A stretch of DNA of 64,000 nucleotides. Source: Zopfochytrium polystomum (taxonomy: Eukaryota > Chytridiomycota > Chytridiomycetes > Chytridiales > Chytridiaceae). The stretch lies in assembly GCA_025765615.1 (NCBI GenBank), contig JAIVFJ010000218.1:39842-103841 (forward strand), in the 5' to 3' direction. Made by a program: the position numbers and the translations under genes. The notes below the pieces were generated by a model. That model did not search any database. It saw only the letters and a list, made by a program, of their open reading frames with translations, and had not been told where the DNA came from. Each line of letters opens with the position of its first letter. Position 1 is the stretch's first letter. Below, one piece after another: positions 1 through 64,000 of the stretch.

Positions 1-1666
1 TTACCGTTCCGTTCGTCGCCGGCGCTCCCGCGCTACCCGCGCGCGCCGCCACCGACCCCGCCACCGGCTCCGGGTGGCTGCACTGCCCCGACACGAGGTA
101 CACCACGCCAGGCCCCTGCAGCGAGAACAGCGGCGCCGGCACGGCTTTGGGCCACGCCGACCACCCGCCGACGACGCCGTCGACCAGCGGCAGGCCGTAG
201 TTGTACACCGACGCCAGCCGCATGTTCCCCTGCATCATTACCATCATCCCGTCGACCGCCTCCGGCGGCTTCGTATAGCGCGCCGGCGTGCACGCAAACG
301 TCCCCAGCGCCGACAGCGTCACCGGCGTAAACTCGAGCCGCAGCTCCACCGCCCACAGCGCGATCTCGACAACCGCCAGCGCAACATAGAACAGCTTGCG
401 CAGAGACCGCCCGCGGAACGGCGCGTGCTGCCCGATCTTGAACGTCACTTGCGTCAGGCTGATTCCCTGCGACGACTTGAGGAGCGCGCACGCGAGGTTG
501 CCTTTGGCGGAAATGTTGGCGAGCAGGAACCCCGCGACGAGGATGTTTTTGCCGACAATGTGGAGGGCAATGTGCACGAGGTTGTAAAAGTGGATGTTGG
601 GGAACTCGTGGTCGTTGAGGACGAACATGATCACGACGATTGTCGCCACGAGGAAGAGGTAGTACAGCCCGACGGCGATCATCTGGCCAGGGCAGGTGGT
701 TGTTTTTGTTTTTCGTAGATAGAGGGTCCGTGGCGTGAGTCAGATTACGCGACTCAAGTTCAAAAGGTTGCGGCAGTGCACGATTGGCAGCCCTTTTACC
801 TGCACCCAGATCGTGTCCAGCGCCCACAGCACGAACTGATACAGCCTCGTCTGCTCAAACCACTGCACGAACCGCGTGATCGTCCGCGTCAGCACGTCCG
901 CCTGCGACACGCTGGACGCCGAGCTGGCAGCGCTCCTCGCAAGAGAAAATCCACTCCTCCCCGATGACGGCGTCGACGCCAAGGACTCGCGGGCCCGACG
1001 GGGCAGCCCCACCGCCGATAACCGGTTCGACCGACCTCCCGCCGTCTTCCCGCTGGCCGCCGTCCCACGCCGCTCCGATACCACGCCGCCGCCCTCGTCG
1101 CCCGCGTCGCTCTCCTCCTCCTCTTCCTCCCGCACCTCGCCGTCTTCATTATCCCCTTTCTCCTCACCACCCGCCTCCTCCACCTCGTCCTCCGACGACT
1201 CCGACTCGTCCATCTCCGCCTCCTCCTGCTCACGCCGCCGCCGCGCCGCCTCCGCCGCCATGTCCACAGCCCACACCACCACCGACCCGCGCCGGCTCCC
1301 CGCCCCGCCCCCGCGCGGCACCGACAGCGCGTCGATCGACCGCTCCCGCACGCTCCCCGCCCGACCCCACATCACTGACCCGCGCTGGCTGCCCGCCCAC
1401 CCGTTTCCGCCCCCACCGCCTCCGCCATCGCCGCGACCCAGCACCCACCCGCTGCCGTCTAGACTTCCTCGCGACGCCGCCCGCGCGGCAGCAGCCGCGG
1501 CCGCGGCCATCGTCGCGTCCGGCCCGAACCTCGACGTTGTGGACAGGATTGACCCCTGCCGGGCCGTGCGCGGCACGGGCAAGCTCGTCCGCGAGACGTC
1601 CGCCTGCGACGGCGTTGTTGCCCCGTGGAGCGTCGGCGTAGGACTCAGCCGCGAGGTGTGCTCCAT
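1..1666 (-). CDS. Multi-pass membrane protein, 3' end outside the window
   Basis: Two exons are visible: 749-1666 (306 codons from the ATG at 1666) and <1-682, separated by a 66-bp phase-0 intron with donor GTAATC and acceptor CCAG. The frame stays open to base 1, so the C-terminus is missing. The first ~230 residues are low-complexity (Ser, Ala, Gly, and a Glu/Asp-rich block), suggesting a disordered cytosolic tail. Hydrophobic stretches follow: one around LYQFVLWALDTIW, one at the start of exon 2 (LYYLFLVATIVVIMFVL), one in NILVAGFLLANIS and one in LFYVALAVVEIALWAV. The last visible part contains GVVYLVSGQCSHPEP, probably in a lumenal or extracellular region. I do not recognise a family. 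The gene reads leftward like its neighbours to the right. Exon structure is well supported; function is unknown. Confidence 0.7.
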
Positions 1667-2663
1667 TTTTACTCACGCGTTTTTGCGGCGGCGAAATAAT
1701 CAAGGGGGTGGGGGTCCGCTGATAGCGCGGAGTTAGTGGCCAAGTAGGAAAGCAATCGGAGTACAGGGGGGGTGAGAAGGGGACCAAAACTGTTCGCAAG
1801 GTGTCAAAAAAAATTAGATGTCAGGAAGTGGTGGTTGCGGGGGCCAAGAAGCAGATAGAAAGTTTTAGGAAGGACGGGGGGGGGTGTGTCTGTTGTTCTT
1901 GTTGCAACCTCTGTCGAAGTTTCGAGAAGTTGCTGTCATTGCGCATAGGATCGGTCAATATCTCTTACATTTTTTGTTTGCTTTGGAGGGGTGGCTGAGG
2001 GGCGCGAAGCAGGCGCGAAAGAGTGTTTGTTACTCACCCTACACCTTTCGCAAGGTCGTTTGCTCGCTCGAGAACGATTAAAATTGCTTGACAGGTGTTG
2101 CAGCGCTCTCTTTCCCACCTTCTTTTTTTCCTTTATTTTTTTTTTTTTGGTTCAATTGTTCAGATGTCCGCGAGGCCGGCAATTGGTAGATTCCAATAGA
2201 AAACAGCAGAAGGGTTTCGTCCGCCGGATCCAAAGAAGTAGTGGAGATTCGGTGAAAGACAGCTTTCTCCTACGCGTTGGCGGCACGTTGGCCCACTAAC
2301 CAAGGGATGTTACCCTTATTGGTGGCTGCGAGACCTGTTATGTGATCTAGATATTTACTCCAGCCCAACTTCTATCTTGAGCATCACATGCTCAAAGGCA
2401 CCTCGGAAGCACTCCTTCACGAATCAAGCAGTAGGGCGCCTGTCGGCAGGCGACACTGACAGGGATATCCGCTTCGCACTTGGTGTAGCCTTCGGTTGCA
2501 AACAACAGCATGTTTTCTTCGTACCGTGTAAATAGAATCGGAGAGAACGTAACGAGAACGAGCTCAATACCGCCCCTCCAGCAAACCCACTCTAAGAAGT
2601 ACTTTTGCACCTGCCCTCCCGTCCCTCACCTCACGTCCCCGCCCCCAGCCTTCGCGCCAACTT
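1667..2663. other. Intergenic, no supported gene
   Basis: About 1 kb between two minus-strand genes. It contains a T-rich tract near 2122-2150 and no open frame with coding character. It probably holds the promoter of the left gene and the 3' end of the SCAMP gene. Confidence 0.6.
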
Positions 2664-4236
2664 TCACACAAACGCGCTCTTCACAAACAGCCCCTGCACA
2701 ATCCCGGTGCTCCCGACCGCCTTGACCGCCTCGTTCTTTGCGTCCTCCGCCGTCAACCCGCGGGAGCGGTAGTGCCGGTGGGTCCGGTGGTACAAGTACA
2801 TGGACGACAGCGCCGCCACCAGCCACATCCCGCCCGTCGTCGCGCAGAGTATCCCTGCCACGTACTTGGAGTCGGTCAGGATGCTCAGCGCGTAGATGAT
2901 CCCCGCCGAGCCGGATCCGGGAATGCCGAGGGCCATGTAGAAGTCAAAGAGGCTTGGGTGGACGCGAGTGGGGTCAGAAGGTGTGGAAAGTTCTTGAAAG
3001 ACAAGGCAGGTGCAGCTCTCACATTTGGATTCCGTTGAAGAGGAAGAAGAACGAGTAGAGCATGGAGCTTTCCTTGAGGTACGCGTTGTAAACTTGTTAT
3101 AGTGGGGGAACGAAAAAGAAAGTAAGTCTATTTTGCGGCTCTGCGAAACAAAGCAGAGTCCTGCAAACCTTTACCTGGTCGGTACCAAAAGTAGAACGCA
3201 AGCACCATCACCAGAAACAGATACATTATCGAGACCCCAAAGTCGCGACCGCCTTCAATTGGGAGCAGTGGTGTTAAGACTTTGCACACAGAGCTCTTTT
3301 CGTGAATTGACGAATCTTTCACCAGTAGTGACTCCCGCTGGATGCGAAACCAGAATCGCGAGGCACGCTCCGCAGTTTACAAAGAGAACGAGAAAGAGAA
3401 ACATGAAGCTGCGGAACATCCAAAGCATGTTGGGTTGCGTCGCTGCGGGGATGTCGAGCTGTGTTGTCCCGGGGGGTGTGGGGTGGTGGGGAAAGGGGCG
3501 GAAACGAATGTGGGAGTGTGAATTCCATCAGTTTCCGAGGAAAGATAATCTAGAAATCGTGTCAGCGCCTGCAAAAAAAACCCCTCACCCTAATATCGTG
3601 AAACATGACCGGCCAGCACGGCGGAAAGTTTGGTACCCGCGGTACCGCGCGCCGTTGCGCCTCCAGCAGCTGAGCCTCGCGAGCGGCCACCTCCGCTTCG
3701 CGTTTCCGCAGCTCCGCTTCTTTCGCGAGACGCGCCTTGTCGGCCGCGTTGTTGCTGTTTTTCTGCGGGTTCTGTCAAGTTTGGAAAGCGGAGTTAGTGC
3801 CACGATGTATGCCGCTGTTTGGAGCGGAAGAGCGGGGGTCGCGGTGGGAAGGTTAAGGTGGACGGGGATAGTGCTGTTTTGATGAGGCCTTCAGAGGCGG
3901 TCTGAAGCTATTCATCGTATTTTTTGGGTTTGTCCTCCTTTTTGGAGAAGCAAACTCTCGGCAGGGACCCACCTTCGCCGCGGCCACTGGCGCGTGCTGA
4001 ACCTCCCCCTCGCCTTCTTCCACCACGCCCTCCTCCACCGTGAGCTGTGCGACCTCGTCTGGGTCACCTTTCCTCTCCACAACTGTGAGGAACGGGTTCG
4101 CAAAGCGGAACCAACTCCCCGTCGTGGAGCTTGAAGGGGCTGCCGTGCTGGGTGTGTTTGCTGCTGCCGCCGCCACCGGCGCCGGCGAAGGCGAACGCGA
4201 GTTGGAGGGCGTCGTCTTTGCTGGCGCGAGGGACAT
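2664..4236 (-). CDS. Secretory carrier-associated membrane protein (SCAMP)
   Basis: Six exons on the minus strand (4236-3973, 3771-3589, 3458-3323, 3252-3175, 3092-3023, 2952-2664) join in consistent phase to 339 residues, the usual SCAMP length. The N-terminus has an NPF motif (WFRFANPFLTVV), known in SCAMPs to bind EH-domain endocytic proteins. A charged coiled coil follows (ARLAKEAELRKREAEV), then the pre-membrane PNFPPCWPVMFHDIR segment. Four hydrophobic helices follow, including NMLWMFRSFMFLFLVLFVN and FGVSIMYLFLVMVLAFYF. The conserved loop between helices 2 and 3 reads FWYRPVYNAYLKE, equivalent to the animal CWYRPIYKAFR loop. SCAMPs are tetraspan proteins of post-Golgi recycling membranes. 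All introns are GT..AG. The family's presence is informative because yeasts lack it. Confidence 0.93.
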
Positions 4237-4267
4237 CCAGTGTGATCTGTCAAATTAATGCTGAAGT

Positions 4268-4307
<40 letters not shown>

Positions 4308-4604
4308 GTTTGTTTCAACTCAATTGTTCCTTTCGGTTTCCCCGAAGGATGACAACCCTCGTTGAAGGGACTTCCCAAAAACGTGATTGGATCGAGTGCC
4401 TCTCGAACTCCTACTGCCGTTAATTTAAAGCCTTTCATCCCTCGTGTCTGTGGAAGCATCACAGGTGGGGAATGTCGTGATAACCGCCGATTGAATTACA
4501 TTAGTGGGTAATAGAAAAGGATGGAACTTAGAGGAGAAACAGGTTGCAAAGGACTGAGCCTGAGCCGACAAGAGATAAGAGGGCCTTTCCCGACACCTTA
4601 CAGT
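4237..4604. other. Intergenic with a poly-T tract
   Basis: A 368-bp gap between SCAMP and the LicD-type gene. An uninterrupted run of about 37 T lies at 4270-4306. No coding sequence is evident. Confidence 0.7.
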
Positions 4605-6333
4605 CTACCATCGCACCCAACGCTTGGCGGCGGCATCGTACACGTGCCCTTGGATAACCGTTTGCGTCAAGCTTTTCATCCCGTACTCTGAAAGCAGGAT
4701 CTTCTCCGCGTCGAATGGAACGTACACATCAATCCCTTCAAACGTCGTCCGCCGCAGCGGAAACAAGTCCCGCACCATGGCAACGTGCGGCGACTTGCAC
4801 GTTACCAAGTACGTCCCGTCCTCGTCGCCGTCCTTCCGAGCGGATCCCACATCTTCTTTCTCGCGCGTCGCAGCCTCCCCGCCTCGCCCGACCGCAACAC
4901 TCACGGCAGCCGGCACCCTCCGCGACCGCTGTCACGTCCACAAACCGCCCCGTCTCCGTATCCACAAACCGCGCGTCGATCGTGTTGTCCGCCTCCGGGT
5001 ACCGCCGGAGGTACCCCGGGTTCACCTCAAACAAATACCGCCCACCGTCCCGGCCGCCGCGACGCGTCCCGTTCCACCGCCGCGCCAAACCATCCAGGTC
5101 CCGCAGCGTCGTCTGCACGTCCACGTCGTCGTCCCACGGCAGCGCCCCGCCCGTCCACCACCAACCGAGCAGCGTCCCGTGCGCGATCCACGTCGTCGCG
5201 TTCGCCTCCGACGCAAACTCGGTCCACGCTCGAAGCAGAACCGCGAGTTCCCCGCCGGGCGGAACACCAGCAGGAACCGCAGCCGCCGCCCCCGCCGCCG
5301 CCGCATGGGACCCGTCCCGGTGTGCGAACCGCGCGTCCAGGTGCGAGTTGCCCGCGACTTCTCGGAAGAACTTGCCCGGCCCCCCCGCCCGCGCGGGGAT
5401 CCCAAACGCCGCTTGCAACCACTGCCGGAACACCGCGACGACGCCGCCGACGCCGCGAGGCCTCGTCGCCGCCGCGGCGGCGTCCGGCCGTTGGAACGTG
5501 GCCCCGCACGCGGTAAAGTGCGCACGCGACGGGTACGGCCCCGCTGCAGCACCTGGTGTGGGGTCGAACGGCGACGCGAAGGTCGTGGACGACGGCGAGC
5601 CGAGCGGGCGCGTGGTCCACGTTGCCGCGGCGTTGTCCTCAGCGCATGGGATGCGGCAGGCGTCGTCATCGGAGGTGGGGACGGCGGCGGCGAGGTGCGA
5701 GCGGGTGGAGAAGCAGGTGGCGATGTGGAGGAGGGCGGTGGTGAGGGAGACGGCGAGGAGCGCGAGGAGCGCGAGGTGTTTGAGGGTGCGGTGGGGCGGC
5801 GGTGTGCGGGACGGCAAGCGACGGCGGCGGCGGCGGAGGGGGTTGGCCCATAGGGGCAGCCACTCTGATCTGACCGTGAGGTTGGGGTAATCGTCGATTC
5901 TTGCCGTCAAGGGGAGGTACGAGTGATGGGGAGGATGTGTTGTGGGTTCTCCCGACGATAAAATGAGGGGTAGTAGGTGCTCTGGCCATGCGTAGAGCGT
6001 TTTGACGGTGGAAGGCGATTGGCGGATAAAATGGGTCTGGATTGTTGACAATAGCTCGTCGTCCTCGTGGGCTTGGGTTCGACACTGTTGTTTTTTTTGT
6101 GAGTGTGTGAAGCAGATCAGATCGTGAGTTGACGACTGATCTTTGGTCGGATCTGCCAGTCGGGCGGGTGAGGTGGCAACGGTGGTGGGAGCGAGTGGGG
6201 GGAGGATCTTGCTGGAAGGAAAAGGGGGGTACGTGAGTGCGGAAGCGGTGGGATGTGGGAGTAGTGCTTGGGGGATTTCAGGAAAACGAAGCGGGGATGA
6301 TGGCGGCGGTTGCAAGGCAGCAGCAAAATCCAC
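4605..6333 (-). CDS. LicD/fukutin-family type II membrane protein
   Basis: The main exon (6333-4905) joins exon 2 (4852-4605) through a 52-bp phase-1 intron with donor GTGAGTG. A basic RRRRRRLPSR patch precedes one hydrophobic helix (HLALLALLAVSLTTALLHI), the layout of a Golgi type II protein with a lumenal catalytic domain. The LicD signature is clear: WIAHGTLLGWWWTGGALPWDDDVDV, with the DDDVD acidic motif expected to hold metal in this nucleotidyltransferase-like fold. C-terminal PLRRTTFEGIDVYVP and the ILLSEYGM stretch also match the family. LicD/fukutin proteins transfer phosphocholine or ribitol-phosphate type groups to glycans; the donor here cannot be read. The 5' end is unresolved: the frame begins at a GTG (6333) and has no in-frame ATG before the domain, so an upstream exon is probably missing. 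Confidence 0.75.
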
Positions 6334-7347
6334 ACCATGAAAGCCTTTCGGAACGAGAGAACGAAAGCGAGTTCCGAGGCCGACAAAAGACTCCGCGGGT
6401 CGAAAAACGGTATGGTGTGAAAGTTGCTGCCGCCAAATTAGAGAGGCAGATTGGGTCTAGTTGCTGTTCGAGAGATCGTCAAAGAAAGATATCTGTGGTG
6501 TCCTCGAAAGTTGTTTGGTACGCGGCTGCCTGAAGGAGAAGGATCAGAGAGAAGCGAGTTGGCGACTCCGTTTTTCAAGCTGTTTGGATTATCTTGCTGT
6601 TTTATTGGAATGTGTGCCATTCTCTCTCTCTCTCTCTCTCTCTATCTCTTTCTCTCTCTCTCTCCCTCTCTCTCTCTCCCCCTTCCACTCGCTTTTCCCT
6701 CATGGAATTGCCAGCTCCGCCCGTCCACGTCGCGAAGATTCCCTTCATTTTCGGGTCCTCCACTCTTTTTGTGTTTTTACTATTTTTTATTTATTTTTTT
6801 TTTTCTAACCCTGTCTCCGTCGGGAGCTCGGGGGAGCTCGGGGGATAAAACATGATATGACGCATTCTCACGGAAGGAAAAAAGGGAAAAAAGAGAAAGA
6901 CTTCAGTCGGGGCGCGTTTCGCGTTCCGCGTTGCCGGTGCCGGAACGGAGCTACTTCCCTCCTCGTGCGCTTTCCACCAGGATGGGAGCCGGTCAATCAG
7001 TTCGGCGTAACTGTTACGATTCAGTTGTTCCCCATCCGCAAAGGAAAAAGAGTGTGCCCGAATAATAAACAATTAAGTTGGTCCTGGTGGTGAGGGGGTT
7101 GTATGTAGTTGACAAGCAGGAACGTGGTTCATAGTTGGGGGCTCTCGTTCTTGTTATTTACTTTGTTTCTGGGTTGGTGTGAGTATTTGATCGGATAACG
7201 CCAGAGGTATGAGGGCTGCTTTGGTTTACAAGAAGAAGAACTTGGAGGGAGGAGGAAACAGGAACCACACAGACGAGGGTGCGAATCAACCACAACTAAA
7301 ATAAAACAACAAAAGAAAAAAGAAAGAAAAAAAAAGAACCCCCCCGT
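6334..7347. other. Intergenic with CT microsatellite
   Basis: About 1 kb containing a (CT)n tract at 6621-6677 and a T-rich stretch near 6780-6805. The unseen 5' exon of the LicD-type gene may lie in its left part. No other coding sequence is evident. Confidence 0.5.
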
Positions 7348-8322
7348 TCAAACAATCACACACCGCGGCGGCAACCTGTTCGCCCTCCCCGCCGCCGGCG
7401 GCTGCGTCAGCGCCGCCACGATCGCCTCGTCAAACACCGCCCGCACCCCGCGCCGCGTCAGCGCAGAGCACTCCACGTGCCCCGCCAGCCCCAGCTCGCG
7501 CGAGAGCCGCTCCCCCGCCCCCCTCGACACCGCCGTCGCCCGCTTCTTTGCGTCGCCGCGCAGGTCCGATTGCGTGCCGACGAGGACGATCGGGGTGCCC
7601 GGGCTGTGGTGGCGGATCTGGGCCGCGCCGGGGGGGTGGGAGGTTGGTCAGAGACGACGATTGGTGGGGAATGGGAGGAGCACTCTACCTCGGGCACCCA
7701 TTTCGCGCGCACGTTCTCGAACGACGACGGCGAGACGACCGAGTAGCACACCAGGAAGACGCTCGTGTCTGGGTACGACAGCGGGCGCAGGACGTCGTAG
7801 TCCTCCTGCCCTGCTGTGTCAAAGAGGCCCAGGGTGTACGGCGTGTCGCCCTTTTTTGTTGTTGTCGTTGTTGTGGGTTTTAGGAAGTAGGTTAACATCG
7901 AAAGGGCAGGCGACACTCACGACGTTGACCGTCACCGCTGTATACAACAAATACGGTTGGCGTTCAGACGACCCCACGGAAGTGGGGAATCACGCGTCGG
8001 TGTGAGAATTGGCCGCGTGGGCGTGGGCGGGGAGGATACATGTACGTTATCCCAATCAGTAAACCAAAAGGGACGCAGCGACGACAACGGCCCCTACGTA
8101 CCGTAATTGTCGAAAACGGTCGGGATCTGTGCGTGTTACCGGGGAGGGGAGTTCAAGCGCCGGTCAGAGGTGATGACAAAACCAATCGAACAGGACAGCA
8201 AGCCGTGAAGTAAAGAAGCCCCTCACGTAATCGGACGGAAACTCGTTTGTCGAGTAGGAGATCAGGAGGCACGTCTTCCCGACGGCGCCGTCGCCGACCA
8301 CGACGCACTTGATCGTCTGCAT
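7348..8322 (-). CDS. CDC42: Cdc42-type Rho GTPase
   Basis: Five exons (8322-8227, 8126-8102, 7937-7921, 7850-7689, 7617-7348) give 189 residues; two are micro-exons of 25 and 17 bp. The start is exact for Cdc42 ([17 protein letters not shown], with the P-loop). The effector region reads [14 protein letters not shown], then [35 protein letters not shown], the TQSD guanine motif, [19 protein letters not shown] and a C-terminal CVIV prenylation box. Cdc42 is the membrane-bound polarity switch controlling actin and exocytosis in fungi. Features matching Cdc42 rather than Rac are the MQTIK start, NYAVTV and [10 protein letters not shown]. It departs from typical Cdc42 in a shortened Rho-insert region (about six residues lost after DLR) and a weakly basic tail before the prenyl cysteine, so it could be a divergent second paralogue. 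Confidence 0.9.
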
Positions 8323-8846
8323 GCTGGAATGTCTCGTGAGCGCCTGGGAGGTTGGTTGGGAAAGGAGGTTCTTTCTTTTTGAGAGGGGTTGGGGTACCGG
8401 TGGCCAAGTTTTCGGTTGTTGCTTGCATCTTCGGGATTCCAAACAAAGCCGCCTTGGCGCCAAAGTGCTTGCCAAGGAATGGTGAGAAACGGGCGAAAGG
8501 AGACACGCCGCGCGCGCGGGGGGAGTCATTAAACATTGACGCGATCTACATAGGATGCCCGGACAGAGGTCGATGGCTGGCACAATTCGGTACGAGTATT
8601 TTGTTGCACATAGCGTGAGGGATTCATCTCTTTTATTTCTCTGTCTGGACGGGGACGTCCTTGGCGTTGTAGATTCGATACAAATTAAGAAGAAGAAAGA
8701 AGAAAAGGAAGCAAGGCTGAGTGGCCCCGTCTTTTCCAGCCTCTCGTTGAGCCGTTGTGCGAGCGAGCCGGGGGGGTATCCGCGAAAGGGGCGAAGACAT
8801 CACGAAAGGAAAAAACTTTGACATCACAAACGTGGCACAAAATAAC
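8323..8846. other. Intergenic, probable promoter of the GTPase gene
   Basis: 524 bp between two minus-strand genes. No coding sequence seen. An A-rich stretch lies near 8690-8715, and no clear TATA box or terminator can be assigned. Confidence 0.5.
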
Positions 8847-9752
8847 TCAACCCCTCCGCTCTCCCTGACTCCCGTGTTGATGCTGATGCGGCTGGACAAC
8901 CTCGGTCAGCTCCCACTCGCGCGCGCCCTCGCCGATCCAAAACCGATACGTCCGAAAATCCACCTCCTCGTAGTACTCCCTCGCCGCCGCCCTCGCCCTC
9001 GCGTGCCACGGGCCTGTCCCCCCCCTCCGCGCGTCCTCCCGCTCCCGCCACACGCACGTCGCCAGGTTCCGCCCCGCCGCGTCCGGCGCGCCAAACCAGT
9101 ACCGCAGCAGCCCGCCGCTCGCGCTCGCCTCCGCGTGCGACCGCTCGTCTAGATGCCCGAGCGCCGCGGACCCCGCCTCGAACGCCGCTGCGGAGGACGG
9201 GGTGGAGGAGGGGGATAAAGGGGATATCCCGCGCCGCTTGGAGCGGAAGGCTACGGCGTAGTAGGACCGCGCGGGGAAGGGCGTGGGTGGGGTCGTGAGG
9301 GTGAGGCGATGTTGGAGGTCGGCGACGATGGCGGCGAAGGGGAAGGAGGAGGCGTAGGGCGCGGTAGCGTAGTCGGCGCGCGTCGCGGAGAAGAGGGTGA
9401 GGGACTGCGCGAGGAGTCGGGTGGCCGGATCGAGCGTGCGGAGGTCGAGGAGGTGCTCGGGCGTCGTGTAGGGCGATGCGACGAGGAGGAGGTGCGGAGC
9501 GGCGGGGAGGGCTTCGGTTTCGGCTTTGGCGGCGGATCCGTCGACGGCCGTGTCGGCGCCGGGGAGGGTGCCGTCGGACGGCCAGGACGTGATCGCGAGG
9601 CCGGCTGGGGGCGAGGGGTAGTCGGTGGTGGGGGTCGTAGTGCTGCTGACGGTGTTGCTGTCGTCGTGCGACTTGACGGCGGCGGCGGGTTTGACGCCGG
9701 AGAAGTCTCTGATCTCGAGGTCCGGGCTGGGCGTTTCGAGTCTTGGGACCAT
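8847..9752 (-). CDS. UPF0643-like fungal protein of unknown function
   Basis: A single uninterrupted 301-codon frame starts at the ATG at 9752 (MVPRLETPSPDLEIRDFSG). The first ~85 residues are Ser/Thr/Pro-rich. The conserved-looking core begins at HLLLVASPYTTPEHLLDLRT. It continues through LLAQSLTLFSATRADYATAPY and, near the C-terminus, LLRYWFGAPDAAGRNLATC, WREREDARRGG and REYYEEVDFRTYRFWIGEG. This pattern recalls the uncharacterised fungal UPF0643 family (S. pombe PB2B2.08 type); the assignment is from memory of the motifs and not a search. There is no signal peptide or membrane helix, so a soluble intracellular protein is expected. Coding status is strong from the long GC-rich open frame; the family call is tentative. 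Confidence 0.6.
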   Translation of the reverse strand: MVPRLETPSPDLEIRDFSGVKPAAAVKSHDDSNTVSSTTTPTTDYPSPPAGLAITSWPSDGTLPGADTAVDGSAAKAETEALPAAPHLLLVASPYTTPEHLLDLRTLDPATRLLAQSLTLFSATRADYATAPYASSFPFAAIVADLQHRLTLTTPPTPFPARSYYAVAFRSKRRGISPLSPSSTPSSAAAFEAGSAALGHLDERSHAEASASGGLLRYWFGAPDAAGRNLATCVWREREDARRGGTGPWHARARAAAREYYEEVDFRTYRFWIGEGAREWELTEVVQPHQHQHGSQGERRG

Positions 9753-11148
9753 GTTGTCGCTTTTGGTTTCCCTTCCAACGTTTACGACGAATCTGAAAGG
9801 GTGGGTCGGTGGGTGGGGTGACTGTGAATAAGGCGAGCCTGAGAGCGAGGATATGTCTGAAGGGCAGCGTGCAGGTTGTTGATCAGGGGGAGCGAGCGGT
9901 GTGTATCTGTTTGTGTGTGTGTGTGTGCAGTGTGGGGGCCAGCAACACGCGGCGTTGAACGAAATTTAACTGGGGGCAGTTTGTTCTCACTTTTCTCTCT
10001 CTGGTTGCGCGCCTTGGTCTTAAGTACGTCGTCGCCGTCACCGTTAATAAAAACTCGGTGATGATGTACGTATATTCGTTATTGTATGTATTGCACAACC
10101 AAGGCGTGATCAGCAAACACTGGGGAAAAGGAAGGGGCGCATATGGTCCAGAGTGAGAGAGTGAGACAGCTCGCGTGCGCCAAAAGCCGAAACAATTCCA
10201 CAGGCGAAACTCCGACAACTGGCGGAATAGCAACGTGATTTGACTTGTCAAGCGTGGCTCGGATTAGGTCGGTGGGTGGTTCAGAGTCGGACGTCAATAC
10301 TGTTCAGAAGGCACGAAGCCATCAACATCAACAAGCAAGCGCGCGATGCGCGCATAACCTCGCGCGCGGGAGTTCAGCGTCCAGGGCATGGCCCTAAAAA
10401 TGGTCGTTTCCCGCCGAGTCCCCCACGTGCGGGACGAAACGTGCGGTCGCACTCTTCCACACTTTCCTACTACTAGCACCTTCCCCCCCTTCAACCACGC
10501 CTCGGGGCGGCGGGGGGAGGTCTGGGTCTGCTACTGCTGCTCCAGACCTGTTTTCCTCCGGACAGCCCCGGCCCGGTTGAGTTTCCGTACGCTCGAACGA
10601 CTTCGCATCATCCAATTCCGTCAAAAGGAGCTGTTGGGAAGGCACGGAAGCGCAGCGCAGAGCCAGAAGGCGCGATCGATTCGATCCTCTTTCCGTTCAA
10701 CTTGATGTTACTGCATGGGCAGTGCCAGGCGACTTCGTACCCGACGCCAGAAAGCGAAGAAAACAAAAAAAAAAAAAAAAAAAAAAAAAAAAGCCTCCTG
10801 CACATATTTCCCTCTTGCTGAAAATTTGGATGCCGCAAAATTTGCGGTTGTCACTGTTTTCGAGCCAGAAAAGGGAACTCGATCGTGTGTGGGCGTGTTA
10901 ACGTGCCGACGCAGGCCAAGAGGTCCATCTACTGTTGGTATTTACCCTCTCGATTGCTTCGCGCGCGCGCGCCAACCCCTCCCCTCTCCCACTCGCAGCC
11001 AACGCGCCCTGGCGAGGCGACGCCGACTCGAAACGTCCATCTGCGGTCCTGGCGGTCGGCTGCCCCTTGGACGCCCTGAACGATCTCTCCCACACACAAA
11101 CTCACACGCAACACACACTCAGAGACGATCCACCGACAGCCCAGCCGA
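9753..11148. other. Divergent intergenic region between UPF0643-like and EXS genes
   Basis: About 1.4 kb separating divergently transcribed genes, so it probably carries both promoters. It contains a short (GT)n tract near 9913-9927 and a ~30-nt poly-A run ending near 10792. No open frame with coding character. Confidence 0.6.
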
Positions 11149-14100
11149 ATGCCAGCCTCTCGCCGTTGGGCGGCCCTGGCGCGATCGTCCATCGCCGCCG
11201 CCCTGGCCACGCGGGCCCGCGTTGCCGCCACGATCGCCTTCATCGTCACGTCGATCGTGCTGACCGTCGTCTACCGCTCCCAGCCACAACCCTTCCTCGC
11301 TCTCGCACAGTTTGCTGCCGCCCTCCCCGTCTACTTCCACGTCCTCCTCCTCATCAACCTCGGCCTCTGGTGCTGGGCCTCCAATGTGCACGGCCTACTC
11401 TTGGCCGGCGTCGACGTCAACGGCGTCCTCCTAACCCAGCACGGCGGGCACAACGGCGATCGCCACCACGGCCTGCACGATTTCGGTCTGCAGCCACCGT
11501 CCAGTGCACGCCAGCGCCGCCGGAGCTCGGCCGGCGAAAACAAGATTGAGATCAATCTCGCGACGGCGACGTCGTCACGGTCGGCTTCGCCTTACTCGTC
11601 GTCCGGCCCTTTCGCTCTCGACGGCCCTCCCTCGGGCGACGACGACGACGACGCGGACGACGACGAGAACGTCGACGGCTACGGAGGCGGCTTCCGCCGC
11701 CGCGACCCGCCGCGGTTTAACCCTCCGTTCCTCTACCGCCTCGCCCTGCGCGCGTCGGCCCTCAGCCTTGCCACCTACCTTGTCTTCCGCTACCTGGCCG
11801 TCACCGCCGGCTGGGGCGAGGAACCCGCAGAGATCGTCGTCGCCGCCGCCTACGCCGCCGCCCTCCTCTGGCTCGCATGGCCCTTCGCTGTCCGCTGCTT
11901 CGCTAGGAGGTCCCGCCGCGCGCGCAGGCGCGGGTACGCCGCCGTCGTCGTCGCCGCTCCACCGCTTCCGTCCGCGCTCGCCCTGTTCTCCGGCGCGTCG
12001 TCCTCCTCCTTGGTGTCGTCGTCGAAGCTCGCGACGCCCTCCGCGGCCTCCTGCGTCCCTTGCACCCCGCCCCCGCCGGCGACGGCGACAGGTTCCTCGG
12101 ACGCCTCCCCCGCCGCCGCGTCCCTCGACGCACGCCTCTGGCTCGGCGCCGCCGCCTTCCGCGTTGCCTGCGAGGGTATCGACGCCCGCGTCCCCTTTTG
12201 CGACGTCGTCCTCGCAGATGTCCTCACCTCATTTTCCCGCGTCCTCGGCGACCTCCACCTCGCCGTCGCAGACCTGCTCCAGGTCGAGCCGGCCGACGCC
12301 GGCGGTAGACCGTCGCCGGACGGCGCCGGGTCGTGGTCGTGGCTCACTCGGCTGATGCAGGTCATCGGTCCCGTGCTCGTCGCGTGAGAGCCTATTTTTC
12401 TCCTATTTCCCCTCCAATGCCGCAAGCTTCGCTAAGAAAACCTTCCCCAACCCTAACTTTTCAACGGGATTTATTTGCTCCAACCCCCCCCCGAGGGAGA
12501 GGGTGAGGAATCTGCAACTTTGAAAGTTAAAAAGTGCATACATATGAAATAGGAGAGACATGTCCAGAGGCAAGAAAGAGGTGCCAGGTAGAGAATCAAA
12601 AGGCAGAAAAACAAAGGACAGCAACTAGGTCAACAAGAAAAAGAGGAGAGGATCCACAGAGGTGAGGTGAAATTTAACAACAAGAAAACAAATAGAAAAC
12701 AAATGAGGTTCGAAGGACTGCACCTGAAACACTGCACAAACTGTCACCCAGTTCCAGCCTCCTCCTCTGAATCAGAGTCCACATGCCCATTGCCGTCCAC
12801 TGTCCCCTCAACCCCCTCCGTTTCCTTCTTCTTCCACTTCTCCCTTGACTCCCGCCACTGTTTGTTCCGTACTGGATCGTAGGTGGTGATGATGACCGAC
12901 CTTGCAAGCTTGCGCACCCTGGCTGCTGCCATCCGTTCCTGAATACTCATATCCTGTCGGTCCACACGACCTGCCTCCACCACAACCTCTGCCTCCTCTG
13001 CTGCTGTTGTCTCTGAAGCATCAGTGAAATTCGCAAGTCCTCCACACTCAACGCGCATCTGCATGATCATTCTGGCCAACTTCATTCCCATCTTCTTGGA
13101 GGCAATGCGAGTCTCCTTAGAGATCTTGTCCTCAGCTTTGGCACTGTAGGGGGCCCAAAAGACCAGCGACCTTAGGCCCAAATCCACTGCTGAAATGTTC
13201 AAATCCTGTTGCTCTGCAGTGGGAATCAACTCAGGATGCAGCCTCTCCAGCCTGTCCTTAACACCTGAACACTCCAAAACATGCCTCCTAGTGCACTTCT
13301 CTGCACAGCCAGCCCTTGCACACTGTTGGTGAAATGCTACCATCCCAGCCATCCACATCAGCAGGTGTCTGAGCCACTTCCTGTTGAATGCCGCACCAGA
13401 TCGAATAACTTGGCATGGCCCCATGTGTGAAGGCACCTCCAAAGCCTGAGCCACCCCTGTGGGGGAGGATTTCTTCTGGCACCTCACCAGGGCCCTCTTG
13501 TGCATGGCCAGCATGTCTGCAGCCTCAATGTTCTTTGTTCTCATCACAGGCAACTCAATGTCATAGGCCTTGGTTGTGGGGAGCACAAGTGGCAACTCCA
13601 CAAAGGAGGGCCGCCTCACCGAGTTCAAGAAATCCTGAATATCCGTATAGTCAAGCGAAAACTTTGTCAAGGACTGTCCCACAGAGGCCCCTGAAGCAAT
13701 CTTTTCCACCATGTGCCTGTACATCTGAGCCGTTGTGTTGCGAGCATCCTGAATGTGGTGCAGTCTGAAAAAGTATCTGGCATTCAGCATCTTGTTCCTG
13801 GCTGCCACAGGGACCACTCCAAACATCAGATGCAGGGCCGCCCCTGAGGAGGTCTTCCCCAGTGACAACGCCTGCCGCAGGCACTTGTCCTGCAACTTCT
13901 GTGCATCCTTCAGCTGTGTGTGAGTCAGGGGGCGCAGTGCAAACCCATACTCCATCATTGGTCTCAAGAAACACATGTAAACCCTGTAAGAGCTCACGGG
14001 CCTGAAGCCCCAGCCATTGAAACCCCGAGCAGCCAAAAAGGCCAGCATCTTTTCTGTTTTCCTCAGTCTCATGGCCAGCGATGCCTCAAAGTCAATACCC

Positions 14101-17100
14101 CTGCAGGTGCGCACAAGACCCAACTGGGTAGTAGACTCCTCCTGGGGAATCTCCACTCCATTCATCTTCAACTTCAAATTCTTCTTGGCTGAAACTGCAA
14201 CACACTTCTTGGCAGCAAATGTCATCCCCCGCTTAAGGGACCACTCATGCACCTTGTCTAGCATTCTCTGAAGTACCGTCGCATCCTTGGCAAAAACTGA
14301 GGAGTCGTCTGCAAAGAGCAGCGAGTTGAGCGAGGTTGCATTAAATGTCAGCATGTGGTCCCTGAAAGACATGGCCAATGTCTGAGGCAAGGAGTTGATG
14401 GCAACATTGAACAGCATGGGTGACAGGACTGTGCCTTGGAGAAATCCTCTTGTCACTTGGATCTGAGCAGACTTGTTCCCAAGTACCAGCAGCTGGCATG
14501 CATTGAAATCAAACAAAGATCTGAGGATCGGCAGCAGTTGAGTCCTTGTAAAGTCACGACTCTTGTCATTCCTGGCAAACCAGAGGGAGTCCCACACCAG
14601 ACTCCTGTTTGTGCAGTCATACGCAGCCTTAATGTCCAAATACACCACATGCATCTGGGGGTTGAGCTGCTGAAGCTCATGCAAAGTGTAAGCCTGGTCC
14701 ATGGTGGAACGCTTTCTTCTGAAACCTCCCTGCGCCCTATGGATCATGCCTTCAACCACGCGCTCAACCTGGGGTGCAATCACTCGTTCAAACACCAGTC
14801 GCATCCTTGAGCACAAGGAGATGGGTCTGTAGTTTGCAACATCGCTGTTGAGCCCCTTGTTCTTGTAGACCAAGGCCACATTGGCCACAGACCACAGAGA
14901 AGGAACCACATGAAGAGAGGCCACAAGCTGAAAGAATCTGTGCAGGACTGCAGCAACCAAGTGCGGAGCAATTGAGACCAACTCCCCAAAAAGCATGTCT
15001 TCTCCAGGGGCTTTGCCCCTGGGGGCATTCTTGCAGGCTTCTTCAACATGAACCTTCTTAATCCAGGAGACTTCAGACTGCTTCAGAGGGACTTTGTTCA
15101 CAGTAACCGCTGATTCTTCCAGAGCCACGGCGTCAGGGACATCAGTTCCAGTTGGATCATGCCCTATGGTTGTGCGGAAATGATCTTCGTAATGGCCCAT
15201 CTTCTGGGGGTCAAGGGCACACTGGCTCCTATCTGAACGAGCCTTCTGACACTTGATGCGCTTAGCCTCACCAGCAAAGTCACGCACAGCAGAGTCCTGG
15301 ACAGCTGAATATACACGCTTCCTGTACCGCTTGATGGCAATCTTCACGATCTTATTCCACTGACGAAACTGAGTCCAGGCCATCTTCTGCCCCACAGGAT
15401 CATCCTCTGGGTGAGCCTCAGCAGCCCTTCGCGCCTCCACTCGACGGTGCTTTAGCTCCTCCAGATGCTTCTCCCGGACCTCTGGTCCTCCAGATCCACC
15501 CCTAAAGCGAACTTTCCCAGCCACCTTAACAGCATTGTCCATGAGCCACTGCATGACCAAGTCTGAAACAGCATCCACACAAGCCAAGCGCCTCTCATAA
15601 GTCCAGAGCTCTCCGGCCTCAGCGGCAGCTTCAACTTCTTTCCAAACTGAATGAATCTGGGCTCTGATGGGTTTCCTGGTCTTCTCAAGGCAGCTAGCAT
15701 ACTTGGTCTGTCTCATCATGAGCCGACGAACATTCAGGCGCTCAAACGGGGGCTTGGTGGTCAGATCCCCATTGAAGGTGAAGGTCAACAGCCTGTGGTC
15801 TGAGAATCCAACATACTCTGAAGGGTCATCATGGACAACTAGGTTCTGAACAAAGGGGAGAGCATGCTGGTTGACAAACAGAAGATCAGTGACCCCCCGT
15901 CCACCAGGTCCACCGGCCCGTCCCTCTGTCATTGTGGTCCACTGGCCACGAACCGGCGCTACCCTCCTCCACTGGGAAGGGGGTCGCAGCCAGTCCTGCA
16001 GCCAGCAAACGCGTTCAGCAGGAGCAGAGGTGCGGCATCCATATTCACGCATCCAAATGTTGAAGTCTCCAATGATCAGAAAGGGTGCTGCAGGCATAAG
16101 AGTGCTAACTTGACTAACTCCATCTTGAAATTCCTGCAGAGATTCCAGAGGTGCGCTTGGCGCAAAATACGTCAATCCAACAATCAGCTCCGACATCTTC
16201 ACAATGATCCATTCTCCCTTGGGGGACCTGTGCAGGGTCTGCACCACCAGGTGGGCATCACTTTCCAGGTCCCCACTCACCACAACAGCCACTCCTTTCT
16301 TTGCCCTTGTTCCAACATTCCGCCCAGGTTGATAAGGAGGGGGCACCCCCCTTGCCTCAGCAACAACACCCCGAACTGCACTCATACTGTCAGAACTCCA
16401 CATTCCAATATCTGAAAACAACATATAGTCTACTTGAAAATCTGAAAAAATTCCTTGAACTTGATCTGAATGTCCAGCTAAGGATCCATGGGCATTCAAA
16501 AATCCAAATCTCAATGACTTGCTCATGTTTCCATGGCATTGGCATCGCCTGCACGCACAGCAGTGGGTTCAGTCTCAGTTTCCCTCCCCTTCCCCTTCCC
16601 ACCAGAAGGCGCAGATGGGTACAGAGAGAGATCCTTCAACTTCCCCCTCAAGAGTGTCTCCAATTTCTTTGGCACAGATGCATAGATAGACTTGGCAACA
16701 TTTGGTGGTGGTCTGAAGAATGGATGGTTCAGGATCCCAGCAACCCGGCGGATATACGCCTGCACAGCTGCTTCCCTAGCTTCAGGAGAATCCTTCAACT
16801 TCGAGGGCATCCAGGGCTCACAATCAGTGTCCACAGCAATCTCAGCATCAGCACAAGCCTTGATGAACTTCTCCTTGTCCCCCTCATACACCCAGCATTC
16901 CATCAGAGCAGCATATTGGCCAATGACTGAAATTTCTGGTACTCTAGGGAAGCCCTTCTCAGGTCTGAACACAAGTCTCATGCTGTGGCGGGGGTTAGCC
17001 CGACCCACATCTGAAAGGTTAGGGCGGATGTACACTGGAACAAACTTAGCCTCGGGCAGCGACGACTCAGGCCGGACGTAGCCCGGCGCTGAGCGCCGAG

Positions 17101-19551
17101 CTGCGACGGCTGAGGGACGCGGTCTCAAAACCTGAGCAATCTTGTCTTCAACAGAGGCATTGGGGTCGGCAGCAACAAAGATGCCTTTCACAAACGGGCT
17201 GGGATGAATGGGCTTAGGACCATTGAGCGCAACAGTTGCAGCGAAACTTAGCGGGTGCACATTCTGCTTGGTCCTCGGGAGACTCGGCCAACCTCCACCA
17301 GGTGTCGATGGGCGCTCTGAGACACGGGAGGCAGGGCGACCACTCCTGCGTCGTGGGCGCTCTCCCTCCGTCGCCTCGGGATCCCAGTCATCATCGTCAA
17401 CACGGGCCGAAGGCCTCCGTCGATCAGTGCCACCAGTACCGCTTCCACCTCCTTTTACATCACCATCACCATCAGCAGCACGTCGCATCTGAAGCAGCAA
17501 AATTTCAGCCTCCAGCTCGTGAATTCGCTCGTCCTTCTCCTTAATTGTTGCGTTCAAACGGTCGATATGTCCTTTGAGGCGGTCAATCTCCGCCACACTA
17601 TAGTCATGCTTGTCGCTATGCAGTTTAAGAAGCGCGTTTGTGCGGTCCATGAAAGCGGAAACTTCTTCCATTGTTGGGGGAGGGCGTCGGGGCGGAGGGT
17701 CAGGAAACATGGCCTGAGAGAACGTCAGCTGGGATCCGGAGGGGGAAGGCTGCATCGTCGGAGTGGAACTCAGGGGCGGGGAGTGGCGGGGGGGAGGGCT
17801 TAGCGATGGAGATCGAGACGGTGATCTGGGAGATGTGTCTGCGTCGCTCGACGCCGTTCGTCCTCGTTTGGGGTCGACGGAGCTGGCGGATGGGGGTGTA
17901 CGGTGCTTTCGATCGGAGAGGTTTGCGCGGACGGGGGTGGTCGAAGGTCCAGATGATGAGGCGATAGTGGAGTTGGCAAGGATCGCCGCGGCTGTAGCAG
18001 CAGAATGGACACGGCGAATCGCTGTGTCGAGGTCGTCGAGATCGCGTTTGCAGATGTGAGCGAGTACTGTATGAAACCGACGCGAAACAGGGGGGCGACA
18101 GCGATTGCACGAGATCGAAAGTCGTTGGATGCCAGAGATCGAGTTCGCGTTGCCAGCGATCCCTTTGGAGGTGAACGGGTGGCTGCAACGTGGGCAGAGT
18201 AGCTGTTTTTTGTGGAAGCGGTAGAGGGCCTTCTCGAGGTCGTGGAACTCGTCCGCTGTGCTGACGAGGAATCGCGATCGCGGGAATTCACGATCTGCTG
18301 GTGCAGGCGCAGATGCAGGTGCTACGATTGCGGAGGATGGCGACGATTGCGGCTGGGCTTGGGCAAAAGTGAGTTTGGTTTGTTTCTTAGCGGGCTGCAA
18401 CACACCGAGGGTGTCTTCAACCGCGACTTTGAGCTTCCCACGACGCCTTCGACTTTGCCGTCTGACAAAGACGAGATTGTGAAGAAAGAAAAAGTCCCCC
18501 AACCCTAACCCAAACAACAACGTCCCCGCCCGAAAAAAAACCAGCCTGCCCTTCCTCTTCCGCCTGCGCCAGTGCATCGCCGAGTACCGCCACGCCCCCG
18601 TCCCCTCCGCGAAGCGACGGCACTTTTGGAACGCGCTCAAGTACGCGTCGAGCTTCCCCGTCATTGCGACCTCGCTGCTGGTAAACTGGGCCCGCAGCAG
18701 CATCGCCGCCGCCGCCGCCGCTGCCTCTTCCACCACCACTGGCGATGCCGTCGCGGGCGGCGGCGGCTTGGCCGCGGCGGCTGCGGTCGCTTTTTTCGCG
18801 TGGTTTGTGCCCTTTTTGACCGCTTTTCGTTGTAACCCAACTCAACTTCTTACCCAAAAAAAAAAAAAAAAAAAATACATTTAGGGTCCTCGCTTCGCTC
18901 GTCAACACCTGCTTCGCACTATACTGGGACATCGCCGTCGACTGGCAGCTCGCCGTCCACATCGACCTGTCTCGCCCACCCACCCACTGGGTCTCTGGCG
19001 CACCAGCCCCCGGTGCAACACCGGCGCCCGCACCCACATCACAAACGCCCTCCGCCTCCTCTTTTTCCTCAACCACCGCCACCGTCACCCCGCCTACCCC
19101 CTCCTCCTCCTCCTCCGACCCCACCACCACCACCGCTAGCGCCCCAACACCACCACCACCACACCCACAACCCCCACCGCCACCCCCAGCCCGCCCCCTG
19201 CACTTCCGCCCGCGCGCCCTCTACCCCGCCGCAGTCCTCCTCAACACCCTCCTCCGCGCCGCCTGGCTCGTCCGCGCCGCCCTCGTCTGGCGCATCCTCG
19301 CCTCCGCCGCCGCCGCCGCGACCGCCTCGGGCACGCGGCAGCCGCCGTTCGACTCGGCGCTGCTGGTCGCGGTCGATCTGGCGTTGAAGGCGCTCGAGGT
19401 CGTCAGGAGGTGGGTGTGGGTGTTTTTTAGGGTCGAGAGGGAGTGGGTGGGTGGGGCCGTGGCCGCCGCCCAGGCGGCTGGGGCGGCGGCGGCGGACGGT
19501 GGCGGAGGTGGGGCGGCGATAGTTGTGGGTGGAGGTGGGGCTGCGGCGTGA
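11149..19551 (+). CDS. EXS-domain (ERD1-like) membrane protein carrying a LINE in intron 1
   Basis: Exons 11149-12383, 18545-18802 and 18885-19551 join in phase (2 then 2) to 719 residues. EXS hallmarks span the junctions: VPFCDVVLADVLTSFSRVLGDL (exon 1); LPFLFRLRQCIAEYRHA and FWNALKYASSFPVI (exon 2); LVNTCFALYWDIAVDWQL and VVRRWVWVFFRVERE (exon 3). There is no SPX domain; the protein starts almost directly with a membrane helix, as in yeast Erd1, a Golgi protein linked to phosphate recycling and glycosyltransferase retention, rather than Xpr1/Syg1 phosphate exporters. A long Pro/Thr/Ser insert sits inside the EXS domain in exon 3. Intron 1 would be 109 bp without the 6-kb antisense LINE and one copy of its duplication. 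Intron 2 uses an unusual GTTTGT donor and has a poly-A run before its acceptor. Whether the LINE-bearing intron is spliced is unknown. Confidence 0.87.
12445..12457 (+). repeat. LINE target-site duplication, left copy
   Basis: CCCCAACCCTAAC, identical to 18497-18509. It lies just beyond the LINE's 3' end and contains the CTAAC branch-site motif of the host intron. Confidence 0.88.
12744..16526 (-). CDS. LINE ORF2: AP-type endonuclease and reverse transcriptase
   Basis: An intact 1260-residue frame from the ATG at 16526. Residues ~1-240 form an exonuclease-endonuclease-phosphatase fold: SLRFGFLNAHGSLAGH at the start, FLIIGDFNIWMREYG with the GDFN motif, and VGFSDHRLLTF with the catalytic SDH. 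The reverse transcriptase follows, with NYRPISLCSRM, AQGGFRRKRSTMDQ, VVYLDIKAAYDCTNR, RGFLQGTVLSPMLFN and the FADD active site in LNSLLFADDSSVFAK. Near the C-terminus CARAGCAEKCTRRHVLEC resembles a zinc-binding motif. The protein nicks target DNA and primes cDNA synthesis there. Its ATG overlaps the ORF1 stop in the tetranucleotide ATGA, a coupled-translation arrangement. No disabling change is visible. Confidence 0.95.
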   Translation of the reverse strand: MSKSLRFGFLNAHGSLAGHSDQVQGIFSDFQVDYMLFSDIGMWSSDSMSAVRGVVAEARGVPPPYQPGRNVGTRAKKGVAVVVSGDLESDAHLVVQTLHRSPKGEWIIVKMSELIVGLTYFAPSAPLESLQEFQDGVSQVSTLMPAAPFLIIGDFNIWMREYGCRTSAPAERVCWLQDWLRPPSQWRRVAPVRGQWTTMTEGRAGGPGGRGVTDLLFVNQHALPFVQNLVVHDDPSEYVGFSDHRLLTFTFNGDLTTKPPFERLNVRRLMMRQTKYASCLEKTRKPIRAQIHSVWKEVEAAAEAGELWTYERRLACVDAVSDLVMQWLMDNAVKVAGKVRFRGGSGGPEVREKHLEELKHRRVEARRAAEAHPEDDPVGQKMAWTQFRQWNKIVKIAIKRYRKRVYSAVQDSAVRDFAGEAKRIKCQKARSDRSQCALDPQKMGHYEDHFRTTIGHDPTGTDVPDAVALEESAVTVNKVPLKQSEVSWIKKVHVEEACKNAPRGKAPGEDMLFGELVSIAPHLVAAVLHRFFQLVASLHVVPSLWSVANVALVYKNKGLNSDVANYRPISLCSRMRLVFERVIAPQVERVVEGMIHRAQGGFRRKRSTMDQAYTLHELQQLNPQMHVVYLDIKAAYDCTNRSLVWDSLWFARNDKSRDFTRTQLLPILRSLFDFNACQLLVLGNKSAQIQVTRGFLQGTVLSPMLFNVAINSLPQTLAMSFRDHMLTFNATSLNSLLFADDSSVFAKDATVLQRMLDKVHEWSLKRGMTFAAKKCVAVSAKKNLKLKMNGVEIPQEESTTQLGLVRTCRGIDFEASLAMRLRKTEKMLAFLAARGFNGWGFRPVSSYRVYMCFLRPMMEYGFALRPLTHTQLKDAQKLQDKCLRQALSLGKTSSGAALHLMFGVVPVAARNKMLNARYFFRLHHIQDARNTTAQMYRHMVEKIASGASVGQSLTKFSLDYTDIQDFLNSVRRPSFVELPLVLPTTKAYDIELPVMRTKNIEAADMLAMHKRALVRCQKKSSPTGVAQALEVPSHMGPCQVIRSGAAFNRKWLRHLLMWMAGMVAFHQQCARAGCAEKCTRRHVLECSGVKDRLERLHPELIPTAEQQDLNISAVDLGLRSLVFWAPYSAKAEDKISKETRIASKKMGMKLARMIMQMRVECGGLANFTDASETTAAEEAEVVVEAGRVDRQDMSIQERMAAARVRKLARSVIITTYDPVRNKQWRESREKWKKKETEGVEGTVDGNGHVDSDSEEEAGTG
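16523..18496 (-). CDS. LINE ORF1: zinc-ribbon and coiled-coil nucleic-acid-binding protein
   Basis: The frame is open from the element's 5' boundary to the stop at 16523 (about 657 codons), and stays open into host DNA as far as 18739. Inside the element there is no in-frame ATG until TPTMQPSPSGS, roughly a third of the way in. N-terminal to that ATG is a zinc-ribbon pattern (LLCPRCSHPF and LSISCNRCRPP). Then come a Ser/Pro-rich linker, a coiled coil (YSVAEIDRLKGHIDRLNATI, continuing to ERIHELEAEILLLQ), an Arg-rich segment and a C-terminal globular part (KFVPVYIRPNLSD to FRPPPNVAKSIYASVPKKLE). Such proteins package LINE RNA. Because the zinc ribbon precedes the only ATG, either translation starts at a non-AUG codon, or the 5' end was lost on insertion. 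The second is the simpler explanation. Confidence 0.75.
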   Translation of the reverse strand, partial: DFFFLHNLVFVRRQSRRRRGKLKVAVEDTLGVLQPAKKQTKLTFAQAQPQSSPSSAIVAPASAPAPADREFPRSRFLVSTADEFHDLEKALYRFHKKQLLCPRCSHPFTSKGIAGNANSISGIQRLSISCNRCRPPVSRRFHTVLAHICKRDLDDLDTAIRRVHSAATAAAILANSTIASSSGPSTTPVRANLSDRKHRTPPSASSVDPKRGRTASSDADTSPRSPSRSPSLSPPPRHSPPLSSTPTMQPSPSGSQLTFSQAMFPDPPPRRPPPTMEEVSAFMDRTNALLKLHSDKHDYSVAEIDRLKGHIDRLNATIKEKDERIHELEAEILLLQMRRAADGDGDVKGGGSGTGGTDRRRPSARVDDDDWDPEATEGERPRRRSGRPASRVSERPSTPGGGWPSLPRTKQNVHPLSFAATVALNGPKPIHPSPFVKGIFVAADPNASVEDKIAQVLRPRPSAVAARRSAPGYVRPESSLPEAKFVPVYIRPNLSDVGRANPRHSMRLVFRPEKGFPRVPEISVIGQYAALMECWVYEGDKEKFIKACADAEIAVDTDCEPWMPSKLKDSPEAREAAVQAYIRRVAGILNHPFFRPPPNVAKSIYASVPKKLETLLRGKLKDLSLYPSAPSGGKGKGRETETEPTAVRAGDANAMET
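18497..18509 (+). repeat. LINE target-site duplication, right copy
   Basis: Second copy of CCCCAACCCTAAC, abutting the LINE 5' end. It still lies 35 bp upstream of the exon-2 acceptor at 18543-18544, so the branch site stays in place. Confidence 0.88.
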
Positions 19552-19950
19552 AAGGGGGAAGGCATCACCTTCCCTCCAAAGTTCACCATTCGCTCCAGAC
19601 TGTTCACTTCCCATATTGCTGTTTGGGAGGCAGTGCTTTCTTTTGCTGCTTCTCTTTTTTTTTGTTTTCCTTTCCTTTTTTTTTTTTCTTGGTTGGTCGG
19701 TCGCCGAGAGTGGTGATGATGGGCGTTCACGAATGATGAAGGGCGTCAAGGAGTTGGGCAGGGCGGGGTGGGAAAGAGGGTTGGGTCGACCATTAGGGGG
19801 TGTTGCAGTTTTTTGTGAAAGTCCCAAACACGATAGACAACCAAACGGAATAAGAATTACGTCCGCAGAAAAGTGATTAGCGCGCGCCGTTGGAGTAATG
19901 TTCTTTTACTTTTTCTGCCCCACCCACCCCTCCCAACTCACACCTCCTCC
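19552..19950. other. Convergent 3' intergenic region
   Basis: About 400 bp between the ends of two convergent genes (EXS and the HAD phosphatase). It contains T-rich stretches near 19658-19690. Nothing else identified. Confidence 0.6.
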
Positions 19951-20892
19951 TCACTCCTTGCCCCACCGCGCCAACACCCACTCCACCGCCTCCCCGACGT
20001 GCTCCACCACCACGTCCGCCCCTCCCGTCGTCTCCCCCTCCCGCCCGCCGTACACCCCCGTCCGCGTCAGCACCGCCGTCCACCCGACCGCCTTCGCCCC
20101 AGCAATATCCGTCGCCGGGTTATCCCCGACCATCACCACCTCCCCCTCCTCCTCCGCCGCCGCCGCCCCACCACCACCACCCACCAGCGCCGCCCTCGCG
20201 CACTCGAACGCCACCGCCCGCGGCTTGCCGTACACGACGGCCTCGACCTTTTCGATCCCCAGCACCGCGCGCGCCAGCGCTTCGACGGTCAGAAGCAGCG
20301 CGCCGTCGCCGAGACGCGGTAACGGGTGCGTGTTGGCGTAGAGGAGGTCGCTGTTGCAGAGGTACAGCGGGACCGATTGACCCGGCGGGGAGGACGGGGC
20401 GCGACGCGTGAGGAGAAGGCCGCCGTCGGAGGCGAGGAGGTCCAGGATCAGTTGCGCGTCGCGGCCGTAGTCGTACGACGAGCCGAGGATGAACTGTGTT
20501 GGTATAACGATTCGGGGGGGTTTTAGCGCCAAATGCGGAGAAATAAAGAAGAAGAAGCGCAAACCAAAAAAAAAACAACAACAAAAAAAAAAAAAAAAAG
20601 AACACACTCACCACCGCCGCGATAGGCTCCGCGCCCAAGTCGATCCCGACCGGCGGGGAAACGCCCTCCCGCGGCGGCCGGAACCCCCACGTGTCCCGCC
20701 GCCACGCGAGCACCTCCTCGCCCAGCACCACTTTGCGGAACCCGTACGCGAGCGCCACGTCGCGGCTCATGTCCGGCCCGAGCACGAGGACCACCTTGTC
20801 GGCGTATTGCGCGGCGAGGTGTTTCATCGGCCTTTTGTTTTTGTTCGCTTTTTTTAGAGGAGGGAGAACCCGAGAAAAGAGAAAAAGAGAAG

Positions 20893-20923
<31 letters not shown>

Positions 20924-21340
20924 CAATTACGTGTGCGCGAGGATCACTCGGTCCGCATCGAACGGCGGCGCCGACGGGACCCCGTCGGCAGAGGGGGGCG
21001 CAGAGCAACCGCGTCAGCCTCGCGGCCTCGAACGCCTCGGTCCTTCCGCCGCCGTTCGTCAGCACCACGTACGGCACCCGCGCCCGCGCCAGCCGCGCCA
21101 GCGCGGCGCGGGCTTGCGGGATCGCGGTGTGGCCGTGCACGAGGACGCCGTCCATGTCGAAGACGACGCCGGCGAGGCGGCGGTTTGGGGGCCGCTGGTC
21201 GGGGTGGGTGGGGGTTGTCTTGGTTGTGGTTGTGGGTGGTGCGGGGGTTGGGGTGGGGGATGGGGGAGGAGGAGGAGGAGGGAGGAGGAGGACGGGGCGG
21301 TGGTGGTGGCGGTGGGGACGGGGAGGGCGTCGTCGTGCAT
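19951..21340 (-). CDS. HDHD5/CECR5-type HAD-IIA phosphatase (frame problems near the 5' end)
   Basis: Exon 3 (20493-19951), exon 2 (20831-20612) and an exon 1 ending at 20931 join in phase. HAD motif I is GVVFDMDGVLVHGHT; then YVVLTNGGGRTEAF; across the exon 1/2 junction VILAHT|PMKHLAAQYADK; then YGFRKVV; LYLCNSDLLYANTHPLPRLG; VYGKPRAVAFECA; and the final VVMVGDNPATDIAGAK with the catalytic acidic pair. The order and the LSHSPMK-like motif match the CECR5/HDHD5 (yeast YKR070W) family, thought to be mitochondrial; the substrate is unknown. Two oddities: inside exon 1 the frame shifts by one base in a run of six G (+ strand) near 20994-20999, and the ATG at 21340 is in a different frame from the DMDG motif. 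Both lie in homopolymer or low-complexity sequence and may be assembly errors. Confidence 0.8.
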
Positions 21341-21450
21341 ATCAACGTGGGAAGTGTGCCGACAGAGCGACTGACACGCAGAGGGGGGGTAGAGGGCGAA
21401 TCCGGGGAGGGAGTAGGGGGGCGGCGGCGACCGGGGGCGGTGATGGATAT

Positions 21451-21469
21451 CTCTCTCTCTCTCTCTCTC

Positions 21470-21524
<55 letters not shown>
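21451..21524. repeat. (CT)n microsatellite
   Basis: About 74 bp of nearly pure CT repeat upstream of the HAD phosphatase gene, interrupted only by CCTCTC. Confidence 0.95.
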
Positions 21525-21529
<5 letters not shown>

Positions 21530-21808
21530 GTGGTAGGAGGGGGCCTTCGGCGGGCCGTTCGTTCCGTTTCGGCGTTATTATTTTTATCTCCTCGAGCTTC
21601 GAGCGGGCGCCGTGCTGCTGCTGCTGATCGCGATCCTCTATTTTTTCTCTTTTGTTTCGGTTGATTGGCTGGTTGGTTTGTTGGTCTCTTCTTGTTCACA
21701 TTCTTCTTCCACGTCAAAAAGAGGGGTCGGCTTATCGATCGATTATTCGATTCCATCGAATCAATCTCCGAAACCGCATAGGAGGCTAGGCTGTTCGGCG
21801 ACAAACGT

Positions 21809-21810
<2 letters not shown>

Positions 21811-21847
<37 letters not shown>
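21811..21847. repeat. (CTG)12 trinucleotide array
   Basis: Twelve perfect CTG units outside any supported coding exon. Confidence 0.95.
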
Positions 21848-22224
21848 AAAGGGCCTCGCAACCTGTGAAGCCGGTGAGAGAAACTCAACCTACCCATGCC
21901 ATTGGGTTGGATTGGATGGATGACATGGTGTGGAGGCTTGCGAGGCACACTGCTTTTGGTTTGGACGGAGGCAGGCTGCCACGCACTAGTTTTGGCCCCC
22001 CAACCATACCGCAGTGCCAGTACGCATCGCACCACGGCGGGGTACTGGTTCTCGGGAATGTACCAGAGACCTGGCTGCTGTAGAGTGGAGTGGGAGTTGC
22101 CCACACACACGCGCTCTGCCATATGTGCAGACAACATGGAAGCCAACGTGGGGCAATCCCTCCGCCTCCAAACTCGCTTTAGAGCCGGAACAGCGTTCCG
22201 CTGGAGGCTGCTGTGTCGATGCGG

Positions 22225-22470
22225 TTGCGCTGGTTTCATGGTAAAAGAGGGCAGAGGGGGGCAGGCGGTTCGTGATGTGAATTATTTCGCTCTTGGGGGA
22301 GGGGGGGGGGGAAGGTGTTAGTCTTGTGGTGAAATGAAAGGATCGGCGAGGGCGTCATACGCGGGTGACGAGTAATGAGAGGGACTGGTTGGCGACTCAC
22401 ACAGCTGACGACAGAGTACGGTGAGTGCTACACCATCCAAGAGGTTAGGTTAAGAATCTCTGTGACGAAG
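22225..22470. repeat. Dispersed repeat, copy 1
   Basis: Similar in the same orientation to about 61010-61350. Shared blocks include TTGCGCTGGTTT, GAGGGGGGCAGGC, GTGATGTGAA, GTGAAATGAAAG, ACACCATCC and GTGGATGCGCGT-like. The copies are diverged and interrupted by indels. No coding capacity; probably an old mobile-element relic. Confidence 0.55.
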
Positions 22471-23068
22471 ACCGGCGGATGCGCGTGCGCTGGCTGAAAC
22501 GTTCCTGTCCCATTTTCCACTGGCGTCGAGTGAAAACGAAAGATGAGGGTGCCGAGTGAGTAAGCGCCGAACCGACCTGCGTACTTAGCGCCTCTCTTCA
22601 AGTGCTTCTGCGGGGAGGTTCGCGCGCTAGCTCGTTGCCAAGTTATACTCACCGCATGCCGTCCTTTCGTACCGGAGTCGTGGGGTTGGGCTGATTGGTA
22701 ACTGAGACACACGACAGTGGATGCAACGCGACAAAAAGTGGTCAAGCTCCCACTTCAGACTCACCACTGCCCTGGTCAGGCAGGGCAAAGAACACAAATG
22801 CCGCTTTTAATAAAGTACTCTTCTCACTGCCTCGGTCGCAATCTCTCTCTCTGTCGCTATCTTTCTGTCTCTGTCGCAGAATGTATTGATGGCGAAGAGA
22901 GACCGAGGCAGTGGACGCCAGAGCTGGGCAGCAAGGAAGCGCTGACACTGGCATAGTGTGGAGAAGATTGCCTGAACCAGCCGCCGCAACAAATCCTGCA
23001 CCTTTCTTGGCCTGAGTTGGGTGTACTCTAAAAAAAGAACACGATACATTTGCGCCTCACACAGCGAG

Positions 23069-24726
23069 ATGGACACCAACATGGAGATTGATGGACAGGA
23101 CGATCACACCAACCACGACTACCACGTCGGCCACGACGACCTCGATGCCGAGAACCTCGGTGACGACGACGGCGACGACGACGACGATTACGACGACGAC
23201 GACGATGAGGGTGACGACGAGGGCGACGACGATGAACTGGACGACGACGACGACGAAGATGAGGACGACGAACAGGACGACGACGAAAACGAAGACGGCG
23301 AAGGTGCCCCGGGTGACCCTTCTACTCGACTTCTTCCCACCAACACTGTTCCCGCCACCATTACCAACGGTGTTGTCGCTTCCGGGAGCCCAAGGCCAAG
23401 TGCGAGGTCAAGCTCGGGCAGCGCGCCGCACCCCATCCGACGTCCGGGCTCCCTCTCCTCCTTGAAATCAGCTCCCTCGCCTGCGAGTTCTGCCTCGGTC
23501 TCGTCGTTGCCATCAAACATCGACACGGCCGCTCCAGAGGCTGATCTAACTCGACTCCGCACCCTGATCGCCAAAAACCTTTGTGGGCACCCACCGGTCG
23601 AGACAGCTCGCAGTATGTGCGCGGACGCTGAAAAATCGGTGGATTTGCAGTTTGAGCTGGTCCATTTGCAGATTAAGCTGGTCGACGAGGCGATAGAGAA
23701 GAAGGCAAGCATGCTCAAGTTGTACGTTCGATCGAGGTCCGCCTCTGTCGCCCAAGGCCGGCGCCGGGAGGACGGGCTGCTCCAGAGCAAGAGGGATCTC
23801 CAATCAGCAGAAGCGAAGCTCCAATCTGCGCAAGAGAACCTCCAATCTGCGAATAAGAACCTCCAATCTGCGCAAGAGAACTTGCGAAACGCCCGGATGA
23901 ACGTGGACGTTGTCTTTCAAACAGAATCAGCGAAACTGGAAAAGCAGATCAAAAGTTTGGAGAAACGCCTTGGTAAGGAAACCTTGGTTTGCTCATTCCA
24001 GTTAGTTTTCCACTGACGCACCCTGGGTTGAAAGGTATGGCGTCCACAACAAGCTCAGGGAGCACGGGCAGAGATACCAATCAGCAAAAAAAGCTGAAAA
24101 GTGCCCTTATACAACGCGACAAGCAATGCGTCGTCTTGAAACATCACTCAGACAGGTGCCAGGCCGCGCAAATTGTGCCTGTTGCAGACTGTAAGGCAGG
24201 CAGGATCAGCGTAGACGCTTGCTACGATGTGACCAACGGCATTCTTTTGAGCTCCTCTTTGGTCGAATGGTTTGATCACCACACCTTCTCCATCGAAGAA
24301 TCCAACGACCTCAACAGTGGAAGAACCTTTCACATCCGAGTCGCTCCGCTTTTTGCTGATGAACTGCGCACTGTGAGCGTCAAGGATGGAATGCAAATCA
24401 CCTTTGGTGGGCCTTCAGACAAGTGGCCATTGCGCGAACACCTGTTGAACCACTTCCAAAAGTTCCAGTTGGCGCATCAACCCTGTGCCACTGCCGACCC
24501 TCCCAGACCACCTCGCCATCAAGACAGCAATAGCACTGTGGGCCATGATGGGGACTTGGAGGACGCACTGGATCCTCTGCTTCGCGAACTTCCGTTGAAG
24601 CAGGCCGTGACGGATCAACCAAAGGACAACATGATGGCTGGGGCTTCAACCTCTGCAATGTGGATCGATTTGTGGGTGACTGACGTTGTTGAGCAGATGT
24701 TGGCTGCAGGGGTACAAATTGTTTGA
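23069..24726 (+). CDS. HNH nuclease-domain protein with acidic N-terminus and coiled coil
   Basis: Exon 1 (23069-23972) and exon 2 (24035-24726) join across a 62-bp phase-1 intron (GTAAGG donor, CTGAC branch site). The start is the ATG at 23069 (MDTNMEIDGQDDHTN). Residues ~25-75 are almost entirely Asp/Glu, followed by a Ser/Pro linker. A helical region contains repeated LQSA units (LQSAEAK, LQSAQEN, LQSANKN, LQSAQEN), predicted coiled coil. Exon 2 carries an HNH_2-type nuclease domain: ALIQRDKQCVVLKHHSD, then AAQIVPVADC, and VTNGILLSSSLVEWFDHHTF. The family normally has AHIIP at the His position; here it reads AAQIVP, so the first catalytic His may be missing. Fungal HNH_2 proteins are abundant and mostly uncharacterised. 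An acidic tail suggests binding to histones or other basic partners, which is inference. Confidence 0.8.
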
Positions 24727-24939
24727 AGGTGAAGGAGGTGGTTGGGTTGCTGCGTGGAACCTTGATTCTTTTTTACTGCAAACTCTTGGGTAAAAGGCAC
24801 ATAAGTAAATCGTAAGTAAGTACATATTGATCGTTAATGAAGGCAGAGTATGTCTGGCATTTGTTACAGATTAGAACCTCTGCGTGTGAATGAAGAATTT
24901 ATTGCGCTGACTGAACAGCGCTCCCAAAATTAAAAAAAA

Positions 24940-24998
24940 GGGAACGGTTACATCCAGACTCCCCCCCTCTAAGTGACGGAAAGACTCCCCTTGAACCA
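24940..24998 (+). repeat. MULE left terminal inverted repeat
   Basis: Begins GGGAACGGTTACATCCAGAC. Reverse complement of 27084-27141 apart from about four differences, including C-run length. Confidence 0.9.
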
Positions 24999-25114
24999 CA
25001 ACCTTTTGTTTTCCCCTTTTATATTTTTTTCAATTCTTCTGCATTTCTCTTTTTTCAATACTTTTTTTATTGTTTTTGTATGTATTCGACCGAAGACACC
25101 ACCGTTGGCCCCAC

Positions 25115-26960
25115 TCAGACCGTCGGGCACGTTCGCCAGTCATGACCGGCAAAGTGGCACAGACCACATTTTCGCTGACGCGCAGGCACCTCCAGGAGCT
25201 CAAAGCTGCCGGGAATGCGAGTCGTTGCTTTTGCTGCCAGCCGCTTTTGCTTTCTGGACTTTGGCCTGCCTCGCACTGGTGCAGGCTCCGGGTTCAAAAT
25301 ACTTTGCTGCACCGGTCCGTCAACAATTGCTTGGAATTGCTCAAGGAGGCGCTGCTTTGTCGACACTGGCATATCAGCGGCAACTGCCAAAACAGCCGCA
25401 AGCTGTTTGTCAAGAGACGACAGAGGCATGTACGCAGGTTGAATGACCTTATTGAAAATGTGCCAATGTGGGTGAACGTCTTCTGTGGTGATTGCCCTCC
25501 TGCTGTGCATGGCTGCGGAAATTTCGTGGACACATGGAAGACTGAATGATGCTCGAAAGCGACCGCTGCACTCAGTAACTCCTTCTTCTAACCAATGTAT
25601 CTGCGATAGAATTAAGTCCAGAGTGTAGTGGGATATTCTTGTGAGGCCAGGTCCAAGGAAACGATGAAAGAAACGCAAAGGTCGCTTCGTTAAATTCTCA
25701 GCCCTCAGGTCTAGCTCTCGTTCGTACTGGTGAGACAAATAGCGTTCAATGCATAGAAATGCGCCAAGGAGGTCGTTGTTGGACTGTTCAAGATATTTTT
25801 TGACCACTGAGTGATTTCCTTCGACACGAGATGTAGCGGTATTCCCAAGATGCAGCTTCAAGTCGGTCCATGCATCGATGAAGCGCTCCTTTTGCTCCAA
25901 CCACTTTTCAACATAGCTGACTTGGCCAGTCTTCCAAGTAAATGCTCCGCAAGCGAGACATGGCCACTGATGACTCCTCTGAAGATTTGGAATAGGTCAC
26001 TGCAGTCCATTCCTTCAAGAAGGTCTCGAACTTTTCCCCTGCACCAGCGCCGGTGAACATAGGCTTTACGTTTGCAACAACATTCTTATTGATGTGCCAT
26101 CGACAAAGAAAATTGCTCGCAATTCGCGATCCGTGAGCACGACACCAGGAACTCGTCCATCAAGCAAATTCGAAAGCTGCTGAAGCGCCCACGTATAGTC
26201 CTCCACCTCCCCCCGACACAGAAAAGCAAATGCGACGTTAGGGTCTGGCCATTTTCCGAAACCGTGACGATATTAAGCAGTGGAAGCTGAAATTTGTTGG
26301 TTTTGTAAGTACAATCCATCAGAAGAACTGAAGGTCGAGCGCAAAAGTTCTCAATAGAGCGAGCGGATGCAAAGACGAGGTGTTGGACACGATTTGTGCA
26401 GGGATCCAGCTGAAACGAGTTGTGGTAGCCAGTCGCCTGGAGTTGTTGTAGAAGCGCCTCCATCGAAGTCTGCCCCCCAAGCTCCTCCATTCGCAGTTTT
26501 TGCCGCATATTCGCGACGTCTTTTGACCTGAGGAGGATGCCTGGGAATCTAGATCGAAGTGAGTTAAGAATGAGCCGGTTTCCAATCGCGTCTGCGACAA
26601 GTGATCAGAAGTGTGATAAAGCCTCCAGTGATAACCTTCTTGCAGCTGGAAGCGATTGTAGGCCTTCGATTGAGCAGGAATGTGAGCCGTTCGTTACAGC
26701 AATCTTCCAAAGCCCGCAATCCAGCCCTGATCCAATGAGCCTACCATTCAGCTTGAATGGACAGTCAACCAAACGAGTACTGGAGTTTGGGCGACAGTTG
26801 ATGTCTTTGCCTGGTCAATAGTCACGTTTTCGATAGCTTCCACCTTGCATGCAATTGATCTGCACCCTATTGGCACTGCTGCTCGTGATCTTCACATGGT
26901 AACCACTCTCGTTTGCATGGCGTGTCGTGTACTCGACCAGCTCCCGTCTAGTTTCAAAGA
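25115..26960 (-). pseudogene. MULE/FAR1-type transposase remnant
   Basis: Pieces read leftward. A degenerate FAR1-like zinc domain at ~26960-26620 (CPFKLNGR then WKIAVTNGSHSC) contains two stop codons. The transposase core is at 26508-26086 (SVLLMDCTYKTNKFQLPLLN, the first-Asp region). A WHINKNV motif near 26095-26075 is in a shifted frame. The C-terminal part at 25900-25115 has TSRVEGNHSVVKKYLEQSNN and a CxxC zinc knuckle (CGLCHFAGHDWRTC). At least two frameshifts, near 26110 and 25930, plus the stops make this non-functional. The DTYKTN-like and SRVEGNHS motifs are characteristic of MULE transposases. The pieces fit between the inverted repeats. Confidence 0.8.
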
Positions 26961-27083
26961 CGATATTGTCCAGAGGGGCTGTCCGGATCATCTGTCCCTT
27001 GTCTTCCAGTAAAAGGAACTATCTCTCATTCAGATTGTATGTAAAAGCGACAATGAACGAAAAAGCGGAAAAGGAAAGAAAGT

Positions 27084-27141
27084 TGGTTCAAGGGGAGTCT
27101 TTCTGTCACTTAGCGGGGGGAGTCTGGATGTAGCCGTTCCC
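27084..27141 (-). repeat. MULE right terminal inverted repeat
   Basis: Ends in CCGTTCCC on the + strand; inverted partner of 24940-24998. Confidence 0.9.
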
Positions 27142-27247
27142 TTGGAACATGGCAGGACAGGGCAAGGCAGACAAGGAACTGAGAGGAGTGATGATTGTAT
27201 TGGAAACAATAATTCACTTGAGTGATGGGACAGGTCCTCCATCCCCC

Positions 27248-27254
27248 TTTTATA
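27248..27254 (-). promoter_or_regulatory. TATA box in the putative LTR
   Basis: TATAAAA on the minus strand in the context GGTATAAAAGGGGG, about 110 bp downstream of the pentamer array. Confidence 0.45.
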
Positions 27255-27363
27255 CCTTTTGAGAGTCTTCCTTGTCAAGACTCAAAGAAAGTTCCAGAAA
27301 GAGCAATTAGTAATACAATGATACCAATGATACCAATGACAACAAGACAAGTCAGGAAAGCAA

Positions 27364-27430
27364 AGAAGGTTCCAGAAGGTTCCACAAGGTTCCATGAAGG
27401 AATGTTCTAGAAGGTTCCAGAGGTTTCCAG
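27364..27430 (-). promoter_or_regulatory. Heat-shock-element-like array
   Basis: Alternating nGAAn/nTTCn pentamers with 2-bp spacing: GAAggTTCcaGAAggTTC at the left and GAAtgTTCtaGAAggTTC at the right, with degenerate units between and after. A smaller cluster (GAAagTTCcaGAA) lies near 27285-27298. Four or more contiguous alternating pentamers match the binding pattern of heat-shock factor trimers. A plain GGTTCCAGAA tandem repeat would look similar. Confidence 0.5.
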
Positions 27431-27446
27431 AGGGTGATTCATAACA

Positions 27447-28359
27447 AGTGCGAGGCGATAAAGCCGTTGGTCGAGTGATCGTGCCGACGCTGCCCAGTGG
27501 GGTGCATGTACGATTACAGGTGTTTCTGCGTGCGAGTTCCCTGCTGGCGACCTTCCGACCCCTACATAGTCGACTCCCTTCTCTCTCTCCCCCCCCGTCG
27601 CTGGCGACGACGAGGGCTCCCACAGCACCGTCTGCGACAAGGGGCGCTAGGTCGCGCCCTGTCCGTCCCGTCGCTATTAACTGCTCCTGTTGTATTTGAG
27701 ATTAGGTTCCTGAGATAAAAACCCCCATTTCCCTCTTCTCTCTCTTTATTCTGCGGTTGTGTTGCGCCCTCGGGAGTGCCCTTCCGTTTCCCCTCGCATC
27801 AGCCTGCAGCCACACGAGTTATCAGTGCTCCAGCACCGATCCTTCAGAGGATTGTCCCTCTGAATGTTCATTCTTTGTGTTTGAGACCCCTGTTAGACAG
27901 ATCAGTAGGGATACTTCATGGACTAGGCAAGTAGTAGGGTTGAAACACCCCCTAGACAACAGCCCAATAAAGTTAGTTTTAGCCTATTATTTGCTTTCCC
28001 TCACTCGAGGGCCCAGATCCCAGGGTCAAAGGAGTGAGTATGGTCTCACACGGTTGAAAGACTGCGTAAGCGCAGAGCCTGTGGTCGCCCCCAAGGCTGT
28101 GTGAGGCGAGGAGTGCTGCTACATGTGGAATCCTTGTGGGGTGGCCTGTCTCGTTCTGTGGAAGGAAGGTGCTCTTGTGTTTCCAAATATGGAACAGTCC
28201 GACCCTTCCTCCGGTCTGTCCGTCTGTCTGTCTGTCCGTCTGTCTGTCTGTCTGTCTGCCTGTCCGCCTGTCTGTCTCTCACCCACACACACTCTCTCCC
28301 ACTCACCCCTAGAAGAAAACCAAAACTCCTCACACCACAACCACAACACCACAGCAACG
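27447..28359. other. Intergenic, upstream of the FkbM-like gene
   Basis: About 0.9 kb. Contains GATAAAAA near 27714, a TGTC/TGCC microsatellite at 28213-28276 and a CA/CT-rich leader up to the ATG at 28360. No supported gene; part may be retroelement-derived. Confidence 0.45.
28213..28276. repeat. (TGTC)n microsatellite
   Basis: Imperfect TCTG/TCCG tetranucleotide repeat about 64 bp long, in the probable 5' leader of the next gene. Confidence 0.9.
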
Positions 28360-29611
28360 ATGCGCCTGCCGATCGCGGCTCTCCTCAAGGGCTCGTCGCT
28401 GAGCTCGGCCGCCCTGCTCGTCGTCCTCGTCGTGCTCTCCGTCTCCTCCCTCCACCTGTGGACAACCGTGCGCACCATCCGCCGCCGCGTCGCCATCCTC
28501 GACCCGCTCAGTCGCGCACACCGCCTGAGCACCAGCGATCCCTTCTCCTCCTCCTCCTCCTCCTCCTCCTCCTCCTCCTCATCGTCTTCTTCTTCTTCTT
28601 CTTCTTCCGAGCACCACCACCCGCCCCTGCGACCCTCCCGCCCGCCCTCCTCCGACGCCAGCTCCGCGCCCGCCGCCGACACCGCCTTCGCCGCCCTGCG
28701 CTACGCCCGCGCCCTCCCGCACCTCTTCTTCTTCTACAACCTCCACGACCACGAGCGCAAGATCTACTCGCAGGAAGGCACCGACGGCGTCCTCGAGTAC
28801 GTCTTTGCACACATCAAGCCGCGCGACAAGTACTACGTCGAGTTTGGCACCGAGAGCTGCTCGGAGTGCGTCACCAAGCACCTCTGGGAGCGGTACGGTT
28901 GGAACGGATTGCTGATGGACGGGTCGGGACAGACGGGCGACTCGAGGGTGATTAGGAACCACTTTTTGAGGAGCGACAATATTGTGGAGCTCTTTAGAAA
29001 GTATGACGTGCCCAAGCGGTTCGACTACCTGTCGGTCGACATTGATCGCAACGACTATTACGTCGCCTTGGCTATCTTTGACGCGGGATACCGGTGGGTG
29101 TGGTTTAAAAAAAAACAAAAAAAAACTGCATGAATCGGAGATCCCTGATTATTGACTTGGTGCAAACTCTCCCACAAAACAACCAAAAAAAAAAAAAAAA
29201 ACACGCAGCCCCGAGTTCGTCAGCCTGGAAGTCAACCGCAACTTTGAGCTCGACGACTCGTTCGCGATCAAGCTCGACGACGCCAAGGTCTGGGACATCA
29301 CCTCCAGCTTTGGCGTGTCCCCGCTCGCGGCGGCGCGCCTCATGAACCGCTTCGGCTACAGCGTCGTCGGCTACGACAAGCAAGGTATCAACTGCTACTT
29401 TGTCCGCCGCGGCCGCGTCGCAGAGTACCTCAAGGAAAAGACGGAACTCGACTACTCGGACGACGAGGTCCAGGTCCTCCTGCCCCAGTACGAGTACATC
29501 TACTCTCCCCACGAGGGCCTCCACATCCAGTCGATCAAGAAGTTTAAGGAGACGTTTGACGTCTCGATGTGGAACGTCATTGGGCCGGACGGGCTGGTGG
29601 TTGCCAAGTGA
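28360..29611 (+). CDS. FkbM-like methyltransferase, type II membrane protein
   Basis: Exon 1 (28360-29093) and exon 2 (29209-29611) join with a phase-2 intron to 378 residues. The ATG at 28360 gives a short cytosolic N-terminus, a signal-anchor helix (SSAALLVVLVVLSVSSLHLW) and a stalk containing a run of about 21 serines encoded by TCC/TCT repeats. The lumenal domain has YYVEFGTESCSECVTKHLWE, WNGLLMDGSGQTGDS, DNIVELFRKYDVPKRFDYLS, VDIDRNDYYVALAI and, across the junction, DAGYR|PEFVSLEVNRNFE. These match the S-adenosylmethionine-binding core of FkbM-type methyltransferases, where an Asp after the GLLMDG-like strand would contact the cofactor. Substrate unknown; the membrane anchor suggests a glycan or lipid in the secretory pathway. 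The intron has two poly-A tracts, the second just before the acceptor. Confidence 0.78.
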
Positions 29612-30119
29612 TAAAAGAAGTGAAAAGGATCTGTGGAATTGCGGGTTGGTGTTGTAGTTTTGTGAGTACCAGGGGTATGGGGCATGCTTTGTTGTTGGCG
29701 ACTCACTTTACGACGACGCCCCATTTCCCCCTTTCCGGTAATGTCGGCAAAACAACAAACGCTTATCGTTTTTTGTTTTTCCCTGACTCTCTTTATTGCC
29801 TCCTGCTTGATGATGTCCTTTTCGTCTTTGTTCCTTGCCTTTCCTTTTTCCCTTCTACTTTCCCATCTTTCTCGCTTTCTCTTACTCTCTTTCGTTTCTG
29901 CTTGCGGGCGCTCGAGCGTGGTTTTTTCCTTCTACCGTCTGAATCGTTTCTGGGTGAATAACGTTATGTGATGTAATTTCTTGTGTGGGTGTGTGGGCCT
30001 GTGTGGGGCGAAACGGATTTGGATCGGGATCATGGGGGGGGGGCTTGACATGGACACAAGCCTGGTCCAATTTTGGGGTGGTCGTTGTCATTGTCATTTT
30101 TCTCACGTTATCTCACCGA
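29612..30119. other. Intergenic, T-rich
   Basis: 508 bp. The middle (29770-29910) is pyrimidine-rich. A frame from a GTG at 29985 is continuous with the next gene, but it lacks an ATG before 30120. No separate gene seen. Confidence 0.5.
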
Positions 30120-31578
30120 ATGGTGACCGCAAGGGGCAACGCCCTCACCACAAGCAGCAGCAACAGCAGCGGCCACACCGTCCCGTCGACGGAGGCGACG
30201 ACGACTGGGACCAGTACGACCTCGTCCTCCTCCTCCTCTTATGCGTATTTTTCTTCTCCTTCTCCGGCTGCCTCGTCCTCCTCCTCGCCTTTGTCGCCCA
30301 CTTCACTCCCGCCAGCTGGATCAACTGTCAGCTCCCCACCTTCGTCCCGTTTCTCCGCCCGCCCGCTCTTTACATTCCTACCCCATGCCACTCCGTCATC
30401 GTCGTCGTCCTCGTCCACACCATCGCCTTCGTCGTGGATCTCACGGTCACGGACCGCATCATCCTCCGCGGCCGCCTCGCCGCGGCAATCCCCGAACTCT
30501 CTCCGCATCGACGTGGCACTCCACTCAAGACCCTCACGTGGAACGACGCCGTCGCCCTCTAATGGCGGTGCTGGCGCAGACCCGCTCCCAGTCAAGCCAC
30601 CGCTGTCCCCGGCCGTCGCGTCCACGCTCGCGATGCCCGGCCGACCCATCTCCTACGGCAGCTTCTTGACTCCTGGAGGTACTGAGCCACGGCAGAGCGG
30701 GACGCCGTTAACCCCGTCGTCGGTGGTGTCCAGGGGCCACCACTTGCTGACGCCGATCCTGCCAATGGCCGAAGAATCGACGTCGCTTCTCGGCAGGCCT
30801 GACGATGACGGCCGGTCGGCCTGGTGGTGCGTGTTCCAACATGAGTTCACTGACATGCTCAACCGGCTTGGATCTAACGTATCACCGTCATCAATCAGGC
30901 GGCTGGCTCCCATTTTAACACTCGCCGTCGTCCTCTTGTTCTGCTGCACCCTCCTCCTGCCGCAGCCCGTCGACAACGGCCCACACACTTACCTCCTCGC
31001 CGGCTCGGACCGGCGCATCGTCCCCCTCCGCGCCCCGATGCTCTCCCACATCGACGTCCAGGCGTCCTGGATCCTCCCCAGCTACCACACCGGCGGCTCC
31101 CCGACCTCCGCGCCGCTCCAAATGTCGAGCCACAGGGCCCCCAACCACACCCGCGCTCAGGACACGGCCCACGCCTTCCTGATGCTCGACCGCATGCCGC
31201 GCCTCGTGCCCACCGTCTCCGCAGCCCGCTCCGTCCGCCTCAAGCTCGACTACCCAAAGGGATACGTCGACAGCGGCGGCCCCGGCCTAGACGTGGAGGA
31301 GGAGGAGGACGACGGCGTCGCTGTCAGGCACGCGGCCTCGCCGTCATCTGTATTCCGGTTCCAGGTCCTCAAGCGCGCGTGGGTGCTCGTCGACTGGGCC
31401 TTCTCCGTCGGCGTCCCCGACGTCCTGATCCTCCGAGGGCCGTCGGCGTTTCGCATTTGGAAGGCGGGCCTCGTGCCCCCGTCGAATAATATTGTCGCGA
31501 GGGTTTCTGCCGCAAAGGGGAGCTTCAATTTGACCGGCGTGCCGGAGGGCGTGTACTTTGTCTTGTTCCATGGTGAGA

Positions 31579-31615
<37 letters not shown>

Positions 31616-33556
31616 GTGGGGTATACTTCGCAACTGCGGCGTTCGTTCGTACCGAAACCCCGCCTCATGACTTTCCGTCCCTTCTCATTCTGCTCTTCAC
31701 GGCCAATTACCCCCAGCTCCTCGCTGGATATGGAAGTCCTCCACTTGTGTCGGGGTCGTCAACTTGGACATCCATCTGACGGGCTACGAACTTCCAGACG
31801 AGTTCCGCCATAACCTGTCGACCTCGCTGGACGCTTCGACATCCGATCTGACCGTAGTGCCGGTCGCGCCAAAGGCTCCGAGGGCGCCGAGCGCCGATTC
31901 TCCCCGGCCTCCTGTGGAGCTTCCCGCCCACGCTCACTGCCCTATGCTTTTGAGCCACGCGCCGCTGGAGCTGAAAAGAAAAAAGCACAAAAAACACAAG
32001 AAAGGAAAGCGCAGCAGCAAAAACAACACCGACCATGGCGACGACGACGGCACTGAAGGCGGCGGCCACGGCCGCAATCACACCGGTGGTATCACGTGCC
32101 GCTTCCTCCTTCCGGACCCGACGCACACTCCGGGCGCGCTGGTCGCGTACCTGCTCCTCGTCGCGCCTGCGGTGCGACAGGGCATGGAGGGCGGATCCGG
32201 CAAGGCCGACGGAGTGCTGGGCGGCGGCGCTAGCACTGTCGCGGCGAACGGGGTTCCGGCCCGCCTCCAAGCTGTCGTGGCTGCACGCGTCATTGTCGAC
32301 GACGGCGAGGTGATTGCCGTCCAGGGCGAGCTCGACATGCTGGACGGCGACGGCGTGTGGGACGCAAACGCCGTCCGCTTCGAGGTCCAGGCAGCCCTCC
32401 GCGACGGCGTCGGCGGCGGCACGGGCGTGTCGCCGTGGCTACCCGGGAGCAGCGGGGACGACGGCGCAGATGACGGCGACGACGGCGATGACGGCGGGGA
32501 CGATGGCGGTGGTGGCGATGGCGGAGACGGCGGGCCCGTCCCGTTACCGCCCCTCCGAACCTCCCGGGCGGCGGCGGCGGTGACGACAGCGGCACCGATG
32601 ACGACGACAGCTGGTGGCTGATCGCGCCGCTGCTGGTGCTCCTCGCGCTCGGCGTCGGTGCGTCAACCATCGTCATCCTCGTCGCAACCCTCGGCGGCTG
32701 CGCCCTACTGCTCCACTCCCTGCTCTTCCCCGACCTCGACCCCTACCGCCGGCTCGCGGACGGCGTCGCCGACGACGACGCCGACGCCGCAGCAGCCGAG
32801 GTCGAGCCACTGCCGCTGTACGTCCGCGACGGCGACGAGGACGAGGCCGCCGCGTGCGCCGCGAGCTCGTTTGGCGGCAGCGCGCGCTCCGAAGCCGGCG
32901 CGCTGCTCGCGGACTTTGACAACGACGGCGAAGGCGACGGCGACGGCGCGCTGGTCGTCGGCCTGCAACAGCAGCAGCACCAGCAGCAGCACTACCGCTT
33001 CTCTGTGGACGGCCGTCGCCGCCACCGCCGCCGGCGGGGTAGCCGCCGCAGCAGCCGCGCCGACTCGATCGAGTCGGTCGTCGTTGCCGCATCTCGCCTC
33101 GACGACTACGACCGGAGCGACGACGACGACGACACCGCCGATCCCGCCGGCGGCAGCCCCGCCGCGTCCGACGCGTCGCCCACCAGCGTCCATTTCCACT
33201 GCGACATCCTCGCGATCCCCATCCCGCCCTCCCCGCCTCCCCTCGACACCCCGCGCGCAATCACCCCCGCCGCACCACCACCACCACCGCCACCGTTGTC
33301 ACCCTCACCGTCACCGCCGCCGCCGCCACCACCATCATCGCAGCAGCAGCGGGAACCCCGCTGCCGCAGGCTTCTCCACCACCACCACCACCACCACGGC
33401 GACGACCCGCAAGAGTGCAGGGACCCGCTCTGCGATGTGCCCAACCTCGCCGCGTGCGCGTTCGGCCATACAGCTGCGGCGGTTGTCGTCGCGCCCGCAC
33501 TGGCGATCGAGGCGGTAGGGGCGTCGGACCCGCCGCCGTACTCGCCGCGCGCTTGA
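30120..33556 (+). CDS. Large two-helix membrane protein with acidic, His-rich tail and PPPY motif
   Basis: Three exons (30120-31572, 31717-32542, 32590-33556) give 1081 residues; phases 1 and 2 agree at both junctions. The N-terminal ~250 residues are Ser/Thr/Pro-rich and cytosolic. A first helix (LAPILTLAVVLLFCCTLLLP) leads to an ectodomain with N-glycosylation sequons (HNLST, NHTGG, RNHTG), SFNLTGVPEGVYFVLFH, and across intron 1 APRWIWKSSTCVGVVNLDIH. A second helix (LLALGVGASTIVILVATLGG) ends it. The C-terminal tail has Asp-rich blocks, poly-Pro, HHHHHHH and a final DPPPYSPRA, a PPxY motif recognised by WW domains of Nedd4/Rsp5 ligases. No family recognised. Intron 2 is short (47 bp) and could instead be a frameshift. 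Intron 1 begins with a (GT)16-like tract directly after the donor. Confidence 0.68.
31580..31614. repeat. (GT)n microsatellite inside intron 1
   Basis: About 34 bp of TG dinucleotide repeat starting ~8 bp after the GTGAGA donor. Confidence 0.9.
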
Positions 33557-34187
33557 TGGGGGGGGCTGCCGCGCGGGTCGCGGGGGGAGTTGGGCGGGGG
33601 TGGATGGGAGAGCGTTGAGCTGCGGGGCAGTTCACCCCTCTCCCTACCGCGCTTTTGACCTCCATATGCCGAGGGCGTGAAAGCCTTTTTGTTCTTCTTT
33701 CGTTGTGTGTCTAGAGGGTTACCGTCCCCCCTTTCCAGTGTGCGTGGGTGGGTGTTGGATGTTTGTGGGGTAAGCGTTACAAGGCGTTGGGCGTTCGCGG
33801 CCCCACTCCACAATTCGTGTATAATATTTCTCTGTTTTGTGCGTGGCGTGTGCTTGTTCGCTCCGCGCGGCTGAACCCACAGGCCGGCCCCCCTTCTTCC
33901 CCCTCTTCAAACCAGGTTTGGAGATTGGGGAACTTTCTTTCGTATCCGTCTTCTGAAGGGTGGTGGCCTCGCTCTGACACTCCTCTTTTTTTTTCTTGTA
34001 CCTCGCAGAACCTTATTTTTTTTTTTCGTTTAACTGTTGAGTTTTGTTTGGTGTCTCTTCAATATCAAAGTAAGAGTCCCTCCAGTTTTCTTCTTTTTTG
34101 TTCCTCTAATTCGTGCGTGTTTTCATCATCTGTCATTCACTTCAATCATTCACTCAAATCAAAGTCGGATGTGTTCTTTTCAGTTTT

Positions 34188-34220
<33 letters not shown>

Positions 34221-34570
34221 GTTCAGAGAAAGGCTTTCTTTCTCTAGTGCGTTTTGGAAACGTAGTCGGTTTCTAAGGAGGGCATGAGGAAGCAAGACCC
34301 AACAAATAGGGACGCTCGTGAGGGTCAAATGAGGTTTCGAAAGGTTTTCTCGTTCTTTTTGATTTCTATGGCGTTGTGTGTTGTGTGATTCCATCGCATC
34401 CAATGGAAAACAAATACAACAAAAAAACATAAATAGTTGTACACCCGGCGGCATTCCTCCTCCTTCTAACTCGGCCTACCGCATCCCCCCCCTGCAGGGC
34501 CGCCCTCCCCCCCCCCCCAGCCCCATTTTTTTTTTTCCATCCATCCCTCGCTTGTTTTTTTTTGGCGGTT
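33557..34570. other. Convergent 3' intergenic region
   Basis: About 1 kb between two converging genes. Contains a (T)~28 run at 34191-34218 and further T and C runs near 34505-34562. No coding sequence supported. Confidence 0.6.
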
Positions 34571-35033
34571 TCACAGGCTCTCCGACGACAAGTAGTACCT
34601 TCCCCTCGACACCACGTACTTTGCCGTCTCGGGCATGAACGACACGGCCGCGTACACCATCAGGAGGGCGAACGTTGCGATCAGGGCGTCTGGGCGTTTG
34701 TTTTTTTTTTTTTTTTTTTTTTTTTTGTTTTTTTGGGGAGGTGGGGGGGGGGGGTTAGATCCCAACCGCTGACCAAGAAAGAGAAGACAAGAGAGATACC
34801 CGCCGGGTTACAACCCTGGCCAACTTACGGAAGATGTACTTCTCGACCGGGTTCAGCATGTACAGGCCGAAGGTCAGTTCGAACTGGTACACCCGCTTGG
34901 CGATCTGCGAGGCCGTGCGGCGAAGGAGGGACGGCGGGGGGGCGATGGCGGCCGCGGGTTGTTTGGTGGTGGTGGACGGGGCCGATGGAGCCGGTGCGGC
35001 GGCGGCGGCGGATGTGGTGGTGGGGCGGACCAT
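34571..35033 (-). CDS. Small activating subunit of serine palmitoyltransferase
   Basis: Exons 35033-34829 and 34689-34571 join in phase 1 to 107 residues. After a ~40-residue Ala/Pro/Thr N-terminus the protein reads QIAKRVYQFELTFGLYMLNP, VEKYIFHALIATFALLMVYA, then AVSFMPETAKYVVSRGRYYL. This is the ssSPT signature: human SPTSSA has a similar YQYLLVTALYMLEPWE and a second helix ending VFMPQH. Small subunits sit in the ER membrane, bind the Lcb1/Lcb2 heterodimer and raise its activity in the first step of sphingolipid synthesis. The start is the ATG at 35033; an upstream in-frame TTG has no support. The intron carries a poly-A run on the coding strand (34704-34726) ending a few bases before the CCCAG acceptor, and a run of ten C. 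Confidence 0.87.
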
Positions 35034-35348
35034 TTTTGCTTGTCTTGGCAATTGTTTTTTTTTGTTATTTTTTTCTTCTATTTTTTTTTTTTTTTTTTTT
35101 TGATTGGCTGATTGGTTCGAGGCCAGACTGAACCATGAGGGAGCGCTCTACCAACAACAACCAAACAATAGAAAGTAGTATACGCCCCACCCCCAACAAC
35201 AACAACAACAGAGAGCCATAGCTGCAACAATATCAAGGAAAAACGGAAAACTAACAAAGAAAAAAAAAAAAAAAAAACAGGCAGCGACTACGTAGAAAAT
35301 AAAGTACAAGCGTTCCCCCCCAAGGGTCTTCATACCCGCTCGCTGCAT
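35034..35348. other. Intergenic, homopolymer-rich
   Basis: 315 bp with a T-run near 35082-35101 and an A-run near 35259-35277. No gene. Confidence 0.7.
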
Positions 35349-36965
35349 TCACACCGCCACCCGCCGGCTCGACGTCCGCGCAGGCGCGACCAGCGGCGCC
35401 GGCGACTCGGGCGACTGTGGAGACTGCGGCGGCGGCGGCGACGATGGTGCCGGTGCCGGTGCCGGCGCTTCGACACCACTAACACCACCATCACCACCAC
35501 CAGCAGCAGCAGCAGCAGCATCAGCAGCACCACCACCACCGTCCGCACCAGCAGTAGCAACACCCGCGGACCCCACCGCCCCGGCCAGCGGCATCCCGCC
35601 CGCAGCGCTCGCCCCCGCAAAGCAGCGCGTGCAGAACTCGGCCCCCGCCCTCATCGCCGCGCCGCACGCCCCGCACACCGCGGACTCGCTGCTGTCTGGT
35701 GTCAGCAACGGCGCCTTGACGTCGTACGGGTGGTGCGCGGACGCCGTGTCGGCGGCCGGCCGCTTCTTGGTGTCGGATGCGTACCGCTGCGACGCTGACG
35801 ACGACGAAAACAACGACGACGACGACGACGACGAAGACGACGAAGACGACAGCGACGCGAGCCGCATCGCCTCCACTACCGCCGCCGCCTCAAACATCCC
35901 CCCGCCTCCGGTCCCGCCATCGCCCGCGTGTCCCCCGGCCGGCCCCGTCTTTACGTCCCCGCCCCCGGCGACGACTAGTACAGGCTTGTCCGCCCACGCC
36001 GGGTCGTACGCCGGCGGCGGCGGGAGGGCTGACACCGCCGCCCCTGCGTCCGTCTCTGCCTCGACCGCCGGCGACGGTGCTGGTGCTGGTCCTGACGACG
36101 ACGACGCCGCCGCCGGCGGTGGGACGCCTGCGATGGCGGCGATCGGGGGGCCTGATGGGCCTGACGCTGGTGGCGCGGGTTGCGACGGCCCGGAAGGCGG
36201 TACCTGCTGCGGCTGGGGGTGCGGCTGATGCGGTTGTTGCGGAGGAGGCACGGCCGGCGGCCGTGACGTCGGCGGCCGCCCCACGGCTGCCGCGGGGTAC
36301 CCGTACGCTGCTGCTTGCAGATGCGGCGGATGTGGATGCGGCGGCGGCGGCGCATGCGGCGGAGGCGGGCGCTGGAACACCGGCTGCCCATGCGGCCGGG
36401 GTGGCAACATCGTCGTGGGGTATCCCTGAAGCGGCGGGGACGGCAGCGGTTGATGCGCCCCCTGCGGCGGCGGCGGGATTGCTACGACCGTCGGGCGGGG
36501 GAACCCGGCGTACGGCGCCTGCACCACGTATGCGACCGGCTGTTGCTGCTGTTGCTGTTGCTGTGGGTACGGGTGGTGGGCCGGTGCTGCGACGACGTAG
36601 TGCATAGCGGTTGGGGGGCCGCCGCCGCCGGCCTGTTGCACGAGGATCGGGGCGCCGGCGGTGGTGGATGTGGAGTACACCGGGCGGTAGTAGACGGGTT
36701 GTTGCGGGGGTGATTGGATCGGCGGTTGCGGGTGGGGGTACGGTTGCTGCTGCTGCTGTGGGTACGGCTGTTGTTGCTGAGGGTACTGCTGCGGATATGG
36801 GTACTGCTGCTGTTGTTGTGGGTAAGGGTACTGCTGCGGTGGGTACTGTTGCTGCTGGGGTGGGTACTGCTGTTGCTGCTGTTGCAGTTGCTGGACACGG
36901 GTCGGCCCGCCGATGGCCTTGTTGACCTCGTTGAGGAGGTTGTTGAGGCCGAGGTTGAAGCTCAT
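35349..36965 (-). CDS. P/Q-rich disordered protein with one zinc-ribbon
   Basis: One open frame of 538 residues from the ATG at 36965 (MSFNLGLNNLLNEVNKAIGG), a short amphipathic start. The next ~110 residues are YPQQQ/YPPQQ repeats, followed by ~200 residues of Pro/Ala/His-rich sequence, a Ser run encoded by GAC/TCG-type repeats, and a single CxxC..CxxC motif (CGACGAAMRAGAEFCTRC), a minimal zinc ribbon. The C-terminus is again Ala/Gly/Pro-rich. Composition resembles prion-like scaffolds in membrane traffic and RNA granules. Similar PYPQQ-rich N-termini occur in fungal annexin- or calpain-type proteins, but no such domain is present. No function can be assigned. The continuous frame, ATG context and lack of stops in very biased sequence support a real gene; an intron cannot be excluded. 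Confidence 0.65.
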   Translation of the reverse strand: MSFNLGLNNLLNEVNKAIGGPTRVQQLQQQQQQYPPQQQQYPPQQYPYPQQQQQYPYPQQYPQQQQPYPQQQQQPYPHPQPPIQSPPQQPVYYRPVYSTSTTAGAPILVQQAGGGGPPTAMHYVVAAPAHHPYPQQQQQQQQPVAYVVQAPYAGFPRPTVVAIPPPPQGAHQPLPSPPLQGYPTTMLPPRPHGQPVFQRPPPPHAPPPPHPHPPHLQAAAYGYPAAAVGRPPTSRPPAVPPPQQPHQPHPQPQQVPPSGPSQPAPPASGPSGPPIAAIAGVPPPAAASSSSGPAPAPSPAVEAETDAGAAVSALPPPPAYDPAWADKPVLVVAGGGDVKTGPAGGHAGDGGTGGGGMFEAAAVVEAMRLASLSSSSSSSSSSSSLFSSSSASQRYASDTKKRPAADTASAHHPYDVKAPLLTPDSSESAVCGACGAAMRAGAEFCTRCFAGASAAGGMPLAGAVGSAGVATAGADGGGGAADAAAAAAGGGDGGVSGVEAPAPAPAPSSPPPPQSPQSPESPAPLVAPARTSSRRVAV

Positions 36966-37817
36966 GGTCGTGCTGGGTGGGCGCTCCGCCTGCTTGCTTG
37001 GATGGGAGTCGGCTACGATGGGATGGCGGCGTGGGGCCGGGCGACGCCTTCCAGTGAAAGTGATGGAATGAATTTTTTGTCAGCGCTGAAGACTTTGCTG
37101 CCAAGGACGGTACGACGACACATTCAATCATAAATGTGTTACATTAAATCATAGTGTGGCATTGGGAGATGTTGGATAGATGGTCGATCAATCGAAGATA
37201 AGTACGGGGAGAAGTGGAATGAACTGGGAGGAGGTCCAGCATTGTGCATCGGAATTTTGTTATTATTTGCAACCACCTTACGAAATGCATTTGCACAATA
37301 ACTGTGAAAATAAGATGAATAAAAACGCACTTATCGGATTCATCAGACTCATTCTGCACGCCCAGAGATACCCGTAGGAGAATTCGAGTTTTGGCCGAGT
37401 ACTAACGAGCAGAAGGCGTTTCTCTCCCCATGTGGCAACCGACTGCTGTCCCAATAAAGTCATTACTGGTAATAAGATTTCAAAGTGTTTCGAAGCTCGC
37501 GATCTTTGTTAAAGCTGAGGCCACTCGAACATTCGCTTTCCACTTCAGTCGGATCAAGTTTGCGAACTTGGTGACGAATCAGCATTCTATCAAGTGAAAT
37601 GCTTGTCGTTGTTGTTGTTTTCTTCTGAACATTCTCTCTAGCACCAAGTTGGTTACACTTTTGGCAACTTTATTACAAATTTCATTTTCCACCCAAATGA
37701 CAGAACGGCCTTCGCCCGTGTAATAAAGGGAGGGAAGGAGGCCCCTTTTTTCCCGGGCTGCCTTCAACTTCCAATCAATAGCCTTCACTTTTTAGCCGGG
37801 ATGTGAGTGAGTCGCCC
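36966..37817. other. Intergenic containing repeat copy A
   Basis: About 850 bp. Most of it is the first copy of a diverged direct repeat (37253-37750). It has lower GC than the flanking genes and no supported gene. Confidence 0.55.
37253..37750. repeat. Diverged direct repeat, copy A
   Basis: Matches 39866-40362 in the same orientation. Shared blocks: TATTTGCAACCACC, GCATTTGCACAATAACTGTG, CATTCTGCA, TCGAAGCTCGCG-like, TATCAAGTGAAATG and TCTGAACAT. The copies are clearly related but interrupted by indels. No coding capacity; probably an old mobile-element relic bracketing 37.8-39.8 kb. Confidence 0.65.
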
Positions 37818-38156
37818 TCAAAACTTCTTGCACATCAGCTTCTGCGCCTCGTTCTGTGCCGCGACGCAATTCTGCGCCATCTTCCCCCGCGCCGGGCAAC
37901 CCCGGATGATAGTCAGCAGCGCGGCGCAACGGGCAGCGGTGTCGTTGCCCTTGACGGCTGAACGCGGCGCCGCCGCCACCGCCGCCGCTGAGGCGCCGAG
38001 ATGTGCCGACGACGATAAAGTGGTGACCACCATGACGAAGGCGACGAAGAGATGGAGGAGCATGTGTGCTGGGACGGATGCCTTGAGCAGAGGGCGGCGG
38101 GTGCTGCGCGTCGCGTCGTTGAGGCGGGAGGCGGGCGTGATGTGTGAGGTGGCCAT
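37818..38156 (-). CDS. Small secreted protein with four cysteines
   Basis: A 112-residue frame from the ATG at 38156 (MATSHITPASRLNDATRS). An alternative downstream Met gives a clean signal peptide (MLLHLFVAFVMVVTTLSSSA); using the first ATG the hydrophobic segment starts at about residue 32, so either is possible. The mature part has four cysteines (ARCAALLTIIRGCPARG, AQNCVAAQN, LMCKKF), enough for two disulfides, and an NDT glycosylation sequon. The gene ends at the KKF stop. A TATA box lies 160 bp upstream, the clearest core promoter in the window. Small secreted cysteine proteins of fungi are often surface or effector-like, but I recognise no family. Confidence 0.55.
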   Translation of the reverse strand: MATSHITPASRLNDATRSTRRPLLKASVPAHMLLHLFVAFVMVVTTLSSSAHLGASAAAVAAAPRSAVKGNDTAARCAALLTIIRGCPARGKMAQNCVAAQNEAQKLMCKKF

Positions 38157-38314
38157 CTTTTTCCTTGGCTTCGATGTTTGGTTGTTGCTGGGGGGCGAGT
38201 CTTGCCGCTGCTTGCTAGGGTGGGGGTGGTGGGTAGGGGGGGTTGCTGTAGGCGCTCGTCGTTGTCGTGGCCGTGGTTGGTTGTTCTTTTTGTTCGTACC
38301 AAGTGCCCGCGATG

Positions 38315-38321
38315 TTTTATA
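38315..38321 (-). promoter_or_regulatory. TATA box of the small secreted protein gene
   Basis: GTATAAAAC on the minus strand, about 160 bp upstream of the ATG at 38156. Confidence 0.55.
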
Positions 38322-39865
38322 CGCGGTGAATCGCCGGTTCCTCGCTTCCCGGATACACACGCTCACGCCCACGCGTGGCTCAGTCGCACAATTCAAATTC
38401 AATCGGGTCCCTTGGTTGGCTTGCAACTGGCGGATGGCCGCAGACACCCCCAGTGCACTGCTATTGTCATCTCCCGTGTGTCTGAGAATGCTCTCGATCT
38501 ATCGATAAACCATTCACGTAAGCGGGTAGTAGGAGAGCACTCTATGCCCCTTGGATGTACTTGTGGAGGCGACGACGGTGCAGACCAATCATGGTGCAGA
38601 TCAATTACGATGGCTCCACTATGTTCACTTAATTATCTTCATAAGATGCGATCGCATGGATCCTTTGCTCTCGCCTCACGGAGGACTACGAGGCAGGACG
38701 ATCGACTGTTTTCACCACTCCCGCTTCCCTTCAATTTTCTTCGCGTAAACACATTTCATTGCAGCACTGCAGGGGGCCAAGCAGTAAAAGGGTTGAGAGA
38801 GTGATTGAGTCGAGCGAAGAGAAGGGGAGGCGGACCGACAGAGACATAGAGACACGGCCCCCTGAGCACCTTTCGGCGCGCGGCGACGACGATTACGAGA
38901 CCGACGCCGCAGCAGCAGCCGCCGCCGACAGCGCCAACCACCCCCTGATCAGCAGCAGCAGCTCGTCGCCGACCCGAGAAGCCGGCGACCTTTTTTCCAT
39001 GTTGCCTCCGTCGCGGCCGCTTGAGCAAGTGCGGTTGAAGTCAACCGAATCGCCTCCGCCACCTCCACCCATCTCCACACAGCTGGCGACGAATCGCCAC
39101 CCGCACTCTCCGATCTTGCAAACAGGTCGCAAGACGAATTAGAACGGCTGCTCGTCGTAGAGATCGACCCAGGGGGTCGCAAAATCATCAGCCATCTGTC
39201 CGAACAGTTCAAGAGCAGCGGGCTCGGCGAAGGAAAGAGGAGGCCCCGTCAGCTCAGAGGCAACTGCCATGGCTTTAGAGCACATGGAACATCTCAAAGA
39301 AGAAGCTCGACGACGGAGCCGTTCCCGCAACATTGCTGGAAGCCTACCACCAGCAATGTCTCGCTGCGCTGGAGCATCTGCGAAAGCTTCATGAGAAAGC
39401 CTCAAGTCAGTCAGCATTCAGTTCTGTGGAAGAACCACTTTTCTAACTGAAGACCCCAGGGGCTACCGCAGATTCTTCTAGCCCTGTAACCGATAACAGG
39501 AAGTCTGGACGGCGTTCCTTTACATCTTTCGGATTCAGTATCTCACTCTGCCATTTTGTTGGCTGGTTGCGATCGCTTTCATCATGGGGTTTGACTTGGC
39601 CAGGCTGGCTGTCGACTATAAGGTCGCATACTTTAAATACGGCCACAAATCCGACGATGACACCACCTCCGCCCCACGACCCGACAGTTCCTCCAGAGGA
39701 GACGTCTCGTTTGAAGCGACGATCTTTCAAGCAGCCGCAGATAACGTCAGTTCCCTGTTCGACCACCTCTGCATCATCACTTGGATCTTCCTCCGATACT
39801 CTCAACGGTGAAAATTCCAAGCACGGCGTGGACGCGCCGGGAGTTAGACTAAGGAAAAATGTGTG
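38322..39865. other. Region with coding-like fragments, not resolved
   Basis: Plus-strand fragments at ~38766-39140 (acidic, poly-Ala and poly-Ser, then a Pro run) and ~39040-39250 in another frame (DELERLLVVEIDPGGRKIIS) look compositionally coding but cannot be joined with confidence. A start codon and splice sites are not evident. It may be a decayed gene or an unrecognised split gene. Confidence 0.25.
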
Positions 39866-40362
39866 GACATTACTATTTGCAACCACCTAACGAATGCATT
39901 TGCACAATAACTGTGAATATAAGATGAACTAATGGGCATGATCAGAGTAATCAACTTCATTCTGCAAGCCCAGACATGACCTTAGGCAAGCTCCCTGTTC
40001 CAATGTGCAGTGGAGTTAGCGAAAAATGGCACCCACCGTCAACTACCGCTGTCCCATCACCGTTGTGTCGAGGCTGCTGGTAATTTCAACGTTTCGGAAG
40101 CTCGCGGTCATTCAGTAACTATCATGTCCTCCGTGTCATTTGCATTAATGAAATACGTGAGCTTGGTCCCCCCGAAATTGGGACTGCAATTCTCGATGCT
40201 ATCAAAGTGAAATGTTGTTGTTGTTCTCTCCTTCTGAACATCGGTCTCCCACCAACTTAGTTGCGCTTTCGTCCACTTCATTGGAATTAATTTTTGCGCA
40301 ACTTAAAGGGTAGAATTGTTCCCCGCCCGTGAAGCAAAGGAACGGGAGGAAGCAAAGCGCCC
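39866..40362. repeat. Diverged direct repeat, copy B
   Basis: Second copy of the 37253-37750 repeat, same orientation, with the same order of shared blocks. Confidence 0.65.
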
Positions 40363-40499
40363 GCCTCGGCATCGTGCAATTGACACTTCCTCTCAAAAAA
40401 AGGCAAACTTTTCGACTTGAACTGTTGTTCTCACCATCAAAATGAGCAGCTGACGTCTCGTCCTATCCTCCGCTTCCTTCTCCACCCGCACCACTTAGA

Positions 40500-40690
40500 C
40501 CGCCCTCCAAAGGGTGAGGACGGCTTGCGGAGGCTGGCCGGGTGGCGAGCAACATGGGGATGGTGCTTCGACGCCGCCGAGGCGACGACGATGACCGTGC
40601 GTGGTACCCGCGTCGCGAAGTTCTGCCAGGCTCACGGCGCCAACGTGGTCCTGGCCGTCCGACCCAGCTGCTCCCGCGGGTGAAGGTTGG
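40500..40690 (+). pseudogene. Fragment related to the zinc-cluster regulator
   Basis: Reads EDGLRRLAGWRATWGWCFDA and, after a gap, HGANVVLAVRPS. The intact regulator has EGLSRVAGWRAVWGWRFDPD and HGAGVFLAVRTL in its last exon (near 48230-48390). Only this short piece of the C-terminal domain is present, with no flanking exons, on the opposite strand to the intact gene. A relic of duplication. Confidence 0.7.
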
Positions 40691-41265
40691 CGGCGGGGCG
40701 GCGGGCGGCCGGGGGCCCCGCGCACGGGGCGGCGACGGTGCCGCGGGCGTGCGGTGACTCGACGTCATATTACTGAGATATATGGCTGACCTAATCAACG
40801 TAATACTACTGAGGGTATTTGGCTGACCCAACAAATTGACTGCCTCATGAATGACGAAATGAGGTGGGGTCTGAATAGCGTAAGAGGAGTACGAGAAAAA
40901 TAGCATTACTGTTTAGTATTTCACTGAGATGAAGAGAGTGAGAGGAGGCGGTGAGGTGAGCAACTGAACTAAAACATCCTCTCTCCTCCCACAAACCCTC
41001 GACCATTTCTTTCCGTTGGATAATTGATACATCAGGGTAACGAAACTACAAGTTGAGCACCCGAAGTTGAACATTGCGTCGCACGACGCACGACGCCGCC
41101 CGCCTACTGACACGTCTGGAAATGCGGGCGGGGCGGGGATCGCCGCTTGGGAGATCCCGCACTGAACCAGCGGCGGCTCGGACTGCGAGGCTTTGGATAA
41201 AAAGGCGGGCTGATCCACCCTGCCGTCTCCAACAGCAAGACAATTCCTTCACACAAACAACAAAA
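40691..41265. other. Promoter region of the NAD(P)-binding gene
   Basis: 575 bp without coding sequence. GGATAAAAAGG at about 41195-41205 is a TATA-like element 60-70 bp upstream of the ATG at 41266. Confidence 0.45.
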
Positions 41266-41792
41266 ATGTCGACAAAGCCAGCTATTGCTTTCTTTGGCGC
41301 AACCGGCGGATGCACCGCGGCCGCGCTCGCTCTCGCGCTCGAAGCCGGCCACTCGGTCTCTGCGCGTGAGTACCTCCGCGCTCGCTCTCCCGCCTTTCGA
41401 ATTCCCGTTCTTAGCTCTTTCCCGCTCACTAACTCCTGCAATCCACAGTCGCACGAACACCCTCCAAGCTTCGCGACATGCTCACAAAGAACCACGGCGT
41501 CTCCGAATCCACCATCGACCGCAACCTCGTCATCGTTCAAGGCGACGCCAAAGACGTCGCCGCCGTCCGCAAAACCCTCACCCCCAACAACCGCCTCGTC
41601 GACATCATCATGAGCGGCGTAGGCGGTACCCCCGTCATGCAGGCGAGCCTCTTCCAACCCGTCAGCCTCAACGACCCCTCCATCTGCGCCGACGCCGCCC
41701 GCACCGTCGTCCAGGCCCTCGCAGACCTGCGTCCGGCCGCCGGAACGCGCCGCCCGACTATGATCGTCATCTCCACCACCGGCACCGACCTC

Positions 41793-41797
41793 AAGAC
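41793..41797 (+). repeat. Copia target-site duplication, left copy
   Basis: AAGAC, repeated at 46804-46808 on the other side of the element. Confidence 0.9.
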
Positions 41798-42076
41798 TAA
41801 TGGGAATTTGTACCCACTAGCAGTGTAGCGGGGTGACCGCGTACAAGGGTTGTGAAGGATTGGAGACAGGTTTTAGGGTAGAGGGGCTTTTATTCAATGA
41901 GGTTCTCTTATCTTCACTACTGCTTCCCTCCCACACCTTACTGCCTTTTATACTGCCCAGAAGGAAAGACACTTCCCCAAATTTTGAGGATGCTTGGGCC
42001 ACTCTGCACTTTACCAAGTGCAAGTGCAGTGCTGCAGACAAATCCTCCCAAAATTCTGTCTGCCCAAATTCCAACA
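41798..42076 (-). repeat. Copia 3' LTR
   Basis: On the minus strand begins TGTTGGAATTTGGG and ends AAATTCCCATTA; the ends form an imperfect inverted repeat. Contains a TATA box (AGTATAAAAGGC, + 41946-41952) and AATAAAAG further downstream as a polyadenylation signal. Confidence 0.95.
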
Positions 42077-42086
42077 CTCCCCCTGG
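42077..42086 (-). other. Copia polypurine tract
   Basis: CAGGGGGAG on the minus strand directly upstream of the 3' LTR, the expected plus-strand primer site. Confidence 0.75.
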
Positions 42087-42161
42087 CACAGCATTCGAAA
42101 AAGGAAAGAGGTCAAAGAAAACAAAAAAAAACTTTGACAAGCATAGGCCTGGAACACGTGT

Positions 42162-42760
42162 CTAAACTATCCGGATAAGTTTCTTGAATTCCGTCATCCG
42201 AGGCCCGTTCACTCCTTTTGTGAGTGGATCAGCCACCATCTGCTGTGGTGCTGATGTGTCGTACTTCCACTTCCTTGTTCGCAACGCGTTCGCGAATGAA
42301 GTGGTACTTAATCTCTATGTGCTTGGATCGCTCGTGTGCCTCGGGGTTTTTCGCGATGGCAATCGCGCTTGTGTTGTCACAATATATCACTGTTGGCCCC
42401 TGCTGTGGGAGCCCAAACCGTCCGAGCAATCCGCGAAGCCAAACTGCTTCCTGCACTGCGAAGTACAATGCCATGTACTCCGCTTCCATTGTTGATGTTG
42501 CGATGGTTGGTTGAAGCTTTGATTTCCAACTGATCACCGACCCACCGAGCGTAAAAATGTAGCCCGTGGTTGACCGTCGCGAGTCTGCGTCAGACCCCCA
42601 ATCGGAGTCTGAGTACCCAATGAGTCCGAGGTTAGAGTCCTGGGGGTAAAAGATGCCAGGACTCTGCTGTGGTGGCGACATACTGTGCCACTCGTTCTGC
42701 CGCGATGAGGTGATGGCTGTCGAGGTTCCGACATGAATCGCGAAAGAACGCCGACAGAGA
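42162..42760 (-). pseudogene. Copia RNase H region, out of frame with the main pol frame
   Basis: The RNase H motifs (GYSDSDWGSDADSRRSTTGY, STMEAEYMAL, IYCDNTSAIAIAKNP and SKHIEIKYHFIRE) are intact but lie in different frames from the upstream polymerase. The frame changes once near 42740, again near 42650 (before FYPQDS) and again near 42240 (before ADPLTKGV). In the main frame the sequence between RFMSEPRQ and the stop at 42534 is nonsense. Either the copy is defective despite its youth, or these are base-call indels. Confidence 0.8.
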
Positions 42761-45700
42761 AAGATAAATCTGGCCTTGTCATGGTCGCAAGCCAATTTAT
42801 CGATCCTACCAAATGTCGGTAGAACTCGCCATCTGCTGGGGTGTTGAGGTCTGGCTGAATCGACACCGCCCGCGGTGTCGAGTTCCGATCCATGGGGGTG
42901 GCCAACCGCCGCACGCGCTGGATCTCACTTCCCAATGAGATAGCTTTGCCAGGCTGGGACAATCGAGTCCCTCCTGGTAATCGATCGCGATGGAGTCCCA
43001 CAAAACTGGCCGGGTCGTCGTCCTTCCGTCCCTTAAACTTTGCTAACAGCTCGTCAGCTGCTGCGTGGACATCCGATCGCCGATCTCCCCCAAACATTAT
43101 ATCATCAACATGTACGAGACTAACTAATAGCCTCCGATCCTCAGGTGGGCCAATCTCACGCGTAAACATGCATCGATCGTGATCGGTCCGAATCCACCCA
43201 AGTGTTTCCATTGCTTCACCGAACGTATCATACCAGGTTCGGCCGGCCTGCTTGAGGCCGTAAATTGCCCGTTGCAGCCAACAGACAAGATCGTGGCTGC
43301 CAACTTCGAGACCCTCTGGGATCTCGAGATACATCTCAACATCCACCTTGCCATTCAGGAATGCCGTTGAGATGTCGACAGAGACAAGGAACCATGATCG
43401 AGCCGTTGCGATTGCAAAGAAAATCCGCGTTGTTGTCTGTCGTACTACCGGAGAAAATGTTTCTCCGTAATCTCCTTGTCTTTGTGCATATCCCCGTGCC
43501 ACCAACCGAGCCTTGTACCGTGTGATCTGTCCAGCTGAGTCCTTCTTGAGATCGAATACCCACTTTGCCGTGAGGGTCTTTTTATCCTTGGGTCGCTTCT
43601 TCAGGATCCACACACCGTTTGTTTTCATGGACTCGAGTTCTGAAGCAATCGCCTTTTTCCATTCCTCTGCATCAGGCCGGGAGAGTGCCTCCTTGTAAGA
43701 TCGGGGTGGCACCTGCAGTTCAATCGGCACAGAGATGAAAGCCTTGCCCGATCGGGTAGATCGCTGTTCACTGATGACGTTGTCCTGGTGGACTTCAGAA
43801 TGGTAAGGTCCAAACTGTGATTGGTGTCGCGGTTGATCTTCTTGTGGCTCGTCGTCACCAGAAAAAGGTTCTGGTGTGTGTGCTTCCAGCTCCGAGGAGG
43901 ACGGCAGTACTGGTAGAGCACGTGGGGCCGCAGGATCTGTATCTGATTCATTATCAGAATCGAAGGGGTCCGAATCGATCAATGTGGGCATATTGTGCGT
44001 TCCTTCCTCAAAGGGGAAGGAATCTTCAAAGAATCTTGCACTCCTTACTCTCCTTATCACATTATCGCCGAGGTGAAGAACCCGGTAAATCTGGCCGGCG
44101 TCGCCTTCATAGCCGATCAAGATACCGCGCCATGCGCGCGGACCGAAGACACTTTTTCTGTCTTCCTTTTCAATATGGGCATAAACCTCGCATCCGTATG
44201 CCCGGAGATTGGCCAAATTGGGTTTCCTTCCATATAATACCTCGTAAGGAGTTTTGCTGTCTGCTCGCGGAATTCGGTTGTGCAGGAAAGCTGCCGTCCG
44301 CATGGCCTCTCCCCACCATTGGATCGGTAGATTTGCACCAAGCAGCAGAGAGCGTGTTTTGTCTTTCAATGTCCTGACGGCGCGTTCTGCATGACCGTTT
44401 GAATCTGGATTTCTTGGCACTGTGCGCTCGTGTCGGATACCCAATGCGGTCAATTGCTGCAGGAATTCGTTCGAGATAAATTCTCCTCCCCCATCCGAGC
44501 GAATTGCCAAGACTTTCTTGTTTGTCTCCCTTTCCATTTTGGTGATGAAAAGGAGAACTTCTGTGGCCGCATTACTTTTTAGTCTTATTGGGATGGCTGC
44601 CAATGCTGATCCAGGTTCAATGCTAACAACCAGTGCATATTTGTCTCCAGTGGTTGTCGGTGGGAGCGGGCCAGCCAGATCGACATGTAAAATCATTTTT
44701 CCATCAGGGACAACCCTGTTCGTCTCCGGATGTGGTTGTCGTGTCGACTTAGATTGTGCGCAGACACGACATTCTGTCTCTTCTTCTGTGTCGATCTGTG
44801 GAACACCAGTGACGCCCTTCTTCATCTGAACAGAAAGCTGGGAAGGGGCACCTGGGTGTCCAAGCCGCCTGTGTAGCACCGCCGAAGAAACTGTTGCAAG
44901 TGCCACCGACTTCCCCGACAAAGTAATTGGGTAAACGTATGGTAGGTCTGCATCCTCATGCACTGGAATCGTGTATCTGCACCATGGAAAAACGATCCTC
45001 GTAGTTTGTCCAAATGTCACTACTGCGCCTTCATTCGTTAACTGCTGTACTGAAAGAAGGTTGTAGTGAAAGGTCGGGATGTGTAAAGCTATGGTCTTAA
45101 TGAGCCGTTTCCTGTGTGCCTGTCGTCCTAGGGGCGGCTCTGCCCAGAAGTAGATCATGCCCATCCCGATTGCCTGGTGCGAGGATCCATCGGCAAGGGA
45201 GACACTGGGCCGATTTGCTGTCAACGGAAAATACTCCTTTGGGAAGCATGCCCGTTCACGTACGTAATGGCATGTGGCGCCGGAGTCCAGTATCATTGTA
45301 TAATCCTGTGTCATTTTCCCATTTGTCTCCCGGGACATTAATGCCAAGTGTGCCGCACCGTTTCCAAATTTGTCCAAAAATTTGTCTGTTTCCTGACTGT
45401 TGTCCCGTCCCTTCTGTTTCCTGCTGCTGCCCCTGTAGCGCCCATTCCCGTCCCGTCGTCCTCGATTGCTATTGTGGGGGTTGTTCCGCCGTGCCGATCG
45501 ACATTCCACAGATTTATGGCCCTGCTTCCCGCAATTGAAACAGTTGCCAGTGAAGCGCGAGGATGTCGCCATCAATGCCGAACTTGAGGACGATGGCGTC
45601 GGCATGATAGTTTTCCCTAGATCAGCGGCTCCCACATACGCTGGAGACTCTCGGGCCGCTGCTTCCAACATTTGCCGCTTCACAAATTCAACTGTGAGTG

Positions 45701-46520
45701 GCGCAGTGACGAGATCGCGATTTATCGTCATAGTGTCGCGAAAACTGCGCCATACTGGATCGTCAATCGGGACTGAATTTAGGTAGAATCCCACTTGCAA
45801 AGCCGCTTCAAACTTCATGCCTGCAGCTTCCAGCTGATCAAATGCCAGGGAAAGTCTTTGGATGTGAGTGTGCATATTTGTTCCGGGCTTGTAAATCGTG
45901 GTAAAAAGTCGTCGTTGGATCTCATACGCTGTTGCTGCCGTCGTAGCTGATCCGCATGCCGCAAACAGGTCTGGATGGATCTTGTCCAAGATATATGATG
46001 CCGCCTGGCTGTCCAATTTTCGTTCGTCATCTGTCATTACTACGCCTCGATCCGTTGTGACGTAGTCTTTGAGGCCCTTCGAGGCAAGAAGAAACAGCAT
46101 CCTTGTTTTCCACTGTCGGAAGTTTGCACCACCAAAAACAGGAAAGTTCTTGAATTCATCAGAAGATGTGGAGATGTTGACAATCGGTCCTGATCGTACA
46201 GGGGAAGGTGCCCTTGACATGTCAGTTGGTGGTGGAGTTGCTGTTGGTGGGGCAGAGGATGATCGAGGAGTTGGTCGGGGTCGAGGGGGGATGGGAGGAG
46301 GTTCTCGTCGTCGAGGAGGTACTTCTGGGGTAGGGGATCGGGATCGTGGGGATCTTGTATATGATGCGGTACCCGAGAACGGAGATGACGGTCTTGATGG
46401 CCTTGGGGCTGAAGCCGGTCGTGGACGATGTAGTCTTGCAAAGTTAAGGGGGTTGGCGAAGTCAAGGCCTTCTTGTACGTCAAAGAATTCGTCGTCGTCA
46501 CCCTGGGAGCCTGGGTTCAT
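42534..46520 (-). CDS. Copia gag-pol polyprotein (truncated by frameshift at RNase H)
   Basis: A frame of 1328 codons from the ATG at 46520, only a few bases from the 5' LTR. Order: Pro/Ser-rich N-terminus; gag core around residues 115-290 (FPVFGGANFRQWKTRMLFLL); zinc knuckle CFNCGKQGHKSVEC at about 326-339; aspartic protease ILDSGATCHYV at about 409; integrase zinc HHCC from about 550 (LHRRLGHPG then CRVCAQSKS) and catalytic DDE region (LHVDLAGPLPPT, AIRSDGGGEF, PRNPDSNGHAERAVRTLK). Reverse transcriptase has FLVSVDISTAFLNGK and, in place of YVDD, LVHVDDIMFGG. It ends LATMTRPDLSFSVGVLSRFM before the frame is lost at RNase H. Gag and pol are fused without a frameshift, as in many copia elements. 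Confidence 0.95.
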   Translation of the reverse strand: MNPGSQGDDDEFFDVQEGLDFANPLNFARLHRPRPASAPRPSRPSSPFSGTASYTRSPRSRSPTPEVPPRRREPPPIPPRPRPTPRSSSAPPTATPPPTDMSRAPSPVRSGPIVNISTSSDEFKNFPVFGGANFRQWKTRMLFLLASKGLKDYVTTDRGVVMTDDERKLDSQAASYILDKIHPDLFAACGSATTAATAYEIQRRLFTTIYKPGTNMHTHIQRLSLAFDQLEAAGMKFEAALQVGFYLNSVPIDDPVWRSFRDTMTINRDLVTAPLTVEFVKRQMLEAAARESPAYVGAADLGKTIMPTPSSSSSALMATSSRFTGNCFNCGKQGHKSVECRSARRNNPHNSNRGRRDGNGRYRGSSRKQKGRDNSQETDKFLDKFGNGAAHLALMSRETNGKMTQDYTMILDSGATCHYVRERACFPKEYFPLTANRPSVSLADGSSHQAIGMGMIYFWAEPPLGRQAHRKRLIKTIALHIPTFHYNLLSVQQLTNEGAVVTFGQTTRIVFPWCRYTIPVHEDADLPYVYPITLSGKSVALATVSSAVLHRRLGHPGAPSQLSVQMKKGVTGVPQIDTEEETECRVCAQSKSTRQPHPETNRVVPDGKMILHVDLAGPLPPTTTGDKYALVVSIEPGSALAAIPIRLKSNAATEVLLFITKMERETNKKVLAIRSDGGGEFISNEFLQQLTALGIRHERTVPRNPDSNGHAERAVRTLKDKTRSLLLGANLPIQWWGEAMRTAAFLHNRIPRADSKTPYEVLYGRKPNLANLRAYGCEVYAHIEKEDRKSVFGPRAWRGILIGYEGDAGQIYRVLHLGDNVIRRVRSARFFEDSFPFEEGTHNMPTLIDSDPFDSDNESDTDPAAPRALPVLPSSSELEAHTPEPFSGDDEPQEDQPRHQSQFGPYHSEVHQDNVISEQRSTRSGKAFISVPIELQVPPRSYKEALSRPDAEEWKKAIASELESMKTNGVWILKKRPKDKKTLTAKWVFDLKKDSAGQITRYKARLVARGYAQRQGDYGETFSPVVRQTTTRIFFAIATARSWFLVSVDISTAFLNGKVDVEMYLEIPEGLEVGSHDLVCWLQRAIYGLKQAGRTWYDTFGEAMETLGWIRTDHDRCMFTREIGPPEDRRLLVSLVHVDDIMFGGDRRSDVHAAADELLAKFKGRKDDDPASFVGLHRDRLPGGTRLSQPGKAISLGSEIQRVRRLATPMDRNSTPRAVSIQPDLNTPADGEFYRHLVGSINWLATMTRPDLSFSVGVLSRFMSEPRQPSPHRGRTSGTVCRHHSRVLASFTPRTLTSDSLGTQTPIGGLTQTRDGQPRATFLRSVGR

Positions 46521-46524
46521 AACC
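46510..46524 (-). other. Copia primer-binding site, overlapping the gag start codon
   Basis: GGTTATGAACCCAGG on the minus strand, one to three bases from the 5' LTR. It resembles the complement of the initiator tRNA-Met anticodon arm (CTCATAACC) and the copia-type site GGTTATGGGCCC, implying priming by a tRNA fragment rather than a tRNA 3' end. The ATG inside it (46520-46518), complementary to the CAU anticodon, is the gag-pol start. Confidence 0.6.
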
Positions 46525-46803
46525 TAATGGGAATTTGTACCCACTAGCAGTGTAGCGGGGTGACCGCGTACAAGGGTTGTGAAGGATTGGAGACAGGTTT
46601 TAGGGTAGAGGGGCTTTTATTCAATGAGGTTCTCTTATCTTCACTACTGCTTCCCTCCCACACCTTACTGCCTTTTATACTGCCCAGAAGGAAAGACACT
46701 TCCCCAAATTTTGAGGATGCTTGGGCCACTCTGCACTTTACCAAGTGCAAGTGCAGTGCTGCAGACAAATCCTCCCAAAATTCTGTCTGCCCAAATTCCA
46801 ACA
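46525..46803 (-). repeat. Copia 5' LTR
   Basis: Same sequence as 41798-42076. TATA box at 46673-46679 on the minus strand drives transcription leftward through gag-pol. Confidence 0.95.
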
Positions 46804-46808
46804 AAGAC
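46804..46808 (+). repeat. Copia target-site duplication, right copy
   Basis: AAGAC, directly followed by the resumed host frame (GCCCGACGTGCC). Confidence 0.9.
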
Positions 46809-47305
46809 GCCCGACGTGCCTTTCCTCCTCCGCGGCCTCTACCACTGGGTCCTCGCCGTCCCGCACGTCGACAAGCGGCAGATGGAGGACGCGGTCGTCG
46901 CCGCGTACAAGGACGGCGTTCTTGGCGGCTTTGTTGTAGTAAGGCCGACGCTGCTGGTCGACGGAGACCGCAAGGGATCTGATAAGGTCCGGGCCGGGTG
47001 GGTTCCGGCTGACGGCGTCGAAGTCACTGGTGGAGATGACTCTGCTCGCGGACCCGCCGTTGGGTATTCCATCAGCAGGAAGGACGTGGGCGGATGGGTG
47101 TTTGATAACGTTATTCAAGGAAGCGGGCTGTGGGAGAACCGTTGCGTGTCCTTGACTTACTGAGTTCTTATTAGTTCGGGCGTTCGCTGTCGCCTCCTAG
47201 CAAATTATTCTTTCATGTGCTAAGTTCCTATTTGTTCTGCAAAGCCTCTTGAAATAAACACAAATTAAGAAGATGGTGCCTAAGTGAACCGTGAAAGGGA
47301 AAGGA

Positions 47306-50300
47306 TTAAGTTGGGTTTGAGCGAAGTGCGTCTGCCAGCGGTAAAAGCCCTTCGCTCCACTCCTCTCCCTCCGTGCCTGAAATGAGCTGATTCAAGAACC
47401 CTTCCCACTTGTCCCAGTCCGAATCATTGACACCCGCGTTGGCGTCGTTTACTGCTGTCCGCTCTGCCTCACTTGGATTAGGCTCCAGACTGATAAATGA
47501 ACCGTCACCCGTCGACATTGGCGCTCTTTGCTCCTCCAGAACGTCTTGGCTACTTGCGCGATCGGTGTTCGAGTCAATCACGACCGACGGGGGGACTGAA
47601 CCCAGCAACGACCTGGCGAGCTGAAGGATCCCAACAATGATAAACTCGACGCTCACTTCCGACGTCCTCTTCCAGTTGTGCGCAGCCTCCTCCACCAGCG
47701 TGGTTCGCTCCGCAACCGCCACATCCGCGCCTTCCTCCGCTTCCCACCGATCCTCCTCCTCCTCCCCGTCCCCGTCCTCAAACACCGCCCAGCGATCAAA
47801 CTCCCGCAGCTGCCCGCACATCTCGCCGTACGACGGCCGCCATCGCCGCTCCGCCCGAAACATCACCACCATCTCCCCAAACATCCGCGCAGCCTCCGCC
47901 CGCCGCGCGCCAAGCACCGCCTCGCTCGGCCCCACCAACGCCGCCGCCGCGGCCCTGGCCCTCACCGGCCCCGCACCGTCCTCCGCCGACCCAAGCACCG
48001 CCGCGGCGAACGCCAGAAAAGTCGCCGCAGAAAACACTTGCAACACCCCCCACACCGGCATCCCGTCCCCGGCCTCTCCGCCGCCCTCGCCACGCCGCCC
48101 CCGCCGCACCCTCGCCGCCTCATCCGCAATCGCCCCCGCCGCCGCCATCCCCGCCGCAAACGCCCGTCGCACCGCAACCCCGTCCCCAACCCCAACCGCC
48201 TCCCCGCCGCAAACCACCCGCGGCAACACCCGAGTCAGCGTCCGCACCGCAAGAAACACCCCGGCCCCGTGGTCCAGGCATAACGACGCCCTCCGCCACG
48301 CCTCGGGCACCCGCCCGGCCGCGTCCGGATCGAACCGCCACCCCCACACCGCCCGCCACCCCGCGACTCGGCTCAAACCCTCCGCCTCCCCCGCCGCGCC
48401 GTCCCCGCCGCCGCCGCGCGCGAGCACGTGCAGGTTGACGTCCAGCGCATCAAAGAACGCGTGCACGTGCCACCCGGCGTCCTCGTCGGCGTCGATGGAG
48501 GAGCAGGAGGACGACGGGGAGACGTTGTCGAAGGAGGAGGACTCCCACTCGGCGTCGGTGCGGATGGGTCGCACGTGGGTCGCGCCGACGGGGAGGTTGG
48601 AGGGGCGCGTGTCGTTGATGGAGATGTCTGTTGGAAACGAGTGGAGAGAGGGGAAGGTGGGGGGGGGCCGGGATTATAAATCGTGGGGTAAGAATGGAGG
48701 GCGGTACGCACATCGCTCGGTGAGGTACGTCAGGAACCAGCAGCGCCGGCGCGTCTCCTTTTCGATGGCGGTGAAGGGGCCGGGAAGGTCATCGGGGTCG
48801 ACGTCGACTTTGAGGAGGACGACCTGTGTTTTTTTTTTTTCGGTTTTTGTTTTTGGTATCAGGCGCGAGGAGGCCACGTGAAAAGGTGCTGGAGTTAGAG
48901 CTACATTCACGATCAAACCCTGCGCTCACCATTCTGCACGCGATTCCGGACAGCAGTCGGCCGACCGCGAACTTTCCGACGCCTGTAAGTACGGTTTGAT
49001 TGTGTTGAAGATGATTGAGTTAATAATGGAGATCGAGTGGCGAGAAGACATGAAAAAGGTGCAAAGGGAGTGCTTCACTCAACGAAACGATGCTTCCGAC
49101 AGGATGATCACCGCCTGCAAGTTCTCGATCGAAGGCGTGTCGCTCGACTGCATCGTTTGCGACCGCGCAAACTCGTAGTAGTGCTGAAAGACTTGCTTCG
49201 GCAGCGCCCGCAGTGTCGCTTCGGTTGCGCCCATCGCGCAGATCGCCGCGCTAAGTGTGTGGTAGGATGCGTAAGGGGTGTTTTCCTTTTTTTTCTTCTG
49301 CACTCCCACTGCTCTCCCTCTCACCCGCGTCTGCTCCATCTCTTCCCACCACCAACCACCCCTCAAAGAACTCACCGCAAAAACGCCGGCACCCTGACCC
49401 TGTCCTTCAAATACGACGCGCGGTGCACGACCCGTATAAAAACCGACCTCGAGCGGAAGTAGGCGTCCGCCAGGTCGTCCTCCTCCGCGGCGGCGTCGTC
49501 GGCGCCCGGCCGCGGCGGCAGCCGCATAGACGCCCGCCCGGCCTCGCCGCGCTCGAGTTCCGCGTCGTAGCACGTCCGATAGAGGTTCGACTGCAGGCTT
49601 GCTTGCATCAGCATGGTCGTGAGGGTCGCGGGTGTTACTTGCCATGTGGGCTCTGCGGCGTCTAGAGCGGAGAAGGGGTCGGGACGATGTGGTCAGTGGC
49701 GCGACAATCGCGATCGTGTAACGAGCGTGGGCACGCGCGCTCTCTAACACCCGCACCTCAAACCCACCCCCGCCTCACCAATCTTCTCCTGCTCGACCCT
49801 CCTCCTCTCCCGCTCCTCGGCAGCCAAGTTCGCCCTCTGCGCCGTCCCTGCCGCCGCCGCCGGCTTGAACACGACGCGGCCGCCCGGCCCGCCGCCGAGG
49901 AACACGCACAGGTGCGGGTGCCCAATCTTGACGCACCGCCCGCAGTGCGGCCGCACCGCGTCGCACCGGCGCTTGCTGTAGCGGCACGGTTCGCAGGACC
50001 TGGTGTGTGGGGCGGGGGTGGGTGGGGTGAGGGGTTGAAGCAAAGATGGAAGGAGAAGTGCGGGGTGGGTGTACCATCTTCGTGCGCCGACTTTGAGTAG
50101 CGATGATGGCGGAATCGGGGCTGGTGGTGGCAGCGGCTGGGACGAGACGGGCGGCGACGGCCAGGTGGACGGAGGAGGGTTCGGTGGGAGTGGCGCCGTG
50201 GTCGCGGTGGGGGTGGGGACGTCGGTTGTGAGCGTGGGTGGGGGTGCGGTGTTCAACGTCGCTGGCGCCGAAGCTGGAGGATTGGATACGGCTGTTGTTG

Positions 50301-50445
50301 TGGAGGAGGAGATCGTCGCGGTGCTGGTGGTGGTCGCGGCGGTCGTGGTGCTTGCGGTGGAAGCGCAGGCGGCGGCGATGGCTGGTAGTGAAGCCGTGGT
50401 CGTGGTCGTGGTCGTGGTCGTGGTTGGGGGTGCCGGTGTCGCCAT
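47306..50445 (-). CDS. Zn(II)2Cys6 transcription factor with fungal-specific regulatory domain
   Basis: Seven exons (50445-50075, 49999-49779, 49661-49376, 49250-49084, 48982-48930, 48823-48712, 48627-47306) join in phase to 843 residues. Exon 1 is a Thr/Ser/Pro-rich lead. Exon 2 opens with the zinc cluster CEPCRYSKRRCDAVRPHC then GRCVKIGHPHLC (CX2CX6CX6CX2CX8C), binding two zincs, followed by a basic helix. The middle homology region spans exons 3-7: LQSNLYRTCYDAELERGEAG, AAICAMGATEATLRALPKQV, SIENLQAVIILSEASF|RVGK, FAVGRLLSGIACRM, VDPDDLPGPFTAIEKETRRR and WFLTYLTER|YISINDTRPS. The C-terminus is acidic (NDSDWDKWEGFLNQLISG), a likely activation region. Target genes cannot be read. The proposed 75-bp intron 1 is itself open in frame. 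Partial, broken copies lie at 40.5 kb and 54.6-57.3 kb. Confidence 0.9.
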
Positions 50446-50545
50446 CACGGATGGTTTGACACGCTCGTCCTTTTTGTTTGTTTGCGTCGAGTTGTTGTTA
50501 TTTATATTTATTTTGTATAGACTGAGGGAGAGAGAAGAGACGGAA

Positions 50546-50590
<45 letters not shown>

Positions 50591-50779
50591 GAGAGAGAGG
50601 GAGAGAGAGAGGGAGAGAGAGAGAGCGAATGAGAGGCGGTGTGTGTGTGTGTGTGTGTCTGTGCGAATCCAGAGACAGAGACAGAGTGGGGAATTTCTGA
50701 TACAAAAAATGCTGATGCCTGCAGTCTTGACAAGGGTCTCCAAACCAGCGCTTTTTCTTGGCATGTTTCAAGCGCTTCT

Positions 50780-50811
<32 letters not shown>

Positions 50812-51247
50812 CCACTCTGTCCGCCTACAGCATGATTCGTTCCTGCTCCGACGTTTTACCGGAGACCCAACTCCGAGCGTCCTCGGAAATCGCTTTGCCA
50901 AGGAAGAGGCAGAGAGACACTCGAATCGTTTCTGAGAACAGCCTGCAGCCTTCCCGAAAAACAAAGCTTAGGTAAAATAACTACTATTTTCCGGGCGTGA
51001 AACTGTTTCACCCCACTCGATTTGCTGCAAGCAACTCACTCTCAGCCGAGAGAGAAACAGAAGGTCCCCCGCACCTTAATTCGGAAAAGCCAAGCGGCGA
51101 ATACTCCGCGTTTGTGCCGGTTGCCCGAATTCCTGTGCCCAGACCTGCCGACTCCTGTTTTGCCTTGTCTTGACGGGCTAGATTCCAATAGATCGCCGTC
51201 TTAAATCGATAATCCAGTGGGTTGTTGCCTTGGGGGGGTTTTTTTTT

Positions 51248-51322
51248 TTCTACCCCAGGCTGATTCCGCGAGCAACCGGAAAATGCGCTTAACCATTTTT
51301 CATTGAGCCAGTTTCGTGGAAA
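51248..51322. repeat. Short direct repeat, copy 1
   Basis: Shares CAGGCTGATTCCGCGAGC, GGAAAATGCGCTTA, CCATT and CATTGAGCCAGTTTCG with 51742-51822, each copy preceded by a T/C run. About 420 bp separate the copies. Confidence 0.8.
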
Positions 51323-51741
51323 GCCGGCAGCAGGGTGCATAACTGTTATTAATTCATGCGGCTGTGCCCATATAATCTCATATTTTTAACATTTTTTTTC
51401 TTTTGTCTCCAGCAAGCTGGTTGTTACATAAGCACAGGCGGGCATTGCCAAGACCGCCAATCATTGGTTCGTGTCTGGCTGTGTTGTGTGTACCCCTTCT
51501 TGTACCCTTTTTCGTGGGCACACACACTCTCTCTGTCTGTCTCTCTCTCTCTCTCTCCCTCTTTCTCTCTCATTCTGACCGCAACACCCCCAGAACGAAC
51601 AAAGTAAAGAAAAAAGAAAACAGCAATCCCTCCACGCCGCCGCCGCCTGCGCAGCCAATAAGAACGACGACGCCGACGACCTTCACCTTCGCAACCGCTC
51701 CAGTGTCGATCCTCCCACCAGGGTAAGGGTTACTTTTTTTT

Positions 51742-51822
51742 TTTCTTTCTTTCTACCTCAGGCTGATTCCGCGAGCTACAGGAAAATGCGCTTAGCCATT
51801 ACTCATTGAGCCAGTTTCGGGA
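51742..51822. repeat. Short direct repeat, copy 2
   Basis: Second copy of the 51248-51322 repeat; may be the two ends of a small unclassified element. Confidence 0.8.
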
Positions 51823-52014
51823 AATTAGCGGAGCCGTCGAAGATGTTGCTTCTTGTTTTTGGTTCAAGAGTGCCAAGACCAGGACCGTTTTTGTCGAACA
51901 CAAGACACCACCCGCCCGGAACTCTTCTAACAGAACAAAGTATATTGTGGGGCACTGCGAAAATTGGGAATGGTTCTTCTTTGGAGTATTTTAAAGGAGT
52001 CCACCGACTCAACA

Positions 52015-53631
52015 TCAGCAACTCCACGCGTCCTTCATGGCCGAAAGCAGCTCGCCCTGGTAGTCTTGCGACAGCTCCCACGTAAACACGCCGCCCAACC
52101 CCATGTCCTTCGCCCACGCCGTCTTGATGCCGATCGATTCCGGGTCGTCGTACGTAATGTACACCGGGTACGGCGCCGCCGTGACGTTCCCCCCGGTCGC
52201 GTTGGTCGGCAGGAACGACGGGTTGTACAGCGTCGGCGTCGCCGCCCACTCCACGAACCCGCGCGTCCACCCGTTCCCCGCCGTCGTGGGGCCCGCCACT
52301 AGCGGCGCCCCGCGCTGCGTCCCGTTGTTCCCGCGCAGGCTAAAGTACATCCACACCCCCGTGTGCGCGCACTGCGTCGGGTCGCACCGGTCGCAGCTCG
52401 GCACATCGTCAAGGTAGTCCCCCGGCCGCACCGCGCACACCGTCGCGTTGTCGGCGTTCTGCCCGGCCTTGTCGCACGCCTGGAACAGCCCGTTCTGCGC
52501 GCCCGCAGAGGCCACCGACCACGAGTGGCCGTAGAACGCGACGCCGAGGACCAACTTTTCTTTCGGCACGCCGTCCGCCAGCATCTGGCCGATTCCGCTG
52601 GCGGTCGAGAAGTTGGGCAGGTTGCTCTTGGGCCGCTGCGGGTCGTTGGTGCCGGGCATGTTGAGCGCCGTGTGGATGTCGGAGTAAGGGTACGCCGACG
52701 ATGTCGTGTACATGTCGAACGCCATCACGCCGAGGTAAGACAGGTACGGAGCGTATTTGGTGAGGTAGTTGACGCCGTTCTTGATGTACCGCCCTGCGTT
52801 GACCGAGACTGCAAAGGAAATGAGCCGGTCCGGACCAAGCTCGGTTCGGAGCGCTTTGAAAAAGGTGATCATGTTTTCAAGGTCTTCGGCGCGCACCGAG
52901 TTGCAGGGTTCACCGCCACCTCTGTTGTGAAGGGGTCACTACGAAGCTGATTCTCCAAAATAGGAGCTGGTGGATGCTCGTTACTTACCCGGGATACTCA
53001 AAGTCAATGTCGACGCCATCGAACCCGTTGGCGTCGATGTAAGCGTGAATGTTTTTCACGAACGCAGCGGTCGCGGTCGAGTTCGCCGCCACGTCACTAA
53101 AGTACCTCGACAGCGACCAACCGCCGACCGAGATCGAAGTCAGCAGGTCCGGGTAGCTGTTGCGAACCTTGAGCGTCGTGGGAACCCACGTGGAATCCGA
53201 CCAGGAGTCCGAGCTGGCGATGGTGCCGTTCGCAAGTATGTTCACTGATATAAATAGGAAACCCCATGAAACAAAAAAAAAAAATTAGGGTCAGGCAGTA
53301 TGGTTTGGGGGTGAGGGTTAGGGGGGGGGGGGGGGGGGGGGGGGAAAGGAACTAAACGATTTTTGAACTCACGGAAAGCGTAGCTGACGATGGAGACCCC
53401 GTTCAGGTCGATCTTGTCGATGCTGTTCTGCGGGCGAGAGTACGGACCCCAGTTTGGCCAGTAGCCGATGATTCCCGGCTGCTTGAACGGCCTGTACGCG
53501 AAGGTGGTTGAGTTTTGGGTCGTCGTAGGCCCCGCTGGGGCGCTTGCTACAGCAAGCGGATCCAGCACGGCCGAGAGGGCCACGGCGGCGAGGATGATGC
53601 TTCGAGTTGTTATTGCTGTTGCTGCCATCAT
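52015..53631 (-). CDS. Secreted GH18 chitinase
   Basis: Three exons (53631-53373, 53244-52989, 52921-52015) join in phases 1 and 2 to 473 residues. The ATG at 53631 is followed by a signal peptide ending near AVASA. The (beta/alpha)8 barrel begins PGIIGYWPNWGPYSRPQNSI. Across the first junction it reads VSIVSYAF|LNILANG; then comes ISVGGWSLSRYFSD (the SxGG strand) and the catalytic GFDGVDIDFEYPGGG, whose final Glu is the proton donor. Later landmarks are LSYLGVMAFDMYT, KLVLGVAFYGHSW and GLGGVFTWELSQDYQ. Several sequons and paired cysteines (NATVCAVRPG, PSCDRCDPTQCAH) suit secretion. GH18 chitinases hydrolyse beta-1,4-linked GlcNAc, here probably for cell-wall remodelling or nutrition. No chitin-binding module is present. 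Intron 1 holds a run of more than 20 G. Confidence 0.93.
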
Positions 53632-53645
53632 TCACACAGGGTGGC

Positions 53646-53687
<42 letters not shown>

Positions 53688-54583
53688 TTTGTGTCCAGGC
53701 CTTCTGTTTTATACTTATACTCGCCGAACCCAAGCCGCGCGAGAGAGTTTGTGTGGCTGGGCGGCCACCACGCGCGTTGAAAATACTGCTTGTTGTTGTT
53801 GTTTCGTTCCTGCAAACAAAACAAACCCCAAAAATTTTCCGCTTTCCAAATGCGGGCGGTTGTTTTGCGGTTTGCTTGTTTGTTTGTTTGTTTGTTTCAA
53901 ACACACAACACACCACGAAAAAAGTACACTGGCCGCGCCCATTTACAGTTTTGTTTTTCAAAGAATTTCCGGTTTCCAATCCAGCGACTTGTTATTTAAA
54001 CACGGTTTCGCCTTTTTTGGGGGGCGGATCTCTGATTTGGTGAAATTTCCCGCCCGGGGAAAGGCGGAGATTCGTGGTATGCGATTGTTCACCCGCAGGG
54101 GGAGCTGAGTCCAATATTCCGAGCTGCGATGGTGCTTCTTTCTCCGTTATTGATCTGGTCTGTTACTAGCCTAACCCTAAAGAGCTACCTCTCCGTTATC
54201 AAATACTGAGATTATTGTGTTTTGGATCTCCTCACACCGTTCAGTCGCCCATTTTCATTACAGCAGCTCGCTCTGGGTTGGCCCTGGCTGTTCTTTCCAC
54301 TTGTGCACGTCTGTTGTTGGCTTCTGTCCCTGAACCCCTGTGCAATGATCACATTCACTCTCCCTCACGCTTCTGGCTGTGATTATGTCTGCCCCAGCGA
54401 TCAGGCAACATGTGCATGGAGGGATCGAAAACAGGATGGGAAATTGTGCAAGAACGAGAAACTAACAGCTATGGCGAAAAGGGTGAAAAGAGAAATTGGT
54501 CAGCGGTTAAAAAGTGGTCTTGTTGCGTTAAAGAAAAAAGTGTTGGTCAATGAAGAAAGTTACATGCACAAAAGAAAGAAGTA
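53632..54583. other. Chitinase upstream region and unassigned sequence
   Basis: About 950 bp. A (GT)n tract (~53648-53688) lies directly upstream of the chitinase ATG, and a TTTG repeat at ~53876-53897. An open frame at ~54340-54600 has Lys-rich content but no recognisable domain. Telomere-like CCTAACCCTAAA at ~54170-54181. Confidence 0.5.
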
Positions 54584-55310
54584 TCACGTGGGAGAAAAAT
54601 GCGACACTTCCGCCATCGACGCAACGCCTTCTCGCCAGCTGTCCGCCTCGCCTGCGCTCGAGATGAGCTGGTCCAAGAAGACTTCCCACTTGTTCCAGTC
54701 CGAGTCGCCAGCTCCCATGTTTCCGATCCCATGTTTCCAACGGCTGCAGCAGCATCTCGCTTGGCCCTTGCCGGTGGACCATTTCGGGCTGATTATTGCA
54801 CTGTCAGCAGTGGCGGTTGCCTGCCCGTAGTCCTCCTGGAAGCGTGCAGGCCGCAACGCCTCCCGCTCCAGTGACACCAGGGCTGGACTTCGGGACGACT
54901 GGTGGCGCAGCCGAGTCGAACAAGGATTGCGCGAGCTGGAGTATCCCGACAATGACAAACTCGATAGACACCTCCGGTGTCATCTTCCAGTTTTGCGCAG
55001 CCTCCTCGAGCAGCAGCGACGTCGACTCCGCTTCGTCAGCGTCTGCAACCTCCTCTTGGTACCCGTCCCCGTCCTCAAACACCGCCCTTCAAAATCCCTC
55101 AGCTTCGCAGCCAGCCGGCGCATTCGGGCCGGCGGCGTGCGAACGCTCCGCCATCGTAGCCGGCGACGCGGCTGCCGCCGCCTCCTGGCGCGGACACCGC
55201 AGAAGGCGAGGTTCGCGGCCTTTCGGCGGCTCGGCGGTGCTCGTGGTGTCGCGGAGGGCGTGGGCGGCGACGGGGCCGGGAAGTTTGCCGTCGTACCTGC
55301 GGTGAGCATT
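54584..55310 (-). pseudogene. Zinc-cluster regulator paralogue, C-terminal part, inverted
   Basis: Minus-strand fragments match the last exon of the intact regulator: VFEDGDGYQEEV, LLEEAAQNWKMTPEVSIEFV, IVGILQLAQSLF and, in a shifted frame, GDSDWNKWEVFLDQLISS with a stop after SHFSPT. A degraded piece upstream (KLRDFEG) corresponds to QLREFD. Frame changes separate the blocks. It lies head-to-head with the exon 4-6 relics on the + strand, so part of the duplicated gene was inverted. Confidence 0.85.
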
Positions 55311-55384
55311 CCATTACTTTTTGTTCTCTCTATTAAATCGTTTCGTTTCTTCTGCTTACGTTCGGTGGTTTTTATTCCCACGGC

Positions 55385-55599
55385 GGCTATATGTGCGCAC
55401 GGAGCGACGGACGGCTGGCTCTGCCGTGCGGGGTGTTTGAGTACTACTACAGGTACGCCGTCGGTCGAGGGGCTGCAGGCAGTCGTGGTGTTGGAGGACG
55501 CGTCGTACCTTTGAGTGTTTCGTTTATTTTCTTCTCTTTGCTTTCCAAACCCCTTTCTTTTGTTAAACCCGCTTCTTGCGAGGCGCCGCCGCCAGACTG
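55385..55599 (+). pseudogene. Zinc-cluster regulator paralogue, exon 4-5 relic
   Basis: AAICAHGATDGWLC, then GVFEYYYR in another frame, and TPSVEGLQAVVVLEDASYL ending in a stop, match exon 4 of the intact gene (AAICAMGATEATL, VFQHYYEFA, PSIENLQAVIILSEASF). An internal deletion separates the blocks. A short exon-5-like piece ends at 55599 before a GTGAGAC donor whose intron contains the 55671-57180 insertion. Confidence 0.75.
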
Positions 55600-55656
55600 G
55601 TGAGACCCTTTTCGCCTTTTTCAGCAGCTTCTCCCTCCTTTAACCTCTTTTCTGTT

Positions 55657-55670
55657 CCCCTAACCCTTAA
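55657..55670 (+). repeat. 14-bp direct repeat flanking the hairpin-rich insertion, left
   Basis: CCCCTAACCCTTAA, identical to 57181-57194. Probable target-site duplication at an intron branch site. Confidence 0.7.
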
Positions 55671-57180
55671 CTCCTCAAGAAATTTATTATCTACTACAAC
55701 TGTTTTGGTGATCGAATCCACCCTCACCGGCCCAATGATGAAGTGGAAACAACAGTTAGAGACCTGCATCTAGGCCCGAATACGCCGAGTGCGGGCGTGA
55801 GGGAAAAAAGGGCGAACCTTGAAAAAACCCACACTAACACCCAACGAAGAACAACCACCAACGGAAACTATGAGGCCCGGCCCCCCCCCCAAAAAAAGGG
55901 GGGGGGTGGGAATGCGTAAGGCCCCCCCGCTAGGAGGGGGGGCGAGTCGAAGAAAGAGAAGCATAAGTCGAAGGGTAATGCAAAATTCGAAGAAAAAAGC
56001 AGGGATCGAAGAAGAAGCAAAAAGATCGAAGAGAAAGCAAAGACCTAACGCCCTATCCGAAGCGAAGAGGGGGGCCAAATCGAACAGGCAAAAGCGTAAC
56101 TCGAAAAATGAGCACCGCACGAAGGAAAAGCAAAGGAACGAAGAGGATGCGAAAATCGATGAAAAAGCCAAAGCCAAAAACTAAAAGCAGAAGGAAAACC
56201 AACCGAAGGCGAGGAGTGGCGCCGCAAGGCGCCGCCTGCAACCGAAAAACCGAGGGGCGGAGCACCAGGAACCGCCCCATCCATCCGGAGTGGGTGACGC
56301 CAGAGGCGCCGACCTGACCGAAACGCGAAGGGTGACGCCCCGAGGCGCCTTCCCAACCGAGGGGGCGGCGCCCCGACCCGACGGGTGGCGCCCCGCGAGG
56401 CGCCGCCCAGAACCGAGGGGTGGCGCCCCGTGGCGCCGCCCTAATCCGAAGGGTTGCGCCCTGCGAGGCGCCCCAATTCCAAAGGATGGCGCCTCAAGGC
56501 GCCGCACAGCCGAAGGGCGGCGCCGCCAGGCGCCGCCCCAATCCGATGAGTGGCGCCGCCAGGCGCCGCCAAAATGCTAAATCGAAGAAGACCGTGACAA
56601 GGCAGGAAGGATCGGGAGGGGGGACTCAACCCCCTCTCGATCGTACCCGCGAAGTACGAGATCCGTGCGTAAAGCGGGGGGTAGCGGACTACCCCGCGCA
56701 GATCGAAGGGGAAGGGGAAGGGCGCCCAAGCGCCCGTGCGACGGGGGCAAGGGAGGAACGTCGCACTACACCCAAACCAGCAACACACGGCTTGCCCACC
56801 CTCTCACCTTCGCATCCCGGTACTCTATTTCCCGGGCCGAGCGGGGGGGAACGCGTCCCATGCGGGAGGTCTGGGGTGAGCTGCGGGGCGTCGGGCTCGC
56901 CGGCCCGACGGCGTCGCACCGAGGGGGGGATCGTGGGTCCGACGATCATAGAGCGTCCTGCTACTGCTAATTTCGCAGGCCAGCCAGGGGGATCGCATCC
57001 CACGCTTACGACTCGTCCTTCCCAGCGCTGCGATCGCTCGCAGCGCTGCGGATCCCGCTGCACGCCGGCAAGCGAGATCCACACCACCCGCCGCCGCCAT
57101 CGAAGGCGGCTGCGTCGGCGGCGGCGGCGGCCCTCGCGACGCCGCCAATCGCCACCCCCGAAAATTGCAAAGTTTTTCCT
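55671..57180 (-). mobile_element. Candidate SINE-like non-autonomous element, 1.5 kb
   Basis: Flanked by a perfect 14-bp repeat. Removing the segment and one repeat restores an intron of about 80 bp with a CTAAC branch site and ACAG acceptor in front of the exon-6 relic. Read on the minus strand the 3' end is AATAAATTTCTTGAGGAG, resembling the LINE end AATAAATCCCGTTGAAAAG. The body (about 56575-56215) is an array of GGCGCC hairpins, then a TCGAAG/purine-periodic tract (about 56200-55940). The 5' half (57180-56600) has several short stem-loops, some tRNA-like. There is no coding frame of note. A transferred mitochondrial fragment with hairpin elements is the main alternative. Confidence 0.5.
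56215..56575 (-). repeat. Tandem GGCGCC hairpin array
   Basis: Roughly nine to ten units of 30-45 bp. Each carries one or two GGCGCC/GGCGCC-type palindromes (for example GTGGCGCCCCGCGAGGCGCC) joined by short CCGAAGGG or CCAATCCGA linkers. Units vary in sequence but conserve the ability to fold, unlike a simple satellite. Confidence 0.85.
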
Positions 57181-57194
57181 CCCCTAACCCTTAA
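57181..57194 (+). repeat. 14-bp direct repeat flanking the hairpin-rich insertion, right
   Basis: Second copy of CCCCTAACCCTTAA, nine bases before the acceptor of the exon-6 relic. Confidence 0.7.
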
Positions 57195-57203
57195 AAACCA
57201 CAG

Positions 57204-57330
57204 GCGATCCTCCTCAAAACTCCAAATCGACCCAGATGACCTCCCGAGCCCCTTCGCATCTCATGAAAAGGAGACGCAGTGGCGCTGCTGGGTCGCGACG
57301 TACCTGAGCTTCCTCTCCAGATCCTCCAAC
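57204..57330 (+). pseudogene. Zinc-cluster regulator paralogue, exon 6 relic
   Basis: After an ACAG acceptor the sequence reads AILLK and, one frame over, QIDPDDLPSPFASHEKETQW then RCWVATYLSF. The intact exon 6 has VVLLK, VDPDDLPGPFTAIEKETRRR and CWFLTYLTE. The frameshift confirms decay. Confidence 0.85.
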
Positions 57331-57548
57331 AGCGAGTCGGCCGGCCGCCTCCGCTTAAGTCGTCGTCCCAACGTGCCTCTCCCGAAGACAGGCAAGGCAA
57401 GACAGGCAGCAGGGAGGAGGAAATGTACTGCCTGCTTAGTGGCACTGCGTGGCTGGCGTCGGCTTCGTGCGCGCGCCGCTGTCTTTTCAGTCTCTTTCTC
57501 GTCTTTCTTCCGTTTCGTTTTATGGTTTGAATTGCACTTTTACAGCTA

Positions 57549-58240
57549 TTGAGTGGGAATAGTCTATGGGAGCTTATGATATGGACAATGGTTCTCATTG
57601 GTGCAAAGCTGTTTCTACGGAGCGCAGAATTACTTGATCTTCAGTTTAGCTCGAACTCGACTACAACTGCATCAATTGGACGTGACTATATTCAGGACAA
57701 TTTTATAGAGGGTCTTTGCATCAAAGTGAAGGGAGAAAAGGACCATCAGCCTGTCCATCTCATCCTCTGGGCTGACCACGAAAATCCCTCTCTATGTCCT
57801 GTCGGCATCTATTCCTATACATCACATGTCAGGGCTCAAAAGCGGCCACTTTTTCCCTCGGCCGAATTCTGAGGCGTAGTGATCGCGGGTCGCACTGCTC
57901 CGAAAAGGATTGTTTAACGAAGCTCATTTCAGGATTACTTCAAAACCCTTTGTGCTGAAGTCATCAAGCGAGAAGGAAAATTTGGCAGCCACTCAATCCG
58001 AAAGACTGGCTATGTTCTTGCAATTTGGGGAGGCGGCAGTGAAGCGGAAATCATGCACTGCGCTCGCCATAAATCGTACATTGACGCAAAGAAATACAAG
58101 CAGGACGCAGCTTTTCCTCGAACTGTCCAAAAGAACGGAGAGGACACGCGATCGCTGGTTGCAACATGCATTCAAATCGAAATGATTACCAACGTGTCCC
58201 ACGAGCAAACGCACCGCCCTTTCGACCAGGATCTCTCTGC
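57549..58240 (+). pseudogene. Crypton-type tyrosine recombinase remnant
   Basis: A first frame (57549-57872) reads MIWTMVLIGAKLFLRSAELL, DLQFSS, LCIKVKGEKDHQPVHLILWA and DHENPSLCPVGIYSY, holding the first catalytic Arg in FLRSAELL. After a stop and frame change, ~57930-58230 reads GKFGSHSIRKTGYVLAIWGG, EIMHCARHKSYIDAKKYKQD, with the HxxR motif, a following His and the Tyr nucleophile. This R-HxxR-H-Y order and the LWADxENPxLCP motif are typical of Crypton (DIRS-independent) YR transposons of fungi. The internal stop after SAEF shows this copy is broken. No ends were identified. It lies just beyond the zinc-cluster relics. Confidence 0.8.
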
Positions 58241-61009
58241 CGCAGCCTATTATTTTTTTGTGAGCTTTGCTGCATCAGCCTGAACAACCCGCACCGGAGC
58301 ATTCTTTATGTCTCGAATCTGCATAAATTACAAGCAGCCTATTTCAGTTGGTGACAGATCACGCGGAGTTGCAAAACATTGCCCCAGAAACGCAAAGAGA
58401 CTGGCAGCACTACTACAACAAGCAATCATTCAAGCTAGAAGTGCTTTGTCACCAGCGCCATCTATCTTGACGTCGCAACCAGCGCAAGCACCAATCGCAA
58501 TAAGAGAAGCTGGCGATTATGACAGCAGTGGCACCTGCGTCAGTTGTGGAGGGATGAGTCTTGGTGCGACAGCTGTTGCAGCAGGCCAATGATGGATTCG
58601 CTCACTTCAAGCAATGCCCAACTAGATGGAACTACTCCCTCTCATCCTCGTCTTTCAGGCCGGACTGCTCAGGACTTCAGTCTTTGAGAATGCTGCCTTG
58701 GAAACAACACAGCCCAAGCATCTTGTCTTAGTGATACCTCCTTCAGTCATGATCCCGCCCTCAACTTCCCAATCTCTGTTGCGTCCCGCCCTTGTACCCA
58801 GATTCATTCCGACAAGGCAGCGGAAAACTTGGGGGTGGTTGCGATCTGCCTGGCAGATCTGACTGTTGAAGGCGAAGACAGGGGTTTGAGAAACTCGTGC
58901 TGATACAGAGCCTGTCATGATCAACTGCCAACAGGTCTTTCTGAACTGATTGACTCCGTGAACGAGGTGATACCCATTTTCAAGTGCCTCAAACATCACT
59001 TCCAGGACAATACAGCGGAGTTTGTTCAAAAGTGGGGATCCAAGGGTGAGGCGAATGGGAACTTCTCCCATTGAGTTGAAGTTGCTGTGTTGTTCAGGAG
59101 AAGGAGACGTGTGACAGAGAGAAGCGAGCGACGAGAAGCAGCGGAAAGCGGCAGCGTGTGGATTTTGAGAGGACATGATTCAATTTTTTTTGCTTTTTTG
59201 AATAAAAATCATTGGGAAATTCGATTTCGTTTGCTCCCCAAGATCCCACTCAGTCTATCTGCCGCTGGTTGGTTTCCTCTCGCATTACCACCTGCCTCTC
59301 GTTGATCCAACCTGATCCCACTCACTATCTCTCAATGTCCACCTGCTTTTGTTTGCCGTTGACCTTGATCTGACCCTCGTCAACTCTCCTACTCGATCGT
59401 GATGTCACCAGATTGCCTCTTGCGCTCAGACCAATCGCCCATCATAACTCAGTAGCTGGAGTATCTTGAAACTGAAACTACGGCTCCCACAGCTCCTCCT
59501 CCTATTCTTGTTCGCTCAGGAAACCCTGGACGTAATACCTCCCTTCTTTCTCCCTTCGACGCTTGACACTACCTTAACGTCCTTCAAACACCTCTCTTGG
59601 CCCAAACCCGCCTGCGCCTGGGAGAGACTCCCGAACAAGTCCAATTTCACGCAAATTTTTGCTTTTTTTGTTTCCGTGTTTTTTGGTGAGTTTCTGGTGA
59701 GGGATTGATTGGTTTGTGCTCTAGGGAGGGGGTCGGGTTCGGTCGTGATTGGTGCTTTGGTTCCTTAAAAAAAAAAAGTCTTGTTTTGTTATTGAGGCGC
59801 CCCCGCACCTCCGTGCCCTTTTTTTTTGAAATGAAATGAAATAAAAAAAAAAGTGGTCCTTTCTGTTCTGCCATCTGATGGCCAGTCATACCTGTTTGTG
59901 ATTCTTCTTTCTGTGGTGTACAGTTTCCTTAAGTTGGCTATGGCTCAAGGTTTTCCTCCCTGCCGGCCTTTGCTCCTGCCCACAGCTTTGGGGGAAGTGT
60001 TAGTTTTGGGTCTTTTGGTGTAAGCAGTGTGCAGGAGCTTTGACCTGATACTGCTCTTCAAGGATGACTTGTGTATAAACAAACACAAGACTGACAGAGG
60101 CCAAGATCAACCTCCCACCACCACCACCTCCAGTAGTGTACTACCTCCATCTCCACAGCAGCACAACCCATAGACAATCCAGCCCAACGAATTCTTTCAC
60201 CTCCCACCGCCCCGCCGCCGCCGCCGCGTCACTCCACCACGCCGGTCACCAAGGCAACGCCGCGTACCCCTCGCCAAGCTCGAACGCCGCGTTGAAGTCG
60301 TTGGGTAGTCCCGGCGCCGGCGGAGGAAACAGCCTGCCCCACTCGCCCTATTCGCCCACCGCAAAGTCCTTCACCGGCTCCGCTTCAATGTCGTTAACGT
60401 GTGTGTGTGTGTGTGTGTGTGTGTGCTAAACAAAGAGCAAAACGATAGTGGAAGATTGCAGCAATCTTCGAAAATTTGGTTGATTTTGTTCGTGACCTGA
60501 ACCATGTCAGGTGATACCAGGAAGTTAGGAATCGTCCCCCACTGCCAATCATCCGAAAAAGGATGCCCCCAACCAGCCAAAATGATGAGGCAATCTTCGT
60601 ACACAGGTGGTCTGGTACTGCGAGGAACCTCGTGGATGGATTGATCCAAAATTGTGGCGCCCTTTTCCACACGACAGCAATACCACTCTCAGTACATTAA
60701 ACGAAGGTAGGCAGCATTACTTTGATCGGAACGTTTATTAAATGCCAGCGACTTTGACTGGTCGCTCCCGCTTCCCTCGCCACAGACCTCCTCACCGCCC
60801 TGGTCCCGCACCCTGTCCACGACGATGGCACCCGCACCCCGCCCTCGCTATTACCATCGCCGAGACTTGTCCCCCTTCTTCCCCGCCGTCTCCACCACCC
60901 ACCCCAAAGCACTAATCGCGGCGACTTTCTCGCGAAAGTACTTCAGCCGCGGGAGTTGTCCGCATGCACGACGTGAAAGCCCATGGGAGAGATCCGCCTC
61001 CGCCTGCGC
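58241..61009. other. Repeat-rich region without a supported gene
   Basis: About 2.8 kb. The first ~600 bp continue the Crypton region with stops in all frames. An open frame at 58655-59176 (-) and short pieces at 60136-60420 (either strand) show no recognisable domain and have stops or lack start codons. Also present: T and A runs at ~59766-59855 and a (GT)n tract at ~60401-60425. Confidence 0.45.
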
Positions 61010-61350
61010 TTGGAGATTGCGCTGGTTTGATGGTGAAAATAATGCCGAGGGGGGCAGGCCATTAGTGATGTGAAATGCTCTCGGAGAGGGGGAAAGGGGT
61101 CAGTCTTGCAGTGAAATGAAAGAACCAGCGAGAGCGTCACTGGGACAGCGGCGCAGAGCGAGTCAGCAGTTAGACTTGTTATAAAATGGTACAGGAGAGA
61201 CAGGTCGACGAATCACCCTTCAGAGAAAGTACAGCAAATATTACACCATCCCGAATCGCTTGTGGTTGTCGACGACGGTGTGGTCGCAAAGAGTATGGCA
61301 TGGACGGAGAACTGAAAAGCACGCACAGTCATGAAGACCAGTGGATGCGC
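61010..61350. repeat. Dispersed repeat, copy 2
   Basis: Diverged partner of 22225-22470, same orientation. Shares TTGCGCTGGTTT, GAGGGGGGCAGGC, GTGATGTGAA and GTGAAATGAAAG in the same order. Confidence 0.55.
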
Positions 61351-61548
61351 GTCGTAAAAACTAAAAAAGGAAGCAAGTCAACAGGCTGTCTGTCCATAAG
61401 AGTGGCAGTCAACGGGTTGTCTGTCTATCTCCCTCTCGCAAACAATTGGCTGTGTGTCTCGCTGTCAATCCCTCTGTCTCTTTGTAGTCTGTGCTTTAAA
61501 AGGTGCTGAAGAGTACCTCTTCAAAACACTCCCTCCATCGAAGCAGCT

Positions 61549-62918
61549 CTACTCAAGGGACCAAAGTGTGTCAAAGTAAACATCTCGGCTGAGGATGACC
61601 AAGTCAGGGTTGGTATCGCAGGTAAGAATCTTGTAACCGAGATGCTGAACGGGCTGCTCGTCATAGTGACCCCAGCCAATGAAGCGGCTGTGATCTGCGT
61701 GGGGGCCAGGCTTTGGTGCGGTTCTTAGGGAGGATTCAGGCGTAGGCGAGGCAATTGAGCATGCGAAGATTGTTGACACGTAGCGGGCGCTGGTACATGA
61801 GTTTGTATGGAGTGCAGGTACTGCCGGTTGTGACAAGGCGGTTGTAAATATGGCATTGCGCAAGGAGGCCGTGTGCCCAGAGGGACAGTGGAGCCTTGGT
61901 TTCAACAAGGTTGGCGCGGACACAGTCAAATGTGATGCGGAATCAGCCTTCAATAGCTGCATTTTGGTTATGAGTTTCAGTAGCGGTGTATTGAAGCTGG
62001 ATGCTGGGGGTGAGGCAATTTGGAGAAGTGTGGTGGAGTTTTCGCCAGCGGAGCTGAGGCGAAGGGAGATGAGCTTTTCGGAGGTGAGGCGTTCAAGGCA
62101 ATCCTGGGCAAAGAGAATGAATTTCGTTGCCTCAGATTTGGCCGAGAGGATGTATCTGAATTTGTACCCAGTAGACCATCGTCGCCGAGAGGAGCATTGA
62201 TGGTGTGACCTGAGACTAAATGAGTGACTGTAGCAACTGGCGAGTTATCAAGGGCCAGTCGGCAGGAGGGTCGAAATGAACACTATGACCCGTGCGTGTG
62301 AGTATAGGCACAGATAGGAGAGTTTCAGTGGCAGTGGAAACGAGTTCGTCGGCCGTTATGGACTGTAGGCCCAGACACAGAGACAGTCCCCGCGATCCCG
62401 TTGCCAACAAGGGCAGAACAGCGATCCGATCTTCCTTGCAGTAACTGACATGCTTCGTGAGTGCAGAAACCATTCCTTGACAGTGGTGCCACCTGGCTCA
62501 TATAGATTGAGAGGGGAGTGGTGTCAAGGTGCGCACCGACGAGCCCGTTGATTTTCCCTTCGGACTCAGACAAACGGTGGAGGGCGATGGAAAACTCCTT
62601 CCTTTCCGCTCTGGTGGGTGGAGTACCTGCGGCGACGGTAGCGGCAGATTGGAAGTCGCCCTGCCTGGGTTTGGGGATGTCCTTCGAAAGGTGCATCGAG
62701 ATGTTTTCAACTTCGTCGCTGGTGGCTGTCTCGCAGTAGTATCCTGTGGGAGTTGGTAGGCTGCAGGCAGTAGCAATCATGTGATCGTGCCAAGCCAGCC
62801 AGTACTCGTGGCGATTGCCGTCAGTGAGAAGTGCATATCGCTGCTTGGTGTTGTGGGTCGCTGTGTTTGATGTCATGATACTTGGGGTGGGCGGTGGGCC
62901 TTGGGTTGGGCAGATCAA
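61549..62918 (-). pseudogene. Decayed Ty1/copia gag-integrase remnant
   Basis: Minus-strand pieces appear in gag-to-integrase order with stops and frame changes between them. At 62918-62700 there is a gag-like RYALLTDGNRHEYWLAWHDH; at ~62160-62060 an integrase-core-like YILSAKSEATKFILFAQDCL then ISLRLSSAGE; at ~61690-61560 the integrase C-terminal SRFIGWGHYDEQPVQHLGYK and ILSRDVYFDTLW. These resemble copia's KSEA..F..F, LRSDxGxE and KGYRVL..SRDVxFDE motifs. Sequence differs from the intact copia element at 41.8-46.8 kb, so it is another family. No LTRs were seen. Confidence 0.65.
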
Positions 62919-64000
62919 GTGTAGTGCTCATAACGAGTGAAGATCTGTGCAAATAATGGAGATCCCTCTCTTGTTTATTATCACGTTCAAGAGACCGCCA
63001 TGTAAGTCGCACTTTGCGGGCTTGCTTGCTTCTCTTAATTCATTCAAACTGGAAATCCCTCCACCCTCCCGCTTTTCCAGCCCCACCCTCCCCTAAGCCG
63101 CCCCCGCCCGACAGCAACACCAATAGCAAGTCCACCTCGTCACCGACGAAGTCCCGCCCCGCGTCAACGGCCCCGCGCCCCCCCGTTCGTCCACAAAAAC
63201 TCCCCGCAGTGACCGGCGCAGCAACCGGCCCAGAACGGGCGAACGCACGAAAGTATTAGGCCCCTACCAATCAGAATCGGGCAACAGAGGCCGCAGCAGC
63301 GGCAACAACAGTGACGGGGCTGGTGAGGATATGGTGGAGGGGAGGAGCGTGGAGGGGAGGTCGTGTTTGGGTTGGTGTTCTGTTGACGCGGAAGGTGGCA
63401 TGGAAAACCTTCCTGACCCCTCCCCCCTCCCCCCAATCCCTCTCCCACTTTCCTGCTTAGTTCAGAAAGTTTTAATTTCCTTCTGTTGCGCTTTCAAAAA
63501 ACCAAAAAACCTTTGGACTTGGCAAAAAGGAAAGAAAAAAAAAAAAAAAAAAAAACAAAGTTTGGCATCCGCCATACCTCCAGCTTCAACTGGCGGCGGC
63601 GGTGGCTCGGTGGCGAAAGCAGCCAAGCCGGTGAGTGGTGATGGAACGAAGACAGTGTGCGTGTGCATGTGCGTATGCGTGTTTGGGTTCAAAATAGCGC
63701 CTAACGGAACGAACTGGAAAGAAATGTGACAGACGCTTAACCGCTTTAGAACGACGAGGAGAAGGTGTGGCAGCGAAACGAGGCTCATAGTGAGTTATGA
63801 TTGTATTTATTGCGGCTGGTATGCGAGAGAGATCAGGAGATGATGAGGAGGAACAAGCGGCCGCGGAGCGAGCGGCAAAATGATTTTGTGGGGGGTGATA
63901 GAGAATACGAAAGTACATTTGGCTAAGAGTGGAAGAGTGGCGAGAGAAGCACAGAGCCGTCTGCGCCCCATCAATTCAGGCTTGGGCAGATCACGCAAAG
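62919..64000. other. Right-end region, nothing assigned
   Basis: About 1.1 kb. Contains a run of ~20 A at about 63536-63555. Short open frames on both strands have no recognisable domain. A gene crossing the right edge cannot be excluded. Confidence 0.45.

Follow-up and report, generated by a model that had tools for sequence, protein, structure and literature searches.

Classical SINEs are shorter than roughly 700 bp, and the hominid composite retroposon SVA is a long, non-coding, LINE-dependent element whose 5′ domain and 3′ module are separated by a GC-rich VNTR; it uses L1 in a poly(A)-dependent manner and occupies dispersed sites. Among telomere LINEs, SART1Bm is of the APE type, and TRAS1 is a comparable element. 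SART1Bm is described as a silkworm telomere LINE with a TTAGG target, a 3′ UTR that is recognised in trans by the LINE protein and a poly(A) tail that is needed for accurate use (PMC7265360). In Magnaporthe oryzae, MoTeR2 is described as the non-autonomous partner of MoTeR1, composed of 860 + 786 + 77 bp and having the 5′ 860 bp and the 3′ 77 bp in common with it (PMC7367193). FoTeR, MoTeR and SLACS/CRE elements are described as having a restriction-like endonuclease domain in common. For Chlamydomonas, SINEX-3_CR is paired with L1-1_CR as a tRNA-derived SINE with a stringent LINE-derived tail, and its LINE-type 3′ end is considered to be recognised by the LINE reverse transcriptase (PMC3747384). 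An exact-phrase literature search for telomeric or telomere-specific SINEs returned no description, and other wordings for such elements may exist.

The locus described here lies in a 64,000-nucleotide stretch of DNA (the window; C218:39842-103841) from the 80.16-Mb, 761-contig assembly of the chytrid Zopfochytrium polystomum (Chytridiales). A GH18 frame in the window has 100% identity to a protein of this species along 98% of its length. An earlier note on this DNA had pointed to a non-coding segment bracketed by a perfect 14-bp repeat. The bracket is real: CCCCTAACCCTTAA is found at both 55657-55670 and 57181-57194, with identity over 14 bases, and constitutes a target-site duplication. The element between the repeats reads on the minus strand from 57180 to 55671, where its end AATAAATTTCTTGAGGAG abuts TTAAGGGTTAGGGG, and it belongs to a multicopy, mobile family.

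55657..55670, minus strand: target-site duplication, 3′ copy, from comparison of the 5′ and 3′ targets
55671..57180, minus strand: retroposon proper, type H3-T3, 1510 nt, with the same boundaries in the full H3 copies read
57181..57194, minus strand: target-site duplication, 5′ copy, TTAAGGGTTAGGGG in minus sense, 14/14 identical; the same in the duplicate locus L009

The description as non-coding was upheld: two open frames within the segment, of 283 aa (plus strand) and 164 aa (minus strand), matched no Pfam family. A coding element was rejected on this result and on the lack of ORF2 matches in elements with the T3 tail. The same note had placed the segment in a former intron and proposed that its excision restores a short one, which is plausible but unproven. 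CACAG, just downstream of the insertion, aligns with the intron/exon junction of a paralogous stretch (window 48723-48832), but the other side of the intron does not align with that stretch. A proper empty site was sought and not found; a duplicate on C3 (97%) carries the insert as well, and a search for the empty site returned three short matches to paralogous sequence (query 1-111 or 14-111), of which the one compared was a paralogous exon. The target at 55657-55670 sits near the 3′ end of the relic intron and contains CTAAC, which we take to be a fungal branch-site motif; CTAAC in the target may offer telomere-repeat LINEs a route into introns. Elsewhere in the window, a 455-aa frame (47306-48673) had no protein match at E≤1e-20, and a Copia-type polyprotein (42534-46523, minus strand) has gag, integrase-core and RVT_2 matches.

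The dispersed copies predicted for the segment were found. Used as a query against the assembly, the segment matched at least 92 stretches (40 of the 68 candidates scored). The last 21 nt of the element occur exactly 51 times and the last 27 nt 50 times, and a reversed control of the 3′ end has no occurrence in the assembly. A single-copy NUMT, the outcome that the earlier note had set against its own proposal, recommends itself through the GGCGCC hairpins, which recall those of chytrid mitochondria (GC-rich hairpins occur in some of them). Like any other organellar or host sequence present once, it was rejected on copy number and on the target duplications of the copies, and has next to no probability.

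Full H3-T3 copies are 1284-1823 nt long. Read in minus sense, they open on a TTAGGGTTAGG-like target, after which come a G-rich, variable segment and a version of GGAAAAACTTTGCAATTT; they end in GATAATAAATTTCTTGAGGAG followed by another target, so that the insertion sites are TTAGGGTTAGG-like sequences. TTAGGG is the telomere unit. The forward strand of the assembly has 217 occurrences of five consecutive units, among them the extreme ends of contigs C15 and C20; the reverse strand has no such run, which is odd for a contig set.

We parsed 50 T3/T3b elements, 46 of which have a recognised 5′ target (the remaining four are the first element of L016 and those of L027, L048 and L049). The 5′ and 3′ targets are identical over at least 10 nt in 44 of the 46, a count that includes non-independent copies (the window and L009, L018 and L025, three on C44, and array neighbours) and in which agreement between standard targets is partly by construction, because the parser sets the 5′ boundary at whichever target-like string comes first upstream. 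For this reason the variant targets are the telling cases. Fourteen of the 16 non-standard 5′ targets are duplicated with their variants, and the other two agree over 8. Duplicated variants include TTAAGGG in the window, ATAGGG in L014, TTAGTGG in L026, TTAGGATTAGG in L022 and L038, and TTAGGGTTAGC in L032. Variants duplicated on both sides are predicted by target-primed reverse transcription and not by simple telomere tracts.

These data also bear on the idea that the family multiplied without retroposition, through recombination, segmental duplication or the healing of telomeres at the ends of chromosomes, with the flanking repeats being internal telomere tracts. Arrays would fit such a process, as would the clear duplicates that have the same flanks (the window and C3, and three copies on C44). 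So would the position of T3 tails, 18 of 26 of which lie within 20 kb of a contig end against 4.4 expected under uniformity (contigs of at least 100 kb, whose ends are biased to repeats). The variant targets duplicated on both sides nevertheless make this origin very improbable, as do 5′-truncated copies that have duplications and the constant 3′ end (L022, L040 and L051) and the presence of identical elements at sites whose flanks differ. One such pair, L010 and L013, shows no difference in any gap-free aligned column and occupies different genomic places; therefore the family, and its enzyme, have been active recently. In several copies a two-unit target is bordered by unique sequence on one side or on both. 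In a separate observation, H4-T3 elements occur three times in G000:C44:318500-361500, at intervals of 16 and 21 kb. All three have the same flanks, and a tRNA-like SINE head follows each; this triplet is apparently a large tandem duplication.

The window contains a LINE that is a candidate mobiliser of the element.

12445..12456, minus strand: LINE T1 target duplication, 3′ copy, TTAGGGTTGGGG, 12 bp
12457..18496, minus strand: LINE T1, candidate mobiliser, with an ORF1 frame from 16523 to the 5′ end and ORF2 at 12744-16568 (1274 aa)
18497..18508, minus strand: LINE T1 target duplication, 5′ copy, 12 bp

LINE T1 ends in AATAAATCCCGTTGAAAAG and abuts TTAGGGTTGGGG in the same orientation as the element, and the earlier statement that both are joined to a like target was correct (TTAAGGGTTAGGGG vs. 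TTAGGGTTGGGG). Its ORF2 is uninterrupted and has Pfam matches to Exo_endo_phos (E 1.7e-5) and RVT_1 (E 3.6e-25), which together with its target gives T1 the reverse transcriptase, endonuclease and telomere-repeat target of a telomere-repeat-specific LINE. A second LINE, T2 (L028), has a 1271-aa ORF2 that is 61% identical to that of T1. T1 and T2 are the only telomere-repeat LINEs among the loci read; a single pattern that combines their tails occurs 159 times, and their ends lack poly(A). Both use the target of the element in the same register and form head-to-tail arrays with it. In the loci read, the tail is followed by TTAGGG or ATAGGG in 23/23 T1 and 21/21 T2 cases, and by TTAGGG, TTAGGA, TTAAGG, ATAGGG or TTAGTG in 49/49 T3 cases. 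At L037 (minus) 2080-2115, a LINE T1 insertion of ~24 nt lies between two TTAGGGTTAGGG targets. LINE ORF2 matches were obtained in 8/19 T1/T1w and 9/20 T2 elements and in none of the 50 parsed T3/T3b elements; 49 of the 51 exact T3 tails were read upstream, and the remaining two are near contig ends.

Two nested segments at the 3′ end of the element are relevant to its relationship with these LINEs.

55671..55694, minus strand: proposed 3′ address label of ~24 nt, ending in GATAATAAATTTCTTGAGGAG in minus sense; last 21 nt found 51 times exactly, label swapped in L054; putative role
55671..56037, minus strand: T3 module, ~367 nt, the most conserved part of the element, also present on tRNA-like SINE heads (H5-headed elements)

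In most copies, wherever it is complete, the T3 module is ~89-96% identical to the window copy. The earlier note had regarded the 3′ end as LINE-like from its last bases, and letter similarity by itself is modest. The score of an unanchored alignment of the T3 tail was reached by 68 of 2000 shuffles for T2 and 272 of 2000 for T1, which is not significant. In 3′-anchored alignments with LINE tails it was reached by 1 to 36 of 1000 shuffles in five comparisons, and by 2 to 45 of 1000 in four comparisons with AATAA kept (all uncorrected). No shuffle reached the score of the anchored T1 and T2 tails. An AATAAA-like signal may have arisen twice independently. The likeness is weak and confined to the last ~24-60 nt; the 367-nt module is otherwise unmatched, with no BLAST match to the whole of LINE T1 or to the last 243 nt of T2.

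Stronger support for a LINE-compatible end comes from the common target and register and from L054, in which the T3 module continues up to ...AAAACAGTTGTAG and is then replaced by GAGCGAATAAATCCCGTTGAAAAG, the end of LINE T1; this is the part of the claim that stands. In L039 (414-1874), an H3 head is followed by the last 63 nt of LINE T1, and in L012 (3456-5039) T3 is reduced to its last ~23 nt, for which a later internal deletion is an alternative cause. From these short or swapped ends, including that of L037, we infer an interchangeable address label in the last ~24 nt.

The unmatched module might instead come from another telomere-repeat LINE, a third one, extinct or missing from the assembly, whose own tail was a true T3; the H3 5′ domain would then be left over from the 5′ untranslated region of that LINE. 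The T3 module finds no match in either LINE T1 or the end of T2, its letter likeness to both is modest, and it is far more uniform than the rest of the element; a LINE of this kind could lie outside the assembly, two of the 51 tails being unread upstream. We consider it unlikely, though a serious competitor: no ORF2 match was found in the 50 parsed elements even though 49 of the 51 exact tails were read upstream, identical copies at different sites require a recently active enzyme, and L054 and L039 carry T1 ends. On the basis of its boundaries, copies, duplications and register, the lack of a reverse transcriptase match, tail exchange and the covariation described below, the element is very probably a non-LTR retroposon that is long, non-coding and non-autonomous and whose RNA the telomere-repeat APE LINEs T1 and/or T2 copy in trans.

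Upstream of the T3 module, the body of the element contains a repeat array and a duplicated RNA domain.

56207..56580, minus strand: GGCGCC hairpin array, a 33-bp tandem repeat whose length varies between copies; fold of 56200-56580, z -3.39
56581..56663, minus strand: segment shared by the H3 and H4 types, 90% identical between them
56807..56869, minus strand: RNA domain R1, second copy, 62.2 bits, E 2.4e-11
56948..57011, minus strand: RNA domain R1, first copy, 80.8 bits, E 1.6e-15, with the near-identical L009 copy within the alignment of the model

The GGCGCC hairpin body reported earlier is a 33-bp tandem repeat of 6.4 copies (56364-56575). Structure prediction gave the listed z for this region, and for the 5′ 455 nt of the element a fold more stable than those of 100 shuffles (z -4.63). 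For 56581-56663, RNAalifold returned no consensus pairs (14 sequences). More distant copies retain 66-90% identity to the window copy in their 5′ domain.

Nearly all H3 copies contain two 64-nt R1 stretches with one common fold, consisting of an outer stem, a hairpin GGGAnGCGnUCCC and a second hairpin with a GAAA...AGUA loop; the second R1 of L019 (3741-5267) is degenerate (24.6 bits). Across 35 sequences, standard pairs occupy 94.2% of 554 pair cells, and 10 of the 16 pairs show changes on both sides, in a structure drawn from the sequences used to test it. None of 500 shuffles reached the observed pairing, double-change cells or covariation score, and 4 reached the number of double-change pairs; 390 reached the number of further pair types, so that this count gives no support. 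Slid controls were 40-50% paired, and RNAalifold by itself recovered most of the structure, with double changes in 10 of its 16 pairs.

The R1 covariance model gave 73 matches at E≤1 from 39 sources in the loci searched. By eye, these matches are confined to H3/H4-type elements, with none in LINE bodies or tRNA-like heads. Against Rfam, R1 had no match at gathering and unrelated weak matches at E 0.4-8.9. The exact R1 pattern occurs in 47 places, 5 of them outside the loci then collected. A host gene as the source of R1 was rejected on the three outside places read (C11, C19 and C321), which lie in more diverged copies; C695:185 and 327 are unread. Shortly past the second R1, many copies have a splice-donor-like GGTAAG or GGTGAG (e.g. 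L012:3834-3845 and L020:3253-3264).

A tRNA-like 5′ half was claimed but not confirmed. ARAGORN called no tRNA in the window, Rfam at gathering had no match in the element, and none of the 19 hits that Rfam gave for the element at E≤10 is to a tRNA, 7SL or 5S family; a tRNA head was therefore rejected. Nor did the scan for a Pol III promoter, which covered the B box, lend support: the element has a single B-box-like hit with one mismatch (56910-56920), and the window has 19 such hits against 23.3 expected. The consensus of the T3 module also has conserved T6 runs, which are expected to stop Pol III; the conservation figures obtained with this consensus come from 30 sequences picked as H3 by pattern, one of which (L034_T1_1560_1053) is a wrong pick.

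The SINE architecture proposed for the segment therefore holds in part. The element is dispersed, non-coding, non-autonomous and LINE-dependent, and is flanked by target duplications of the kind left by LINE-type target-primed reverse transcription (44/46), but no tRNA, 7SL or 5S head with a Pol III promoter was found, and at 1284-1823 nt it is outside the usual SINE size. A classical tRNA-derived SINE would be in keeping with two siblings that combine the same T3 tail with tRNA-like heads called by ARAGORN. Given the 1.3-1.8 kb length, the T6 runs and the lack of a tRNA or Rfam small-RNA head, we regard this identity as very unlikely for the element.

The siblings show that the tail is a separable module, since SINE heads of 412 to 421 nt are joined to T1 tails, T2 tails and the T3 module, with the 412-nt head common to all three. 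In one sibling with a T2 tail, 243 nt are identical to LINE T2; the 367-nt T3 module of others agrees with the one in H4 elements at up to 100% identity. Among sibling heads with a T3 tail, ARAGORN called tRNAs in L028 (1323) and L041 (2/13 loci scanned), and Rfam at gathering called none in 5 loci, L028 included, which is why we call these heads just tRNA-like. At L032:2855-6047, L028:1323-2101 and L018:4005-4669, SINE-like heads of ~412 nt stop at nearly one point, beyond which lies LINE T1 ORF2 (LINE position ~3259), the LINE T2 3′ end or the T3 module. The junctions look as if the reverse transcriptase had switched templates and carried on from the 3′ terminus of a small RNA. Elements of 255-259 nt (L018:3748-4004, L019 (minus) 3484-3740, L025:3961-4215 and L023:1386-1644) lie between two targets and have a LINE tail at the 3′ end and an inverted-tail-like stretch at the 5′ end.

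Each of the described systems resembles the element in part. By description, it is like SVA in being long, non-coding and LINE-dependent, with a GC-rich repeat between a 5′ domain and a 3′ module, and unlike SVA in that poly(A)-dependent use of L1 and dispersed sites are SVA features. With MoTeR2 (PMC7367193) it has in common its non-autonomy, similar size, TTAGGG surroundings, mixed head-to-tail arrays with an autonomous element and a central part without obvious function. Unlike MoTeR2, it does not have both ends in common with the autonomous element: LINE T1 as a BLAST query gave no match to T3 elements, and the likeness of the 3′ end is weak and limited to ~24-60 nt. Moreover, MoTeRs are described at telomeres, whereas several copies here have unique flanks beside a two-unit target, and LINE T1 has Exo_endo_phos in place of the restriction-like endonuclease described for FoTeR, MoTeR and SLACS/CRE. 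A telomeric-repeat target is common to the element and SART1Bm, of which 3′ UTR recognition in trans is a feature. SART1Bm is an autonomous insect element with poly(A) (PMC7265360), whereas the LINEs here end without it. The combination of a chimeric head with a LINE-type 3′ end recalls the tRNA-derived SINEX-3_CR (PMC3747384); no tRNA head was found in the element, which is 1.3-1.8 kb long and telomere-repeat specific. Although the element behaves like a SINE, we place it outside both SINEs and MoTeR2, the head and length differing from the former and the shared ends of the latter not being found with LINE T1 as query. In our reading it is a composite retroposon that homes to telomere repeats and depends on LINEs, and its length and lack of a tRNA set it apart from classical SINEs.

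We infer a mechanism in which T1 and/or T2 mobilise the element. The ORF2 protein of either LINE would copy the RNA of the element by target-primed reverse transcription at TTAGGGTTAGG-like sites. The enzyme would have to find the last ~24 nt, the address label, at the 3′ end of the RNA. The duplicated R1 domain would most likely serve in capture of the LINE ribonucleoprotein, which is a guess, or in RNA stability. Each insertion would duplicate ~11-14 bp of target and so leave a site for the next element, and such leftover sites could give rise to the head-to-tail arrays of LINEs, tRNA-like-headed SINEs and the element.

We suggest tentatively that the element represents a new class of LINE-dependent retroposon, with a ~1.5-kb structured RNA that has its own duplicated, covarying domain and a ~24-nt interchangeable 3′ address, shared with at least two telomere-repeat LINEs in a one-site parasite community of LINEs, tRNA-like SINEs and structured-RNA elements that swap heads and tails. 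If this is true, a chytrid would harbour a non-autonomous telomere-repeat specialist that keeps almost only a short 3′ label of its LINE partner. The natural tail swaps offer ready-made tests of the minimal 3′ sequence for a stringent LINE reverse transcriptase, and the R1 domain offers a test of what a parasite RNA needs beyond its tail.
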